DNA from: Stomorhina lunata
Taxonomy: Eukaryota > Arthropoda > Insecta > Diptera > Rhiniidae
Direction of reading: 5' to 3'
DNA length: 64,000 bases
Assembly: GCA_933228675.1 (NCBI GenBank)
Contig: OW121744.1
Coordinates: 61,173,928 to 61,237,927, forward strand
Made by a program: the position numbers and the translations under genes. The notes under the pieces were generated by a model that made no database searches, was not told the DNA's origin, and was given only the letters and a program-made list of their open reading frames with translations. Below, piece after piece: positions 1 through 64,000 of this stretch (its first letter is position 1; every line of letters begins with the position of its first letter).

Positions 1-231
1 TTTTTTTAAAAGTCCATGACGGATTTTTTTGAAAAGTTTTAATTACATTTTCACGAACATTTTTTTCGCAGTCCATTTTGATTGAAATAACTATTGAAAA
101 TTAATAATTTCAAAAATAATAGTATCTGACATATCTATAGAAACTAACTTGATCAAAAAATAAATTATTTCTTGCACTATGGATAAATTTTGTCTAAAAT
201 AGTAAATGCATATTTTTTTTAGAACACTCTT
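1..231 (-). mobile_element. Terminal fragment of a DD37E Tc1/mariner element
   Basis: This stretch matches the end of the fuller element at 55261-55491 almost base for base. It ends in the same terminal repeat (AAGAGTGTTCTAAAAA on the minus strand) followed by TA at 232-233. Positions 76 down to 1 encode the first 25 codons of the transposase (starting MDCEK), and the rest lies left of the window. The few differences include a K-to-N change at residue 6. The fragment abuts a mariner pseudogene directly on its right. The near-identity of the two copies suggests recent activity of the family. Confidence 0.85.
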
Positions 232-284
232 TAAGTTGTTAAACCATTTTTTTCTTTTCATTTGAAAGTCTGACATTGCCGAAA

Positions 285-2107
285 ATGGATCGCTTAAGTA
301 TCACTCAAGACTTAAAAATTATCAAAACAAACTGTGAAGAAATTTGAAGAGATGGGAGCGGTTAAAAATATTGTAAGGCCTGTGCATTAGGGTGGAGCGA
401 AAAACAACTTTTATTGAAATTCGATACACCTGGATGTGGAAATCGATGATCTTTATCCAAAGGTGCTCAGAAAAAAATTATGTCTACCTAGGTCAATGTC
501 CTGAGGTGGCTCACAGGACATTTATTTCTAGGACCCATTTGTATGGGGAAAAATGGGACTTTTTTCGGTTTTTGGTAAATTTCAACCAATAGATTCATGT
601 TTTTGGCAAAACAAATAATTGGATGAAGAAGACAACTAAATCAGCTTTCATTAGTGTCATAACTAAAAATCCTTGCAGTAGTTTTTAAGTTATTGCAATT
701 TGCCCCCAGAAAATTCGTGTCCTTTTTAATACGCCTATGGATATGCAGCAAAAAAATTAACTTAAGGGTCAAGAAATTAGAAAATAAGAATTTCCTTATT
801 ATCTTAAGAATTATAAGTATTAAATAGTTGAAATTTATTAGAATAAAATTACATTTACATAGTTTTTTGTTGTACTAGAAAATGGTACTTTTTATGGACC
901 TTTTAAAAACCCACTTTTTAAGTTTTAGAAGATTTTGTTAAAAAAAGTATTCAAAATTTCAAAACTTTCGATAGGCATTTTAAAATAGACAGATGTAGTA
1001 ATAAAATCTAAAAAATCTGAGTTTAATATCTCATATGGTTTCGCTGTACCTGCGACTTGAAATCGTAAAATTTCGCGAAAAAGTATATTTTTGGACATTA
1101 TTTAGGTAGATACATAGTAAATTTTATTTAAGTTTTCTTTTGATAAAACTGAAACAATTTTATTGTAATTGAGGAATGTCCACTAAAACTTTCGTTGGTA
1201 TTGGGAGAGCTTAACCCTTTTTTCATCGAGGCCAAAGGTCAAAATTTGGGTTTTTAGTGGCAAAAATATGAAATGTTATCAACTTAGTGGCGAATTTCGA
1301 TCAAAATTAATAAAAATATTAATTTTTTGGGAATATATTGTTTTATTAAAAAATTAATTAAATGACCAACAATTTTTTTCAACTTTATGAAGGGAAACCC
1401 CCAAAATTGTTTTAAAGCTTAAGTGATGGCAACAGATTTAATAAAATTAATCACTAAAATAAACCAAACAATTAAATTTTCGAAAAAAAAATTGGGTCAT
1501 TTTAGTCCCTATGTCTGTTAAGGGTTAAATGAAATATTTTTAATAAAACAATATACCAGTTACTATTTTTATTAATTTTGATTGAAAAGGTGGCGCACAT
1601 TGACTTTGACCTAGGAAGACAACATTTTTTTTTTAGTACCTTAGGATGTAGAGCGTCGATTTTTAACCCAGGCGTATCGAATTTCAATAAAAGTTGTTTT
1701 TCGCTCCACCCTACTGTGCATCATCGTTTCGCTGGTTCCGCTGAAAATATCGCTGCTGTAAGTGAAAGTGTTGCCGAAGACCCGAATGTGCCGATTCGTC
1801 ATTTTTAGGAATTAGGATATGATAACCGAAGAATATTGAATAATACGACTTGGAGAACATGTGGCTTTATTGCAACTGGATACTAATATTATGCGATTTG
1901 ACTCCATTAGACCTTTTTGTTGGGCTACGGGAAAGACCGTGTTTATGCAGATAAACCTTTAACACTGTAGCACTTAAAAACCAACATGTTATGGCTGAAA
2001 TACCGCCCAAAATGTATCAAAACGTGGTCAAATATTACCTCAAAAGTATCAATGCTTGCAACATTTCGCGTGGTGGTCCTTTAAATGATGTAGTGTTTCA
2101 CACATAA
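285..2107 (+). pseudogene. Mariner-family transposase pseudogene, split by a TIR element
   Basis: Two blocks, 285-387 and 1714-2107, are parts of one mariner transposase. The first encodes TVKKFEEMGAVKNIVRPVH (HTH region). The second continues HHRFAGSAENIAAVSESV, matching the usual mariner linker. Removing the inserted element (388-1713) and one 8-bp duplication restores a continuous frame across the junction. A stop follows at 1806-1808. The copy then jumps by deletion and frameshift to catalytic-domain remnants: a DLxxMW-like stretch near 1845, a TPLDLFV stretch near 1900, and the typical C-terminus RGGPLNDVVFHT ending at 2107. Most of the catalytic core is gone, so the copy is inactive. 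It is related to the copy near 42 kb. Confidence 0.8.
388..1713. mobile_element. Non-autonomous hAT-like TIR element, 8-bp TSD
   Basis: The element is 1326 bp. It begins TAGGGTGGAGCGAAAAACAA and ends with the reverse complement. The inverted repeat stays recognisable for over 100 bp, through the GACCTAGG-like stretch near 490 and 1607. It is flanked by a perfect 8-bp duplication, CTGTGCAT, at 380-387 and 1714-1721. An 8-bp TSD with a TAGGG terminus fits the hAT superfamily, although P elements also make 8-bp duplications. No transposase is visible; the small open frames at the ends lie in the terminal repeats. The interior (740-1560) is AT-rich with no recognisable product. The target was the mariner gene. 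Confidence 0.8.
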
Positions 2108-2137
2108 TGTCAAAATTGAAACTTTATAAGAAAAAAA

Positions 2138-2226
2138 AAATTTCGTATATATGTTTTATTTACATTTGCCGCAAAATGGATAACCCTTTAAATCTAACTT
2201 GTGATTAATTTTAACAATGTTTATAT
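2138..2226. other. Short AT-rich interval
   Basis: The tail of the mariner copy plus low-complexity sequence. No feature is recognised. Confidence 0.4.
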
Positions 2227-2660
2227 GGAACTAGCTGTACCCTGCGCTAGTTGCAGCTCCACCAACTTAAATAAGTTTAAAGGAAAAATATTATACAAAT
2301 ATCCAATTAGTTTAGATTCATTTTAATGATTTTTTCCGACCAACACATGATCAAATGCATAGCTTACGATTCAATTTATTTTGATTAATTTTTAGTGGCG
2401 CCTTTTAGCGAAAAATAGCGGCACGAATTTGGAAACAACTTTGCTGAAGTTCATAGCATGATCAAATGCACAGTTTACGATTTAATTCATTCTAAACCAC
2501 CTGTCGAAAATTGGTGAAACCAACTTAAAAATCTTCGTCGGCTCATGCGCAACAACTTTGATAAAGATCATAGCATGATCAAATGCACAGTTAACGACTT
2601 AATTAACTTTAAGTAGCACCACCTGTCGGAACTTAGTAATGTTCGTCGGCAGACAAGCTT
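2227..2660 (-). mobile_element. Helitron-like remnant (related to the 7.5-9.0 kb element)
   Basis: On the minus strand this contains two or three diverged ~130-bp repeats with the phrases CTCATGCGCAACAACTTTG (on plus) and GTGGCGC/CACCTGTCGG. These are the same tandem units seen at 8285-8860, 27480-27960 and 57150-57620. The left edge (CTAGCTGTACCCTGCGCTAG) can form a short hairpin next to a CTAGT-like terminus, as at Helitron 3' ends. The other end is lost. Family assignment is by resemblance only. Confidence 0.5.
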
Positions 2661-2667
2661 TCATTTT

Positions 2668-3472
2668 TATACCCTTCACCACCATAGGTGGAAAGGGTAT
2701 TATAAGTTTGTGTTGATGTATGTAACGCATAGAAATATTTGTCTTAGACCCACCTTTTAGTATACCAATAGGCTTAGAATCACTTTCTGAGTCGATTTAG
2801 CAATATCAGTCCGTCCGTCCATCTGGCTGGATGACTGGCTGGACCCCCCATATAAACCATGTAATCAAAGTACAGGTCTCAATTCCAAAGATAATTTGAT
2901 GAGATTTGACACAGATAATTTTTTTGATAGTGTAACCATGGCTATTGAAATTGGTCAAAATGTATTTATTATTTATGGTACCTCCCATAGGTGCCACTTC
3001 CCGGAATTGATATATTTTCCACAAATATCAACATTTTTTCATGAAATTTAAACCAGGTACTGCTTATGTAAACTTAAATAACTGTACAACTTGTTAAAAT
3101 CGGTCCACATTTGACCATAGCTCCCATACAAACTCTTCTGTCAAAACGCCCTAAATGAGTCAAAAATCACTAAAACGCTCGTAAATCTGAAGATAATGAG
3201 AATTTTAAGTTTATTTTTGCACACATAATTTTTGTAGCAACTGTAATCAATTTGCTAAATTTCGAGATAATCGATCCACATTTGACCCTAACTCTCATAT
3301 AATTCCAAATGACGGAAACAGCTTAAATATATAAGTTTTGAGAATATTTATGTATGATGGCAAAATTCAGCAAATACTTGTCTTTATGTAGGAAAAAGAA
3401 CACCTTTGACCTTAGTGGTGAAGGGTATCATATGGTCGGGCTTGACCGACTATAGCCCTTTCTTACTTGTTT
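2668..3472 (+). mobile_element. Helentron-like non-autonomous repeat (family H1), copy 1
   Basis: The copy runs from ATACCCTTCACCACCATAGG, a stem-loop with its partner GGTGGAAAGGGT, to GACTATAGCCCTTTCTTACT. Subterminal inverted repeats (ATACCCTTCACCAC at the left, GTGGTGAAGGGTAT at the right) and an internal GTCC/GTCY tract near 2808 are present. These traits resemble dipteran mini-me/DINE-1 type Helentron-associated elements (known family features: subterminal inverted repeats and a GTCY proto-microsatellite). No protein is encoded. About a dozen copies in this window share the layout. Confidence 0.65.
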
Positions 3473-3524
3473 TTATATGAAATTGAAAGCTTTATTTAGT
3501 ATATAGCAAAGGTGGGCACGCATG

Positions 3525-3745
3525 ACGTCAATTAGAGCCATTGAAAGGGACCTACGTGCTTAAGGGACCTAAATGCTTTAATTAGAGAAGTTTTACATAG
3601 CCTAATACTCAATCACCAGTGGTTGAGTTTAAAAACTATTTTTGAAAATATATTTTTTCAAGTGGGTCTGGCCGGGGATCTAACTTGGGACCTCTGGTAT
3701 GATAGGCGGATGACTGCTATACCACGGTGGTTCACTATCTCGATT
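3525..3745 (-). mobile_element. tRNA-derived SINE-like repeat, copy 1
   Basis: Read on the minus strand, the head (3745 down to about 3660) resembles a tRNA. A box-A-like GTGGTATAGCAGTC is followed about 40 nt later by a box-B-like AAGTTAGATCCCCGG, as in a Val/Gly-type tRNA. The tail continues to about 3525 and contains GCCTAATACTCAAT on the plus side. A second copy at 9205-9440 matches over the whole length and a head-only fragment lies at 32320-32375. The length (~220 bp) and head-tail structure fit a SINE. No clear target duplication was found. Confidence 0.6.
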
Positions 3746-3920
3746 ATTACACTCTGATACACTAAACAAAATCGGGAAACAACCTACCGTGACAAATCAT
3801 GCAAAAAAATTTTATAAGGTTCGTCAACCTTACGACCCGTAGCTTAGTCAGTTTGCATCCAATTTTATTATTTTTAAAAGCAAATAAAATACAGAATGCG
3901 CTTAAGCTTGACTAATCATT

Positions 3921-4735
3921 ATACCCTTCACCACCATAGGTGGAAAGGGTATTATAAGTTTGTGCTGATGTTTGTAACGCATAGAAATATTTTTCTTAGA
4001 CCCACCTTTTAGTATACCAATAGGCTTATATTCACTTTCTGAGTCGATTTAGCGATGTCCGTCCGTCCGTCCGTCAGTCTGGCTGGCCGGCTGGCTGGCT
4101 GGACCCCCATGTAAACCTTGTAATCAAACTACAGGTCGCAATTCTAAAGATAATTTGATGAAATTTGGCATAGATAATTTTTTTGACAATGGGACCATGG
4201 CTATTAAAATTGGTCAAAATCGGTTCATTATTTATGGTACCTCCCATAGGTCCCACTTCCCGGAATTGATATATTGGCTACAAATATCAATATTTTTTCA
4301 TGAAATTTAAAACAGATATTGCTTATGTAAACCTAAATCACTGTATCAAATTTCGTTGAAATCGGTCCACAGTTGACCATAGCTCCCATACAAACTCTTC
4401 TTTAAAAACGCACTAAATGAGACAAAAAATCACTAAAACGCTCGTAAATCTAAAGATAATGAAAATTTTGAGTTTATTTTTCGCATACATAATTTTTGTA
4501 ACAACTGTAGTCAACTCGCCAAATTTCGAGATAATCGGTCCACATTTGACTCTAGCTCTCATATAAGTGCAAATGACGGAAACAGGTTGAATATATAAGT
4601 TTTCAGAAAATGTTTGTATGATGGCAAAATTTTGCAAATATTTGTCTTTAGACAGGAAAAATAACACCTTTGACCTTAGTGGTGAAGGGTATCGTATGAT
4701 CGGCTTGACCGACTATAGCGCTTTCTTACTTGTTT
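3921..4735 (+). mobile_element. Helentron-like repeat H1, copy 2
   Basis: This is a full-length copy in the same orientation as 2668-3472. It starts ATACCCTTCACCACCATAGG and ends GACTATAGCGCTTTCTTACT, with a GTCCGTCC tract at about 4057-4075. Divergence from copy 1 is moderate. It is non-coding. Confidence 0.65.
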
Positions 4736-5589
4736 TTGATATATTTGTAAATCAAAAGTATTTTTTTTTTTTTTGTTAAGAATATCTAAAAAAAAAACAA
4801 CAAACAGTCCACTTTTTCGACTTCAGTAGCATTTTATTACTTATTCTTACATAAAAGCTCATTAAAGTTTATATTAATATAGCAAGAGAAATTAGTTCCT
4901 AATAAAGTGTGGTTTCAATTTTTTAAATCAGACGAAAAATCTAAAAGTTATTAAGCTTTTAATAAGCCGACTAGGCCATACATTATGTACTAACATGGTA
5001 ATACGGCCTGTAATAGATGTTGGATACCAAGCAACGGTTCTGATTAACTTAACTCGGTAAACCCAGACATACCTTGGTTATTCTTTATCTCAACTGTGGG
5101 CACTGACCTACTCGTGGTATCACCCGGGTAACTACGTTAGCACCCGTTAATGTAGTGAGCTAACGCATGTGACGCATGTTCTCCCATATGAACGATAATA
5201 AATATGGATTAGGCCATTGAGCTAGTAACCAACTAATATGAAAAAGTAAAGTTTAGAATAAAAACATTCCCCCTAAATGTTAAAAGAGGACATCCGAAAC
5301 TTCGATAGAAAGACCAAGTAGAGGAAAATCTTTCAAAGCTTGGCCTATGCAATTGGAGATCGACTGTAATAGGTTGTAAAAGTTGGCCATTCAAGCAAGT
5401 TAGTAAACATTTTTTTTACCAGAAATTCATTATAAAAAGTATTTTGTTTAGAATCGAAGAATTTGAAGTTTAGAAAAAGTTATATAACTTTTGAAAATGT
5501 TAACCGATATCAATAACACAGGGCAACAGCAAAAATGTGCTCGAGTAACCACTATATACATTTGATGTATCATGGCTACCTTAGTACAA
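4736..5589. other. No gene seen; GC-richer block at about 4970-5230
   Basis: The flanks are poly(T)-rich. The central ~260 bp has clearly higher GC content than its surroundings (for example ACTCGTGGTATCACCCGGGT). It has no long open frame and no repeat partner in this window. It could be the untranslated remnant of a retrotransposon, but I do not recognise it. Confidence 0.3.
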
Positions 5590-6544
5590 AAATGGTAAAA
5601 TTTTTAAATTCTATTTCAAGATTTAAAAAAATTTTTTTTTTTTTAAATTGCATTTTTTTTTTTTGACGTTTCTTCAAATAATTAATGATAACTCAAAAAC
5701 TACTAGTCCGATATTATTTAAATAAAATCAGAAAAGATTTACATAACCTTTAATTCGTCTATATATCGCGTTTCAATTGGATCAATAGTATCGGAGTTAT
5801 AATAAAAAATTTAAGAAAAAAATATATTTTTTACGTAAAAATGGCAAAAATTTTCGTTTTAAAAAAATTATGAATCGCATAGCGACATATAATAGCAACA
5901 AAATGAGATATCGACCATAAAAATCGATTGATTTTTTTCGAATTTATTCACAATTTAGTGAATTCGCTCATTTTCACAAAATTTTAGTTTTTTGCTTGAT
6001 ATACGTATTATAGCGGGTTTTCAAATGTATGAAAAAAATAAATGTTCCAATTTCAAGGGGTGCATGTCGGATTATTGTGAGATTTGGTGAGAAACTTTCA
6101 CCCACAAAATTTTAGTCGAATTGGACAACGTTAACACGTAGCGCATAGGCCCCAAATCTGAAAAATAGCGTTTAAATCGAAAAAAATTGACAAATTTTAA
6201 GTTTTTGCAAAATTAACGCTATTTATTTCCCCTTTTGCAAAGAAGTGGATCCTGGTCCTGGGGAAACACAATGAGATTTCCAATAAGCTACATATCTTTA
6301 AAATCGGTTAAACAGTTTTCGAGTTACTACAATTTGCACTGGCCATTACGAAATGTAGCAAAAACTGCAAAAACTCTTATTTATCCCCATACAAATTAGC
6401 TTAAAACTTTGGGCCCGTTGCACGGGTTATGAATTCTAAAAATGAATCAATAATATTTTGCGCACTTCCGATTGACATAATATGGCCACATAATTTTACT
6501 ATTCATCTATCAGAGACAAAAGTGGAAAAACGACCCACCCTAAT
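5590..6544 (-). mobile_element. Fragment of a second TAGGGTGG hAT-like family
   Basis: The right edge reads GGAAAAACGACCCACCCTA, so the minus strand begins TAGGGTGGGTCGTTTTTCC. The next ~300 bp on the minus strand (CACTTTTGTCTCTGATAG, TTTGCAGTTTTTGCTACA) match 11963-12260 on plus. The termini resemble those of the 388-1713 element. The opposite terminus was not found, so the left boundary is approximate. There is no coding sequence. Confidence 0.5.
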
Positions 6545-7073
6545 AACTAGTGCTCAAAAAGAACCTTATCTGAACCGACATGTTTAATATGTTATTTCTG
6601 GCAAACAAATAGCTAAGTACCATTTAGAATTGACCGTTCTAAATCGAAAAAAAAAACTGGTGACTATTTGCTTCAGGGTGCTTCGAGTCGGAATGACTTT
6701 TGTTTATTTGGTTGTTTCAGAAGACCCATGTAGTCAAATTCATTTATCACTTGTTATTATTTTATATTCTTGAACTAGATTAAATTGAGGTGTGTACTTG
6801 TGGAATTTTATTATATTTCCTATCTTATCGGCTGTGAATTCCCGATAAATTTCTGAGTAAACGTTATTCATTTTTTAAGCAAAAAATAAAGAAAAGACAA
6901 TAATCAGAAATAAGTTGTCGGTTTTAGCTAATAAAAGATTTTATTGTTCCAACTGACAAAGTAATTTAATGTGAAAATATTAATTATACTATAAAATTTA
7001 CAAAATTTTGAAATATTTTATATTACGATTCCTATTTTATGTTTTGTAAATAATAAAAATTTTGAAATAAAGA
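6545..7073. other. AT-rich interval without recognised features
   Basis: No open frame of note, no terminal repeats and no partner elsewhere in the window. Confidence 0.4.
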
Positions 7074-7075
7074 TA

Positions 7076-7175
7076 GCTGGGGGGTTACTCCGTATCTCGA
7101 TTCGAAAGAAAATGTTTTTGAAACACAATGTTTTAAGCATACAAATTCGAATCGTGATACGGAGTAACCCCTCTG
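7076..7175. mobile_element. 100-bp palindromic MITE with TA duplication
   Basis: Both ends carry GGGGTTACTCCGTATC followed by CGATTCGAA in inverted orientation. The element is almost entirely a foldback of two ~35-bp arms around a short centre. TA flanks it at 7074-7075 and 7176-7177. A relative interrupts the H1 copy at 45485-45600. The TA target points to Tc1/mariner-type mobilisation. Confidence 0.7.
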
Positions 7176-7177
7176 TA

Positions 7178-7475
7178 TTTCTTTTCGAAATATTCATCTT
7201 GATGACGAAGTGAATTTTTAACTAATTGAGACCCTCAAAATCTGAAAAAATCTGGGTTTTACATTATTAGCTTCCACCGAATGGTGGATTTTAGTACAAT
7301 TTTCAACAAACATGTACTGGTTTTTAAGTCTATATCTCGTAAACTGTTCGAAATATTGCTTTTCTCTCTTCGGCAAATTTGTATTTCCTAATTAGATCTA
7401 AAAATTTTGCCTTGAGATAAAATCAGAAAAACAACAACATCTTACTCAAAACAGCATAACTGTAAAAAATGTTGT
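7178..7475. other. AT-rich interval without recognised features
   Basis: No supported gene or repeat boundary. Confidence 0.35.
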
Positions 7476-7510
7476 ATTTCATCATATCTTATATTCTTAA
7501 ACGAGCAATA

Positions 7511-7514
<4 letters not shown>

Positions 7515-7556
<42 letters not shown>
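7515..7556. repeat. (TA)21 microsatellite
   Basis: Perfect TA dinucleotide run of 42 bp at a fixed position inside the Helitron-like family. The equivalents at 26101-26127 and 58302-58333 are shorter, so the tract varies in length between copies. Confidence 0.95.
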
Positions 7557-7561
<5 letters not shown>

Positions 7562-8284
7562 GCTATCTCGAAAACGGCTCTAACGATTTTGATAAAATTT
7601 GGACAGTGGGTATCTTTTTTGATGTATAGGTCGAAAAAGAAGGGACTTTTAAACTTTTTCCTCTAAGAGGGTAAAAACGGGTAAAAAAGGGAAAAAATCG
7701 AAAACGCTATGTCTTCTAAAGTAATAGGTATAGAAACAAAATTAAAATTACGTTTTAAACAGCTTTGAAAATAAGCGGACAGGTGTTTGGTACTTTTTTG
7801 AAACTATGTCCGATAGGGGGTAAAAAAGGGTGAAAATAGTTTTTTTGGCACCTTTTTAACCCACTCTTATATTTTAAACTAAAGAATATAGAAAGAAACT
7901 TGGTACTGCAATCAATAGATGTAAAAAAAACATGAAACACGTATTTGGTACTTTTTTGATTTTGGAGCCAAAATGGGTAAAAAAGGGATAAAATGATAAC
8001 TTAACATCTCCAAAGTAATATGAATAGGAACATTATACATTATGTTAAATGCGTTTTAAAAAAATTTACCGAATTCAATTGGCACCAGAAAAGTACCAAA
8101 TATACATATGGAACTTTTAGAAATTAGGGAATAAAAAGGGGGAAAAATTAGTATTATTTTAAACAAATGAATGTTTGTCTGTATGTATGTTCTTTATAGA
8201 ATAGTAAACTGTGAATTTGATTGTGTTATGCTCTTTAGCGAAGATGTTGCGGATAAGCCGGCGAAGGTTTTAAAGTTGATAAGA

Positions 8285-8860
8285 CTAATTTCCGACAGAT
8301 GGCGCCACTGAAAATTACTAAAAATTAATTAAATCGTAAACTGTACATTTGATCATGCTATGATTTTTAGCAAAGTTGTAGCGCATGAGCCGACGAAGGC
8401 TTTTTAGTTGGTATGAATAATTTCCGACAGGTGGCGCTACAGCAACTTACTCAAAGTCAATTTAATCGTAATCTGTACATTTAATCATGCTACAATCTTT
8501 AGCAAAGTTGTTGCACATGAGCCGACGAAGGTTTCTTAGTTGGTATGAAGAAATTTCGACAGGTGGCGCTACTGAAATTTACTCAAAGTCAATTTAATCG
8601 TATGCTGTACATTTAATCATGCTATAATCTTCAGCAAAGTTGTTACGGATAAGCCGAAGAAGTTATATGAATTGGAATAAGCAAAGTCCGACAGGTGGCG
8701 CCACAGAAAACTACTCAAAATGAATTAAATCGTAAACTGTGCATTTGATCAGATTATAATCTTTAGCAAAGTTGTTGCGCATGAGTCGACAGAGGTTTCT
8801 GTTGATATGAATAATTTCCAAAATTATTCAAAATGAGTTAAACTGTAAACTATGCAAACT
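8285..8860 (+). repeat. ~130-bp tandem repeats inside Helitron-like element
   Basis: Four to five diverged units, each with TTTCCGACAGRTGGCGC, an AATCGTAAACTGTACATTTG-like phrase, TTTAGCAAAGTTGTTGCGCA and CCGACGAAGG. The same array occurs in the two other copies, and fragments of it lie at 2227-2660. Confidence 0.75.
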
Positions 8861-9204
8861 ATGTGTTGGTCGGACAAAATAAATCAAATAATTCAAAATT
8901 AACTGAATATTCCTACAATGTCTTTCCTCTAAATTTATTTTAGCACTTTATAATATAAAATATATAAAAACTTTAAAATTTTCCTCAAAATGCTTATCAT
9001 AAAGCTCCGAGCAAGGCTCGGTCTACCAGGTACTTTTTCAATTGTTGATGATGGAAAGTATCAGTCATTGAGTGAAAAGTCAGGATTATAGAAGGGATAA
9101 ATTAATAATTCGATTCGAATGATTCTACATAATTCCCATGACATTTCAATTAAAACAAGGGGTACATCTCTCAGACAATGAGGTGCATCCGATTCTATTT
9201 TTAA

Positions 9205-9440
9205 ACTTATTGAAAGGGACCCACGTTTTAACTCCGGCTCTGAACGGCAAATGTATTAGTTAGAGAAGTTTTAGATAGCCTAATACTCAATAACAAGTGG
9301 CAAGCTGAGTTATGTACAATGTGAACCGCATTATTGAAAATGAATTTTTTCAAGTGGGTCTGGTAGGGGATCCAACTTGGGACCTCGTGTATGCTAGACA
9401 GATGACTAACATGCGAGCCCATGGCGGTTCATAACTTCGG
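9205..9440 (-). mobile_element. tRNA-derived SINE-like repeat, copy 2
   Basis: Matches copy 1 (3525-3745) along its length, including GAGAAGTTTTAGATAGCCTA and TCAAGTGGGTCTGG. The minus-strand head near 9430 carries the tRNA-like region, with box B degenerate (CAAGTTGGATCCCC). The 21-bp satellite begins within about 30 bp of this head. Confidence 0.55.
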
Positions 9441-9457
9441 GGGTTATTTTACTTATT

Positions 9458-11771
9458 TTGAAAACTTTTCTTTAGAAAAACTTATTTTTTCTATAGAAAA
9501 ACTTATTTTCTATAGAAAAACTTATTTTTTCTATAGAAAAACTTATTTTTTCTATAGAAAAACTTATTTTTTCTATAGAAAAACTTATTTTTTCTATAGA
9601 AAAACTTATTTTTTCTATAGAAAAACTTATTTTTTCTATAGAAAAACTTATTTTTTCTATAGAAAAACTTATTTTTTCTATAGAAAAACTTATTTTTCTA
9701 TAGAAAAACTTATTTTTTCTATAGAAAAACTTATTTTTTCTATAGAAAAACTTATTTTTTCTATAGAAAAACTTATTTTTTCTATAGAAAAACTTATTTT
9801 TTCTATAGAAAAACTTATTTTTTCTATAGAAAAACTTACTTTTTCTATAGAAAAACTTATTTTTTCTATAGAAAAACTTATTTTTTCTATAGAAAAACTT
9901 ATTTTTTCTATAGAAAAACTTATTTTTTCTATAGAAAAACTTATTTTTTCTATAGAAAAACTTATTTTTTCTATAGAAAAACTTATTTTTTCTATAGAAA
10001 AACTTATTTTTTCTATAGAAAAACTTATTTTTTCTATAGAAAAACTTATTTTTTCTATAGAAAAACTTATTTTTTCTATAGAAAAACTTATTTTTTCTAT
10101 AGAAAAACTTATTTTTTCTATAGAAAAACTTATTTTTTCTATAGAAAAACTTATTTTTTCTATAGAAAAACTTATTTTTTCTATAGAAAAACTTATTTTT
10201 TCTATAGAAAAACTTATTTTTTCTATAGAAAAACTTATTTTTTCTATAGAAAAACTTATTTTTTCTATAGAAAAACTTATTTTTTCTATAGAAAAACTTA
10301 TTTTTTCTATAGAAAAACTTATTTTTTCTATAGAAAAACTTATTTTTTCTATAGAAAAACTTATTTTTTCTATAGAAAAACTTATTTTTTCTATAGAAAA
10401 ACTTATTTTTTCTATAGAAAAACTTATTTTTTCTATAGAAAAACTTATTTTTTCTATAGAAAAACTTATTTTTTCTATAGAAAAACTTATTTTTTCTATA
10501 GAAAAACTTATTTTTTCTATAGAAAAACTTATTTTTTCTATAGAAAAACTTATTTTTTCTATAGAAAAACTTATTTTTTCTATAGAAAAACTTATTTTTT
10601 CTATAGAAAAACTTATTTTTTCTATAGAAAAACTTATTTTTTTCTATAGAAAAACTTATTTTTTCTATAGAAAAACTTATTTTTTCTATAGAAAAACTTA
10701 TTTTTTATATAGAAAAACTTATTTTTTCTATAGAAAAACTTATTTTTTCTATAGAAAAACTTATTTTTTCTATAGAAAAACTTATTTTTTCTATAGAAAA
10801 ACTTATTTTTTCTATAGAAAAAATTATTTTTTCTATAGAAAAACTTATTTTTTCTATAGAAAAACTTATTTTTTCTATAGAAAAACTTATTTTTTTTATA
10901 GAAAAACTTATTTTTTCTATAGAAAAACTTATTTTTTCTATAGAAAAACTTATTTTTTCTATAGAAAAACTTATTTTTTCTATAGAAAAACTTATTTTTT
11001 CTATAGAAAAACTTATTTTTTCTATAGAAAAACTTATTTTTTCTATAGAAAAACTTATTTTTTCTATAGAAAAACTTATTTTTTCTATAGAAAAACTTAT
11101 TTTTTCTATAGAAAAACTTATTTTTTCTATAGAAAAACTTATTTTTTCTATAGAAAAACTTATTTTTTCTATAGAAAAACTTATTTTTTCTATAGAAAAA
11201 CTTATTTTTTCTATAGAAAAACTTATTTTTTCTATAGAAAAACTTAGTTTTTCTATAGAAAAACTTATTTTTTCTATAGAAAAACTTATTTTTTCTATAG
11301 AAAAACTTATTTTTTTCTATAGAAAAACTTATTTTTTCTATAGAAAAACTTATTTTTTCTATAGAAAAACTTATTTTTTCTATAGAAAAACTTATTTTTT
11401 CTATAGAAAAACTTATTTTTTCTATAGAAAAACTTATTTTTTCTATAGAAAAACTTATTTTTTCTATAGAAAAACTTATTTTTTCTATAGAAAAACTTAT
11501 TTTTTCTATAGAAAAACTTATTTTTTCTATAGAAAACCTTATTTTTTCTATAGAAAAACTTATTTTTTCTATAGAAAAACTTATTTTTTCTATAGAAAAA
11601 CTTATTTTTTCTATAGAAAAACTTATTTTTTCTATAGAAAAACTTATTTTTTCTATAGAAAAACTTATTTTTTCTATAGAAAAACTTATTTTTTCTATAG
11701 AAAAACTTATTTTTTCTATAGAAAAACTTATTTCTTCTATAGAAAAACTTATTTTTTCTATAGAAAAACTT
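9458..11771. repeat. 21-bp satellite array S1 (CTATAG palindrome)
   Basis: About 110 tandem copies of a 21-bp unit: T6, CTATAG, A5, CTTA. Each unit contains the perfect 16-bp palindrome TTTTTCTATAGAAAAA. Homogeneity is very high. I see only scattered variants (short unit near 9500, CTTACT at 9836, TATATAG near 10709, AAATTATT near 10823, CTTAGT near 11246, AACCTT near 11536) and a few one-base indels. Because 21 is a multiple of 3, open frames of 608 codons (+) and 175 codons (-) arise mechanically, made of heptads such as FSIEKLI. They are not genes. Confidence 0.95.
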
Positions 11772-11960
11772 TTGCCAAGTACTTGCTTCGTGGTGGTCGG
11801 GCCTGCTTTCGACCAACAAATGGTCGTGTACCACTCAGAACGGGTAGTTGTAAGCTATAATTTGCTTCGCTGAGCTTCTTCCGCGAACAGCTTTTGTTGG
11901 ATTTACCTCATCCTGGAATACAAATACGGTCGATTCCTTTTTTGTTTCCAGATCATAAGC
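11772..11960 (-). pseudogene. Mariner transposase fragment
   Basis: On the minus strand, frames encode STVFVFQDEVNPTKAVRG and then RSSAKQIIAYNYPF. This matches the mariner segment around the first catalytic aspartate region (family consensus of the type VWVFQDE, NPTKVVR, STSKQM). A stop follows, and then VVHDHLLVESRPDHHEAS. Only ~60 codons remain. The fragment is cut by the S1 satellite on its left and by a hAT-like end at 11963 on its right. Confidence 0.7.
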
Positions 11961-11962
11961 AT

Positions 11963-12260
11963 TAGGGTGGTTAGTTTTTCACTTTTGTCTCTGATAGTGA
12001 AATTATATGACTAAATTATGTCAATCGGGAGTGTGCAACGCGACCTAAATTTGTAAGCCCATTTGTATCGACAAAAATAAAAGTATTTGCAGTTTTTGCT
12101 ACATTTCGTCCATTCAGGATTTATTTTTAAAAGAAAAGATAATGGAATCTAAAAGTAAACTAATGCAGATTTCCTTGAAGCTATAAAATTTTAAAATCCA
12201 TAAAACAGTTTTGGAGTTATTACGATTTCTCCCCCCAAAATTTGAGTCCTTGACGACACT
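11963..12260 (+). mobile_element. Terminal fragment of TAGGGTGG hAT-like element
   Basis: Starts TAGGGTGGTTAGTTTTTCAC and matches the minus strand of 6250-6544 (CACTTTTGTCTCTGATAG, TTTGCAGTTTTTGCTACA). The opposite end was not located downstream, so the element is truncated or too diverged to bound. Confidence 0.5.
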
Positions 12261-14076
12261 GCACTTTTTAGAAATTTGGCTCAAAGTTTATAAGTTTTTA
12301 AAATAATTTCTAATTATAAGAAATTTTGAAAATAATTTCTTATAATTTTTTTTAACAAAATATGAATTTGGTTCAGGACCGCAGGCGGGTTTACTTATAC
12401 AATTTTTTTATTATAAGTTTTTTTTTCTACAATTTCGTTATCAACTTTAAATATCCTCAAAAAGTGCAATATCACTTAACAAAATTGAAAAACGCCTAAA
12501 TAAATTATTAATAAATGATGAACAGTTTTTCGATTATAAATTTATGTAATTGAAACACGTAATTTCCTTCATTTGAATATGGACGGGTTCGTTTTTGATA
12601 GACGGTCTCGATTCCATTTAATTAATTAAATTCCTTTAGACCACCAGTTATGTTTAAGATAATCTGTTGAGGGATATATTGTATCAATGGTGAAATGTTG
12701 CTGGCCGGCCGCTTGTTTTAATGGCATTTAAACATGTCAAGTGATCATTAATTTCGCAACAAATCTTTGGCAACATACAAGAGTAACCCAGCAGTTTAAG
12801 ACAATGATTCCGAAATGATGTTTTGTTGAAGCCAATTGTGTCACAGGTGCTTCCAAAACCAGGAAATTTTTTCTTTATAAACATATGTTACATTTGTCTT
12901 CTTTTTGCATATTAAGTAATGCATAAAGTAGACGTTTGTCTTCATTATGAGTACTAGGTCAAAAAGGTGGTATCGGAATGACACCTTCACTCGGGGACCC
13001 CTTGGGTCCATTGAAATTATGAGTACTATATTTTATAAAAAAAATTGCTTATTCCATTTATACACTCCTAAGCTGTACCTAAAAAGCAAAAAATGAAACT
13101 ATCGAATATCTTAAACACTTTATTATCTGGGCACAGTTGCCACCATTTGAACTGCAGTACAATGTATCTATACATTTGTAAACTAGCTTCTTATGTGTGG
13201 ATACAATTTTTAGATTTTACATATGATTAGGATGAGATGCAGGCATTAAATACAACTTGTGTCACTTTTTTTATAACATTTACGCAAAAAATCCTTTCAA
13301 GTTTCTTTATGGAAGTTATGAGAAATGATGATGACACTAGATGTAGAAGTTAAAATAAAGCGCATGACCAGAATTAAAAATGTTGCTGAATTTGATAAAA
13401 ATCTTATTCGCAACAGGTTTGGGAGGAGGGAAAGATTTTTGGTACTTTTTACAAGTGACCAGGCTCAAGTAAATTAATATCTAGCTTAGGTTAGTGCAAT
13501 AGTCTGGTAATCGGACTTACTTACATTGTGTTACAAAGAATGCCAGTAGAAAGCATATCCCTGAATTCCTGAATTTTCGTAAACCAGGTACCCAGGTGTC
13601 CAAAGAAATAGTAGCCTGAAATTAGTCTTTTTCTGATATCTAACTATATATCTTTCTGATATCTAATATGAAGACTTTTGAAGCAACTAATAGTTAACAA
13701 GAATTTAGTTAAACCATTTATTTTCAAATCAATCCAATCCCTTTTATTGTGTTACTTTAGAGCTCACTGTATACGTAAAGTACCTTTAAAATGAGTACTA
13801 TTTAGAATCTTCCAACAACAAATCCCTTTTTTTATAAATATTTAGCTTTAACTGAAGAGTATTTACTGTTTTTCTTCACAAAAGTCAACAAGGACCAAGC
13901 AACCTTCAAAACATACGTTTAACGCTATGTCACTAATATTAAATATTTATACAGTCAATCAAAAATGTTTAGGATTGGATAGATTATTTTCTTTGTTTGG
14001 CTAAAAAATAATTTAAGAATTTATTAAAAATACTTTTTAAGCAAATATTATAATTTTTTAATTTTGATCAAATAAA
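12261..14076. other. 1.8 kb without a recognised gene
   Basis: AT-rich unique-looking sequence with short spurious open frames. Slightly higher-GC patches near 12690-12860 and 13430-13600 have no protein I recognise. It lies between satellite blocks S1 and S2. Confidence 0.4.
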
Positions 14077-14929
14077 ATTTTCATTATAAAATTTTTTCTA
14101 TAGAAAAATTTTCGATATAAAAATTTTTCTATAGAAAAATTTTCGATATAAAAATTTTTCTATAGAAAAATTTTCGATATAAAAATTTTTCTATAGAAAA
14201 ATTTTCGATATAAAAATTTTTCTATAGAAAAATTTTCGATATAAAAATTTTTCTATAGAAAAATTTTCGATATAAAAATTTTTCTATAGAAAAATTTTCG
14301 ATATAAAAATTTTTCTATAGAAAATTTTCGATATAAAAATTTTTCTATAGAAAAATTTTCGATATAAAAATTTTTCTATAGAAAAATTTTCGATATAAAA
14401 ATTTTTCTATAGAAAAATTTTCGATATAAAAATTTTTCTATAGAAAAATTTTCGATATAAAAATTTTTCTATAGAAAAATTTTCGATATAAAAATTTTTC
14501 TATAGAAAAATTTTCGATATAAAAATTTTTCTATAGAAAAATTTTCGATATAAAAATTTTTCTATAGAAAAATTTTCGATATAAAAATTTTTCTATAGAA
14601 AAATTTTCGATATAAAAATTTTTCTATAGAAAAATTTTCGATATAAAAATTTTTCTATGGAAAAATTTTCGATATAAAAATTTTTCTATAGAAAAATTTT
14701 CGATATAAAAATTTTTCTATAGAAAAATTTTCGATATAAAAATTTTTCTATACAAAAATTTTCGATATAAAAATTTTTCTATAGAAAAATTTTCGATATA
14801 AAAATTTTTCTATAGAAAAATTTTCGATATAAAAATTTTTCTATAGAAAAATTTTCGATATAAAAATTTTTCTATAGAAAAATTTTCGATATAAAAATTT
14901 TTCTATACAAAAATTTTCGATATAAAAAT
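14077..14929. repeat. 31-bp satellite array S2
   Basis: About 27 units of T5, CTATAG, A5, T4, CGATAT, A5. CTATAG centres are 31 bp apart (for example 14407 and 14438). The core is the same 16-bp palindrome as in S1. Variants include single A deletions (near 14323) and CTATGG/CTATAC changes. It ends abruptly at the spacer fragment at 14930. Confidence 0.95.
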
Positions 14930-14999
14930 TTACCCTAATTCAAGACAGAGCGAAAGCCTCACATTATGTATAATTTGAGGGACTGAATAAATACGAATT
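14930..14999 (-). mobile_element. Partial spacer/pLTR copy X0
   Basis: A 70-bp inverted fragment of the segment found whole at 15090-15316. It covers GAATTAGGG to the AAATACGAATT end and stops before the ribozyme core. It abuts S2. X0 and X1 flank an 89-bp insert (15000-15089) in inverted orientation. Confidence 0.75.
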
Positions 15000-15089
15000 A
15001 TTATTATTGTGTCCAACAAATATCAACATAAAGCGCAGATTATCATCCGAACAGAAACACACAAACATTTTTCAGTTTTATCATTTCTA
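15000..15089. other. Insert Y between inverted spacer copies
   Basis: A 90-bp unique segment, including AAAGCGCAGATTATCATCCG. It is repeated as its reverse complement at 18476-18564. Together with the flanking X copies it gives an 83-codon open frame on each arm. That frame runs through a ribozyme motif and resembles no protein I know, so I do not call it a gene. Confidence 0.5.
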
Positions 15090-15316
15090 ATTCGTATTTA
15101 TTCAGTCCCTCAAATTATACATAATGTGAGGTTTTCGCTCTGTCTAGAATTAGGGATAATCCTCCTGATGAGATGGTCTAACCAACCATCGAAACGCGTC
15201 GAGGAAAGGTTTCCCCACCAACATTTTTTGGTTTTATCAAAAAACTATTTATTACAATAATAAATAATTGTAATAAATTGGGATTCTTAGTGCAATACAC
15301 TACCGTAAAACTTTTT
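15090..15316 (+). mobile_element. Spacer X1: probable Penelope-like element terminal segment with ribozyme
   Basis: A ~227-bp segment from ATTCGTATTTATTCAGTCCC to TACCGTAAAACTTTTT. It occurs three times in full here (X1, X2, X3) and once in part (X0), always at satellite edges. It contains a hammerhead ribozyme. Ribozyme-bearing terminal repeats placed in inverted orientation around short inserts are known for Penelope-like retroelements, so I infer that origin. No GIY-YIG or reverse-transcriptase coding was found nearby. A ribozyme-bearing satellite or retrozyme remains an alternative. Confidence 0.6.
15153..15216 (+). ncRNA. Hammerhead ribozyme 1 (type I, short stem III)
   Basis: Stem I TCCTC (15160-15164) pairs with GAGGA (15201-15205). 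The core CTGATGA is at 15165-15171. Stem II GATGG/CCATC (15172-15176 with 15186-15190) has a 9-nt loop. GAAA is at 15191-15194. A minimal stem III CGCG leads to UC, so cleavage is expected after C15200 (GUC triplet). GGG (15153-15155) can pair with CCC beyond an internal loop, extending stem I. All conserved core bases (C3 to A9, G12 to A15.1, G16.2, U16.1, H17) are present. Tiny stem III forms are typical of Penelope-like and satellite hammerheads and often act as dimers. Confidence 0.88.
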
Positions 15317-16859
15317 AAAAATTTTATAATGAAATTTTTTCTATAGAAAAAATTTTATAATGAAATTTTTTCTATAGAAAAAATTTTATAATGAAATTTT
15401 TTCTATAGAAAAAATTTTATAATGAAATATTTTCTATAGAAAAAATTTTATAATGAAATTTTTTCTATAGAAAAAATTTTATAATGAAATTGTTTCTATA
15501 GAAAAAATTTTATAATGAAATTTTTTCTATAGAAAAAATTGTATAATGAAATTTTTTCTATAGAAACAATTTTATAATGAAATTTTTTCTATAGAAACAA
15601 TTTTACAATGAAATTTTTTCTATAGAAAGAATTTTACAATGAAATTTTTTCTATAGAAAAAATTTTATAATGAAATTTTTTCTATAGAAAAAGTTTTATA
15701 ACGAAATTTTTTCTATAGAAAAAATTTTATAATGAAATTTTTTCTATAGAAAAAATTTTATAATGAAATTTTTTCTATAGAAAAAATTTTATAATGAAAT
15801 TTTTTCTATAGAAAAAATTTTATAATGAAATTTTTTCTATAGAAAAAATTTTGTAATGAAAATTTTTCTATAGAAAAAATTTTATAATGAAATTTTTTCT
15901 ATAGAAAAAATTTTGTAATGAAAATTTTTCTATAGAAAAAATTTTATAATGAAATTTTTTCTATAGAAAAAATTTAATAATGAAAATTTTTTTTATAGAA
16001 GACATTTTATTATTAAAATTTTTCTATAATAAATTTTATAATGAAAATTTTTTTATAGAAAAAATTTTATATCGAAAATTGTTCTATAGAAAAAATTTTA
16101 TATCGAAAATTTTTCTATAGAAAAAATTTTATATCGAAAATTTTTCTATAGAAAAATTTTTATAATGAAAATTTTTCTATAGAAAAATGTTTATAAAAAA
16201 AATTTCTATAGAAAAATTTTTATATCAAAAATTTTTCTATAGAAAAATTTTTATATCGAAAATTTTTCTATAGAAAAATTTTTATATCGAAAATTTTTGT
16301 ATAGAAAAATTTTTATATCGAAAATTTTTCTATAGAAAAATTTTTATATCGAAAATTTTTCTATAGAAAAATTTTTATATCGAAAATTTTTCTATAGAAA
16401 AATTTTTATATCGAAAATTTTTCTATAGAAAAATTTTTATATCGAAAATTTTTGTATAGAAAAATTTTTATATCGAAAATTTTTCTATAGAAAAATTTTT
16501 ATATCGAAAATTTTTCTATAGAAAAATTTTTATATCGAAAATTTTTCCATAGAAAAATTTTTATATCGAAAATTTTTCTATAGAAAAATTTTTATATCGA
16601 AAATTTTTCTATAGAAAAATTTTTATATCGAAAATTTTTCTATAGAAAAATTTTTATATCGAAAATTTTTCTATAGAAAAATTTTTATATCGAAAATTTT
16701 TCTATAGAAAAATTTTTATATCGAAAATTTTTCTATAGAAAAATTTTTATATCGAAAATTTTTCTATAGAAAAATTTTTATATCGAAAATTTTTCTATAG
16801 AAAAATTTTTATATCGAAAATTTTTCTATAGAAAAATTTTTATATCGAAAATTTTTCTA
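15317..16859. repeat. 31-bp satellite array S3 (left arm)
   Basis: About 50 units of 31 bp. Positions 15317-16030 use the ATAATGAAA linker variant (T6 CTATAG A6 core). 16030-16859 use the ATATCGAAA variant, the reverse complement of the S2 unit. A short irregular zone near 15970-16060 separates the two variants and is mirrored in S4. Confidence 0.93.
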
Positions 16860-18245
16860 TAGAAAAATTTTCGATATAAAAATTTTTCTATAGAAAAATT
16901 TTCGATATAAAAATTTTTCTATAGAAAAATTTTCGATATAAAAATTTTTCTATAGAAAAATTTTCGATATAAAAATTTTTCTACAGAAAAATTTTCGATA
17001 TAAAAATTTTTCTATAGAAAAATTTTCGATATAAAAATTTTTCTATGGAAAAATTTTCGATATAAAAATTTTTCTATAGAAAAATTTTCGATATAAAAAT
17101 TTTTCTATAGAAAAATTTTCGATATAAAAATTTTTCTATACAAAAATTTTCGATATAAAAATTTTTCTATAGAAAAATTTTCGATATAAAAATTTTTCTA
17201 TAGAAAAATTTTCGATATAAAAATTTTTCTATAGAAAAATTTTCGATATAAAAATTTTTCTATAGAAAAATTTTCGATATAAAAATTTTTCTATACAAAA
17301 ATTTTCGATATAAAAATTTTTCTATAGAAAAATTTTCGATATAAAAATTTTTCTATAGAAAAATTTTTGATATAAAAATTTTTCTATAGAAATTTTTTTT
17401 ATAAACATTTTTCTATAGAAAAATTTTCATTATAAAAATTTTTCTATAGAAAAATTTTCGATATAAAATTTTTTCTATAGAAAAATTTTCGATATAAAAT
17501 TTTTTCTATAGAACAATTTTCGATATAAAATTTTTTCTATAAAAAAATTTTCATTATAAAATTTATTATAGAAAAATTTTAATAATAAAATGTCTTCTAT
17601 AAAAAAAATTTTCATTATTAAATTTTTTCTATAGAAAAAATTTCATTATAAAATTTTTTCTATAGAAAAATTTTCATTACAAAATTTTTTCTATAGAAAA
17701 AATTTCATTATAAAATTTTTTCTATAGAAAAATTTTCATTACAAAATTTTTTCTATAGAAAAAATTTCATTATAAAATTTTTTCTATAGAAAAAATTTCA
17801 TTATAAAATTTTTTCTATAGAAAAAATTTCATTATAAAATTTTTTCTATAGAAAAAATTTCATTATAAAATTTTTTCTATAGAAAAAATTTCGTTATAAA
17901 ACTTTTTCTATAGAAAAAATTTCATTATAAAATTTTTTCTATAGAAAAAATTTCATTGTAAAATTCTTTCTATAGAAAAAATTTCATTGTAAAATTGTTT
18001 CTATAGAAAAAATTTCATTATAAAATTGTTTCTATAGAAAAAATTTCATTATACAATTTTTTCTATAGAAAAAATTTCATTATAAAATTTTTTCTATAGA
18101 AAAAATTTCATTATAAAATTTTTTCTATAGAAAATATTTCATTATAAAATTTTTTCTATAGAAAAAATTTCATTATAAAATTTTTTCTATAGAAAAAATT
18201 TCATTATAAAATTTTTTCTATAGAAAAAATTTCATTATAAAATTT
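16860..18245. repeat. 31-bp satellite array S4 (right arm)
   Basis: About 45 units, the reverse complement of S3 in the same variant order. CGATATAAA units run to about 17500, then the irregular zone, then TTTCATTATAAA units. A few point changes are shared with S3 at mirrored positions, for example the GAAGAC/GTCTTC patch near 16000 and 17592. Confidence 0.93.
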
Positions 18246-18475
18246 TTAAAAAGTTTTACGGTAGTGTATTGCACTAAGAATCCCAATTTATTACAATTAT
18301 TTATTATTGTAATAAATAGTTTTTTGATAAAACCAAAAAATGTTGGTGGGGAAACCTTTCCTCGACGCGTTTCGATGGTTGGTTAGACCATCTCATCAGG
18401 AGGATTATCCCTAATTCTAGACAGAGCGAAAACCTCACATTATGTATAATTTGAGGGACTGAATAAATACGAATT
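18246..18475 (-). mobile_element. Spacer X2 (inverted copy of X1)
   Basis: The reverse complement of X1 and essentially identical, so it belongs to the palindrome's right arm. It carries the ribozyme on the minus strand. Next to it, 18476-18564 is the inverted copy of insert Y. Confidence 0.85.
18348..18411 (-). ncRNA. Hammerhead ribozyme 2 (minus strand)
   Basis: Same core and stems as ribozyme 1, read on the minus strand. Stem I is 18404-18400 with 18363-18359, CTGATGA is 18399-18393, stem II GATGG/CCATC, GAAA, CGCG and UC. Expected cleavage lies between 18364 and 18363. The motif is complete. Confidence 0.88.
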
Positions 18476-18564
18476 AGAAATGATAAAACTGAAAAATGTT
18501 TGTGTGTTTCTGTTCGGATGATAATCTGCGCTTTATGTTGATATTTGTTGGACACAATAATAAT

Positions 18565-18792
18565 AATTCGTATTTATTCAGTCCCTCAAATTATACATAA
18601 TGTGAGGCTTTCGCTCTGTCTTGAATTAGGGTAATCCTCCTGATGAGATGGTCTAACCAACCATCGAAACGCGTCGAGGAAAGGTTTCCCCACCAACATT
18701 TTTTGGTTTTATCAAAAAACTATTTATTACAATAATAAATAATTGTAATAAATTGGGATTCTTAGTGCAATACACTACAGTAAAACTTTTTA
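18565..18792 (+). mobile_element. Spacer X3
   Basis: Third copy of the X segment, same orientation as X1, with minor changes (GTCTTGAATTAGGGTAATCC against GTCTAGAATTAGGGATAATC). Only its first ~68 bp belong to the palindrome. The rest continues uniquely to the right and is followed by 37 bp and then array S5. Confidence 0.8.
18629..18691 (+). ncRNA. Hammerhead ribozyme 3
   Basis: TCCTC (18635-18639), CTGATGA (18640-18646), GATGG/CCATC (18647-18651 and 18661-18665) with loop TCTAACCAA, GAAA (18666-18669), CGCG, UC, then GAGGA (18676-18680). Expected cleavage is after C18675. Stem I can extend by GGG/CCC. The core is identical to ribozymes 1 and 2, while the flank differs slightly (GGGTAA against GGGATAA). 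Confidence 0.88.
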
Positions 18793-18829
18793 ATTAAATG
18801 TTTGATGTCCCAAATTTTGATAAACCTTT

Positions 18830-20153
18830 TTAAAATTTTTTCTATAGAAAAAATTTCATTATAAAATTTTTTCTATAGAAAAAATTTCATTATAAAATTT
18901 TTTCTATAGAAAAAATTTCATTATAAAATTTTTTCTATAGAAAAAATTTCATTATAAAATTTTTTCTATAGAAAAAATTTCATTATAAAATTTTTTCTAT
19001 AGAAAAAATTTCATTATAAAATTTTTTCTATAGAAAAAATTTCATTATAAAATTTTTTCTATAGAAAAAAATTCATTGTCAAATTTTTTCTACAGAAAAA
19101 ATTTCATTATAAAATTTTTTCTATAGAAAAAATTTCATTATCAAATTTTTTCTACAGAAAAAATTTCATTATAAAATTTTTTCTATAGAAAAAATTTCAT
19201 TATAAAATTTTTTCTATAGAAAAAATTTCATTATAAAATTTTTTCTATAGAAAAAATTTCATTATAAAATTTTTTCTATAGAAAAAATTTCATTATAAAA
19301 TTTTTTCTATAGAAAAAATTTCATTATAAAATTTTTTCTATAGAAAAAATTTCATTATAAAATTTTTTCTATAGAAAAAATTTCATTATAAAATTTTTTC
19401 TATAGAAAAATTTTCATTATAAAATTTTTTATATAGAAAAATTTTCATTATAAAATTTTTTCTATAGAGAAATTTTTATTATAAAATTTTTTGTATAGAA
19501 AAATTTTCATTATAAAATTTTTTATATAGAAAAATTTTCATTATAAAATTTTTGCTATAGAAAAATTTTCATTATAAAATTTTTTCTATAGAGGAATTTT
19601 CATTATACAATTTTTTCTATAGAAAAAATTTCATTATAAAATTTTTCTATAGAAAAAATTTCATTATTAATTTTTTTCTATAGAAAAAATATCATTATAA
19701 AATGTTTTTTATAGAAAAATTTTCATTATAAAATATTTTTTATAGAAAATTTTTCTATAGAAAAATTTTGATTATAAAAATTTTTCTATAGAAAAATTTT
19801 GATTATAAAATTTTTTCTATAGAAAAATTTTCATTATAAAATTTTTTCTATAGAGAAATTTTTATTATAAAATTTTTTGTATAGAAAAATTTTCTTTATA
19901 AAATTTTTTGTATAGAAAAATTTTCATTATAAAATTTTTTCTATAGAAAAATTTTCATTATAAAATTTTTTCTATAGAAAAATTTTCATTATAAAATTTT
20001 TTCTATAGAAAAATTTTCATTATAAAATTTTTTCTATAGAGAAATTTTTATTATAAAATTTTTTGTATAGAAAAATTTTCATTATAAAATTTTTTCTATA
20101 GAAAAATTTTCATTATAAAATTTTTTCAATAGAAAAATTTTCATCATAAAATT
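18830..20153. repeat. 31-bp satellite array S5
   Basis: About 42 units, mostly T6 CTATAG A6 TTTCATTAT AAAA. The proximal part (to about 19400) is homogeneous. The distal part is more diverged (GATTATAAA, TATATAG, GTATAG variants near 19410-20150), as expected at an array edge. It ends at AAATTATTTGGC. Confidence 0.93.
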
Positions 20154-20230
20154 ATTTGGCAGGCTGTGTAGCTTGTGACGCCGTTTTCCTGAAACCAAAG
20201 GTTACCACAATTTAGGGTGTTTGATAAGAA

Positions 20231-20850
20231 AACAAGTAAGAAAGGTCAATCCCGACTATACGATACCCTTCACCACTAAAGTCATCCAAACATTTTTAAA
20301 GACTTATATATTTCAGCTTTTTCAGTCATTTAGACTTATACCGTCAAATGTGGATCGATTATCTCGAAATTTGGGAAATTGATTACAGTTGTTACAAGAA
20401 CTATGAATGAAAAAATGAAGCCCAGAATTATTATTACCTTCATATTTACGAACGTTTTAATGATTTTCGCCTCGGCGTTTTGACAGAATATTTTGTATGA
20501 GAGCTATGGTTAAATGTGGACCGATTTTAACGAAATTTGACACAGTAATTTTGGTTTACATGAAAAAAATATTGTGGCTAAAATATCAATTCCGGTAGGT
20601 GGCCCCTATGGGAGGTACCAGAAAATTTCATCAAATTATCTATAGAATTGCTACTTGTACTTTGATTACAAGGTTTACATGGGGGTCCAGCTAGACCGAA
20701 GGACGGACATAGTTAAATCGACTCAAGAAGTGATTCTAAGTCTATTGGTATGCTTAAAGGTGGGTCTAAGAATAATATTTCTATGCATTACATATATCAG
20801 TACAAACTTATAATACCTTTTCCACCTATGGTGGTGAAGGGTATAATAAA
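20231..20850 (-). mobile_element. Helentron-like repeat H1, copy 3
   Basis: Opposite orientation to copies 1 and 2. It starts AACAAGTAAGAAAGGTCAAT and ends with the CCACCTATGGTGGTGAAGGG stem-loop region. It is slightly shortened internally. Non-coding. Confidence 0.65.
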
Positions 20851-22123
20851 ATACAAATTCTCAAAAAACATTAATTTTTTTTCATTTCCTTTGCAAACAT
20901 TGTCTCTTCAGAATTTAAGATACAAATTTCAAAATGAATATAAACATTTAAATGTTGATAAACCAAAATCTTGAACAAGGACATCGAAAGTTGCCATGAG
21001 GATAAATGGATGACCGCAATAAAAATACCGCAAGATGAGAAAGAAAGACGGCAAAAAGTACAAGGTGAAATTTGTCAGCTGAAAGTGAATTTATTATTTA
21101 AAATCAACAACATTTGAAGGCATAAAAATTGCCATTTATATTTTACTTTATATTGTTATTAACCGCTTTCTGCACCATGGGCCGCACGGCCAGAGTAAAC
21201 ACGCTTAAGGTTAAATGTATAAAGAAGAGGATAATAAAATAATTAACAGCCGCAAGTAGAAAAAAAAGAACAAAATGTTTATTAAAATGCCAATTTTACA
21301 AAATTTTCAAAATGAGGTCATGAGTTTTTGAGCTGGTAAAACGAGTAAATCCAAACGAATGCAGTTTTTTTTTTGCAAAAAATAATCAATTTATGGCCAA
21401 TTATTTTTCAATGAATTAACAATTTTTTTTTTTTTTTTGAAACGCCCAAAAAGTTCAATGAATTTCTTAAAATAATCAGCTAAACTGAGAGATTTGTATG
21501 TTTAGGCGAAAATTTAAAATTTTCAAATATGCATAAGTTTCATATTTCATTGTCATGAACATGACAACTGCAGCGTTTGGACAGACATAAAAATGTTTAA
21601 ATACTTTTTTAATTGACATTTGAATCGACAAGTGTATGGACAGACGGATAACAACAACAGACAGTTTGGCTGGTAATTCAACAACAACAAAAAAAGGAAA
21701 ACTGACAAAAAAAATATATGATCACCAAAACACGTAAATTTTATTGTCGGAAGGGAAACTGAAACCTACTCCCAACAGCGTTCTTTCTGTCTGCCTGCCC
21801 TTCAGTTCCTTCGTCTCAAACAGCCGGACATGTGTAATCCAGGCAATAAACAAAACGATTTGATGATTTTTTTAAATTTAACACTGAATTAAAAATATTA
21901 AATTTCCACTAAATTTGTGATATGTGGCGAAATAATGACATTGTAATTTAAAACATTTTAATTTGTTCTTTCTTTTTTATTTTTATCGTAATGAAGTAAA
22001 AAATTCTATTAATGAAATTTTTTTTTCTAAAATTTTTAAAGTGAAACGATCTTTGAAGCTTCAAGGTCTGTGTTGAAATGTTTATACTTTCGTTGCAGCA
22101 AAAAAAAAAAAAAGAATTCAAAA
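20851..22123. other. 1.3 kb of apparently unique non-coding DNA
   Basis: AT-rich with poly(T), CAA-rich and CTGTCTGCC-like stretches typical of fly intergenic or intronic DNA. No credible reading frame or repeat partner. Confidence 0.4.
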
Positions 22124-22125
22124 TA

Positions 22126-22831
22126 CAGGCAACTCCCGGTAAAACGAAATATATAATGTCAGGCTCATTCGTAATACAGAAATATTCGTTATATCGCAAA
22201 GCTTTTATACTCTACTTCACCATAGATATATTGGTCTGAGACCACCGACTAATCTACTCATAATCAATAACTGACTCGATTTAACGATGTCAATTCGTTC
22301 GACTGCTGTTCAGGCTTGTCATCAATGTAATCTCCTTATAAAAGTCCCATTTTCTAGGATAATTTCATAAAAGTTAGTACAGACATCTTTTTCATAGTGA
22401 GACTAACAATACTAAAATCGGTTCTTTATTTCAGAAACCTTTCATAGGTCTGGCTTCCCGAAATTTAGATTTTGCCCTCAAATTTTATTATATGTATTTA
22501 TACAAAATTAAGAGGAAATATTTATTTAAGATTTAAAAATCACTGTACGAAATTTTCGTTGGAATCGGTCAAAATCTTACGAAAACGACAATTTGATTCT
22601 TTTTTTGCACAGTTTACATATTTTTTACTTTCTTTTTAGTCGGTTTTCAAATACACATTAATTAAATGTTTAAATTCATGGACATTTTTCATAACTTTTT
22701 TTTATTATTCGTTATATCGCGTATTAAATTTCCTTAATATTCGCTATATAAGGTATTCAATGGAAAAAATAATAGCGTTCGTTATATCCAATTTCCGTTA
22801 AACCGGGATTCGTTATAACCGGCTTTGCCTG
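22126..22831. mobile_element. pogo/Tigger-like MITE with TA duplication
   Basis: Starts CAGGCAACTCCCGGTAAAAC and ends CCGGCTTTGCCTG, with TA on both sides (22124-22125, 22832-22833). Both subterminal regions are rich in TTCGTTATAT/ATAACGAA, characteristic of pogo-family termini. No transposase. The centre (about 22205-22610) contains a degenerate H1-like segment (TACTCTACTTCACCATAG, TTCCCGAAATTTAG), probably a nested insertion. Confidence 0.6.
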
Positions 22832-22973
22832 TATTTCAAATAAATTTTGAATTTTCATTTCTACACGAATGCACTTTTGCTGTAAGTTAAAGTTTTTGTT
22901 TGTAGTAATAAACATTTCTTTTTGGCATTTGGCCAAAATTGTTTTAAATGAAAATATCACAATAAAATTATTA

Positions 22974-23129
22974 GCTGTGTTCCAGAACTACCAATACTGT
23001 ACAATATTGTACAAGTTTTAATCAGAAACTACAGGAAAGTGTTCCTGTACTAAAAAAAGATGACTTAATTGTAATTTCTGGTTAAAAATTGTACAATATT
23101 GTACAGTTTTGGTAGTTCTGGAACACAGC
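22974..23129. mobile_element. 156-bp palindromic MITE
   Basis: The termini GCTGTGTTCCAGAACTACC are inverted at the two ends (GGTAGTTCTGGAACACAGC). Each arm also carries the perfect palindrome TGTACAATATTGTACA (22997-23012 and 23090-23105). TA flanks are at 22972-22973 and 23130-23131. Non-coding; the TA target suggests Tc1/mariner mobilisation. Confidence 0.75.
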
Positions 23130-23490
23130 TATTACTTGAAATTTTATTTCAATTTTAAGAATTTTTTTTTTCAAATTTTTCAAAAACCAAAAGCGATATG
23201 GGCAAATCCGAAAAAAAATTAACCAAGGACAAAATTTTAAAACTTTCAAAATCACGTATTTGTGTATATGAAAAATTTTACCTTATATGGAACCTTTAGA
23301 ATATATAATGGATATAATTCTTGATTGGTCTCTTCGCTAATGGCAGGTCTTTATTTGCACCCATTTCAAATTTTTATACATTTTTTAACATAAAAGGTTT
23401 TTTAGAAGTTCATAAAAATCAAAAAAACATCCATTTAAGTATAAAGTTTCGGTATGGGCTCAAAGTCTGTTTAATTTTATACAATTAGAC

Positions 23491-24990
23491 GTAAAAGACC
23501 CCAACAAAAGTAATTGGAGTGATATAAATAACGCCAAGTAAAAAAGAGCTTACAGTGTGTAGCGTCCGTCACAGAAATAAAGGTTTTTTTAATTTCACTA
23601 GTGAAAATTTTCTTGTTTCTCCAATTGAACTTGGTTCGTAAAGAGAACTTATAGTATACTTTACATTAGGCTAAAAATATATAAATGTTAATACAGCATT
23701 TTACAGAATAATATATATAGGAAAGTGTGTAACGTCCGTCACAGTATATAATTTTTACAAAAATATATTTATTAAATACAATATTTACCAACACATATTT
23801 GTCTTATTCATAAAGCAATAACATTGTCTATATCCACAGATTAAATTTAAGGTATTAGGTGTTAAAAAAAATATACAGTGGGGCAAATTTAATGCTTTTG
23901 AAGTTTGTTTTATTTTTTTTTTCTTATTTTTGGGACACTCTAACAGCTAGCCGCAGCATTCTTTCGACGAAAAATAAAACGTAAAAAGTGAAAAACTTTA
24001 AATAAATATATGTATGTATGTAGCCGTTTTGTGAAATATTAAATTGTGCCCAAAAATCGCATTGTAACCGCGAACATGAAAAGGAAGAAGATGAAATTCG
24101 GGAACAAATAAAACCATTATTTTCACTGATTAACGAACCCTTAAAAAAAATATGAACTTTTTTCTAATAAAAAACATTCAAGTAACTGTATCGTCCCCAC
24201 GTAGCGTCCGCAACAGTTCATTTATGGATTTTTGGTGAAACTGGAAACTTTAAAATATTTTGTAAAAGCTGTTTTGTAATCCTCTGAAAAGGAAGGAGAT
24301 GAAATTCGGGAACAAATAAAACCATTATTTTCACTGATTAACAAACCCTTCAAAAAAATATAAAATATGCATTTTTTTCTAATAAAAAACATTCCAGTAA
24401 AAACTGTATCGTCCGTCACGTAGCGTCCGCAACAGTTTATTTATGGATTTTTGGTGAAACTGGAAACTTTAAAATATTTTATAAAAGCTGTTTTGTAATC
24501 CTCTGATTTTCCTCTATCTTTAACGTATTTACAATTTTTTTATTCTATGCCCGATTTGATGAAAATTACAGAAACATGTGTTGACAAAAAATGTCACTTC
24601 TATTTTTTGTAGCGTCCGTCACAACACATTAAAAGCGAATATCTTTTTCCTCCAAAAGAAGTATGTAAATTAACAAATGCCATTCGATAGCACATTCGAT
24701 GGGCTAATATTCTCAGAAATCTGTGCAAAGATATCTAGAGTAGAACCGCAATGGGATATATTTAAGTACAACAAAATCTGTAGAAATGTATTGTCCGTCA
24801 CGCAGGATTTGCCCATATATATATTATGAATCCTTATGAAATTCTAAGACTATTGAATTTCATAAGGATTCGATGGGCTAATATTCTCAGAAATCTGTGC
24901 AAAGATATCTAGAGTAGAACCGCAATGGGATATATTTAAGTACAACAAAATCCGTACAAATGTATTGTCCGTCACGAAGGATTTGCCCAT
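23491..24990 (+). repeat. Repeat D with dispersed GTCCGTCAC motifs, copy 1
   Basis: Homologous to 52306-52969 plus 58976-59290. A motif of the form GTAGCGTCCGTCACAG, or CGTCCGCAACAG, recurs at irregular spacing (about 23556, 23728, 24198, 24407, 24418, 24608, 24787, 24961). Two internal tandem duplications are visible, of ~207 bp (24086-24500) and ~171 bp (24698-25020). The element ends near GCAGGATTTGCCCATAT. No protein is encoded and the class is unknown. An A/B-type element inserted in the other copy gives an empty-site comparison at about 24178. Confidence 0.6.
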
Positions 24991-25189
24991 ATATATTCTG
25001 AATCCTTATGAAATTCTAAGACTATTGAGCAATGTCCGTCTGTTGAAATCACGATAACGCCTCAACGAAAGGAGCTAGCTCACAGAAACTTAGTTAAAAC
25101 ATTCTTTATTTCATAGGAAATTTTGGTATTGAAATTGGGCAAAATCGGTTAACTTGACCATAGCTTCCGTATAACCTCGCCTAGGCTAA

Positions 25190-26066
25190 TCGCTTATATA
25201 TTTAATCTATTTCCGTCATTTGGACTTATATGAGAGCTAGGGGTCAAATGTGGAAAATTGATTACAGTTGTTACAAAAAAAAAGTATGCAAAAAATAAAC
25301 TTAAAACTCTCATTATCTTCGGATTTACGAGCGTTTTAGTCAATTTTGTCTCATTTAGTGCGTTTTGAGAAAAGAAAAAATATTGATTTTTGTGGCCAAT
25401 ATATCAATTCCTATCAAGACCTATGGAAGGTACCATAAATAATGGACCGATTTTGACGAGTTTCAATAGCCATGGTCCCATTATCAAAAAAAAAATAATC
25501 TGTGCCAAATTTCATCAAAATATCTTTAGAATTGCGACCTGTAGTTTGATTACAAGGTTTACATGGGGGTCCAGCCAGCCAGACGGACGGGCGGACGGAC
25601 ATCGCTAAATCGACACAGAAAGTGATTCTAAGCCTAATGGGTCTAAGATAAATATTTATATGCGTTACATACATCATTTCCACCTATGGTGGTGAAGGGT
25701 ATAAATATTGATATTTGTGGCCAATATATCAATTCCGGGAAGTGGGACCTATGGGAAGTACCATTAAAAATGGACCGATTTTGACGAATTTCAATAGCCA
25801 TGGTCTCAGATTAAAAAAAAAATTATCTGTGCCAAATTTAATCAAATTATCTCTAGAATTGCGATATGTACTTTGATTACATGGTTTATATGGGGGCCAG
25901 CCAGCCGTTTAGCCAGACGGATGGGCAGACAGACAGACGGAATAACTGACTGACATCACTAAATCGACTCAGAAAGTAATTCTAAGCCTATTGGTATACT
26001 AAAAGGTGGGTCATACATAAGCACAAACTTATAATACCCTTTGCGCCTATGGTGGTGAAGGGTATC
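25190..26066 (-). mobile_element. Helentron-like repeat H1, two partial copies in tandem
   Basis: A truncated copy (25190-25702) ends in the CACCTATGGTGGTGAAGGG terminus and is followed at once by a second partial copy (25703-26066). The second starts inside the element (TATTGATATTTGTGGCC) and ends in GCCTATGGTGGTGAAGGG. Each has a GACGGACGGGCGGACGG-like tract. Head-to-tail partial copies are common among rolling-circle-type elements. Confidence 0.6.
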
Positions 26067-26095
26067 TTATTATATTCTTAAACGAGCAATAATTG

Positions 26096-26100
<5 letters not shown>

Positions 26101-26127
<27 letters not shown>
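26101..26127. repeat. (AT)n microsatellite in Helitron-like copy 2
   Basis: A 27-bp alternating AT run, preceded by GTATGT, which breaks the longer TA tract seen in copy 1. Confidence 0.95.
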
Positions 26128-26132
<5 letters not shown>

Positions 26133-26836
26133 GCTATCTCGAAAACGGCTCTAACGATTTTGATAAAATTTGGACAGTGGGTACCTTTTTTGATGTATAG
26201 GTCGAAGAAGAAGGAACTTTTGGAACCTTTACCTCTAAGAGAGTAAAAACGGGTAAAAAGGGGAAAAATCGAAAATGTCATATCTCCTTAAGTAATAGGT
26301 ATAGAAATAAAATAAAAATTACGTTTTTAACAGCTATGAAAATAAGCGGACAGGTGTTTGGTACTTTTTTGAAACTATGTCCTGTAGGGGGTAAAAGAGG
26401 GTGAAAATAGTTCTTTTGGTACTTTTTTAACCGACTCTTATATTTTAAACCAAAGAATATAGAAAGAAACTTTGTACTGCAGTCAATAGATGTAGAAGAA
26501 ATATTGAACACGTACTTGGTACTTTTTTGATTTTGGGGCCAAAATTTGTAAAAAGGGATAAAATGATATCTTAACATCTCAAAAGTAATATGAATAGGAA
26601 TTATGTTAACTGCGTTTAATTAAAATGTACCGAATTCAATTGGTACCAAAGAAGTAACAAATAAGCATATGGAACTTTTTGAAAGTAGTGGATAAAAAGG
26701 GGAAATGTTATAACTTTTAAACAAATGAATGTTTGTATGTATGTTCTTTATAGAATAGTAAACTGTGAATTTGATCATATTGAGCTCTTTAGCGAAGATG
26801 TTACGGATAAGCCGGGGAAGGTTTTTAAGTTGGTAA

Positions 26837-27458
26837 AGGTACGGTCAGACTCATTAAACATTTAAATCAAATATTTTGAGTAAAATATTGTCAAAACAAT
26901 ATAATAAAAAATTTGTGGTCACACTTGCACATTTATTTGACGATTTTTATTTGATAAAATACAGAAAAAATATGTTCAAAGTATAAACAAAAAAACAGGT
27001 TCTATTTATGGTCACACTGAAGATTAAATATTTTCCCAAAAAATATTTGATAAAATTTTTTCAAAACAAAATTGTGTATCTGGCAATTTGTTTCTCATAT
27101 TTGAGTTGTTGTTTCTCAAATTTGATGTTGTTGTTTCTCAAAATTGATGTTGTTGTTTCTCAAATTTGATGTTGTTGTTTCTGTTTGAATAGTAAACAAT
27201 ACAAATGAACAGCTGTTATTTGCCCCTGTTTGATGTTACAAAAATTTTGTAAGATTAAATAATTATTTGATCAAAATTTAATAAAATATTTGCTCTTGCG
27301 TGGTCACATTAGGAAAATTTTTATTTGCTGGCAAATGATTTTGTTTTGTTCAAATCAACATGTTTCTGGTTTGAACCTCAAAAATATTTTGTGGTCAGAC
27401 TACGAGGATCAAATATTTGATAATTTCGATTAAATGTTTAATCAATGTGACCGTAGCT
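26837..27458. mobile_element. 622-bp MITE with TAA duplication (Harbinger-like)
   Basis: The ends are AGGTACGGTCAGACTCATTA and the inverse of AGCTACGGTCACATTGATTA. TAA flanks both sides (26834-26836, 27459-27461). The two other Helitron-like copies give the uninterrupted site (GTTGATAAGACTAATTT at 8275-8292), which confirms the boundaries. A 3-bp TWA target is typical of PIF/Harbinger. The interior has three 22-bp units GTTGTTTCTCAAATTTGATG+TT (27108-27180) and many TTTGAT/ATCAAA motifs. No transposase. Confidence 0.8.
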
Positions 27459-28189
27459 TAAGACTAATTTCCGTTAAGTGGCGCCACTGAAAATTACTAA
27501 AAATTAATTAAATCGTAAACTGTATATTTGATCATGCTATGATCTTTAGCAAAGTTGTAGCGCATTAGCCGGCAAAGGTTTTTTAATTGGTGTGATAATT
27601 TCCGACAGATGGCGCTACTCAAAGTCAATTTAATCGTAAGCTGTACATTTAATCATGCTATAATCTTTAGCAAAATTGTTGCGGATAAGCCGACGAAGGT
27701 TTATTAATGGGAATGACCAAAGTCCAACGGGTGGCGCCACTGAAAATTACTCAAAACGAATTAAATCGTAAACTTTGCATTTGATCATGTTATAATCATT
27801 AGAAAAGTTGTTACGCATAAGCAGACGAAGGATTCTTTGTTGGTATGAACAACTTCAGGTGGCGCCACTGAAAATTACTCAAAATGAAATAAATCGTAAA
27901 CTGTGCATTTGATCAGGCTATAATATTTAGCAAAGTTGTTGCGCATGAGTCGACGGAGGTTTCTGTTGGTATGACCAATTTCTAAAATTTTTCAAAATTA
28001 GTTAATCTGTAAACTATGCAAACTATGTGTTGATCGGAAAAAATGAATAAAATAATTCGAAATTAACTGAAAATTTGCACAAAATGCTTATCATAAAGTT
28101 CCGAGCAAGGCTCGGTCAACCAGGTACTAAACACTTAAATGCCAGTAAATCTAAAACTATAACAGATATAACCACTTAATTAAGCACAA

Positions 28190-28700
28190 GTAAGTCTTAT
28201 GTCAATTTTGTCACAATCGATCACCAAGAGCTAGAGAGACACAATTTTACAAAAGTATTAACGATACGTCATAGAAATTATGTACTGAAAATTGGCGAAA
28301 TCGGTTCACATTTAGTTAGAGCTTCCATATAACCCCGCCCCATCAATCACATTAATGCTGATAAATTGAATACAATTGTAAAACTCATGACGACTAAATT
28401 TGTGATAAAGAAGTTTTATGCAACTATTGGTCAGAACATCAAATTTTATAGGAATCGGTCCATATTTGACTATAGCTTTCATATAAAAACCACTCCTGGA
28501 AACCACAAAAAAATGTAACAAAGGCTATTAAATTAGAAAATATTACAGCTATGGTCACTAAATTGTACAGGAATAAGCTTTATGTAAATACCAGCCAGTG
28601 TGTACAATTTTGTGACCATCGGTCAACAGTTGGCTATAGTTCTTTTATATATAATATCCCCTTTTTATAGCTACAATCAAAAAGATTTGGAGCTTATTAA
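28190..28700 (-). mobile_element. Fragment of Helentron-like family H2
   Basis: Matches the reverse complement of 37500-37900, inside the fuller H2 copy (shared: GATAAATTGAATACAATTGT, ATAACCCCGCCCC). It lacks both termini. No coding. Confidence 0.5.
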
Positions 28701-29732
28701 TAATAAACTATACCCGGTTATGGGGCAAAATCTTTTCAAATTAAGATACACATACCCTCCAGTGTTTTCCTTTTGATCCTAATAATTGAAATATGAAATA
28801 TCAAAGAAATCAAAGTTGAGGTAGAGGTCAGAATGAAAGCCGTCGAATAAGTATGGAATTTTAAACCGTCTTTTGTGGCTCGATTGTGTATTGCAACTCA
28901 ACTTTAATTGTTTTGCCAAATGACATAACGTATGACAACTTCTAAGCTATAATAGAACCTCAGTTGCCTTGTCAATTATTTATCATATTGTAGACGACAA
29001 CAAGAGTCAATTCCAGTTGCCAGTTATAGGTTATTTCAGACAATTCAAATTTTACAAAGTTTTTGCTCAATTAATTGTCTGGTTTTCTTTAGAATAATCG
29101 ACAATATAAGTTGTGAAACATCAAGGATGAAAATATTTCCATAGGACTTTGATCCGAAAAAAATCTTAAAGCGGCATAAATTCTTAAAAGTTTAAATATT
29201 TTCTATATCTCTTTTTTTCACTTTTTTCATTAAAATGTCTGTTTGCTTAAAATTTGTATTGTTCTTAGTTGTCATAATTTTCGATAACTTGTAGCAACTT
29301 ACATGTGTTAACCCTTTATTGCCCAAGTCAAAAGTTAAAATTTAGATTTTTTCTTTTAACCCAAAACCACGAAATTTTATAAATTTTGTAATTTAAAAGT
29401 ATTTGTTTCATACTATTTAAGATGAAGTTAAAAATTGATGTTACCCCTTACAGACATGAAGTCTTAAATGAATATGTCTGTAATAAATTTAGACCCCATG
29501 TTATTTAAGGGTAAATCTATTTTTTTTTTTATCAAAATTCGCTATTTAATTCAATCAACTTGAAAAGGTTGTACGTATAAATATTTAAAAAACATATATC
29601 CAATTTCGAAAAAAATTTCAGCAAACATTCTCCATAGACTGGGCAATAATATTTATTAATAATATAAAGAATATTCTTAATTTGCAATATTTACTGAATA
29701 AAATTAAAAAAAAAAAATACAAAACTGACCAA
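28701..29732. other. 1.0 kb AT-rich interval, nothing recognised
   Basis: Contains poly(T)/poly(A) runs. No credible gene, and no terminal repeats found. Confidence 0.4.
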
Positions 29733-32280
29733 TCCAATATTCGGCTTTGCCGAATCTTGGATACCCTTCACCAATGGCGTTGCAAAAGTACTTAATGTAA
29801 TTCCTAGCAAAATTTGGTTATACTAGTATTATATGCAAAGAGTCTTTAAAATTAAGAGTCGGAAAAAGAAAAGCTTTTCGGTGGCGTCATCATCTAGAAT
29901 AGTTATGCACCCAAAGGTTAAGTTGGGCAGGTGGCTGATGTCTAGGGAAGCTTCACTTGGGTTCTAAAGTGGTCCCTTTGTGAAAGATAATGATTACTAG
30001 ACTACAAGTAGAGAATGCATATTTAAGCCAGCCAGTAGTTTCGAAATAAAATAGACACATATTTTACGAACATTTAATAAAGTTCGGTAAACCAGATAAA
30101 CCATACAGAAAAGATGCTTCCAAATGTAGATGCCCTTACATTTGCAATAGCACATCGATTTGATGAAGTTTAAGTATTCTGGCATGCAACCCAAAAACAC
30201 AGTGCCCAGTGAGGGTTGTGCACTTTAATTCGTACGAATTATCCAACTAGTAAAAGTTCTTGATTAGTTATTTATGTAAAACTCTGAAGTTAGCGGACTG
30301 ATTTAGGTCAAAGCTTTAATAATGATAAGCCTTAAAATTATAGGGTATACACTCTTAGTTTTGGATACATACGTGAAATATATAGAAAATTTATTAAAGA
30401 TTTACTTATTAATCTGAAGTTAGTTAATTAATTAAAATGAACACTTCATCAATAATATTTGGGATGTATTGTTCCTTCGATCTGTCCGATGGATGTTTGG
30501 AAAGTTTTGCTGTAGTTCCTTGTGCAATTTTAATGTGATTTAATTTATCAGCATTAAATCGATTCCCGGTCGGGGTTATATGGGAGATTTCACTAAATGT
30601 GAATAGAGCTCGCCCATTTTCAATATCGAACTTTTCAAGAGATCAGAAATACTTTTTTCAAATGTTGTCCCTCTAGAAAGTTTATTTTAGGCGCTATCGC
30701 CCTGAATATCAATATTGTACAACGTCTTTATACTAAATGTCATCATCGTATCTTAGGCGAAGTTATATGGGATCAATTGTCAAACGTGAACGGATTTCTC
30801 CCAATTGCAATTAAAAAATTTAAATTTTCGTTGATATGTGAGATACTTACATACATATGTAGCTTTTGAACGGATATCATGTAATTAGCTGCATTTTTGT
30901 ACTTCCTAGGAAGATTACCTATAATTTGATATATAATACATTCTCAAATGTTATCATAATGTTCAAAAGTCAGACACAAAATTAAGATTAATGCAGAGTG
31001 TCTATCTGCTAAAATCAGATTTGTGGAGCTCCTGAATTTTACACAAAATTTTAGGATATTGTCCTACCCTGAATTTTATCATTGTCGATCAAAACACCAT
31101 CGCTTAAACGCTAAATTATATCTACCACAAATTACCGAATGCATTAGGATTAAGGTAATCCCCTGCGAAGGACGCTATTAAATTTCATCAAAATAAACAC
31201 CTGAGATATCGACAAAACAGGAGCTCCAAAAACTTGACTACAACAGAAAAAATTACAGACAGGTAGACGGACGGACAAAAAAACAGACGGACGGACAAAC
31301 AAACAGACGGACGGACAGACAGACAAACAGACTGACGGACGGAGGTCGCGAAATCGATTCTCCTGCCGATTCTGAGTTGATCGGTACAATTTGAATGGTA
31401 TTCGAAATCAGATTTGTGGAGTATAGATTTTAGAAAATCCTCACACAAAGAACGATGTCAAATTTTATCACAATCGGTCCATAAGCACCTGAGATATCGC
31501 TGAAACAATATTTACAAAATGTAAAGAAAATTTCTTAGACACGTACTTTGGGCAATTCGCTGTACATCACAAGCAGTGTTTTATCGATATCTCAATTGTT
31601 TATGGACCGCTTTTGAGAAAATTTAATAACGTGCTTGGCGGGGAATTTCCTAAAATCTGATATAAAATTTATGTAGGTCCGTGCTAAAGGAGGATGGTTT
31701 TTCCTATTTCTGCATTTCATTTTTTCAACAAACATTCTCTAATGCGAACTTTGGGCAATTTGCGATACATCAAATTCAGTGTTTTGGCGATATCTCAGTT
31801 GTTTATGGACCGATTTGGATAAAATTACAAGAGTGCTTTGGGAAACTATTTCCTACAATCTGATATATAACATATTATCACATGTATACCAGGAGTATCT
31901 TTTTTCTCTTGTTATTTAAAAGTGTGTTTTAATCAAAAATTTTCAAATTTTCGTCTAATTTTTGGTATTTTTTCGATATTTTCGGTGTTTATAAACCGAT
32001 TTTAATGAAATTTAATAGCGTTCATTGCGGGAGAATTTCCTAAAATCTGATATATAATTTATGTAAGTCCATCCTCCAGGGGCTTTAGAAACTTGATTTC
32101 AACAGACAGACGGACAGACAGACAGACAGACGGACGGACATCGCTTATTCGATTCTCCTCCCGATTCTGAGTCGATCGGTATAATTTTTATGGGGTCTAC
32201 GATCACTAATAAAAAATAAAAAAATTACAAACGGAATCACAAACTTATAATACCCTTTCACCTATTGGTGAAGGGTATAA
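29733..32280. mobile_element. Long H2-type Helentron-like repeat with GTCY tracts
   Basis: The ends are ATATTCGGCTTTGCCGAATC (a hairpin, CGGCTTTGCCG) with GATACCCTTCACCAATGG at the left, and CCTATTGGTGAAGGGTATAA at the right. The subterminal repeats are thus inverted. Internal GACGGACGGACA/GACAGACAGACA tracts are at 31256-31345 and 32100-32142. Several ~300-bp internal paragraphs repeat (for example CCTAAAATCTGATATA at 31649 and 32040). Small open frames made of VCPSVCPSV-like residues are translations of the GTCY tract and are not genes. The 2.5-kb length suggests internal duplications or a composite. Confidence 0.5.
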
Positions 32281-32319
32281 TAAACCATTTCCCGATATGA
32301 AAAAAATAAGGTAAAATCT

Positions 32320-32375
32320 GCGAAGATTGAACTTGGGACCTCTGGTATGCTAGGATATACCACGGCGGTTCGCAG
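32320..32375 (-). mobile_element. SINE head fragment (copy 3)
   Basis: TGAACTTGGGACCTCTGGTA and ATACCACGGCGGTTCG match the tRNA-like head of the SINE copies at 3660-3745 and 9360-9440, with a short internal deletion. The tail is absent. Confidence 0.5.
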
Positions 32376-33416
32376 ATGATAATTTCTACGACTGGGAAAA
32401 GTACCAGATCAGTGTTTATCACTAAAGCATTCAGAATATTTTTCTTCAAAATGCAGATTTTTTTTATCGATGTGTCCTTATGCTAAACTATTGTGACCTA
32501 TACAAACATGAACTTGAGTATTAATTGAGGTTTCTTTTGATCTATAAATATATCAAAGGTAATTGGCATCGATATTTATTTTTAAGTACATACAAGTATA
32601 ATTTACAAGTAAATTTAAACCATTATTATGATAAATTCTTTTCAAAAAATAAAATAATGTATAAATTGAAAAGTATATAATTTGTATGAGTAGCAGATAT
32701 ATTTTCCACCTCCTAACAACGCCCACTCACCTAATCAACTGATATAATTTTCCACTACTTTGTGGCAGGTAAGAAACTAAAACAGATACAAAATATATCT
32801 ATAGATACAAGATACTCGTATACAAAAGATACAACATCACGCGATTCTTCATCTGTTGAGAGTGAGAAATAACATCAAATAAAATCGATTTTACAGGATG
32901 TTTTTCTTCTAAATATTTATTTATAACCATAAAAAGAATAAATAATCGAAAGGCCCATGAATTCTTTCTGGTGTAAAGAACTAAGAAACATGTGATTGTT
33001 GTCAGTCAATATTTTATTCATTCCATTGGCCATCAGTCAGTCACATAGACCAAATGTCTGTCTGACTCGCTGAATGGCTGCATATCAGTCTGAGGCAAGG
33101 AGTGAGTAAGTGAGTTTACAGGTGACTACCTAACCGACCTTGACCGTGACTATAGATTTTCCATGATGTGAAAAATACATGGCGTTGTATAATATAATTT
33201 TCCAAATAAATATAAATAGTATTTCTTGTCTGTATACTTAAGTGTGGCAAGAAACATCAATAAATATTGAAATCATTATTAATTTATAAACGTGGGAGTA
33301 GAATTGAAATATAAAGCAATTTTCACACATCGTAGAATGGAAAATCTTCAAACCACAGGGATATTTAAATAACGTCACATAAAATGCAAAAGGTCTGTCA
33401 TCGTTTCAAAACTTAT
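32376..33416. other. 1.0 kb apparently unique DNA
   Basis: AT-rich, with TCAGTCAGTC and TGTCTGTCTGAC patches near 33000-33070. No gene recognised. Confidence 0.4.
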
Positions 33417-33566
33417 AACGGTAAGCTTGATTATCATGAAACTCCACATGGCTATTGAGGTGGGGTATTCGAATTTGGGGTCTGTAGACTTATCAGGAGG
33501 GGGTTATATGCCCTCAAAGATATAAATGAATTTTGAGGGCCCCTCATGAAAATCGAGCTTACCGTT
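33417..33566. mobile_element. 150-bp inverted-repeat element
   Basis: ACGGTAAGCTTGATTATCATGA at the left is mirrored by TCATGAAAATCGAGCTTACCGT at the right (about 20 of 22 match). The interior is comparatively GC-rich (TTTGGGGTC, GGAGGGGGTT, GAGGGCCCC). The flanks are TTATA and TTAAA, so the duplication is unclear. It is a candidate MITE. Confidence 0.5.
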
Positions 33567-34025
33567 TAAAAGTTCTTAAAATATTTCCCTAAATTGTTTT
33601 TAACTGTGCGATTGTTTACTGAATTTGACCAAGTCCGTGATATGCTTAAGAATGTCAAAATCTGTTGTGTTTCGAAAAGGTCACTAAAAATCGGCGCTTG
33701 TTCCAATAAATTGATAAGTGCAATATCGTCATGTTTTCCGCTATATAAGAAAAACCAACAGTTATAGACGGATCGGTTTCCTCAAAACACTGTAAAGTAA
33801 ATACTAGCCTATATTTCCCGAAAGACTGGACCTATTTAAATCGTATAGTTAGTGGATTTGTTTCACTGAAGTCTTTGAAGAAATAAGAAAAACCAACCGG
33901 TTTATTCTTTACCTCGAGAGTGCGAATTTGTCGTCTAAGACAAGGGACTTTTTGATTACTCAAAACTTTAAATTATGAGTCGTCCGACGAAAAGTCTTGA
34001 TTTGACATCAAATGACTTATTTATA
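33567..34025. other. Interval without recognised features
   Basis: Unique-looking AT-rich DNA with no reading frame of note. Confidence 0.35.
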
Positions 34026-34636
34026 AACAAGTAAGAAAGTACTATAGTCGGCCAAGCCCGACCATACGATACCCTTCACCACTAAGGTCAAAGGTGTTCT
34101 TTTTCCTGTATAAAGACAAATATTTGCTAAATTTTACCATCATACAAACATTTTTCCAAAACTTACATATTTAAGCTGTTTCTGTCACTTAGACTTATAT
34201 GAGAACTAAGGTCAAATGTGGACCGATTATCTCGAAATTTAGCAAATTGAGAACAGTTTTTTTCAAAAATTATGTGTTCAAAAAATAAACTCAAAATTCT
34301 TATTATCTTCAGATTTACTAGCATTTTAGTAATTTTTTCCTCATTTGGTGCGTTTTGACAGAAGAGTTTGTATGGGAGCTATGGTGAAATGTGGACAGTG
34401 ATTTTGGTTTACATAAGCAGTATTTGTTTTAAATTTCATGAAAAAAACATTAATATTTGTAGCCAAAATATCAATTCCGGGAAGTGGGACATATGAGAGG
34501 TACTATAAATAATAGGCGGATTTTGATGAATTTAAATAGCCATGGTCCCACTGTCAATTATTTGTACCAAATTTTATAAAATTATCTTTAGAATTGCGAC
34601 CTGTACTTTGATTGCATGGTTTACATGGGGGTCCAG

Positions 34637-35327
34637 TAGGGTTGCCAGTCAGGCTGGATTCGACTGGATTGTCCAACTTTTTTAGGGCTTTTTCAGTGAC
34701 AAGCTAAAATTAAATTTGTCCAGCTGAAAGGTCACTGATCCAAAGATTTTTCGTCGAATCTTCCTCTCAAAAACTAAAAGAATAGCTTCCTCTGCCTGTG
34801 CAAGTGTCCATGATTCAACACCATATAATAACACTGGTAGTACCTATAAGCGTTTTGTAGAGCATAATTTAAGTTCTTACAGGGAGAGCTTTATTTCTTA
34901 TCTGCCTGTCAAAATAGCATATGTTGGCAAGTATGATTCTACGTTTGATTTCGAAACTTATGTCGTTATTTATGTTGACGGCGTTATCGAGGTAAACAAA
35001 TTCTTTTACAACCTTGTAGCTATAGTTCTCAACGATGACATGTGGTCCAATTCTTGAGGATTAATAGCGCAATGTGCAACAAGCACGTGTTTTCTGTTGA
35101 AAATTGTTTAAGATGTATTAGCTGCAGCATCTCGGACGATTTAATTTTCTCTCGATATCGCTGCGGTTAATTACGGTATTCGCAATTCGGTTTATCAATA
35201 ATTGAAAGATTCACCGAAGCAATTTATTAAATCAAGTTTTTCATTATTAATGTCCAGCTAATTTTTAGGTTGTCAGGCGTTTTTTTATTATGTCCAGCTT
35301 TTTCAGGATTTGTGTCTGGCAACCCTA
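34637..35327. mobile_element. 691-bp hAT-like TIR element carrying a captured LINE fragment
   Basis: Begins TAGGGTTGCCAGTCAGGCTG and ends with the inverse (TGTGTCTGGCAACCCTA). It is flanked by 8-bp GGGTCCAG (34629-34636) and AGGTCCAG (35328-35335), a 7/8 match. The host H1 repeat reads through when it is removed. Most of the interior is not terminal repeat but reverse-transcriptase-like sequence on the minus strand (see next entry). No transposase. Confidence 0.75.
34740..35062 (-). pseudogene. Reverse-transcriptase C-terminal fragment (RTE-like LINE) inside TIR element
   Basis: The minus strand encodes FVYLDNAVNINNDISFEIKR and RRIILANICYF, then after a stop/frameshift VLPVLLYGVESWTLAQAEEA and VFERKIRRKIFGSV. 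This matches the thumb and post-thumb region of RTE-type and related LINE reverse transcriptases (pattern: YLGS, NDI, EIKRRI, LYG.E.WT, E.RILRK.). It is bounded on both sides by the termini of a hAT-like element, so it was probably captured or the element inserted around it. It is not functional. Confidence 0.7.
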
Positions 35328-36022
35328 AGGTCCAGCCAGCCTCCCAGCCAGACGGACGGACAGACTGTCAAATCGACTCAGAAAGTGATTATAAGCCTAT
35401 TGGTATACTAAAAGGGGGGTGTGAGACAAATGTTTTTATGTGTTACATACATCAGCACAAACTTATAATGCCCTTTTTACCTCTGGTGGTGAAGAGTATA
35501 AAAAGTGTTAATTAAGTTAATATCTCGAAAACTAGAACCAATATCAAATAATCTTAAAAACAGCTTTTGGTTGCTTAGATCAAAAACCGTGTATACTTGT
35601 GCAATTAATGATGATAAACAAGTTACAGTAGTCGGCAGAATTATTTTGACATATCAGCTGTTTTCTTCTTTTTCTATTTCCGGTCCTCACAATTAAAAAA
35701 AAAAAACAATTAAAAATATTGAAAATAATAAAAAAATATTGTAATTTATTAGAAAACAAAAGACTTTCATATTTTAAAAGTTTTGTATAAACTAAAAAAC
35801 TAAATTTTAGGATGTGGCATAAGTATTTTGACATATTTTTACAGAGCTGATTTAAAAAAATTGGGAGCTTCAAGGTCAACAAAAAATTATAATAATTATT
35901 TAAATTAATCAGAAATGTATCCTCCTTTAGCGTTTAAAGCTTTTTGGTGGTGGTTCGGAACAGAATCCGCCAAGAACTGTAGAAACATCATTATTGAAGT
36001 CTCTTTCCAAGCATTTGCGACC

Positions 36023-36346
36023 TCAATAAGCGTTATATCTTTTGTTCTTTTTAAATCCGCAGATCTGTTTTGCTTTCTGTATGACTACAAATTTTCTATT
36101 ACATAAAAAACTGGTTTTTGCAGAAGCCAATCCAGAGTTTTGAACACCAGCCTCTGTTACAAATTTTGGGATCTTTTTGCTCTTATGACATGGAGCGTTA
36201 TCCTGTTGGAAAATGAATGCTTCTCCGATCAATTTATCGCCGGAGGGAAATGCATATTCACCCAATACTCTTAAATGTTGATGATGGCTCATGGAACCGT
36301 CAACAGGAACCATGTTCTCCACTACAGGCATATATCCCCAGAACAT
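36023..36346 (-). pseudogene. Tc1-like transposase C-terminal fragment (left arm)
   Basis: A 107-codon frame containing MFWGYMPVVENMVPVDGSM and FIFQQDNAPCHKSKK. FQQDNAPCH is the second catalytic aspartate block of Tc1/mariner DDE transposases. Downstream the sequence degenerates and the third catalytic block is missing. The N-terminal DNA-binding half is absent. Confidence 0.7.
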
Positions 36347-36459
36347 AACACTTCCACCTCCATGGCTTACTTTCTGTCATACAGGTGCAACATTTTAATG
36401 GATTTTTTTTAATTTAATTTGACAAAAACTATTTTGTGTAATGAGAGTGCACCCGTAGT

Positions 36460-36515
36460 CCAGAAAGTATGATATGAAGGTGATAACGCATTAACCTCCA
36501 TATCATACTTTCTGG
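36460..36515. other. 21-bp stem hairpin at the centre of the fold-back element
   Basis: CCAGAAAGTATGATATGAAGG (36460-36480) is complementary to 36495-36515 with one mismatch, leaving a 14-nt loop. It marks the axis between the two transposase halves. Confidence 0.8.
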
Positions 36516-36801
36516 CCTGGGGATATATTCATGTAGTGGAGTAGGGAACATGGTTTCTGTTGACGGTTCCATGAGCCATCATCAATATTTAAGAGTATTG
36601 AGTGAATATGCATTTCCCTCCGGCGATAAGTTGATCAAAGAAGCATTAATTTTCCAACAGGATAACGCTCCATGTCATAAGAGCAAGATAATCACAAAAT
36701 TTGTAACAGAGGCTTCCCCAAAGTCAAGTTTTTTATGTAATAGAAAATGTGTAGTCATACAGAAAGCAAAACAGATCTGCGGATTTGACCAGAACAAATG
36801 A
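36514..36801 (+). pseudogene. Tc1-like transposase C-terminal fragment (right arm)
   Basis: Encodes MVSVDGSMSHHQYLRVLSEY and LIFQQDNAPCHKSKI, the mirror partner of the left-arm fragment. Both arms share the unusual tail SFLCNRK.VVIQKAKQICGF, so they derive from one another and not from two independent insertions. Confidence 0.7.
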
Positions 36802-37052
36802 TTAAATGGTTATTGATGTCGCAAATCCTTGGAAAAAGATTTCAATGGAGTTTCTACAGTTCTTGGGGGATTCTGTTCCGAACCTCCACCAAATCGTTTT
36901 AAATGCTAAAGGAGAATATATTTTTGATTAATTTAAATAATTATTATTAATTCTTGTTGACCTTGAAGCCCCCAACTTTTTTAAATTTGCTCTGTAAAAA
37001 TATGTCAAAATACTTATGCCGCATCCTAAAATTTCCTTTTTTAGTTTTAATT

Positions 37053-38844
37053 AAAAACAAGTAAGAGTGTTATATTCGGCTGTGCCTAATCTTATATACC
37101 CACCATCAAGTTGTGTTAAATTTAGAAACATATCTCATATATATACGAGGGTGCAGCAAATTCAAAACGTGGACCAAATTGGAAAAAAGTTGTTACGCTA
37201 GTTGTCATTGTTGGTAAAATATTTGGAATAACTTCGGTTGCAGTAGCTTTATAGTTCAACATTCAAAAGTATGTAAGTGGTTTCCCTAGTATTTATTTAC
37301 TTTGAACAAAATTCGTTATCACAACCGGGTATGGTTTTACAATAATAAGTTGTTAAATACTTTTCCTTTAGCTTAACATTTAGTTAGGATAAAGAAGTTG
37401 ATAGTAATACGACTGGTCCATAAATTTTGTAAGGAGGTCCTAATGCATCTACCATATACAAATCTTAATATGCTGCTTGTACCTCCGAATCTTTTTAATT
37501 GTAGATATAAAAAGGGGATCTAATATATATATAAGAATTATAGCCAAATGTTGACCGATTGTAACACTGGTTGGTATTTATGTAAAGCTTATTTTTGCAA
37601 AATTTAGTGGCAATAGCTATCACAGTTTCTAATTTAATAGCTTTTAACTGGTCCTTGCTAAATATTTTTTGGTTTCCGGGAGTGTATTTTATATGAGAGT
37701 TATAGTCAAATATGGACCGATTCCTATAAAATTTGATATACTGACCAATAATTGTATAAAACTTCTCTATACTAAATTTAGTCGTCATAGCTATTACAAT
37801 TGTATTCAATTTATCAGCATTCATGTGTTTCCCGGGGCGGGGTTATATGGGAGCTCTAACTAAATGTGAACCGATTTTGCCCATTTTCAGTATACAACTT
37901 TTGTTACATATCAGAAATACTTTTGTAAAATTTTGTCTCTCTAGCTTTTATAGTTAAGGAGCTGTCGCGCTTTTATCTGACGGACAGACGGACATAAATC
38001 TCCTTTTCTTTTTGTATTTTTGTGTTTCTGTAAGTTTTTTATATGGGAGCTATGGTCAAATGGTGACCGATTGTAACAAAATTTTGCACACTGGCTGGCA
38101 TTCACATAAGACTTGCTTTTGTAAAATTTTGTTGCTATAGCCCTTTCAGTTAAGGCGCTATCGCGCTTTTATCTAACGGACAGACGGACATAAACCCCCT
38201 TTTCTTTTTGTATTTTTGTGTTTCCGTAAGTTTTTTATACGGGAGCTAGGTCAAATGGTGACCGATTGTGACAAAATTTTGCACACTGGCTGGTATTCAC
38301 ATAAGACTTATTTGTGCTAAATTTGGTGGTCAAAGCTACTACAGTTTATCATTTATTGGCATTTAAGTGAATTTCAGGTGGAATTTAGGCTGTTTCCGTA
38401 TGTTTTTTATATGGGAGCTATGGTTAAATGTGAACCGATTTCGATGAAATTTTACATGCTACCTACTGCTTATGGAAAACTTCTAGATACCAAATTTTGT
38501 CATCATAGCTATTATAATTTGTCAGTTATTAGCAAATAAGCGACTATCCCAGACGAGGTTATACGGGAGCTATGGTCAAATGTTAACCGATTTTGCCCAA
38601 TTTCAATACCAAAATTTTCTCATAAATGAGGAATGTTTTTGCTAAGTTTCAGTGAGCTAGCTCCTTTCGTTTAGGCGTTATCGTGATTTCAACAGACAGA
38701 CAGACAGACATCGCTCAATCGTCTTAGAATTTTATAAGGATTCAGAATATATATCGTTTTTGATTTTTGAGCCAACATTAAGGAAATTACAAACGGAATG
38801 ACAATCTCAATATACCCCCCATTATTTTTGATGGTGGGTATAAA
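37053..38844. mobile_element. Helentron-like repeat H2, full copy
   Basis: Starts AAAAACAAGTAAGAGTGTTA, TATATACCCACCATCAA, and ends TTTGATGGTGGGTATAAAA, giving inverted subterminal repeats. ACGGACAGACGGACA and CAGACAGACAGACA tracts are internal (37979, 38178, 38694). Paragraphs of ~180-240 bp repeat inside (TGACCGATTGTAACAAAATTTTGCACACTGGCTGG around 38075 and 38265). No coding. It is inserted in the right arm of the fold-back element. Confidence 0.6.
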
Positions 38845-39011
38845 AATATATACAAAACTTTAAAAATATGAAAGGTCTTTTGTTTTCTAATAAATTACAA
38901 TATTTATTAATATTTTCAATATTTTTAATTTATTTTTTTAATTGCATAGGACCGGAAATAAAAAAGAAGAAAAACAATTGGTTTGTCAAAATAATTCTGA
39001 CGACTAGTGTA

Positions 39012-40270
39012 TGTTTCTAAAATTAAAAAATAAATTGATGGGAAGACCATTTTATAGAACGAAATCTTTTTTGAGTTAATAATTTAATAATAAATTTGAG
39101 CACAACAAAAATTACCTTAAAAGTTGATTAAGAAAAGCAACAAATGTTAAATTCGTTGATTTCTTTAAAAATTAATTAATTAGTTAATTTAACTGGAAGT
39201 AGTTACATATATTATATTTAGCATTATATACCTACATATTTATTAAGAATTGAATTAATTAAAAACAAAACACTTGTGTTATATTTTTTTAAATTTTAAT
39301 AAAACAATTATATTTTATTTTAAATTGTTTAATTATTTCTCTCATTTGTTTTTAAAATTTGTTTACATAATTTCTATTTACTTTTTCTTATTCGTTTAAA
39401 TATTTATTTTTTGTTTTTATTCTTTATTAAAACAACAAAAACATAAGGCAAGCACACGCATTACAACAAAATATTGTTGCGTATTGTTGTATCTTCTCGT
39501 TTTGTTTGTTTACTTTCGTACACAAGTTGCGTTCGATGATGCAGAATAATAAAACAAAATACACACATCAACAGCAAAACAATAACAACAAATGCAACAC
39601 TAACAATTTGTTTTTTAAAATTCAAACAAATATCGCGACCGTTACAACCAACCGACCGTTTCATACAATCAGATTTTCAAGACTAACAAGATTTAAATGT
39701 GTTTTGTTTTATTTTGTTGCTGTTTGACTGGGGTTCAGGTTGGTTCGGGCTAAAATACAAACGATTTAAGTTTTTTTTTATTTTTGTTATCATTCTTTGC
39801 TTTTGCGATTCTATAGAGTTGGTGAGTTAAGACACGTTCGTATGGGAATGAATGTTGGGTTGTAACAAAACATGTTTATGGCATGTTGAGGGTAGTTTTG
39901 TTGCAAGAGTTGGTGAGTTTTTTTCCCTAAATCAAAATGTTTATATGCAAAACAATCGATACATGTTTATACTCATAAGTATAGAGTCTTTGCGTATAAT
40001 ATTGTGTTGCTGGACACATATTATGTTGGGTAAAAAGATGCTTAAAAAGTTCTTCTCATACTTTATCTTTGACCGCTAAAAGCCTCTTGTATATCCTAAA
40101 TACGTTTTAATACATATTAAGTGTAATAGAATTTAGGCCTTTTGCTCCACTTGGTGTCAAGGCTAACAGAAGAAGGTGCTCTATAGCTGTGTTTAGAACA
40201 CTGTAAATCGCTTATGATTCATTGATGTACAACCATTGTCGCCGTAAAGATACAACTTAGTAGATACAAA
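39012..40270. other. 1.26 kb apparently unique DNA
   Basis: Poly(T)/poly(A)-rich and CAA-repeat-rich (39550-39600: ACAGCAAAACAATAACAACA). The short frames here are low-complexity and unconvincing. This looks like single-copy intergenic or intronic fly DNA. Confidence 0.4.
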
Positions 40271-41690
40271 TCAAGTAAGAAAGTGCTATAGTCGGTCAAG
40301 CCCGACCATACGATACCCTTCACCATTAAGGTCAAAGGTGTTAATTTTCTTAAATAAAGACAAATATTTGCTAAATTTTCCCATCATACAAACATTTTCT
40401 CAAAACTTATATATTTAAGCTATTTCAAGTGTGGAGCGATTATCTCGAAATTTGACAAATTGATTATGGTTGTAACAAAAATTATGTATGCAAAAAATAA
40501 ACTTCAAATTCTCATTATTTCAGACTTACGAGCGTTTTAGTGATTTTTGTCTCATTTAGTGCGTTTTGACAGAAGAGTTTGTTTGGGAGCTATAGTCAAA
40601 TGGACCGATTTCAAAGAAATTTGGTACGGTGATTTTGGTTTATACAAGCGGTAGTTGTTTAAAATTTCATAAAAAACTATTGATATCTGTGGCCAAAATA
40701 TCAATTCCGGGAAGTGAGACCAATGGGAGGTACCATAACTAATGCACCGATTTTGACGAATATCAATAGCCTGGTCCCACTATCAAAAAAGTGATCTGTG
40801 CCAAATTTCATCAAATTATCTTTAGAATTGCGACCTGTACTAGGATTACATGGTTTACATGGGGGTCCAGCCAGACGGACGGACTGACATCACCAAATCG
40901 ACTCAGAAAGTAATTCTAAGCCTATTGTTATACTAACAGGTGTATTTAAGAAAAATATGCGTTACATGTATCAGCTCAAACTTATAATACCCTTTCCACC
41001 TATGGTAAGAAAAGTCTATAGTCGGTCAAGCCTATTTAGGGCACCTCCCTAGACCTATGGGAGGTACCCTAAATAACAGACCGATTTTGAGGAATTTCAA
41101 TAGCAATGGTCCCACAACCAATTATTGTGTGTAACAAATTTCATCAAATTATCTTTGGAATTGCGAGCTGTACTTTGACTATAATTTTTTCATGGGGATC
41201 CAGCCAGACGGACTGATAATATTAAATCGACTCGGGAAGTGGTTCTAAGTCTATTTGTACACTTAAAGGTGGATCTAAGATCAATATCACTATGCGTTCT
41301 ATACACCAGAACAAACTTATAAAAAACAAGTATGAAAAGCTATAGTCGTTCAAGCCCGACTATATGATACCCTTCATAACTAAGGTTAAATATTGACCAA
41401 CATTTAAACATGTTTTCCTTAAGTCTTAGAGTCATACATATACTTATAATATGTGCTACTTTGTTCCAAATTTCGAGATTTAAGTAGATTTATGTCATTT
41501 CCGGCTAAGGACCTGAGCTAGGGTCAATTTTGGGTCGAGTGTAGCCATACTTCGATTATTGGTTTATACTTACAAAATATTTATTTCTGCAAAGTTTAAG
41601 TTATAAAAACATTCATCTTTAGATTTAGATTGAAAAGCGTTTTTGTAATTTTATGGGTATTTAAACGACTTTTAAAAATTTGCCTTGTAT
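40271..41690 (-). mobile_element. Helentron-like repeat H1: one near-full and two partial head-to-tail copies
   Basis: The first unit, 40271-41008, runs from CAAGTAAGAAAGTGCTATAG to CCTTTCCACCTATGGTAAG. It runs directly into a second partial unit (41009-41320, AAGTCTATAGTCGGTCAAGC) and a third (41325-41690, AACAAGTATGAAAAGCTATA). The same orientation and immediate joins suggest tandem formation. Confidence 0.55.
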
Positions 41691-41749
41691 GTGAGATATG
41701 GTCAAAAATGGTCCGATTCCTACAAAACTAGGTATGATTAAGGTTACCA

Positions 41750-43325
41750 TATGCAACATTTTCAACAGAGACGCTTCAAAAGTACAGCGACAGCAGACGA
41801 CGCCAAATTTTTTGCTGTTCTTTTGACATTTCTCTTCAGTATGCTCCGACATTTCATTATAGAAAGATATACGTGCCAACAACTAGTCGAAATTATGAAA
41901 ATTTACTACCGAAATTCGGAGTCAGTGGCCTCAACGTTAAGAGCGTGAATAATTTTTAGCGATGATGCTAATTTCTGACTGAATGGCTTCGCCAATTAAC
42001 ATAATATGCGTTATTGGTTAGGGAGCAATCCACACTTACTCCATGAGTCATCATTGCATCCCGAAAAAAATTACGGTTCGGTGCGGTTTATGGCCCGGTG
42101 ACGTTATTGGGCCGTACTTCTTCCGTGATTATCAAGACAAACACGTTACTGTGAAAATAAATCGCTATCATTCAATGATAACCGAATATTTTTGGCCCCA
42201 ATTTTATTATATAGACTTGGAGGACATGTGGTTCCAACAGGACGACGCCGCAAGCCAAAGAGCGAACGTGTTATCTCACGAAACGGTCGTGCCGTTAGAC
42301 TATTTCCTGTGGGGTTACGTCAAGTCTATGGTCTATGCCAAAAAGCCAGCGACTATTGATGAACTTCGTACGAATATCGAATGTGAAATTGTAGCAGTAT
42401 TGGCCAATTTATGCTTGAAAACCGTTGAACCGTGCCCGTAGTGGTCATGTAAAAGAAATCGATTTCCAAATGTGATTTACATGAATAAAGAACTTCATCC
42501 CAGTAAGAAAAATGTCAAACGTTTGAATTATGATGACTTTTACATTTGATATCAAACGTTTTTTCAAACTTTTTTCAAACCTGAACAGATGTTTGAGATT
42601 CACATTCTTTTTCAAATGAGGCTTCATTTGAGAATAAACGCTTGAAAAATGATAGTTTCTCAAATTGAGAATAAAGGTTATTCTCAAATCATTATCAAAT
42701 CCTAAGATGATTTGAGAATAATTTGATATCAAACCATATTTTAATGTTTTTTCAAACTTTAAAAAAAATGTATGTTAAATATATTTTAATGGGATGGCAT
42801 TGCATTTCAAAGAAATTCATTATTTTTTTCTAATTTTTTAAAATTGATCCATACAAATATGGATCAATTTTAAAATAAAACCTTGCTAAAAAAATTCAAG
42901 ATTAAAAATTCAATAATATTCATATGTTTCTTAATTTTTTTACCTAACAATAAAAAAAAATATATTTTAAGCAAAAGGATTCAAATGTGATGCACCGCTT
43001 TCAAAAACAAAATAAACAAACTCAAAAATATTAAAAATACAACGCCATTTTATTTATGTTCCACATGTAGATGATATCCACATTTAAAAAACCTCCGAGA
43101 ATGAGGTTGGATTATGATTTGAGAATAAAGGCATTTCTCAATTTGAGAATAAAGTCCCCTTTTTGTTGAGAACGCTATTATTCTCAAATCAGTATCAAAC
43201 GTTTGCCCTTTGAAAAAATATTTATTTTCAAATCATCCTCAATTTGAGAATAAACATTTTTTCTTACTGGGATTGATATCCAAAACCGTTTTTGTTTTAT
43301 TTAAACAAAACTTTTGTGGTGCCCT
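41750..43325 (+). pseudogene. Mariner transposase pseudogene, 3' UTR split by MITE
   Basis: N-terminal traces start near 41865 (RYTCQQLVEIMKIYYRNSES, VASTLRA), followed by a large deletion. FSDDANF near 41957 matches the first catalytic block. The frame 42043-42441 encodes KITVRCGLWPGDVIGPYFFR, DLEDMWFQQDDAA (second aspartate) and VVPLDYFLWGYVKSMVYAKK (third block), with the spacing collapsed by deletion. Stops near 41950, 41971 and 42005 inactivate it. The gene's 3' region (CATGTAAAAGAAATCGATTT ... TTGATATCCAAAACCG) is cut by a MITE at 42499. Confidence 0.75.
42499..43271. mobile_element. 773-bp MITE with TTTGAGAATAA subterminal repeats
   Basis: The termini CCCAGTAAGAAAAATGT are inverted at the right end (ACATTTTTTCTTACTGGG). 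The host mariner 3' region reads CTTCATTGATATCC without it, giving an AT duplication (42497-42498, 43272-43273). At least ten TTTGAGAATAA/TTATTCTCAAA-type motifs crowd both ends (42610-42725, 43117-43260) in both orientations, plus TCAAACGTTT palindromes. No transposase. The superfamily is not clear. Confidence 0.75.
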
Positions 43326-43369
43326 TATTAAAATACAACTTAATTTGAGGCTGTAAAGTGCCAATAACT

Positions 43370-43515
43370 CTATTCCGGAAAGGGAGGTACCCGAAATAGT
43401 AATCCGATTTAGTATAGGGGTTGTCCTTGGAAACAATTGCATAATTTCATAAAATTACCTTTGAAGTTAAGACCTGTATATTGACAACAAGCCTAGGATG
43501 GTGAAGGGTATAATT
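43370..43515 (-). mobile_element. H1 remnant
   Basis: TTCCGGAAAGGGAGGTACCC and CCTAGGATGGTGAAGGGTAT are internal and terminal phrases of H1 with most of the sequence deleted. Confidence 0.4.
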
Positions 43516-43539
43516 AATGACTTTTAAAAAATGGTTTGT

Positions 43540-43643
43540 ATCTAACATATCAATAAAAGCTAAAGTGACAAAAAATATTTTTTGCACAATGGATGAGTTT
43601 TGGCTATAATAGTTAATGCATATTTCACTCAGAACACTCTTAC
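43540..43643 (-). mobile_element. Diverged end of DD37E element
   Basis: Matches 55390-55491 in order (ACATATCAATAAAAGCTAA, TTGCACAATGGATGAGTTTT, AGTTAATGCATATTT, CAGAACACTCTTA) but at lower identity. It is an older copy of the family that also gave 1-231 and 54223-55491. Confidence 0.6.
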
Positions 43644-43652
43644 GTTTGCTTT

Positions 43653-44827
43653 CTTGGTTTGACTAAAATTTAAGTCTCAAAGTTTCAAAAATTTTCTTTA
43701 TCGAAATCATATTCGATGAAAGATTTTCCAGATTTCAAAGAAAATTTTTGGGTTTTTTAGGGAAATAACACATTTTCGCTTATTTTTAAATAACAAATGC
43801 TTTATGTATTCTTTAAATATTAACATTCAAATTTATCTTTGCTTTCAAAAATAATGACTTCTTCGAATCTCATTAACTTGACACACTAAATCGGGCTAGG
43901 TGCACGTAAAGGCGCCTAAAATTCAACTTGACACATTAATTTACCTACAATTGGACACAGTAAATTAAATTGCAAAACAAAAGAATTCAACACAATAATG
44001 ACAAAAAGGCAATAAATCAATAAAATGCAATATATCCTGAAGGTTCTGCCATATTTTCAGAGTGACCACCAACAGGTTTAGCAACCACCACAAAAAGTCA
44101 TTTCCTTCTATTGTCATAAAACTAAAACTACGAATATGTTCAAAAACAAAACACAAAAAGACACATATATTTCAAAAGCCTTCAAAGAATTCGGACAGAC
44201 TGACATGAGAAATTCCGGAACCATCAAACGTGTCATATAAAGGTCAGTGTAAGAGGATAACGAAAATAAAGACGGACTAGATACAACTTGATGTTGTTTA
44301 AGGTTCAAGTAAAGCCAACAATTTAACGCCTTTCTGCAACATTACATTAACTTTATACTTGTATCACCTTCAGAGTTTAATATTGAGGATCTTTCTGTGT
44401 GTAGAAATATTGAACGTGTTTCTAATATATAGTTGCAATTTGTGCTGCTGTTTTCCTTAGTCAAATTTGAGAAATTTGTATGAAAACAATTGGTATCACC
44501 CGATGACCGATACTAATATTAATGTGCTGCCATCACACCTTTAAATTTCTGAAAAACGTAACCATAAATTTAGAAAAGGGAAATAAAATCAGCATGAGAC
44601 AACTGTTAGCAAATTACTACCTAGCAGTTCCAAGTGGAATGGACGTCTCCAATAACTGTGAACTGACTAGCAATTTTAGTTTGTGATTGTCATTGGAGAG
44701 GGTAGTAAACCGATGTTAACACTTTCGGGTTTTCAGGAAGTAGCCCATGTTTAAATTGCGAGCTCTTTAAATTAGAACTTTTGGGTACTTACTACTATTA
44801 CTTGTAGCCCAAAGAAGACCTTAATTA
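43653..44827. other. 1.2 kb without recognised gene
   Basis: Unique-looking AT-rich DNA. Short overlapping frames on the minus strand (43965-44308) have no recognisable domain and no supporting features. Confidence 0.35.
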
Positions 44828-45640
44828 TGCCCTTCACCATCATAGGTGGAAAGGGTGTTATAAGTTTGTGCTGATGTATGTAACGCATAGAAATATTTGT
44901 CTTAGACCCGCCTTTTAGTAAACCAATAGAATCAGAATCACGTCTGAGTCGATTTGGGGATGTCAGTCCGACCGTCCGTCTGCCTGGACGGCTGATTGGA
45001 CCCCCATGTAAACTATATAATCAAAGTACAAGTCGCAACATAACTTGATGAAATTTGGCAAAGATCTTTTGTTTGATAGTGGCTATTGAAATTCGTCAAA
45101 ATCGGTCCATTATTTATGGTACCTACCATAGGTCTCACTTCCCGGATTTGACCATAGCTCCCATACAAATTCTTCGGTCAAAACGCACTAAATGAGACAA
45201 AAATCAATAAAACGCTCGTAAATCTGAAAATAATGAAAATTTTAAGTTTGTTTTTATTTTTTTGTTTGCATACATAATTTTTGTAACAACTGTAATCAAT
45301 TTGCCAAATTTCGATAATCGGTCCACATTTAACCCTAGCTTTCATATAAGTCCAAATGACGAAAACAGCTTAAATATAGTTTTGAGAAAATGTTATATGA
45401 TGGCAAAATTTGGCAAATATTGGTCTTTATACAGGAAAAAGAACACCTTTGACCTTAACGGTGAAGGGTATCGTATGGTCGGGCAGATACGGAGTAACCC
45501 CTTATCTCGATTCGAAAATAAAATTGTTCGAATTCCTATACTTAACGCATTGTGTTTCGAAAACATTTTCTTTCGAATCGAGATTCGGAGTTACCCCCCT
45601 GGACCGACTATAGCTTGTTTCTCACTTGTTTTTTTATGAA
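44828..45640 (+). mobile_element. Helentron-like repeat H1, interrupted by a small MITE
   Basis: Starts ATGCCCTTCACCATCATAGG and ends CGACTATAGCTTGTTTCTCA. At 45485 the expected GTCGGGCTTGACCGACTATAG is split by ~116 bp of inserted sequence. Confidence 0.65.
45485..45600. mobile_element. Palindromic MITE, relative of 7076-7175
   Basis: GATACGGAGTAACCCC at the left is mirrored by GGAGTTACCCCCCT at the right, with TCTCGATTCGAAA/TTTCGAATCGAGA inside. The two open frames across it are fortuitous. The left end appears rearranged compared with the 7076 copy. Confidence 0.6.
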
Positions 45641-46609
45641 ATTCAAGTCTTCTTTTAGTATATATATCTACTATATGTCAGATTTGCCTCTATATACCTC
45701 AATTATACTTCTATCATAGAAACCCAATGCAATTACTCTAGAAACCGATTTTTCCAACAGCAAAATTGTTCACCGCAGACAGAAACTGGTAGAAATCATT
45801 CGATGCCAAGTCTTCACTAAATGATGGATACATTAGAACCTCACAACTGAACTGCCGAAGTATCCCACAAGTTGCCTGCCTTTATTCTGATCAAAGACAA
45901 CTACTTCTGTTGACCAAAGTCGTTCGATTTTAAGCGATTGTTTCCTTTCGTTGGTCTAATTGCTGACAGTATAAAATGGATGTAAGAGTTTGGTCATTGG
46001 GGAATAGTTAGCAGAAGAAAATTCCCCTCTAAACCCTTCAAACACAGGACAAAACCTTTATGTCAGTTAATCCTAACTTAAAAATCGTTTGCGCCGGCTG
46101 ATTGTCATTGTAAAGGGGACAGTAGAGAGGTGAAAGGTGGTGAAAAGGAGAGATAATGCGTTATATTATTCATTATTTTAATTTTACGTAATGTCTTTGT
46201 TTAGAACAGTGAAGTTGCGCCATTTGTTATTATTCAGACGCATTGTTCTTTGAGCTTTTTTTTCCGCCGATGCACAGTGGATGGTTTAAAAATAGAATGG
46301 AAATAAGTCCGTTTCGTCTAAACCGTTGGGCGTATGTTAAAAATATAGCAAAAGTGTTGGGGAGCTTAGGTTTTGTGCCTGGAAAGCCTAGATTTTACTG
46401 GGGAATCGGTAAGGCACCTCAGACTCATAAATCACAACATTATATAATTGTCATTTCCCAACCGATTTGAAAAATCATACTATATAACAAATATGTAGGT
46501 CAAGATCTACAAAAAACATCGCTACATATATATGCTATCTCTTACGGAGAAATCTTCAATTTTTGTCCCATAATGTACCGGTGCTTTTTCTAATATCTGG
46601 GCCCTATTT
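45641..46609. other. ~1 kb without recognised gene
   Basis: Unique-looking. A 75-codon frame at 46243-46470 has no recognisable domain, so I do not call it. Confidence 0.35.
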
Positions 46610-47910
46610 CACTAAGCTACAAGTTTACAATTACATACAAGTGTTTTTGCCTGTAAAATTGTGAACTTGTAAATAATTGTGTTTCATTAAAATACAATTA
46701 CAAGTTTGTAGCTACAAGTGATTTTGACAATTCACAAGTTTACAAGTCGAACTTCTACAAGTGGTTTTGTTTCACTAGTCTAAATTTGTACTTGTACACT
46801 TGTAGAATTGTAGAAAAAAAGCATAGGGTCGACGGAGACTCTCAAAAAAATTTTACAAGTTACAAGTGAATGATAAATTGAATTCAAATTTGGTTTTTAA
46901 CTATTTTTTAATAAAAATTAGTTAAAATTAACACAAAATCAAATCAATATTAATAACCATTTATTTATTTTATTTGTTTTTAAATATGTTTCGATTAATA
47001 ATAGTCCAGTACTTAGTGTACCTTGACGAATTTAGTTTACTTTGACGAATTTAGTTTACTTTGACGAATTTTAATAGCACACTACCAAAATAATTGTTTT
47101 TGCCAAATTTAATCAAATTATCTTGAGAATTGCGAAATGTACTTTGATTACAAGGTTTACATGGCGGTCCAGCCAGTCGTCCAGCCAGATGGACGGACGG
47201 ACTGACATCGTTTAATCGGCTCAGGAAGTAATTCTAAATCCGTTGTTATACTAAAAGGTGGTCTAACTAAGACCAATATTTCTATGCGTTATATATATCA
47301 GCCCAAACCTATAATACCCTTTCCACCTATAGTGATGAAGCGTATGCAGAACAAGGGAGATCAATGATGTCCTTGACTCAAGGATATCTCAAAAAGCATT
47401 TTCTTTATCATTCTCTCAAATGTGAATAATAGTATAGACAACAAAATACGAACACCAAAAAATGGGCTCATGGTGGATCGGAAAACAAAAAACTTTTTCT
47501 TAACTTTTTAATTAACAGAGTATAAAACTACAGGACATATGCTAAAATATGAGCCTAGTCTTATAAAAATCTGATAACCGTATCAAAGTTATAGGCATAT
47601 AAAGTGGGTATGTTTCTGAAAAAATATTGAAAAAAAAAACGAACTTTGAACCGCCATAAAATTTGAACCAAAGCTAAATTAAAAATTTTGAAGAAGTGTA
47701 AAAATTGTCTAGGCTAGGAGAATGTACATATATATAAAATTTCATCAAAATCGTATTTTTATTTGACTCCATACAAATATTTATCAAAATATTTTATTTT
47801 ATTATAATTGTAATTTTAGAAATTGTAATTGTAGAAAAAGTAGTTTACAAGTCCAAAAAGCTACAATTGTTGTGAAAATTTTAATGAAACACAATTGAAC
47901 AGCACTTGCA
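46610..47910. mobile_element. Candidate element with dense ACAAGT subterminal motifs
   Basis: Within 46615-46865 ACAAGT/ACTTGT occurs more than a dozen times in both orientations, along with ACAATTAC and GTTTCATTAAAA. The right side (47810-47910) carries the same words inverted (TTAATGAAACACAATT, TTTACAAGTCC). Such clusters look like transposase-binding subterminal repeats. The exact ends are not defined. An H1 fragment (47045-47345) is nested inside. Confidence 0.4.
47045..47345 (-). mobile_element. H1 fragment
   Basis: Carries TTTGACGAATTTTAATAGC, GATGGACGGACGGACTGAC and the terminus CCTTTCCACCTATAGTGATG. The other end is missing. Confidence 0.55.
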
Positions 47911-48752
47911 CTGATCTTTATATAAAATGATTTTCTTGATCTATATAAATATTAAAAAAAAAATAAACCCTTTTCCCCGTTTTTTTTTTGGTAAAAAGTA
48001 TTTTTTTAGTTATTTAAAAAATTTCTTAAGGAACATATGACATATTTATAATTTTCTAAAAGAAAACTCCACAAAGATTATAATTGAGTTAAACATTAAC
48101 TTCTTGTTCTTATTCGGTGTTAGTACCAGAGTCTCTCGAATTAGACCTATTGTTTACGGAAATTTTAATTTTGATCCATAATTCCTCCCAACGCACGCGA
48201 GCTTTAAAAAATGTCACCAAATTTTTATGGACCAAGGTATTTTTAATTATACTGCAAAAGTATTTTGTCGCCTAAAAGTGGCCAAGCATCTAGTGCAAAA
48301 AAACTTAAAATACCCATTTTTGGAAAATTTTCAAATCTTTTAGGAATTCTGGAATTTGTGTTTTATTTTTAAAATGTTTGTATTTTTTTGCTTAAAATTT
48401 TGTATTTGTTTTTTTTTTTGTTTAAAATTTTCATTAACATATATATTAATAAATAATTTTTCTAATTCAGAATCTATTAATGTAGATAAGGAACAAATTT
48501 TGGGCTGTTTTCATGTTTTCTACCAAAAGTGTTTGTACGAAGAACACAATTCCCTTTGGATTGATATATAATAACACTATATTCCCAACTAAAATGTATG
48601 AATAAAGTAATAAAACCTAAAATTTTCAAAATCCGTCCAATGGTTTAGAAGTTACCGACTTATTTTCATTCTATTTTCAAACCATTCCACTGTGCGAAGG
48701 ATGTTGCTGTGGTTATTAATAATTTTAATAGAAATTATTAATTACATAAGTT
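47911..48752. other. AT-rich interval
   Basis: Poly(T)/poly(A)-rich. A 71-codon frame at 48356-48571 is low-complexity and unconvincing. Confidence 0.35.
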
Positions 48753-48833
48753 GATAACTGGGGCTCGAACCCAGGCTGAACATGATATGTTACGCTTAGT
48801 AGCCGACGTGCTATCCAACTAAGCCACAGCACC
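48753..48833 (-). tRNA. tRNA-like sequence (pseudogene or SINE head), long variable arm
   Basis: On the minus strand there is a consensus box A (TGGCTTAGTTGG) and box B (GGTTCGAGCCC) about 55 nt apart, with a perfect T-arm (CTGGG/CCCAG). Between them is a possible long variable-arm hairpin (AACAT-ATC-ATGTT), as in Leu/Ser tRNAs. The 5' GGGTGCT does not pair with the 3' side (TTATCAA) and the anticodon stem is poor. I therefore regard it as a tRNA pseudogene or SINE-type promoter and not a working tRNA. Confidence 0.55.
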
Positions 48834-49430
48834 CACCAATTAGTTTCAAACGGTTTTTTATTCAATGCTCATCTTCAATGCCTACATGGCGATCGACTTC
48901 AAAGAATTTCAAAATATGATCTATACTTTTGACAATTGAACTTTTGGATGGTAGTTTATCTTTAATTTTGAAATTACCGGAACAAAATCGACAAAACCAA
49001 ATTTACACACATTTGGCTATTACACTATCAGGACCAACACTATGGGACTCCCCATCCTAACAGCTTCTAAAGACTTTCCCCTGATATGACAGACACAAGA
49101 AATGATACATCGGGTCTTCATTAAGACAACAATACTTTATAAAGTTTCCTATCTTAACTAAGCCATATCTGTTTTGAATGGATAACGGACCAGACGTCTA
49201 CTTAATAGCATAGTCTCTCTCCTACGCACAAACAGTTTACAAGGTATTATTTTAGTTTATCTCAAATTCTTAAAGAATTACCAATATCCCCGTCTTCTCC
49301 ATATTTCGATGGTATTTTTTAGTACCCACATAAGATGTATACTGAACTAATGGCCTATCTCGTTTAAAGATCTCCGGTAATCCATTTCTAGTTCAGGAGA
49401 CAGAATCAAAAGACTATCAGATTACATATC
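48834..49430. other. Interval before LINE fragment
   Basis: Moderate GC, no readable frame. It may include decayed LINE sequence upstream of 49440, which I cannot show. Confidence 0.3.
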
Positions 49431-49441
49431 AGCCAATCTGC

Positions 49442-49642
49442 TACTTCTATTCAGACAGCCCACCAACAGTACAAGAAGTGAAGAATGCAATTAAAAGCCT
49501 TAAGCGCAACAAGGCCCCGGGCAATGACAATATCTCAGCGGAGATGCTTTTATGTGACGTTGAAGGCTCGGCGAGACTGTGGCATCCATTTTTGCGTAAA
49601 ATATGGGAAGAAGCTCTACCAAACTTCGAAAGTAAAAACTGG
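49442..49642 (+). pseudogene. LINE reverse-transcriptase N-terminal fragment
   Basis: Encodes SDSPPTVQEVKNAIKSLKRN, then KAPGNDNISAEMLL and WHPFLRKIWEEALP. This is the start of a non-LTR reverse-transcriptase domain (pattern PPT..EV..AI..LK..K.PG.D.I.AE..K, and I..IWEEE..P). The expected following residues (W..G.I...PKKGD) are lost, and the frame runs into unrelated sequence to 49696. Its sequence style differs from the LINE at 50521, so it is probably a separate family. Confidence 0.7.
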
Positions 49643-49699
49643 TCATTGAGCTTAGCCCGTCAAATAAGATACAGATTTTGTTACGTATGTATGTAAATA

Positions 49700-50506
49700 T
49701 AACATACCCTTAATAATGGAGTGTTACCCTTAATAGTGGGTAAGGCTTGTAGCCTTACCCATGGCTAATAACTCATATGTCAATTTCGTATTAGGCTTTC
49801 TTTAGCAAAAATAATGCCGTTTTATGTGATGTTTAGCGGAAAATAAATAGAAGCTTTAGATCGATATACACACGAAAACTTATCCAGGAAAGCCTTTACT
49901 TTAAATATCTATAAACAAAATATCAGTTACTTACTTTTTTTTCATTTTGTTTGTAGTATTTCAGAGCCCATTTGGATCAGCATACAAATTTAAGACTGTT
50001 GAGCCATGACCGAAGTGTTGCCGGAACAGAGGTTTAATTTTAAACATTTTTACACATAATTTCTAAAAAAAATTTTGAAAATGACTCAAAAAAGTCTTAT
50101 CAAAAATAAAATTTTTTGTGTTGTCAAATTGATTTTTAACATAGTCTACTTTTACATTAGTCAGGTTTGGCTTATCAAGTCTGGAATTTGTATGAGAAAA
50201 AACTAACAGAATTGAAATTGAGCAAACCTGACCGTACTATCAAGTTTACGAAAATTTTTATGAAATTTAAGGGGGGAAAAAATGAAAACTGATGAAGAAA
50301 ATGTTTGTGTGTGAACGTGAATGCAGGTTCAAAAGAAATTTAAAGAAAAACTGATCAAGGAAACCTGATTCGTGTGAAACGGGACATACATGAGCTTTAT
50401 AGTGTCCCACCTTTGTATTTTGCAATACAGAAAGACGTATCCTCCAAATTTTTTACATTTGAAAAATGAACCAATGAACGATTTTTTTTGAAATTTCATT
50501 AAAATA
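49700..50506. other. 0.8 kb without recognised gene
   Basis: AT-rich sequence that forms the pre-insertion site of the LINE at 50521. No supported feature. Confidence 0.35.
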
Positions 50507-50520
50507 TAACAACAAAAACA

Positions 50521-52080
50521 ACCATGGGCACAGCTACAATCTATAAAGTAGCTTGTCGAGGTACTCCACAAGGGGGTGTACTATCACCTCTTCTGTGGAA
50601 CCTTGCCATTAATAAACTACTCACTGAATTAGATTCTCTGAGATTTAACACCACCGCATACGCGGACGATATTGCTATAGCAGTGTCAGGGAAATTCCTC
50701 AGCACACTGTCACAACGTCCCGAAACAGCTCTTGACATACTTTATCGATGGAGCGCCTCCAATGGCCTTGGAGTAAATCCAACTAAAACGGAACTTGTAC
50801 TTTTCTCGCGTAAATACAAAATACCCAGCTTTACCCTTCCTAAATTAAATAAGGTTGAACTTATGCTCACTGACCATGCCAATGGGGGTCATTCTGGACT
50901 CTAAACTGTCCTGGAGCCTCAACACCCAGTCCAGGGTGTCTAAAGCGTCTATTGCACTCTACTCATGCTGAGGGGCCATTGGCAAAACCTGGGGGCTTAA
51001 TCCCATCAACACTGCCTGGCTCTTTGACATGGTCGTTAAGCCTATAGTAATGTATGGTGCCCTAGTTTGGTGGCCAGCACTCACCAAGGCTAACCAGAGG
51101 GACTATTTTAACAAAATTTTAAGATCTTCTCCATCTAAGGCGCTCTTCACTATGCTCAACTGGCTCCCGGTCTAACTAATGCCAATGCAAATTACTCTTA
51201 ACTCGGCTGTACGTCTGAGCACTACTGGAACCTGGTCCCACTCACAAACCGGACATTCCACTATCCTGGGCAAAATTACAAATATCCCTGATCATATAGA
51301 TTACTGCATATCCACTCCTATCTTCGACAAATCTTTCACTGTGACTATCTATGGAGAACCCCCATCTTCAGATGACGTCTGTCTGGAGGTTTACACTGAT
51401 GGATCGAAATCAAAGATTGGCGTAGGGGGAGGCTTTTTCATCCCACTTCTAGGGAAAGGAATTTGCTGATCAATGTAGTGTTCTCCAATCCGAGATATCG
51501 GCTATACATAAAGCAGCCAAATGGTTAAGATACTACAGAGTATACGACTGGGATATTCGTTTCTGTATCGACAGTCAGGCTGCAATAAAATCCCTATCTA
51601 ATGTCAATACGACATCTGTTCTTACCCGCGAGTGCCGGGCATCTCTTAACGAGATGGCTAGACATTGCAAGAACGAACTCTTCTGGGTACCCGGGCACAA
51701 CAACATACCTGGTAACTCCACCGCGGACAAACTTGCTAAATCCGGTGCTCTCCTGAGTCAGGACAACATCGACCAATTTACGGGCTTACCGCTATCCGCC
51801 TATAAATCAATAATTAGGCAATTACTTTCCGCGTCAGCGCAGAGCGAGTGGTCTTCGGAAACCACTTGCTCCATATCTAGGCAAACATAGCCTACCTACA
51901 ACACTCAACGTTCAAACATCTTGGTAACTTTACCCCGTCACAGACTCCGCAACCTTATCTCAACCCTAACAGGTCATTGCGTTATTGGCATGCATGCCAG
52001 AACACTTAATCTTCAATTTTATGACTACTGTCGTAAGTCATAACATAGAAGAGGAGGAGACATCGGCTGCCTGCCTAACC
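50521..52080 (+). mobile_element. 5'-truncated LINE with perfect 14-bp TSD
   Basis: A 1560-bp insertion bounded by TAACAACAAAAACA on both sides (50507-50520, 52081-52094). It starts inside the reverse-transcriptase domain and ends ...CTGCCTGCCTAACC without a poly(A) tail. Domain order is the RT catalytic half, connector, then RNase H. An RNase H domain downstream of RT and no poly(A) fit the I/R1/Loa-type branch of non-LTR elements. 5' truncation and a mid-length TSD are hallmarks of target-primed reverse transcription. Confidence 0.85.
50524..51887 (+). pseudogene. LINE RT-RNase H polyprotein remnant
   Basis: RT: CRGTPQGGVLSPLLWNL (50551 on) and the catalytic AYADDIAI (50659 on), then GLGVNPTKTELVLF. 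A frameshift near 50880 leads to VILDSKLSWSLN in another frame, with TGA in place of Trp near 50967. MYGALVWWPAL follows. RNase H: VYTDGSK (51390 on), then a frameshift near 51465, QSEISAI (Glu), CIDSQAAIKSL (Asp) and FWVPGHNNIPGNSTADKLAK (His and Asp). The full D-E-D-H/D set of RNase H is visible. Stops and frameshifts make it inactive. Confidence 0.85.
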
Positions 52081-54222
52081 TAACAACAAAAACATATGAT
52101 TTCTAGTACTTTTTTTTTAAATTTAATATATTGAAAATTTTACTTTTGTCCCTGGTAATAAAAGAGTTAATAACATCCGATTTCAACCAAAATTCGAATA
52201 TACATTTCAACCCATTAAATCAATAATAATTACAGTTATTCATATTAAAACTGCTAATATATAACAATTCACGTGCTTTTTAATAACTTTGGCAAAAAAT
52301 TGTAAAAGACCCCATCAAAAGTAATTGGAATGATATAAATAACGTCAAGTAAAAAAGGGCTCACAGTGTATAGCGTCCGTCACAGAAATAAAGGTTTTTT
52401 TTATAATTTGACTAGTGCAATTTTTCTTTTGTCTCCAATTGAACTTGGTTCGTAAAGAGAACTTATATTAGGCTAAAAATATATAGATGTCATTATATCA
52501 GTTTACAGAATAATATGTATAGGAAAGTGTGTAGCGTCCGTCACTGTATATATTTTTTACAAAATAATATTTATTAAATACAAAATTTACGAACACATGT
52601 CTGTCTTATTCATAAAGCAATAACACTGTCTATATCCACAGATTAAATTTAAGGTATAAGGTGTTAAAAAATCATACAGTGGGGCAAATTTGATGCTTTT
52701 GAATTTGTTTTCTTTTGATTTTTGGGACACTCTAACAGCTAGCCGCAGAATTATTTGAACGAAAAAGAAGATGTAAAAAGTATCAAACTTTAAATAAATA
52801 TGTATATGTATGTAGCCGTTTTATGAAATATTAAATTGTGCCCAAAACTCGCATTTTTAACCGCAAAAATAAAAAGGAAGGAGATGAAATTCGGAAACAA
52901 ATAACACCATTATTTTCAGTAATTTACAAACTCTTAAAAAATATGAATTTTTCCTAATAAAAACATTCATGCTGTAAACACAATCACGACAGCAGGCTAC
53001 ACGAAAACCGACTACAAAAGTCGTTGGCTGCTTTCGTTCCCTCGTAGTCAGCTAATTAATTATTTTTAAGACGGCAGCTACAATCCAACAGCTGTTTTTG
53101 AATGGTGCTAATTTAGCGTTAATAAGATGGATGAAATAACAATTTATGTTTTGATAGATATCAACGGTTTCCCTATACCAGATAGTATGTCTAAATCAGA
53201 GATAGGCACAGATACATAAACATTTTGAGTCTGTGTATGTGAGAAAAATTTTGTAAGCAAACTAGCGTTCTCCCCACCCCTTAAGTAATTTTTCAACAAG
53301 CAAACAAACAACCGCCTTGGTTGGATGCTCGTGATCAACTAAATTAAGAAAACAAATCATATGTTACGAATGCTCGCCTAAGAACATAAACCAGAACTAG
53401 ACTGAGGACGAAACTGTCAGGTACATTTAAGAGACGTCAAAAGTACATTTAAAAGACGTCATCTTCATATAAAAAATGTCATTATACATTTTTTTCTATT
53501 TTTTTTTTTTTTTTTTGTGCTTAGTAAAACATATGATCGCACTCTAAATATGCGGTACTCTATGCCTAAGAATAAATTGTTTTGTTTTTTGTGATTTGAG
53601 AGTAATTACAAATACGTGTGACTCTTAAGAGCGCAATTTATATGCATGTGAAGCGCGCTCACCCACATTGCCTATGCCAGGTCTAAATCAAAAAATTAAT
53701 ATAGAAAGATTTTTGTGTGATCTCTTATAGTATGAGAGTTATGGGATTATATACATTATATATATAAATTTTGTATATAAATTTTATTCATCGTATTTAT
53801 GGTAAATAAAGTTAAGTGGTTTAAATCGCTCATTTATTTCAATATTCTAAAGCGTTGACAGAACTAAATTTGTTATTGTCGCCAACAAAAATAGAAATTA
53901 TGCATTAAACACATAGACAACAGCAGGCTACACGAACACCGACTACAAAAGTCGTTGGCTGCAATCGTCGCCTCGTAGTCAGCTACTTAATTATTTTGGG
54001 GACGGCAGCTACATTTAAGACGTCAGCTACATTTCGAAACATCTGTTTATGAGTGGTGCCAATATCGCGTTTATAAGATGGACAAAATAACAATTTAAAT
54101 TTTGATAAAAACGACATAAATTCATTTTATTAATTAACCTCCGAAATCAACGGGTTTCCTGTACCTGATAGTATGTCTATATAAAAAAAAATTATAGAAA
54201 GATTTTGGTGTGATCTCTAATA

Positions 54223-55491
54223 AAGAGTGCTCTAAATAAAATTTGTAGTTGGATTTTCTTAAATAAAAATCAAACCTCTTAATATAAAAACTCTACAAAA
54301 TACGCAAATATAATGACATATTATACAAAATCATTTAGCATTAAAATGTTTACTTAGTACTCGGGTTTTGCAAAATTTTCGACTTTTTACAGTTGCTTCT
54401 GATACCTTTGGAGCATGTGTTCCACCTGCGCTTAAAATTGGACATGTTCTTGGAAATCTTTCCTGTGTTCTTCAATTCCTTTTTTACCAGAGCCTAATAC
54501 CTTTCCACAGGCCGAAGTTCTGGACAGTTAGGTGGATTTGCCTCTCGTGGTACAAAAATGACATTATTCTTTGAGTACCACTCAAGTGCCTTTTTTCCAT
54601 AATGGCATGATGCCAAATCGGGCCAAAAAAATGTAGTCACTCTGTGCTCTCTTAAAAAGGGTTACAACCGTTTTTGTAGGCACTCCTTTATATAAATTTC
54701 TGTGTTTATTGTGCCAGATGCCACAAATACTTTACTTCTTTTGCCGCAACTGCAAATAGCTTGCCACACGAGAAACTTCTTGGGGAATTTTGTTTGTTTT
54801 TTTGTGCGAAACTCTTGCCGAACATTGCCCCGTTTATCAGCAACATAAAAATCTTGACCAGGAAGTTGAGAAAAGTCTGCCAGTACATATGTTTCATCAT
54901 CCATCACACAACAGCTGTATTTTTTTATAAAATCAGACTTCAATTTTTTCGCTCGTTTTTTTGCTTCTAAGTTCTTTATAGCATTGCGATCTGCAACCTT
55001 TTGGACTTTGTATGTCTTCAGTCCAGCATAAGCTTTGACTCTATGTGCAAAATTCGTAGAACATTTCACCGTACGAGCTGCTTTTCTTAAAGAAGTGTTA
55101 GGCGCTCTTCGAAAGAGTCGCTCGACTTCTTTTGCCTTACCAATATCTGTAGGACCTTTTTTCCTCCCTGATCCAGGTTTTCTTTCAATGCTCAGGTTTT
55201 CCTTATACCGTCTGATGGCATTAGAAACCGTTCGAGGGTCAACTTTCAAATTTTTAGCTATTTTTTTAAAAGTCCATGACGGATTTTTTTGAAAAGTTTT
55301 AATTATATTTTCACGAACTTTTTTTTCGCAGTCCATTTTGATTGAAATAACTATTGAAAATTAATAATTTCTAAAATAATAGTATCTGACATATCTATAG
55401 AAACTAACTTGATCAAAAAATAAATTATTTCTTGCACTATGGATAAATTTTGTCTAAAATAGTAAATGCATATTTTTTTTAGAACACTCTT
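54223..55491 (-). mobile_element. DD37E Tc1/mariner transposon, near-intact
   Basis: A 1269-bp element with AAGAGTGCTCTAAATAAA at one end and AAGAGTGTTCTAAAAAAA at the other, flanked by TA (54221-54222, 55492-55493). Element A supplies the empty site (CTCTTATAGTATGAGAGTTA near 53725). It holds one transposase gene on the minus strand, covering most of its length. Other copies in the window are 1-231 and a diverged end at 43540-43643. Confidence 0.85.
54350..55336 (-). pseudogene. DD37E transposase, two nonsense codons
   Basis: One reading frame of 328 codons plus TAA, from MDCEK to NPSTK, with no frameshift. TAA at codon 225 (54662-54664) and TAG at codon 281 (54494-54496) interrupt it. Residues 1-50 form the first HTH (WTFKKIAKNLKVDPRTVSNA), GSGRKKG (55-61) takes the place of the GRPR-like linker, and residues 65-110 form the second HTH. 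The catalytic triad is D147 (MDDETYV), D240 (WPDLASCHYG) and E278 (CPELRPVERY). Exactly 37 residues separate D240 and E278, the signature of the DD37E branch of Tc1/mariner known from mosquitoes and other insects. As it stands, the product would be a 224-residue fragment lacking the second and third catalytic residues. Confidence 0.88.
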
Positions 55492-55659
55492 TAGTTTAAG
55501 AGTTATGGGCTTTTTAAATTTAAAGAATAATACGGTATAACTTTAGAAGTTTATATCCGATATTAACTCTTTTGGTATCAAACAAAAGCTACTAAAGATA
55601 TCTTTTATATTCTTATATATTCTAGATAATATTCTTTATAATGGATTAAGAGCTAATAT

Positions 55660-56882
55660 TAGGGTGTTTACTCGAGTTATGTTTGCTCGATTAATCGGAA
55701 AAATAAAATCGATTAATCGCTCGAGTAAATAAAAATGACTAATTTCAAATAAAGATTTATTTGAGTAATTTTCCACGAGTAATCGAGTTACTCGAGTAAA
55801 ACCATTCTATTAATTTTGTTAGCATTTTTTTTTTTTTAAATATTCATAAAATAAAACGACTCAGTGTATTCCTTAACTGCTAAGTTTGTTTGAAGCAATG
55901 TTGGCCAAATAGAAAGCGTTTTTAAATTAAAGTGCTCAATCTCGAAATGAGAATGTGCTCTAAGAATCTTAATTTAATATGCATTTTTGTTTCTGCTTTT
56001 TTGAGTACGAGTAAAGAAAAAGTTTTTAATGTATGTTCTTATTATTTCCCTGTCACGCACATAATGGCCAACGTTGGTTCGAAATTATAATCGTGGGTTT
56101 AAATATTGTCAATTCTAAGCAATAATCGAGAGTTGTAATATAGTCCATTGCAGATTCAATAATCGTAGATCCAAATATAGCTGGTTGTATGTCCAGAAAT
56201 AATAGTTTATCATACACCAGTTGTGGTATCCAATGTAATTTCTACTATTGTTAATTTAAAGGTCCTAATGTAATTGTAGCTTTTGTTATAGTCCAGTTCA
56301 ATATATTCGTAGGTACTACTATAGTTTAGTTGAAGATTCTTATGTAACCGTACATACTATTACTATAGTAGGACCAATAATAATAGTACGTTCTACTATA
56401 GTTCAATTAATCGTAGATCGTACTATAGTCCTGTTGAAGATCTCATTGTGAAGATAGATAAAAGGAAGTAGATTCTTTTAATCTATTAGATCAAAATCAG
56501 GATTTATCAAATCAAAAGATTACTTTAGGCGATCAGTGTAGAAATGAATACATATATAGAAATAAATGAACTCACTTTAAATATTTAGGGTGACGATATG
56601 TTTTAAATATATGGCACAAATGTTATTTTTTTTTTTAAATACAATTTTTATTTTGTATGTTTTTTATTGTGATTTGTTAAATTTTTTGTTAATAAAACAC
56701 TATAATTTTTTTAAAAACAGCTTTTGAAAAAATTTTACTCGAGTAATTTTAAATCGAATTTTTTACTCGATTAACTCGAGTAATTTTTGACGATTAATCG
56801 ATTTTTCGAGTAATTCAAAAACCCCATTTTCAAGTTATTTGATTACTCAAACAATTAAAAGTCGAGTAAAATGAACACCCTA
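55660..56882. mobile_element. 1223-bp hAT-like TIR element with perfect 8-bp TSD
   Basis: Starts TAGGGTGTTTACTCGAGTTA and ends with the inverse, AAAATGAACACCCTA. The subterminal regions are packed with ACTCGAGTAA/TTACTCGAGT and TCGATTAATCG motifs in both orientations. The perfect duplication GCTAATAT sits at 55652-55659 and 56883-56890. No transposase is readable. The centre (56040-56460) has several TACTATAGT words. It resembles the 388 and 34637 elements in its TAGGG terminus and 8-bp target. Confidence 0.82.
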
Positions 56883-56957
56883 GCTAATATACTATAAACT
56901 TATTTCTGCAACCGACTTTTTTTATAAAAATTCGTATATCTTAAAACAATATAGATA

Positions 56958-58296
56958 GTACCTGGTAGACCGAGCCTTGCTCGGAGCTTTATGATAAGCA
57001 TTTTGAGGAAAATTTTAAAGTTTTTATATATTTTATATTATAAAGTGCTAAAATAAATTTAGAGGAAAGACATTGTAGAAATATTCAGTTAATTTTGAAT
57101 TATTTGATTTATTTTGTCCGACCAACACATAGTTTGCATAGTTTACAGTTTAACTCATTTTGAATAATTTTGGAAATTATTCATATCAACAGAAACCTCT
57201 GTCGACTCATGCGCAACAACTTTGCTAAAGATTATAGTCTGATCAAATGCACAGTTTACGATTTAATTCATTTTGAGTAGTTTTCTGTGGCGCCACCTGT
57301 CGGACTTTGCTTATTCCAATTCATAAACCTTCTTCGGCTTATCCGTAACAACTTTGCTGAAGATTATAGCATGATTAAATGTACAGCATACGATTAAATT
57401 GACTTTGAGTAAATTTCAGTAGCGCCACCTGTCGAAATTTCTTCATACCAACTAAGAAACCTTCGTCGGCTCATGTGCAACAACTTTGCTAAAGATTGTA
57501 GCATGATTAAATGTACAGATTACGATTAAATTGACTTTGAGTAAGTTTCTGTAGCGCCATCTTTTGGAATTTAGTCTTATCAACTTTGAAACCTTCACCG
57601 GCTTATCCGCAACATCTTCGCTAAAGAGCATAACACAATCAAATTCACAGTTTACTATTCTATAAAGAACATACATACAGACAAACATTCATTTGTTTAA
57701 AATAATACTAATTTTTCCCCCTTTTTATTCCCTAATTTCTAAAAGTTCCATATGTATATTTGGTACTTTTTTGGTGCCAGTTGAATTCGGTACATTTTTT
57801 TAAAACGCATTTAACATAATGTATAATGTTCCTATTCATATTACTTTGGAGATGTTAAGTTATCATTTTATCCCTTTTTTACCCATTTTGGCTCCAAAAT
57901 CAAAAAAGTACCAAATACGTGTTTCATGTTTTTTTACATCTATTGATTGCAGTACCAAGTTTCTTTCTATATTCTTTAGTTTAAAATATAAGAGTGGGTT
58001 AAAAAGGTGCCAAAAAAACTATTTTCACCCTTTTTTACCCCCTATCGGACATAGTTTCAAAAAAGTATTAAACACCTGTCCGCTTATTTTCAAAGTTGTT
58101 TAAAACGTAATTTTAATTTTGTTTCTATACCTATTACTTTAGGAGACATAGCGTTTTCGATTTTTTCCCCTTTTTACCCGTTTTTACCCTCTTAGAGGTA
58201 AAAGTTCCAAAAGTCCCTTCTTCTTCGACCTATCATCAACAGAGATACCCACTGTCCAAATTTTATCAAAATCGTTAGAGCCGTTTTTGAGATAGC

Positions 58297-58337
<41 letters not shown>

Positions 58338-58362
58338 TATTGCTCGTTTAAGAATATAAGAT
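56958..58362 (-). mobile_element. Helitron-like element, copy 3
   Basis: Minus-strand copy closely matching 7476-9034. The 3' hairpin CCGAGCCTTGCTCGG is at the left edge (after GTACCTGGTAGA), the ~130-bp units are at 57150-57620, and the TA tract is at 58302-58333 next to CGTTTAAGAATATAAGATAA. It is nested within element B and is non-coding. Confidence 0.65.
58302..58333. repeat. (TA)16 microsatellite
   Basis: A 32-bp perfect TA run at the conserved position in Helitron-like copy 3. Confidence 0.95.
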
Positions 58363-59290
58363 AAGTATGCTCTTTTATATAATGAATTTTATAAAGAACA
58401 TACTGGGCTTTTATATAACATGAACTACGTAGCTCTAGCACACGTAGCGTGTGAGTTAGACAGTTTAAAAAATAACTTTTTAAAATTTTACTTCTATTGA
58501 GTTAGAGTTATATAAATATAAATTTTTACATAATATATTATTAGATATTATTATATACATTAAATATATAAATATTTGATGTTTACATAAATTCTCCCCA
58601 TTGTATTTATGGTAAATAAAGTCTAGTGGTTTAAATCGCTCATTTATTTCAATATTATATGGTGTTGACAGCACTAAATCTTTGATTGTCGCCAACAAAA
58701 ATAGCAAATAGTTTAATTTTGGCTAAAGCCACAAGTATCGGCTCTAAAAAATGTATTTCTATTTGAATGCATGTATTCTAATTTTGACAGGTTGTAGCCC
58801 GTAGCCTGCTGTTGTCTATGTGGTTAATGCATTAGTTTAATGTTGGCTACAGCTTCAACAGTGGTCGGTGGTCGTGTGGCTGTGTCGACGCTAAAATATT
58901 TATTTGAATACGTTTATTTTTGTTTTGACAGGTTGTGGCCAGTAGCCTGTAGCCGTGATTGTGTTTCTAGCATCGAGTAAAAACTGTATCGTCCGCAACA
59001 GTTCATTTAAGGATTTTCGGTGGAACTGCAGACTTTAAAATTTTTTATAAAAACTGTTTTGTAATCCTCTGATTTTCTTCTATCTTCAATTTAGCGAATA
59101 AAGAGATATTAGCTCCTCCAAAACAAGTATGTAAATTAACATATGCCATTCGATAGCACTGTCAATGGGCTAATATTCTCTGAAATTTGTGCAAAGATAT
59201 CTCGTGTAAAACGAGAAATTCATTTAAGTTTAACAAAATTCGTATAATTGTATCGTCCGTCACGCAGGATTTGCCCATATGCTCAGGAGA

Positions 59291-60132
59291 GTATTCAAGA
59301 ATGTAGAACATTTTGAAAAATCCTTAATACTTAGGAAAGTTTTCAACTGATTCTAAGGTAATATATCTCGTTGGAAAGCCTATTTAGTTATCAGCACCAT
59401 GGTGCTAAACACTTTTTTAAATTGTATTCTAAGTAAATTTTTTTCAAACATTTGAAGAAACCCCTTATTTTTCCAATAAAACTGGCATGTCCAAGTCGTC
59501 CGATTTGAATGAAACATTGTACATATTTGGATAATTGGGGTCAAATGTAAAAAAATTGAGGGTACGTCTTTCTATAAAATGACTTTCAAGTTTTTTTTTT
59601 GCTGCAGTAAGCATTTCAGTAATTTGTTAATGTATTACATAATTCCCACGACAAATTTCTACTAATTACTGAAAAAAAGTCAGTATTCAGAAAATTTTAC
59701 TGATTACTGAAAATGACTTCAGTTATCCGTAAATTTAACTAAATCCTAAAAAATCAGTAAATTTAATTGTTTAATAATTAGATTTCAGTATCTAGAGATT
59801 TTCACCAAAAATAAAAAACAAAAAAAAAACTTCGATTGATTTTTATTTCAATACGGAAAGGTCATTGAAGGCAAGAAAGTAATGATACTTCAAAGGACCT
59901 TCTTCTTCTTAAGTAATTAGTAAAAACCTCCGGTTACAGCATTTTTTCAGTAATCAGTAAAAACATACTGGTAATTTGATATCAAATTTGCTAGAAAGAT
60001 TTTTGTTATATGGGGTTATATCCGGAACGAAAATCGTTTAAGAAAATTTTGAACGATTTTGTTTATTTGGAATAGGCTTTGTCCGGTATCGGTAGTTTTT
60101 GTACTGTAACTTGTTAGTAATTTTTGGTATTG
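59291..60132. other. 0.84 kb without recognised gene
   Basis: AT-rich. Repeated words of the type CAGTAAT/ATTACTG between 59610 and 59960 suggest a decayed small repeat, but I cannot bound it. Confidence 0.35.
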
Positions 60133-60955
60133 TTATACCCTTCACAACCATAGGTGGAAAGGGTATTATAAGTTTGTGCTGATGTATGTAACACATAGAA
60201 ATATTTGTCTTAGACCCACCTTATAGTATACCAATAGGCTTAGAATCACATTCTGAGTCGATTTAGCGATGTCTGTCTGTCCGTCCGTCCGTCTGGCTGG
60301 CTGGCTGGACCCCATATAAACCTTGTAATCAAACTACAGGTCGCAATTCTAAAGATAACTTTATGAAATTTGGCACAAATCATTTTTTTGATAATGGGAC
60401 CATGGCTATTGAAATTGGTCAAAATCGTTCCATTATTTGTGGTACCTCAAATAGGTCTCACTTCCCGGAATTGATATATTGACCACAAATATAAATATTT
60501 TTTCATGAAATTTAAAACAAATACTGAATATGTAAACTAAAATCAGTGTATCAAATCGGTCTACATTTGACCATAGCTCCCATACAAACTCTTCTTTAAA
60601 AACGCACTAAATGAGACAAAAATCGTAAATCTAAAGGTAATGAGAATTTTGAGTTTATTTTTTGTATGTATACACAAGTATACACAAGTTTTGTAACAAC
60701 TGTATACACAAGTTTTGTAACAACTGTAATCAATAATTTAAATTTCGAGATAATCGGTCCACATTTGACCCTAGCTCTCATATAAGTCCAAATGACGGAA
60801 ACAGGTTAAATATATAAGTTTTGAGAAAATGTTTGTATGATGGCAAAATTTAGCAAATATTTGTCTTCATACAGGAAAAATAACACCTTTGACCTTAGTG
60901 GTGAAGGGTATCGTATGGTCGGGCTTGACCGACTATAGCGCTTTCTTACTTGTTT
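60133..60955 (+). mobile_element. Helentron-like repeat H1, full copy
   Basis: ATACCCTTCACAACCATAGG to GACTATAGCGCTTTCTTACT, with a GTCTGTCCGTCCGTCCGTC tract at 60271-60290. It includes a local duplication TATACACAAGTTTTGTAACAAC near 60680-60720. Non-coding. Confidence 0.65.
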
Positions 60956-62092
60956 ATATTTCCAATTTTTTCAAACTAACTAGAAGCGCGTCAACTTTTC
61001 AATCCTTTGCTGTAAAATAGTGGAATTTTGTAAACCTCACACCAGGCAACATAAATTATAACTGACCAGAAAAAAAAATAACTAGGAATATTTTTCATTG
61101 ACTCCAACTTCTTATCGTCTGAAAATATTTTTAATAAACGTAACTGTCATAATTTTAAATCCATTAAAGTAATAACCGCCATCTTCCAAATGACCAATTG
61201 ACAACGCATCGCCTTCCACTTTATTGACAGCGAATCCAGATAGAAAATGACTTGATTTCGAAATAATAAATTGAAATGTTAAACAAATAATGAAGTTGGA
61301 GAAGAATAAAGAAGATATTGGATGTCGAACATAAATTTAGAACAATTAAGAGTGACACTTCAAACATTTTGCGTAATAATAACTGTTAAACGTTATATTT
61401 AACTCAATTCTGGTTCTTATGTGAAGGCATTTCAAAATCTAATTGAAAATTTCAACACACACTAAAAATAGATGGAGAATGAAAAAACAAAACCCCAACA
61501 CGACTTTGACTTCTTCCAATCATTCCAAATAATTACGAGTAATCGATGGCATTTAACGTTTAGCATAATTTTTCACTTGAACAATTTATTTAGAAATTGT
61601 ATTTTTTTTTTTCTTTTGCTTGAAATAAGAAAATTTCTTTATTACTCGTATAATTTTGCGTGGGCTTTCGATTACTTTATCACGAGCTCCAAGTGATTTC
61701 ATGTTTTATCCCAGCACTTGTGGGCTTTTCTACTGCTTGTGGTATTGCATCCATTCATCCATCCATACGTCTTGCCAACCATTCACTCATCCACATGTCC
61801 AACCATTATTTGCTGCAAGTTTAATATTTTATTATTTGTTTTTGGCTTATTTGCCTCAAGAATAAGAAGTTATGTGTTGCATGTAACGCTTGGTTAAATG
61901 ATCATTGTTTAGGCATTTGAAAACATGCCTCATGTGCGATCGACTACATGTTGCAACATTAGGCTTCTACACAGAAATTTCTAAGATGAAGTATAAGAAT
62001 TCAAAAGATGCTGGTTGGTAGTGAGTTGGTTTTGTCGTTTGATTTACACTGGTCAACGTTGAAAAGTAAACAATAACAAGTAGTATAACAAA
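60956..62092. other. 1.1 kb apparently unique DNA
   Basis: AT-rich with a CATTCATCCATCCATAC patch near 61753. Overlapping frames of ~70 codons have no domain I recognise. Confidence 0.4.
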
Positions 62093-62175
62093 CAAGTAAG
62101 AAAGTGGTTTAGTCGGTCAAGCCCGACCATACGATACCCTTCACCACTAAGGTAAAAGGTGTTCTTTTTTATGTA

Positions 62176-63472
62176 CAAAATGGCGCAAAAGTATTCCTCC
62201 TATCAGAAAATGCTATAAATTTTGCGATTGGCCCCTAATGTCAATTCTGTTTTGACATTTGTGTAGTAAACACTTGCGAAATACACGTTAATAAACAATG
62301 TTACGCTACACTGCTCCAGAACGAGGAATATTGGTGACTATTTATTTGACCAATAGTCGGTCGGTGACTTTGGCACAACGTGAATTTCGTAGCAGATTTC
62401 CTGGCCGTCCAACACCTACTGGTGAAACACTGCGACGTTTAGCCGCTCGCCTCGAAGAGACTGGCACAACACGAGATGCTGCCAGGCGTAGCAGACCCCG
62501 GAGTAGCCGTTCTGTAGAGAATATTGCTGCCGTAGCCGAGGATGTCATGGAAGCGCCGTCAACATCGACCAGACGACATGCCACGCAAATGGGTATCAGT
62601 CGGCGGTCTTTACAGCGAATTTTGGTAAAAGATTTGAAGATGTTTCCGTACAAAGTCCATCAGCTGTTAGCTGCTGACCGTCAATATCGTCTAACATACG
62701 CTCAAGCCGCACTTAATCACCATCAAGAGGAAGATGATTTTTCATCAAAAATAATCATGAGTGATGAGGCCCATTTCCATCTCAGCGGGTACGTAAATAA
62801 GCAAAATTTATGCTTCTGGGGCACTGAAAATCCGCGTGTAACCCACGAAGAGCCATTACACCCGCTCAAAGTCACTGTATGGTGTGCTATTTTTGCTGGA
62901 GGAGTCATCAGACCTTTTTTCTTCGAAGACGTTGCGGGCCAAACGGTTACTGGGAGTGGTGAGCGCTACCGAGCAATGATTAACGAGTTCTTTTTGCAGC
63001 AACTTGATGAATTGGGATTGGAAAACAGGACGGTGTAACGGCACACACTGCACGTGCCACAACCGATATGCTGAAGGATGCATTTCCCGGGCTCCTAATC
63101 TCCCGTTTTGGCGATTAGCACTGGTCAGCAAGATCGCCTGATTTGACCGCTGCAGATTTCTTTTAGTGGGGCTTTTTGAAGTCGCGGATTTATGTCAACA
63201 ACCCTCAGACTCTTGCAGCTCTTAAAGACAATATCCGTCAAGAATGTGAGGACCTATCGCCGGAAGTTTTGGCCAAAGTGATGGAAAATGCCATAAAAAG
63301 GACTCAAATGACAATCAACTGTGGCGGCGGCCATTTACATGATATCATATTCTCGACTTGATGTAAACAATTAAAAGACCAAGTAAAAATAATCCACGAG
63401 AAGAATCAAAGTCTTTAATTTTTTTTAAATTACAGCCAAAAAACATCGGAAGGTTATTTTTGCGCCACCTTG
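62176..63472 (+). mobile_element. 1297-bp mariner-superfamily transposon with TA duplication
   Basis: The terminal inverted repeats CAAAATGGCGCAAAAGTATT and CAAGGTGGCGCAAAAATAAC are flanked by TA (62174-62175, 63473-63474). The uninterrupted H1 repeat (CTGTATAAAGAC near 34110) confirms the target. It holds a single transposase gene on plus. Confidence 0.85.
62298..63361 (+). pseudogene. DDD-type mariner-superfamily transposase, disrupted
   Basis: The first 246 codons are open. Residues 15-110 hold two HTH-type regions (SVTLAQREFRSRFPGRPTP, then ENIAAVAEDV and TQMGISRRSLQRIL). The first catalytic Asp is D156 (IIMSDEAHFHLSGY), followed by CFWGTENPR. Near 63026 a small deletion shifts the frame just before the second Asp (QDGVTAHTA). 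The frame continues with TAG at 63116-63118, RSPDLTAADFF (third Asp) and TAG at 63164-63166, ending HLHDIIFST at 63361. Ignoring the stop, 36 residues lie between the second and third Asp, more than the 34 of classic mariner. So this belongs to a DDxD sister group, which I do not name. Confidence 0.82.
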
Positions 63473-64000
63473 TATAAAGACAAATATTTGCTAAATTTTG
63501 CTTTCATACTAACATTTTCTCAAAACTTATATATATATTTCCGGCATTTGGACTTATATAAGAGCTAGGGTCAAATGTGGACCGATTATCATGAAATTTG
63601 GCAATTTGATTACAGTTTTATGGATGCAAAAAATAAACTCAAAATTCTCATTATCTTCAGATTTACGAACGTTTTACTGTTTTTTGTCTCATTTAGGGCA
63701 AATTTAGGAAATTTGGTACAGAATTTTGGCTAACATAAGCCGTGTTTATTTTAAATTTCATGAAAAAATATTGATTTTTGTGGCCAAAATATCAATTCCG
63801 TGTAGTGGGACCTATGGGTGGTACCATAAATAATGGATCGATTTTGACGAATTTCAATAGTCATGGTCCAATTATCAACAAAATGATCTGTGCCAAATAT
63901 CATTAGTTTGATTACAAGGTTTACATGGGTGTCCATCCAGCCAGCCGTCAAGCCGACTGACATCGCTAAATCGACTTAGAAAGTGATTCTAAGCCTATTG

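Follow-up and report, generated by a model that had tools for sequence, protein, structure and literature searches.

In the literature that we examined, which was seen in part, animal hammerhead ribozymes travel mostly with reverse-transcribed elements, and the available text of two reports (PMC6431247, PMC12477314) names Terminons and Penelope-like elements as their only context. According to the accessible sections of PMC7229834, the axolotl hammerhead has a stem III of a single pair, capped by a palindromic tetraloop, and works better as a dimer. For Aedes aegypti, the portion of PMC3088659 at hand describes hammerheads with a palindromic stem III, the example tested there showing no cleavage. 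W-elements, as far as the available text of PMC8490949 describes them, contain inverted repeats and target duplications inside the elements, around miRNA and snoRNA parts, and inverted repeats beside hammerheads are thus not wholly new. A hammerhead in the arm of a foldback element or MITE was not found in the open-licence literature, covered largely at the level of titles and abstracts. Here, we describe a hammerhead from Stomorhina lunata that occurs in three copies within a stretch of 64,000 nucleotides (the window). With a probability of roughly two in three, we favour the reading that it is a metazoan-type, dimer-prone type I hammerhead riding as a passenger in a foldback-like inverted-repeat insertion, with one copy having arisen by later duplication.

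Hammerhead motifs and their anatomy

The three motifs lie at 15153-15216 on the plus strand (copy A), 18348-18411 on the minus strand (copy B) and 18629-18691 on the plus strand (copy C), with predicted cuts at 15200/15201, 18364/18363 and 18675/18676, respectively. A first-pass annotation of this DNA had proposed hammerheads at these sites and strands, cleaving at 15201 and 18676 (+) and at 18363 (-). Searching the window with the exact pattern CTGATGA-N5-25-GAAA-N2-12-TCGAGG returned exactly these three sites, confirming that observation, and the proposed cleavage positions agreed with the predicted cuts when the coordinates were rechecked. Copy A comprises on the plus strand stem I (15160-15164/15201-15205), CTGATGA (15165-15171), stem II (15172-15177/15185-15190), GAAA (15191-15194) and CGCG (15195-15198). 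The 52 bases from 15158 to 15209 are the same in all three copies, each of which combines a full core with stems I and II of 5 bp and 5-6 bp, respectively. Judged by the criteria in the accessible text of Perreault et al. 2011 (PMC3088659), the conserved core is complete (C3 U4 G5 A6 N7 G8 A9 and G12 A13 A14), as are the adjoining features of a type I hammerhead, namely the A15.1-U16.1 pair, C at H17, and paired N1.1-N2.1 and N10.1-N11.1. The earlier statements that every conserved core base is present in all three copies and that stem I has 5 bp thus held. Stem II, previously given as 5 bp, does pair and can reach 6 bp (GATGGT/ACCATC) around a 7-nt loop. Stem III is indeed very short, but the minimal CGCG helix proposed before cannot form within one molecule: two further CGCG pairs are impossible since no loop would remain, leaving a single A-U pair with a CGCG cap (four bases between GAA-A and U-C). 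Because ACGCGU is self-complementary, a stem III of 6 bp is possible between two molecules.

How much of this resemblance is unusual depended on the stems. The exact pattern was absent from all 100 shuffled sequences. A looser pattern of the core without stems gave six overlapping matches at the same three sites, and at least six matches were seen in 13 of 100 shuffles; the core-only pattern is not rare, and the stems therefore carry the weight. A descriptor demanding at least 5 bp in stems I and II found these three sites only and nothing in 300 first-order Markov windows, and a relaxed version (at least 4 and 3 bp) again found only these sites, with a mean of 0.017 matches per random window. 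When stretches of 121 bases were scanned, the Rfam type I model RF00163 (Hammerhead_1) matched each of A, B and C in the right register with 22 bits (E 0.0019), below its gathering score of 34 bits. The alignment reaches past the universal core, taking in UCC before the core, CGAAACG, CGUC and GGA. We read this match as kinship with known type I hammerheads, the stem III loop probably being too short for the model. A covariance-model hit above threshold, the lack of which the first-pass annotation had itself named as refuting its reading, was not obtained: Rfam at gathering thresholds gave no match in the whole window, and at E values up to 5 no hammerhead was among the 132 matches between 12500 and 21000. 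Scanning 241 bases returned only Hammerhead_3 (type III), with 15.6 bits and out of register. Within the arrays, matches to microRNA models were set aside as simple AT palindromes scoring below Rfam gathering. Exact-pattern searches of viral and prokaryote sequence collections gave no match, a result that says little about insects.

An inverted-repeat insertion and a probable later duplication

A single inverted-repeat insertion of 583 bp (18248-18830, GC 0.317) holds copy B in one arm and copy C in the other. The left arm (18248-18476) consists of a tail, hammerhead B on the minus strand and an arm segment of ~68 bp; a diverged loop of ~87 bp follows (18477-18563), and the right arm (18564-18791) mirrors this order with an arm segment, hammerhead C on the plus strand and a tail. 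The halves align nearly end to end, save for the loop and for a surplus of ~39 bases on the right (18792-18830) that has no inverted partner at the left end. The insertion breaks a 31-bp CTATAG array whose orientation is equal on either side, and once its flanks are joined, the array regains its 31-bp period with an identity of 0.995. The insertion is bordered by a 10-bp direct repeat, TAAAATTTTT, on the plus strand at 18238-18247 and 18831-18840. Because array phase alone would yield a repeat of 7-11 bp with a chance of 0.16, we take this repeat as support, not proof, of insertion. Because of the unpaired right-end bases, the arms do not both abut a copy of the repeat; a deletion on the left side is one explanation for this excess, and an asymmetric retro-insertion another. 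A second insertion of this kind was not found within the window. The loop contains a 24-bp direct copy (87.5% identity) of the sequence following the ribozyme, equalled in 4 of 500 shuffles. The loop was also examined for the remains of another, decayed hammerhead, a candidate that was rejected because 103 of 500 shuffles scored equally well. No protein gene was found in or near the insertion, and the interval 11,874-26,277 is not touched by any stop-to-stop ORF reaching 110 aa. The window has 12 ORFs of this size outside the arrays, and a scan of 10 of them yielded one reverse transcriptase domain (at 50.5 kb) and no GIY-YIG domain. For two transposase fragments, the named hits among the 120 of 145 and the 120 of 652 matches listed are to insects, flies in the first case and moths, a beetle, a psyllid and bees in the second.

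Copy A has a different history. It sits in a spacer (14930-15316) that repeats, as reverse complement, a portion of 18244-18634, the latter covering the left arm with B, the loop and the inner right arm; the exact reverse complement extends from 14930 to 15320, 391 bp without a difference. This identity belongs to a near-perfect inverted duplication of ~3.7 kb (14930-18634) in which the array orientation flips at ~16857; the CTATAG units at this point are self-complementary, a setting that suits snap-back copying. The arms of this palindrome, ~1.85 kb each, are told apart by one substitution and one 31-bp unit, plus a misaligned centre: 72 of 1,883 alignment columns differ, of which 31 are the repeat unit, one is the substitution and 40 are central columns that differ because the chosen split point misses the flip. 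At its left breakpoint, the palindrome runs straight on into the array. Since A is B duplicated, all three copies go back to a single insertion; three independent hammerhead copies were therefore rejected. The two plus-strand copies, A and C, are 3,475 bp apart. The same anatomy displaced the original description of the ribozymes as lying in the spacers of a satellite array. The 31-bp CTATAG arrays extend around and between the spacers (14074-20157), and the 31-bp unit itself is without a ribozyme, as is another CTATAG array with a 21-bp unit (9466-11771). The proposed link between hammerhead and CTATAG satellite was consequently not supported, and the array looks like the landing place of the element. 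According to the part of PMC13061963 available to us, CTATAG repeats can be made in the test tube by DNA polymerases working without a template.

The remaining claim of the first-pass annotation, that the core had been kept despite independent changes in the flanks, found no footing either. Copy A is not independent, and the arms of B and C show four differences (three substitutions and one indel) in ~230 columns, 10 columns at ragged alignment ends being omitted from this count. None falls in the core, and the chance of none of four hitting the 50-nt core without selection is 0.38; selection on the core was accordingly dropped as a candidate. The indel lies within the 64-base motif, on the 5' side of the proposed internal loop. 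We consider a selected role of the hammerhead in the insect quite improbable. Of the earlier interpretation, the hammerhead identity is supported; the satellite spacer setting, the kept core and the CTATAG link are not. A broader lesson is that hammerhead counts in repetitive DNA can be inflated through inverted duplication.

Predicted folding in different transcripts

Predicted folds depended strongly on the sequence included. The stability of the isolated 64-mer is not unusual (z -1.77; 10 of 200 shuffles were as good), and its minimum-energy fold is not a hammerhead (-19.2 vs -13.9 kcal/mol for the hammerhead). Stem I had a probability of 0.05-0.06 in the 64-mer and 0.01 in the 63-mer of copy C, and of 0.79-0.90 in a 49-mer. 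In the context of copy A, the mean probabilities of stems I and II were 0.76 and 0.91, and in a C-side fragment without copy B they were 0.69 and 0.89. When the RNA spans the whole insertion, or stops a short way beyond C, both values fall to 0.0 because the arms are predicted to pair with each other, burying both ribozymes. The minus strand of the two-arm unit is predicted to fold alike, again with its ribozymes buried. The extension of stem I by GGG/CCC that had been proposed earlier fared poorly: its probability was 0.0 in five longer contexts because GGG pairs upstream (0.94-1.0), being captured in the A context by an upstream arm hairpin. The isolated 64-mer is predicted to form the GGG/CCC pairing, but as part of a non-hammerhead structure.

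Even in the A context, GAUG of the core forms a rival pairing with CGUC with a probability of 0.5-0.6, and for this reason the set of hammerhead-compatible structures lies 2.1 kcal/mol above the full ensemble, corresponding to a probability of ~0.03. This value was 0.04 in the 49-mer, 0.003 in the 64-mer and practically 0 in the two-arm unit. For the dimer, the hammerhead scored -36.3 as compared to -44.2 for the best dimer fold. The energy model covers secondary structure only, ignoring core contacts and Mg2+, so the preference for rival folds should be taken as a caution only. Going by these predictions, the hammerhead is probably weak or silent where it is placed, the element being probably silent when whole and single arms at best weakly active. 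Our judgement leans slightly towards cleavage being seen in a dimer test.

Origin of the element and relation to known systems

We propose that a type I hammerhead with a minimal, self-complementary stem III (ACGCGU), probably inherited as a passenger from a retrozyme or Penelope-like source, rides in a small non-autonomous element with inverted repeats, one copy to each arm. This foldback-like element would have landed in a CTATAG array of the insect genome. Copy A would have arisen subsequently through an inverted duplication in which copying probably snapped back on a self-complementary CTATAG unit. Since no protein gene was found in the element or close to it, cutting would probably need read-through transcription. 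In RNA of the whole element, the arms would pair and bury both ribozymes. A single-arm transcript, such as one from A, could expose its ribozyme, which would be weak alone and better as an ACGCGU-joined pair.

Other readings of the locus deserve weighing. Hammerhead repeats of a Penelope-like or retrozyme fragment might have been inserted head to head by reverse transcription, the ribozyme serving to process multimeric RNA; we regard this as plausible without expecting it to be the case. Most classical type I hammerheads of animals are described from retrozymes, and the minimal ones from Penelope-like elements, according to the available text of PMC7229834 and PMC7761336, and the retrozyme traits given in the former, a GC content below 50% and flanking repeats of more than 4 bp when present, agree with the GC of 0.317 and the 10-bp repeat. 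Furthermore, the 24-bp direct copy in the loop could be a trace of an older tandem arrangement, and the asymmetric right end suits retro-insertion. Against this stands the lack of the direct tandem repeats of ~150-450 bp, each with a hammerhead, that mark metazoan retrozymes, the distant plus-strand copies being explained by duplication of B. The loop is likewise without a decayed second hammerhead. Moreover, a gene combining reverse transcriptase and GIY-YIG with pseudo-LTRs, as in Penelope-like elements, was not found near the locus, in keeping with the ORF-free interval and the single distant reverse transcriptase domain; a non-autonomous Penelope-like derivative is possible. The foldback-like reading, in turn, would suit the long inverted arms and the 10-bp flanking repeat, a length within the 8-10 bp of foldback target duplications, but less so the extra right-end bases, since foldback repeats abut such duplications directly.

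It is somewhat unlikely that the 3.7-kb palindrome is an assembly artefact from a foldback read, in which case only the B/C insertion would be real and A absent from the chromosome. Near-perfect arms centred on a self-complementary repeat and the identity of A and B over 391 bp would fit such an origin, but a recent real inverted duplication would look the same, and both the differences between the arms and the left breakpoint passing straight into the array speak for a genuine event. An active cis-regulatory system, with the inverted partner as a built-in off switch and only broken one-arm elements freeing the ribozyme, would match the predicted burial in the whole insertion and the predicted exposure of both stems, I and II, when arm A stands alone. 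We hold it to be very improbable, given that the exposure may be a by-product of the inverted duplication and that comparing the B and C arms gives no evidence of selection. To chance resemblance without any catalytic history we give almost no credence: a score below Rfam gathering, the preferred rival fold and the common core-only pattern speak for it, whereas core and stems together were absent from all 300 random windows and the type I match exceeds the core bases. Extending the favoured foldback-like reading, one could imagine a family of foldback DNA transposons with a hammerhead in each terminal inverted repeat, in which arm pairing silences the intact element, whereas single arms, left by breakage or duplication, set dimer-dependent ribozymes free in read-through RNA of the satellite; this extension is unlikely.

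Comparable in structure are the HHR_Amex1 hammerheads of newt and axolotl retrozymes which, in the descriptions available to us, share the one-pair stem III, the palindromic tetraloop, low GC and a preference for dimers. Their repeats, of a few hundred bp, are counted as tandem retrozymes, whereas the hammerheads studied here lie in inverted arms of one insertion, and they feature loop-loop contacts, whereas the present motif is known from sequence and predicted secondary structure. In Penelope-like elements and Terminons, as described in the available sources, minimal type I hammerheads are alike in their very short stem III, proposed dimer action and location in mobile DNA, but lie in pseudo-LTRs or at the ends of elements with a reverse transcriptase, a gene not found at this locus. 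The repeat-associated hammerheads of Aedes aegypti (Perreault et al. 2011) likewise come from an insect and have a palindromic stem III and an interspersed-repeat setting; they were compared by description, not sequence, and the accessible text does not mention inverted-arm placement. Hammerheads in repetitive DNA are also described, in the partial texts available, for Schistosoma SM-alpha, the W-elements, whose ribozymes share an extremely short stem III (PMC8490949), and the Dolichopoda pDo500 satellite; those are SINE-like or satellite monomers, whereas here the satellite unit is without a ribozyme. In overall build, the insertion resembles the Tetris foldback of Drosophila virilis which, in the main text of its paper as available to us, lacks coding capacity, combines long inverted repeats with target duplications of 8-10 bp and is tied to tandem arrays, and in which the word "ribozyme" does not occur. 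Tetris carries its tandem repeats inside the arms, whereas at this locus the inverted repeats contain none and the arrays lie outside 18248-18830. The inverted placement is the unusual part of this hammerhead, and foldback-like carriage, if true, would provide hammerheads with a second vehicle and with a simple off switch in the form of their own mirror copy.

A short repeat at the hammerhead flank

The 24-bp segment directly after the type I hammerhead motif at 15153-15216 (+), spanning 15216-15239, recurs with 87.5% identity in the loop, the diverged segment between the arms of the 583-bp inverted-repeat insertion, at its counterpart in the spacer around this hammerhead (15060-15083). An equally good match arose in 4 of 500 shuffles.

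Other tandem and dispersed repeats

A second CTATAG array (9466-11771; 21-bp unit, ~110 copies) is traversed by long reading frames and contains no hammerheads. A 128-132-bp tandem repeat occupies three sites (8200-8819, 27478-27982 and 57191-57627), whose likeness extends into the flanking sequence; together they probably represent one mobile element bearing repeats. Several copies of a dispersed ~0.8-kb family lie on both strands of the window, at 2663-3484, 3919-4735, 40264-41006 and 60129-60967, among others.

Remnants of transposable elements

Reverse transcriptase and RNase H pieces at 50503-50904 and 51453-51890 probably derive from a LINE. Two transposase remnants, at 54662-55360 (-) and 62295-63038 (+), were judged by reading to be Tc1/mariner-like, the latter showing 93% identity to one protein cluster.
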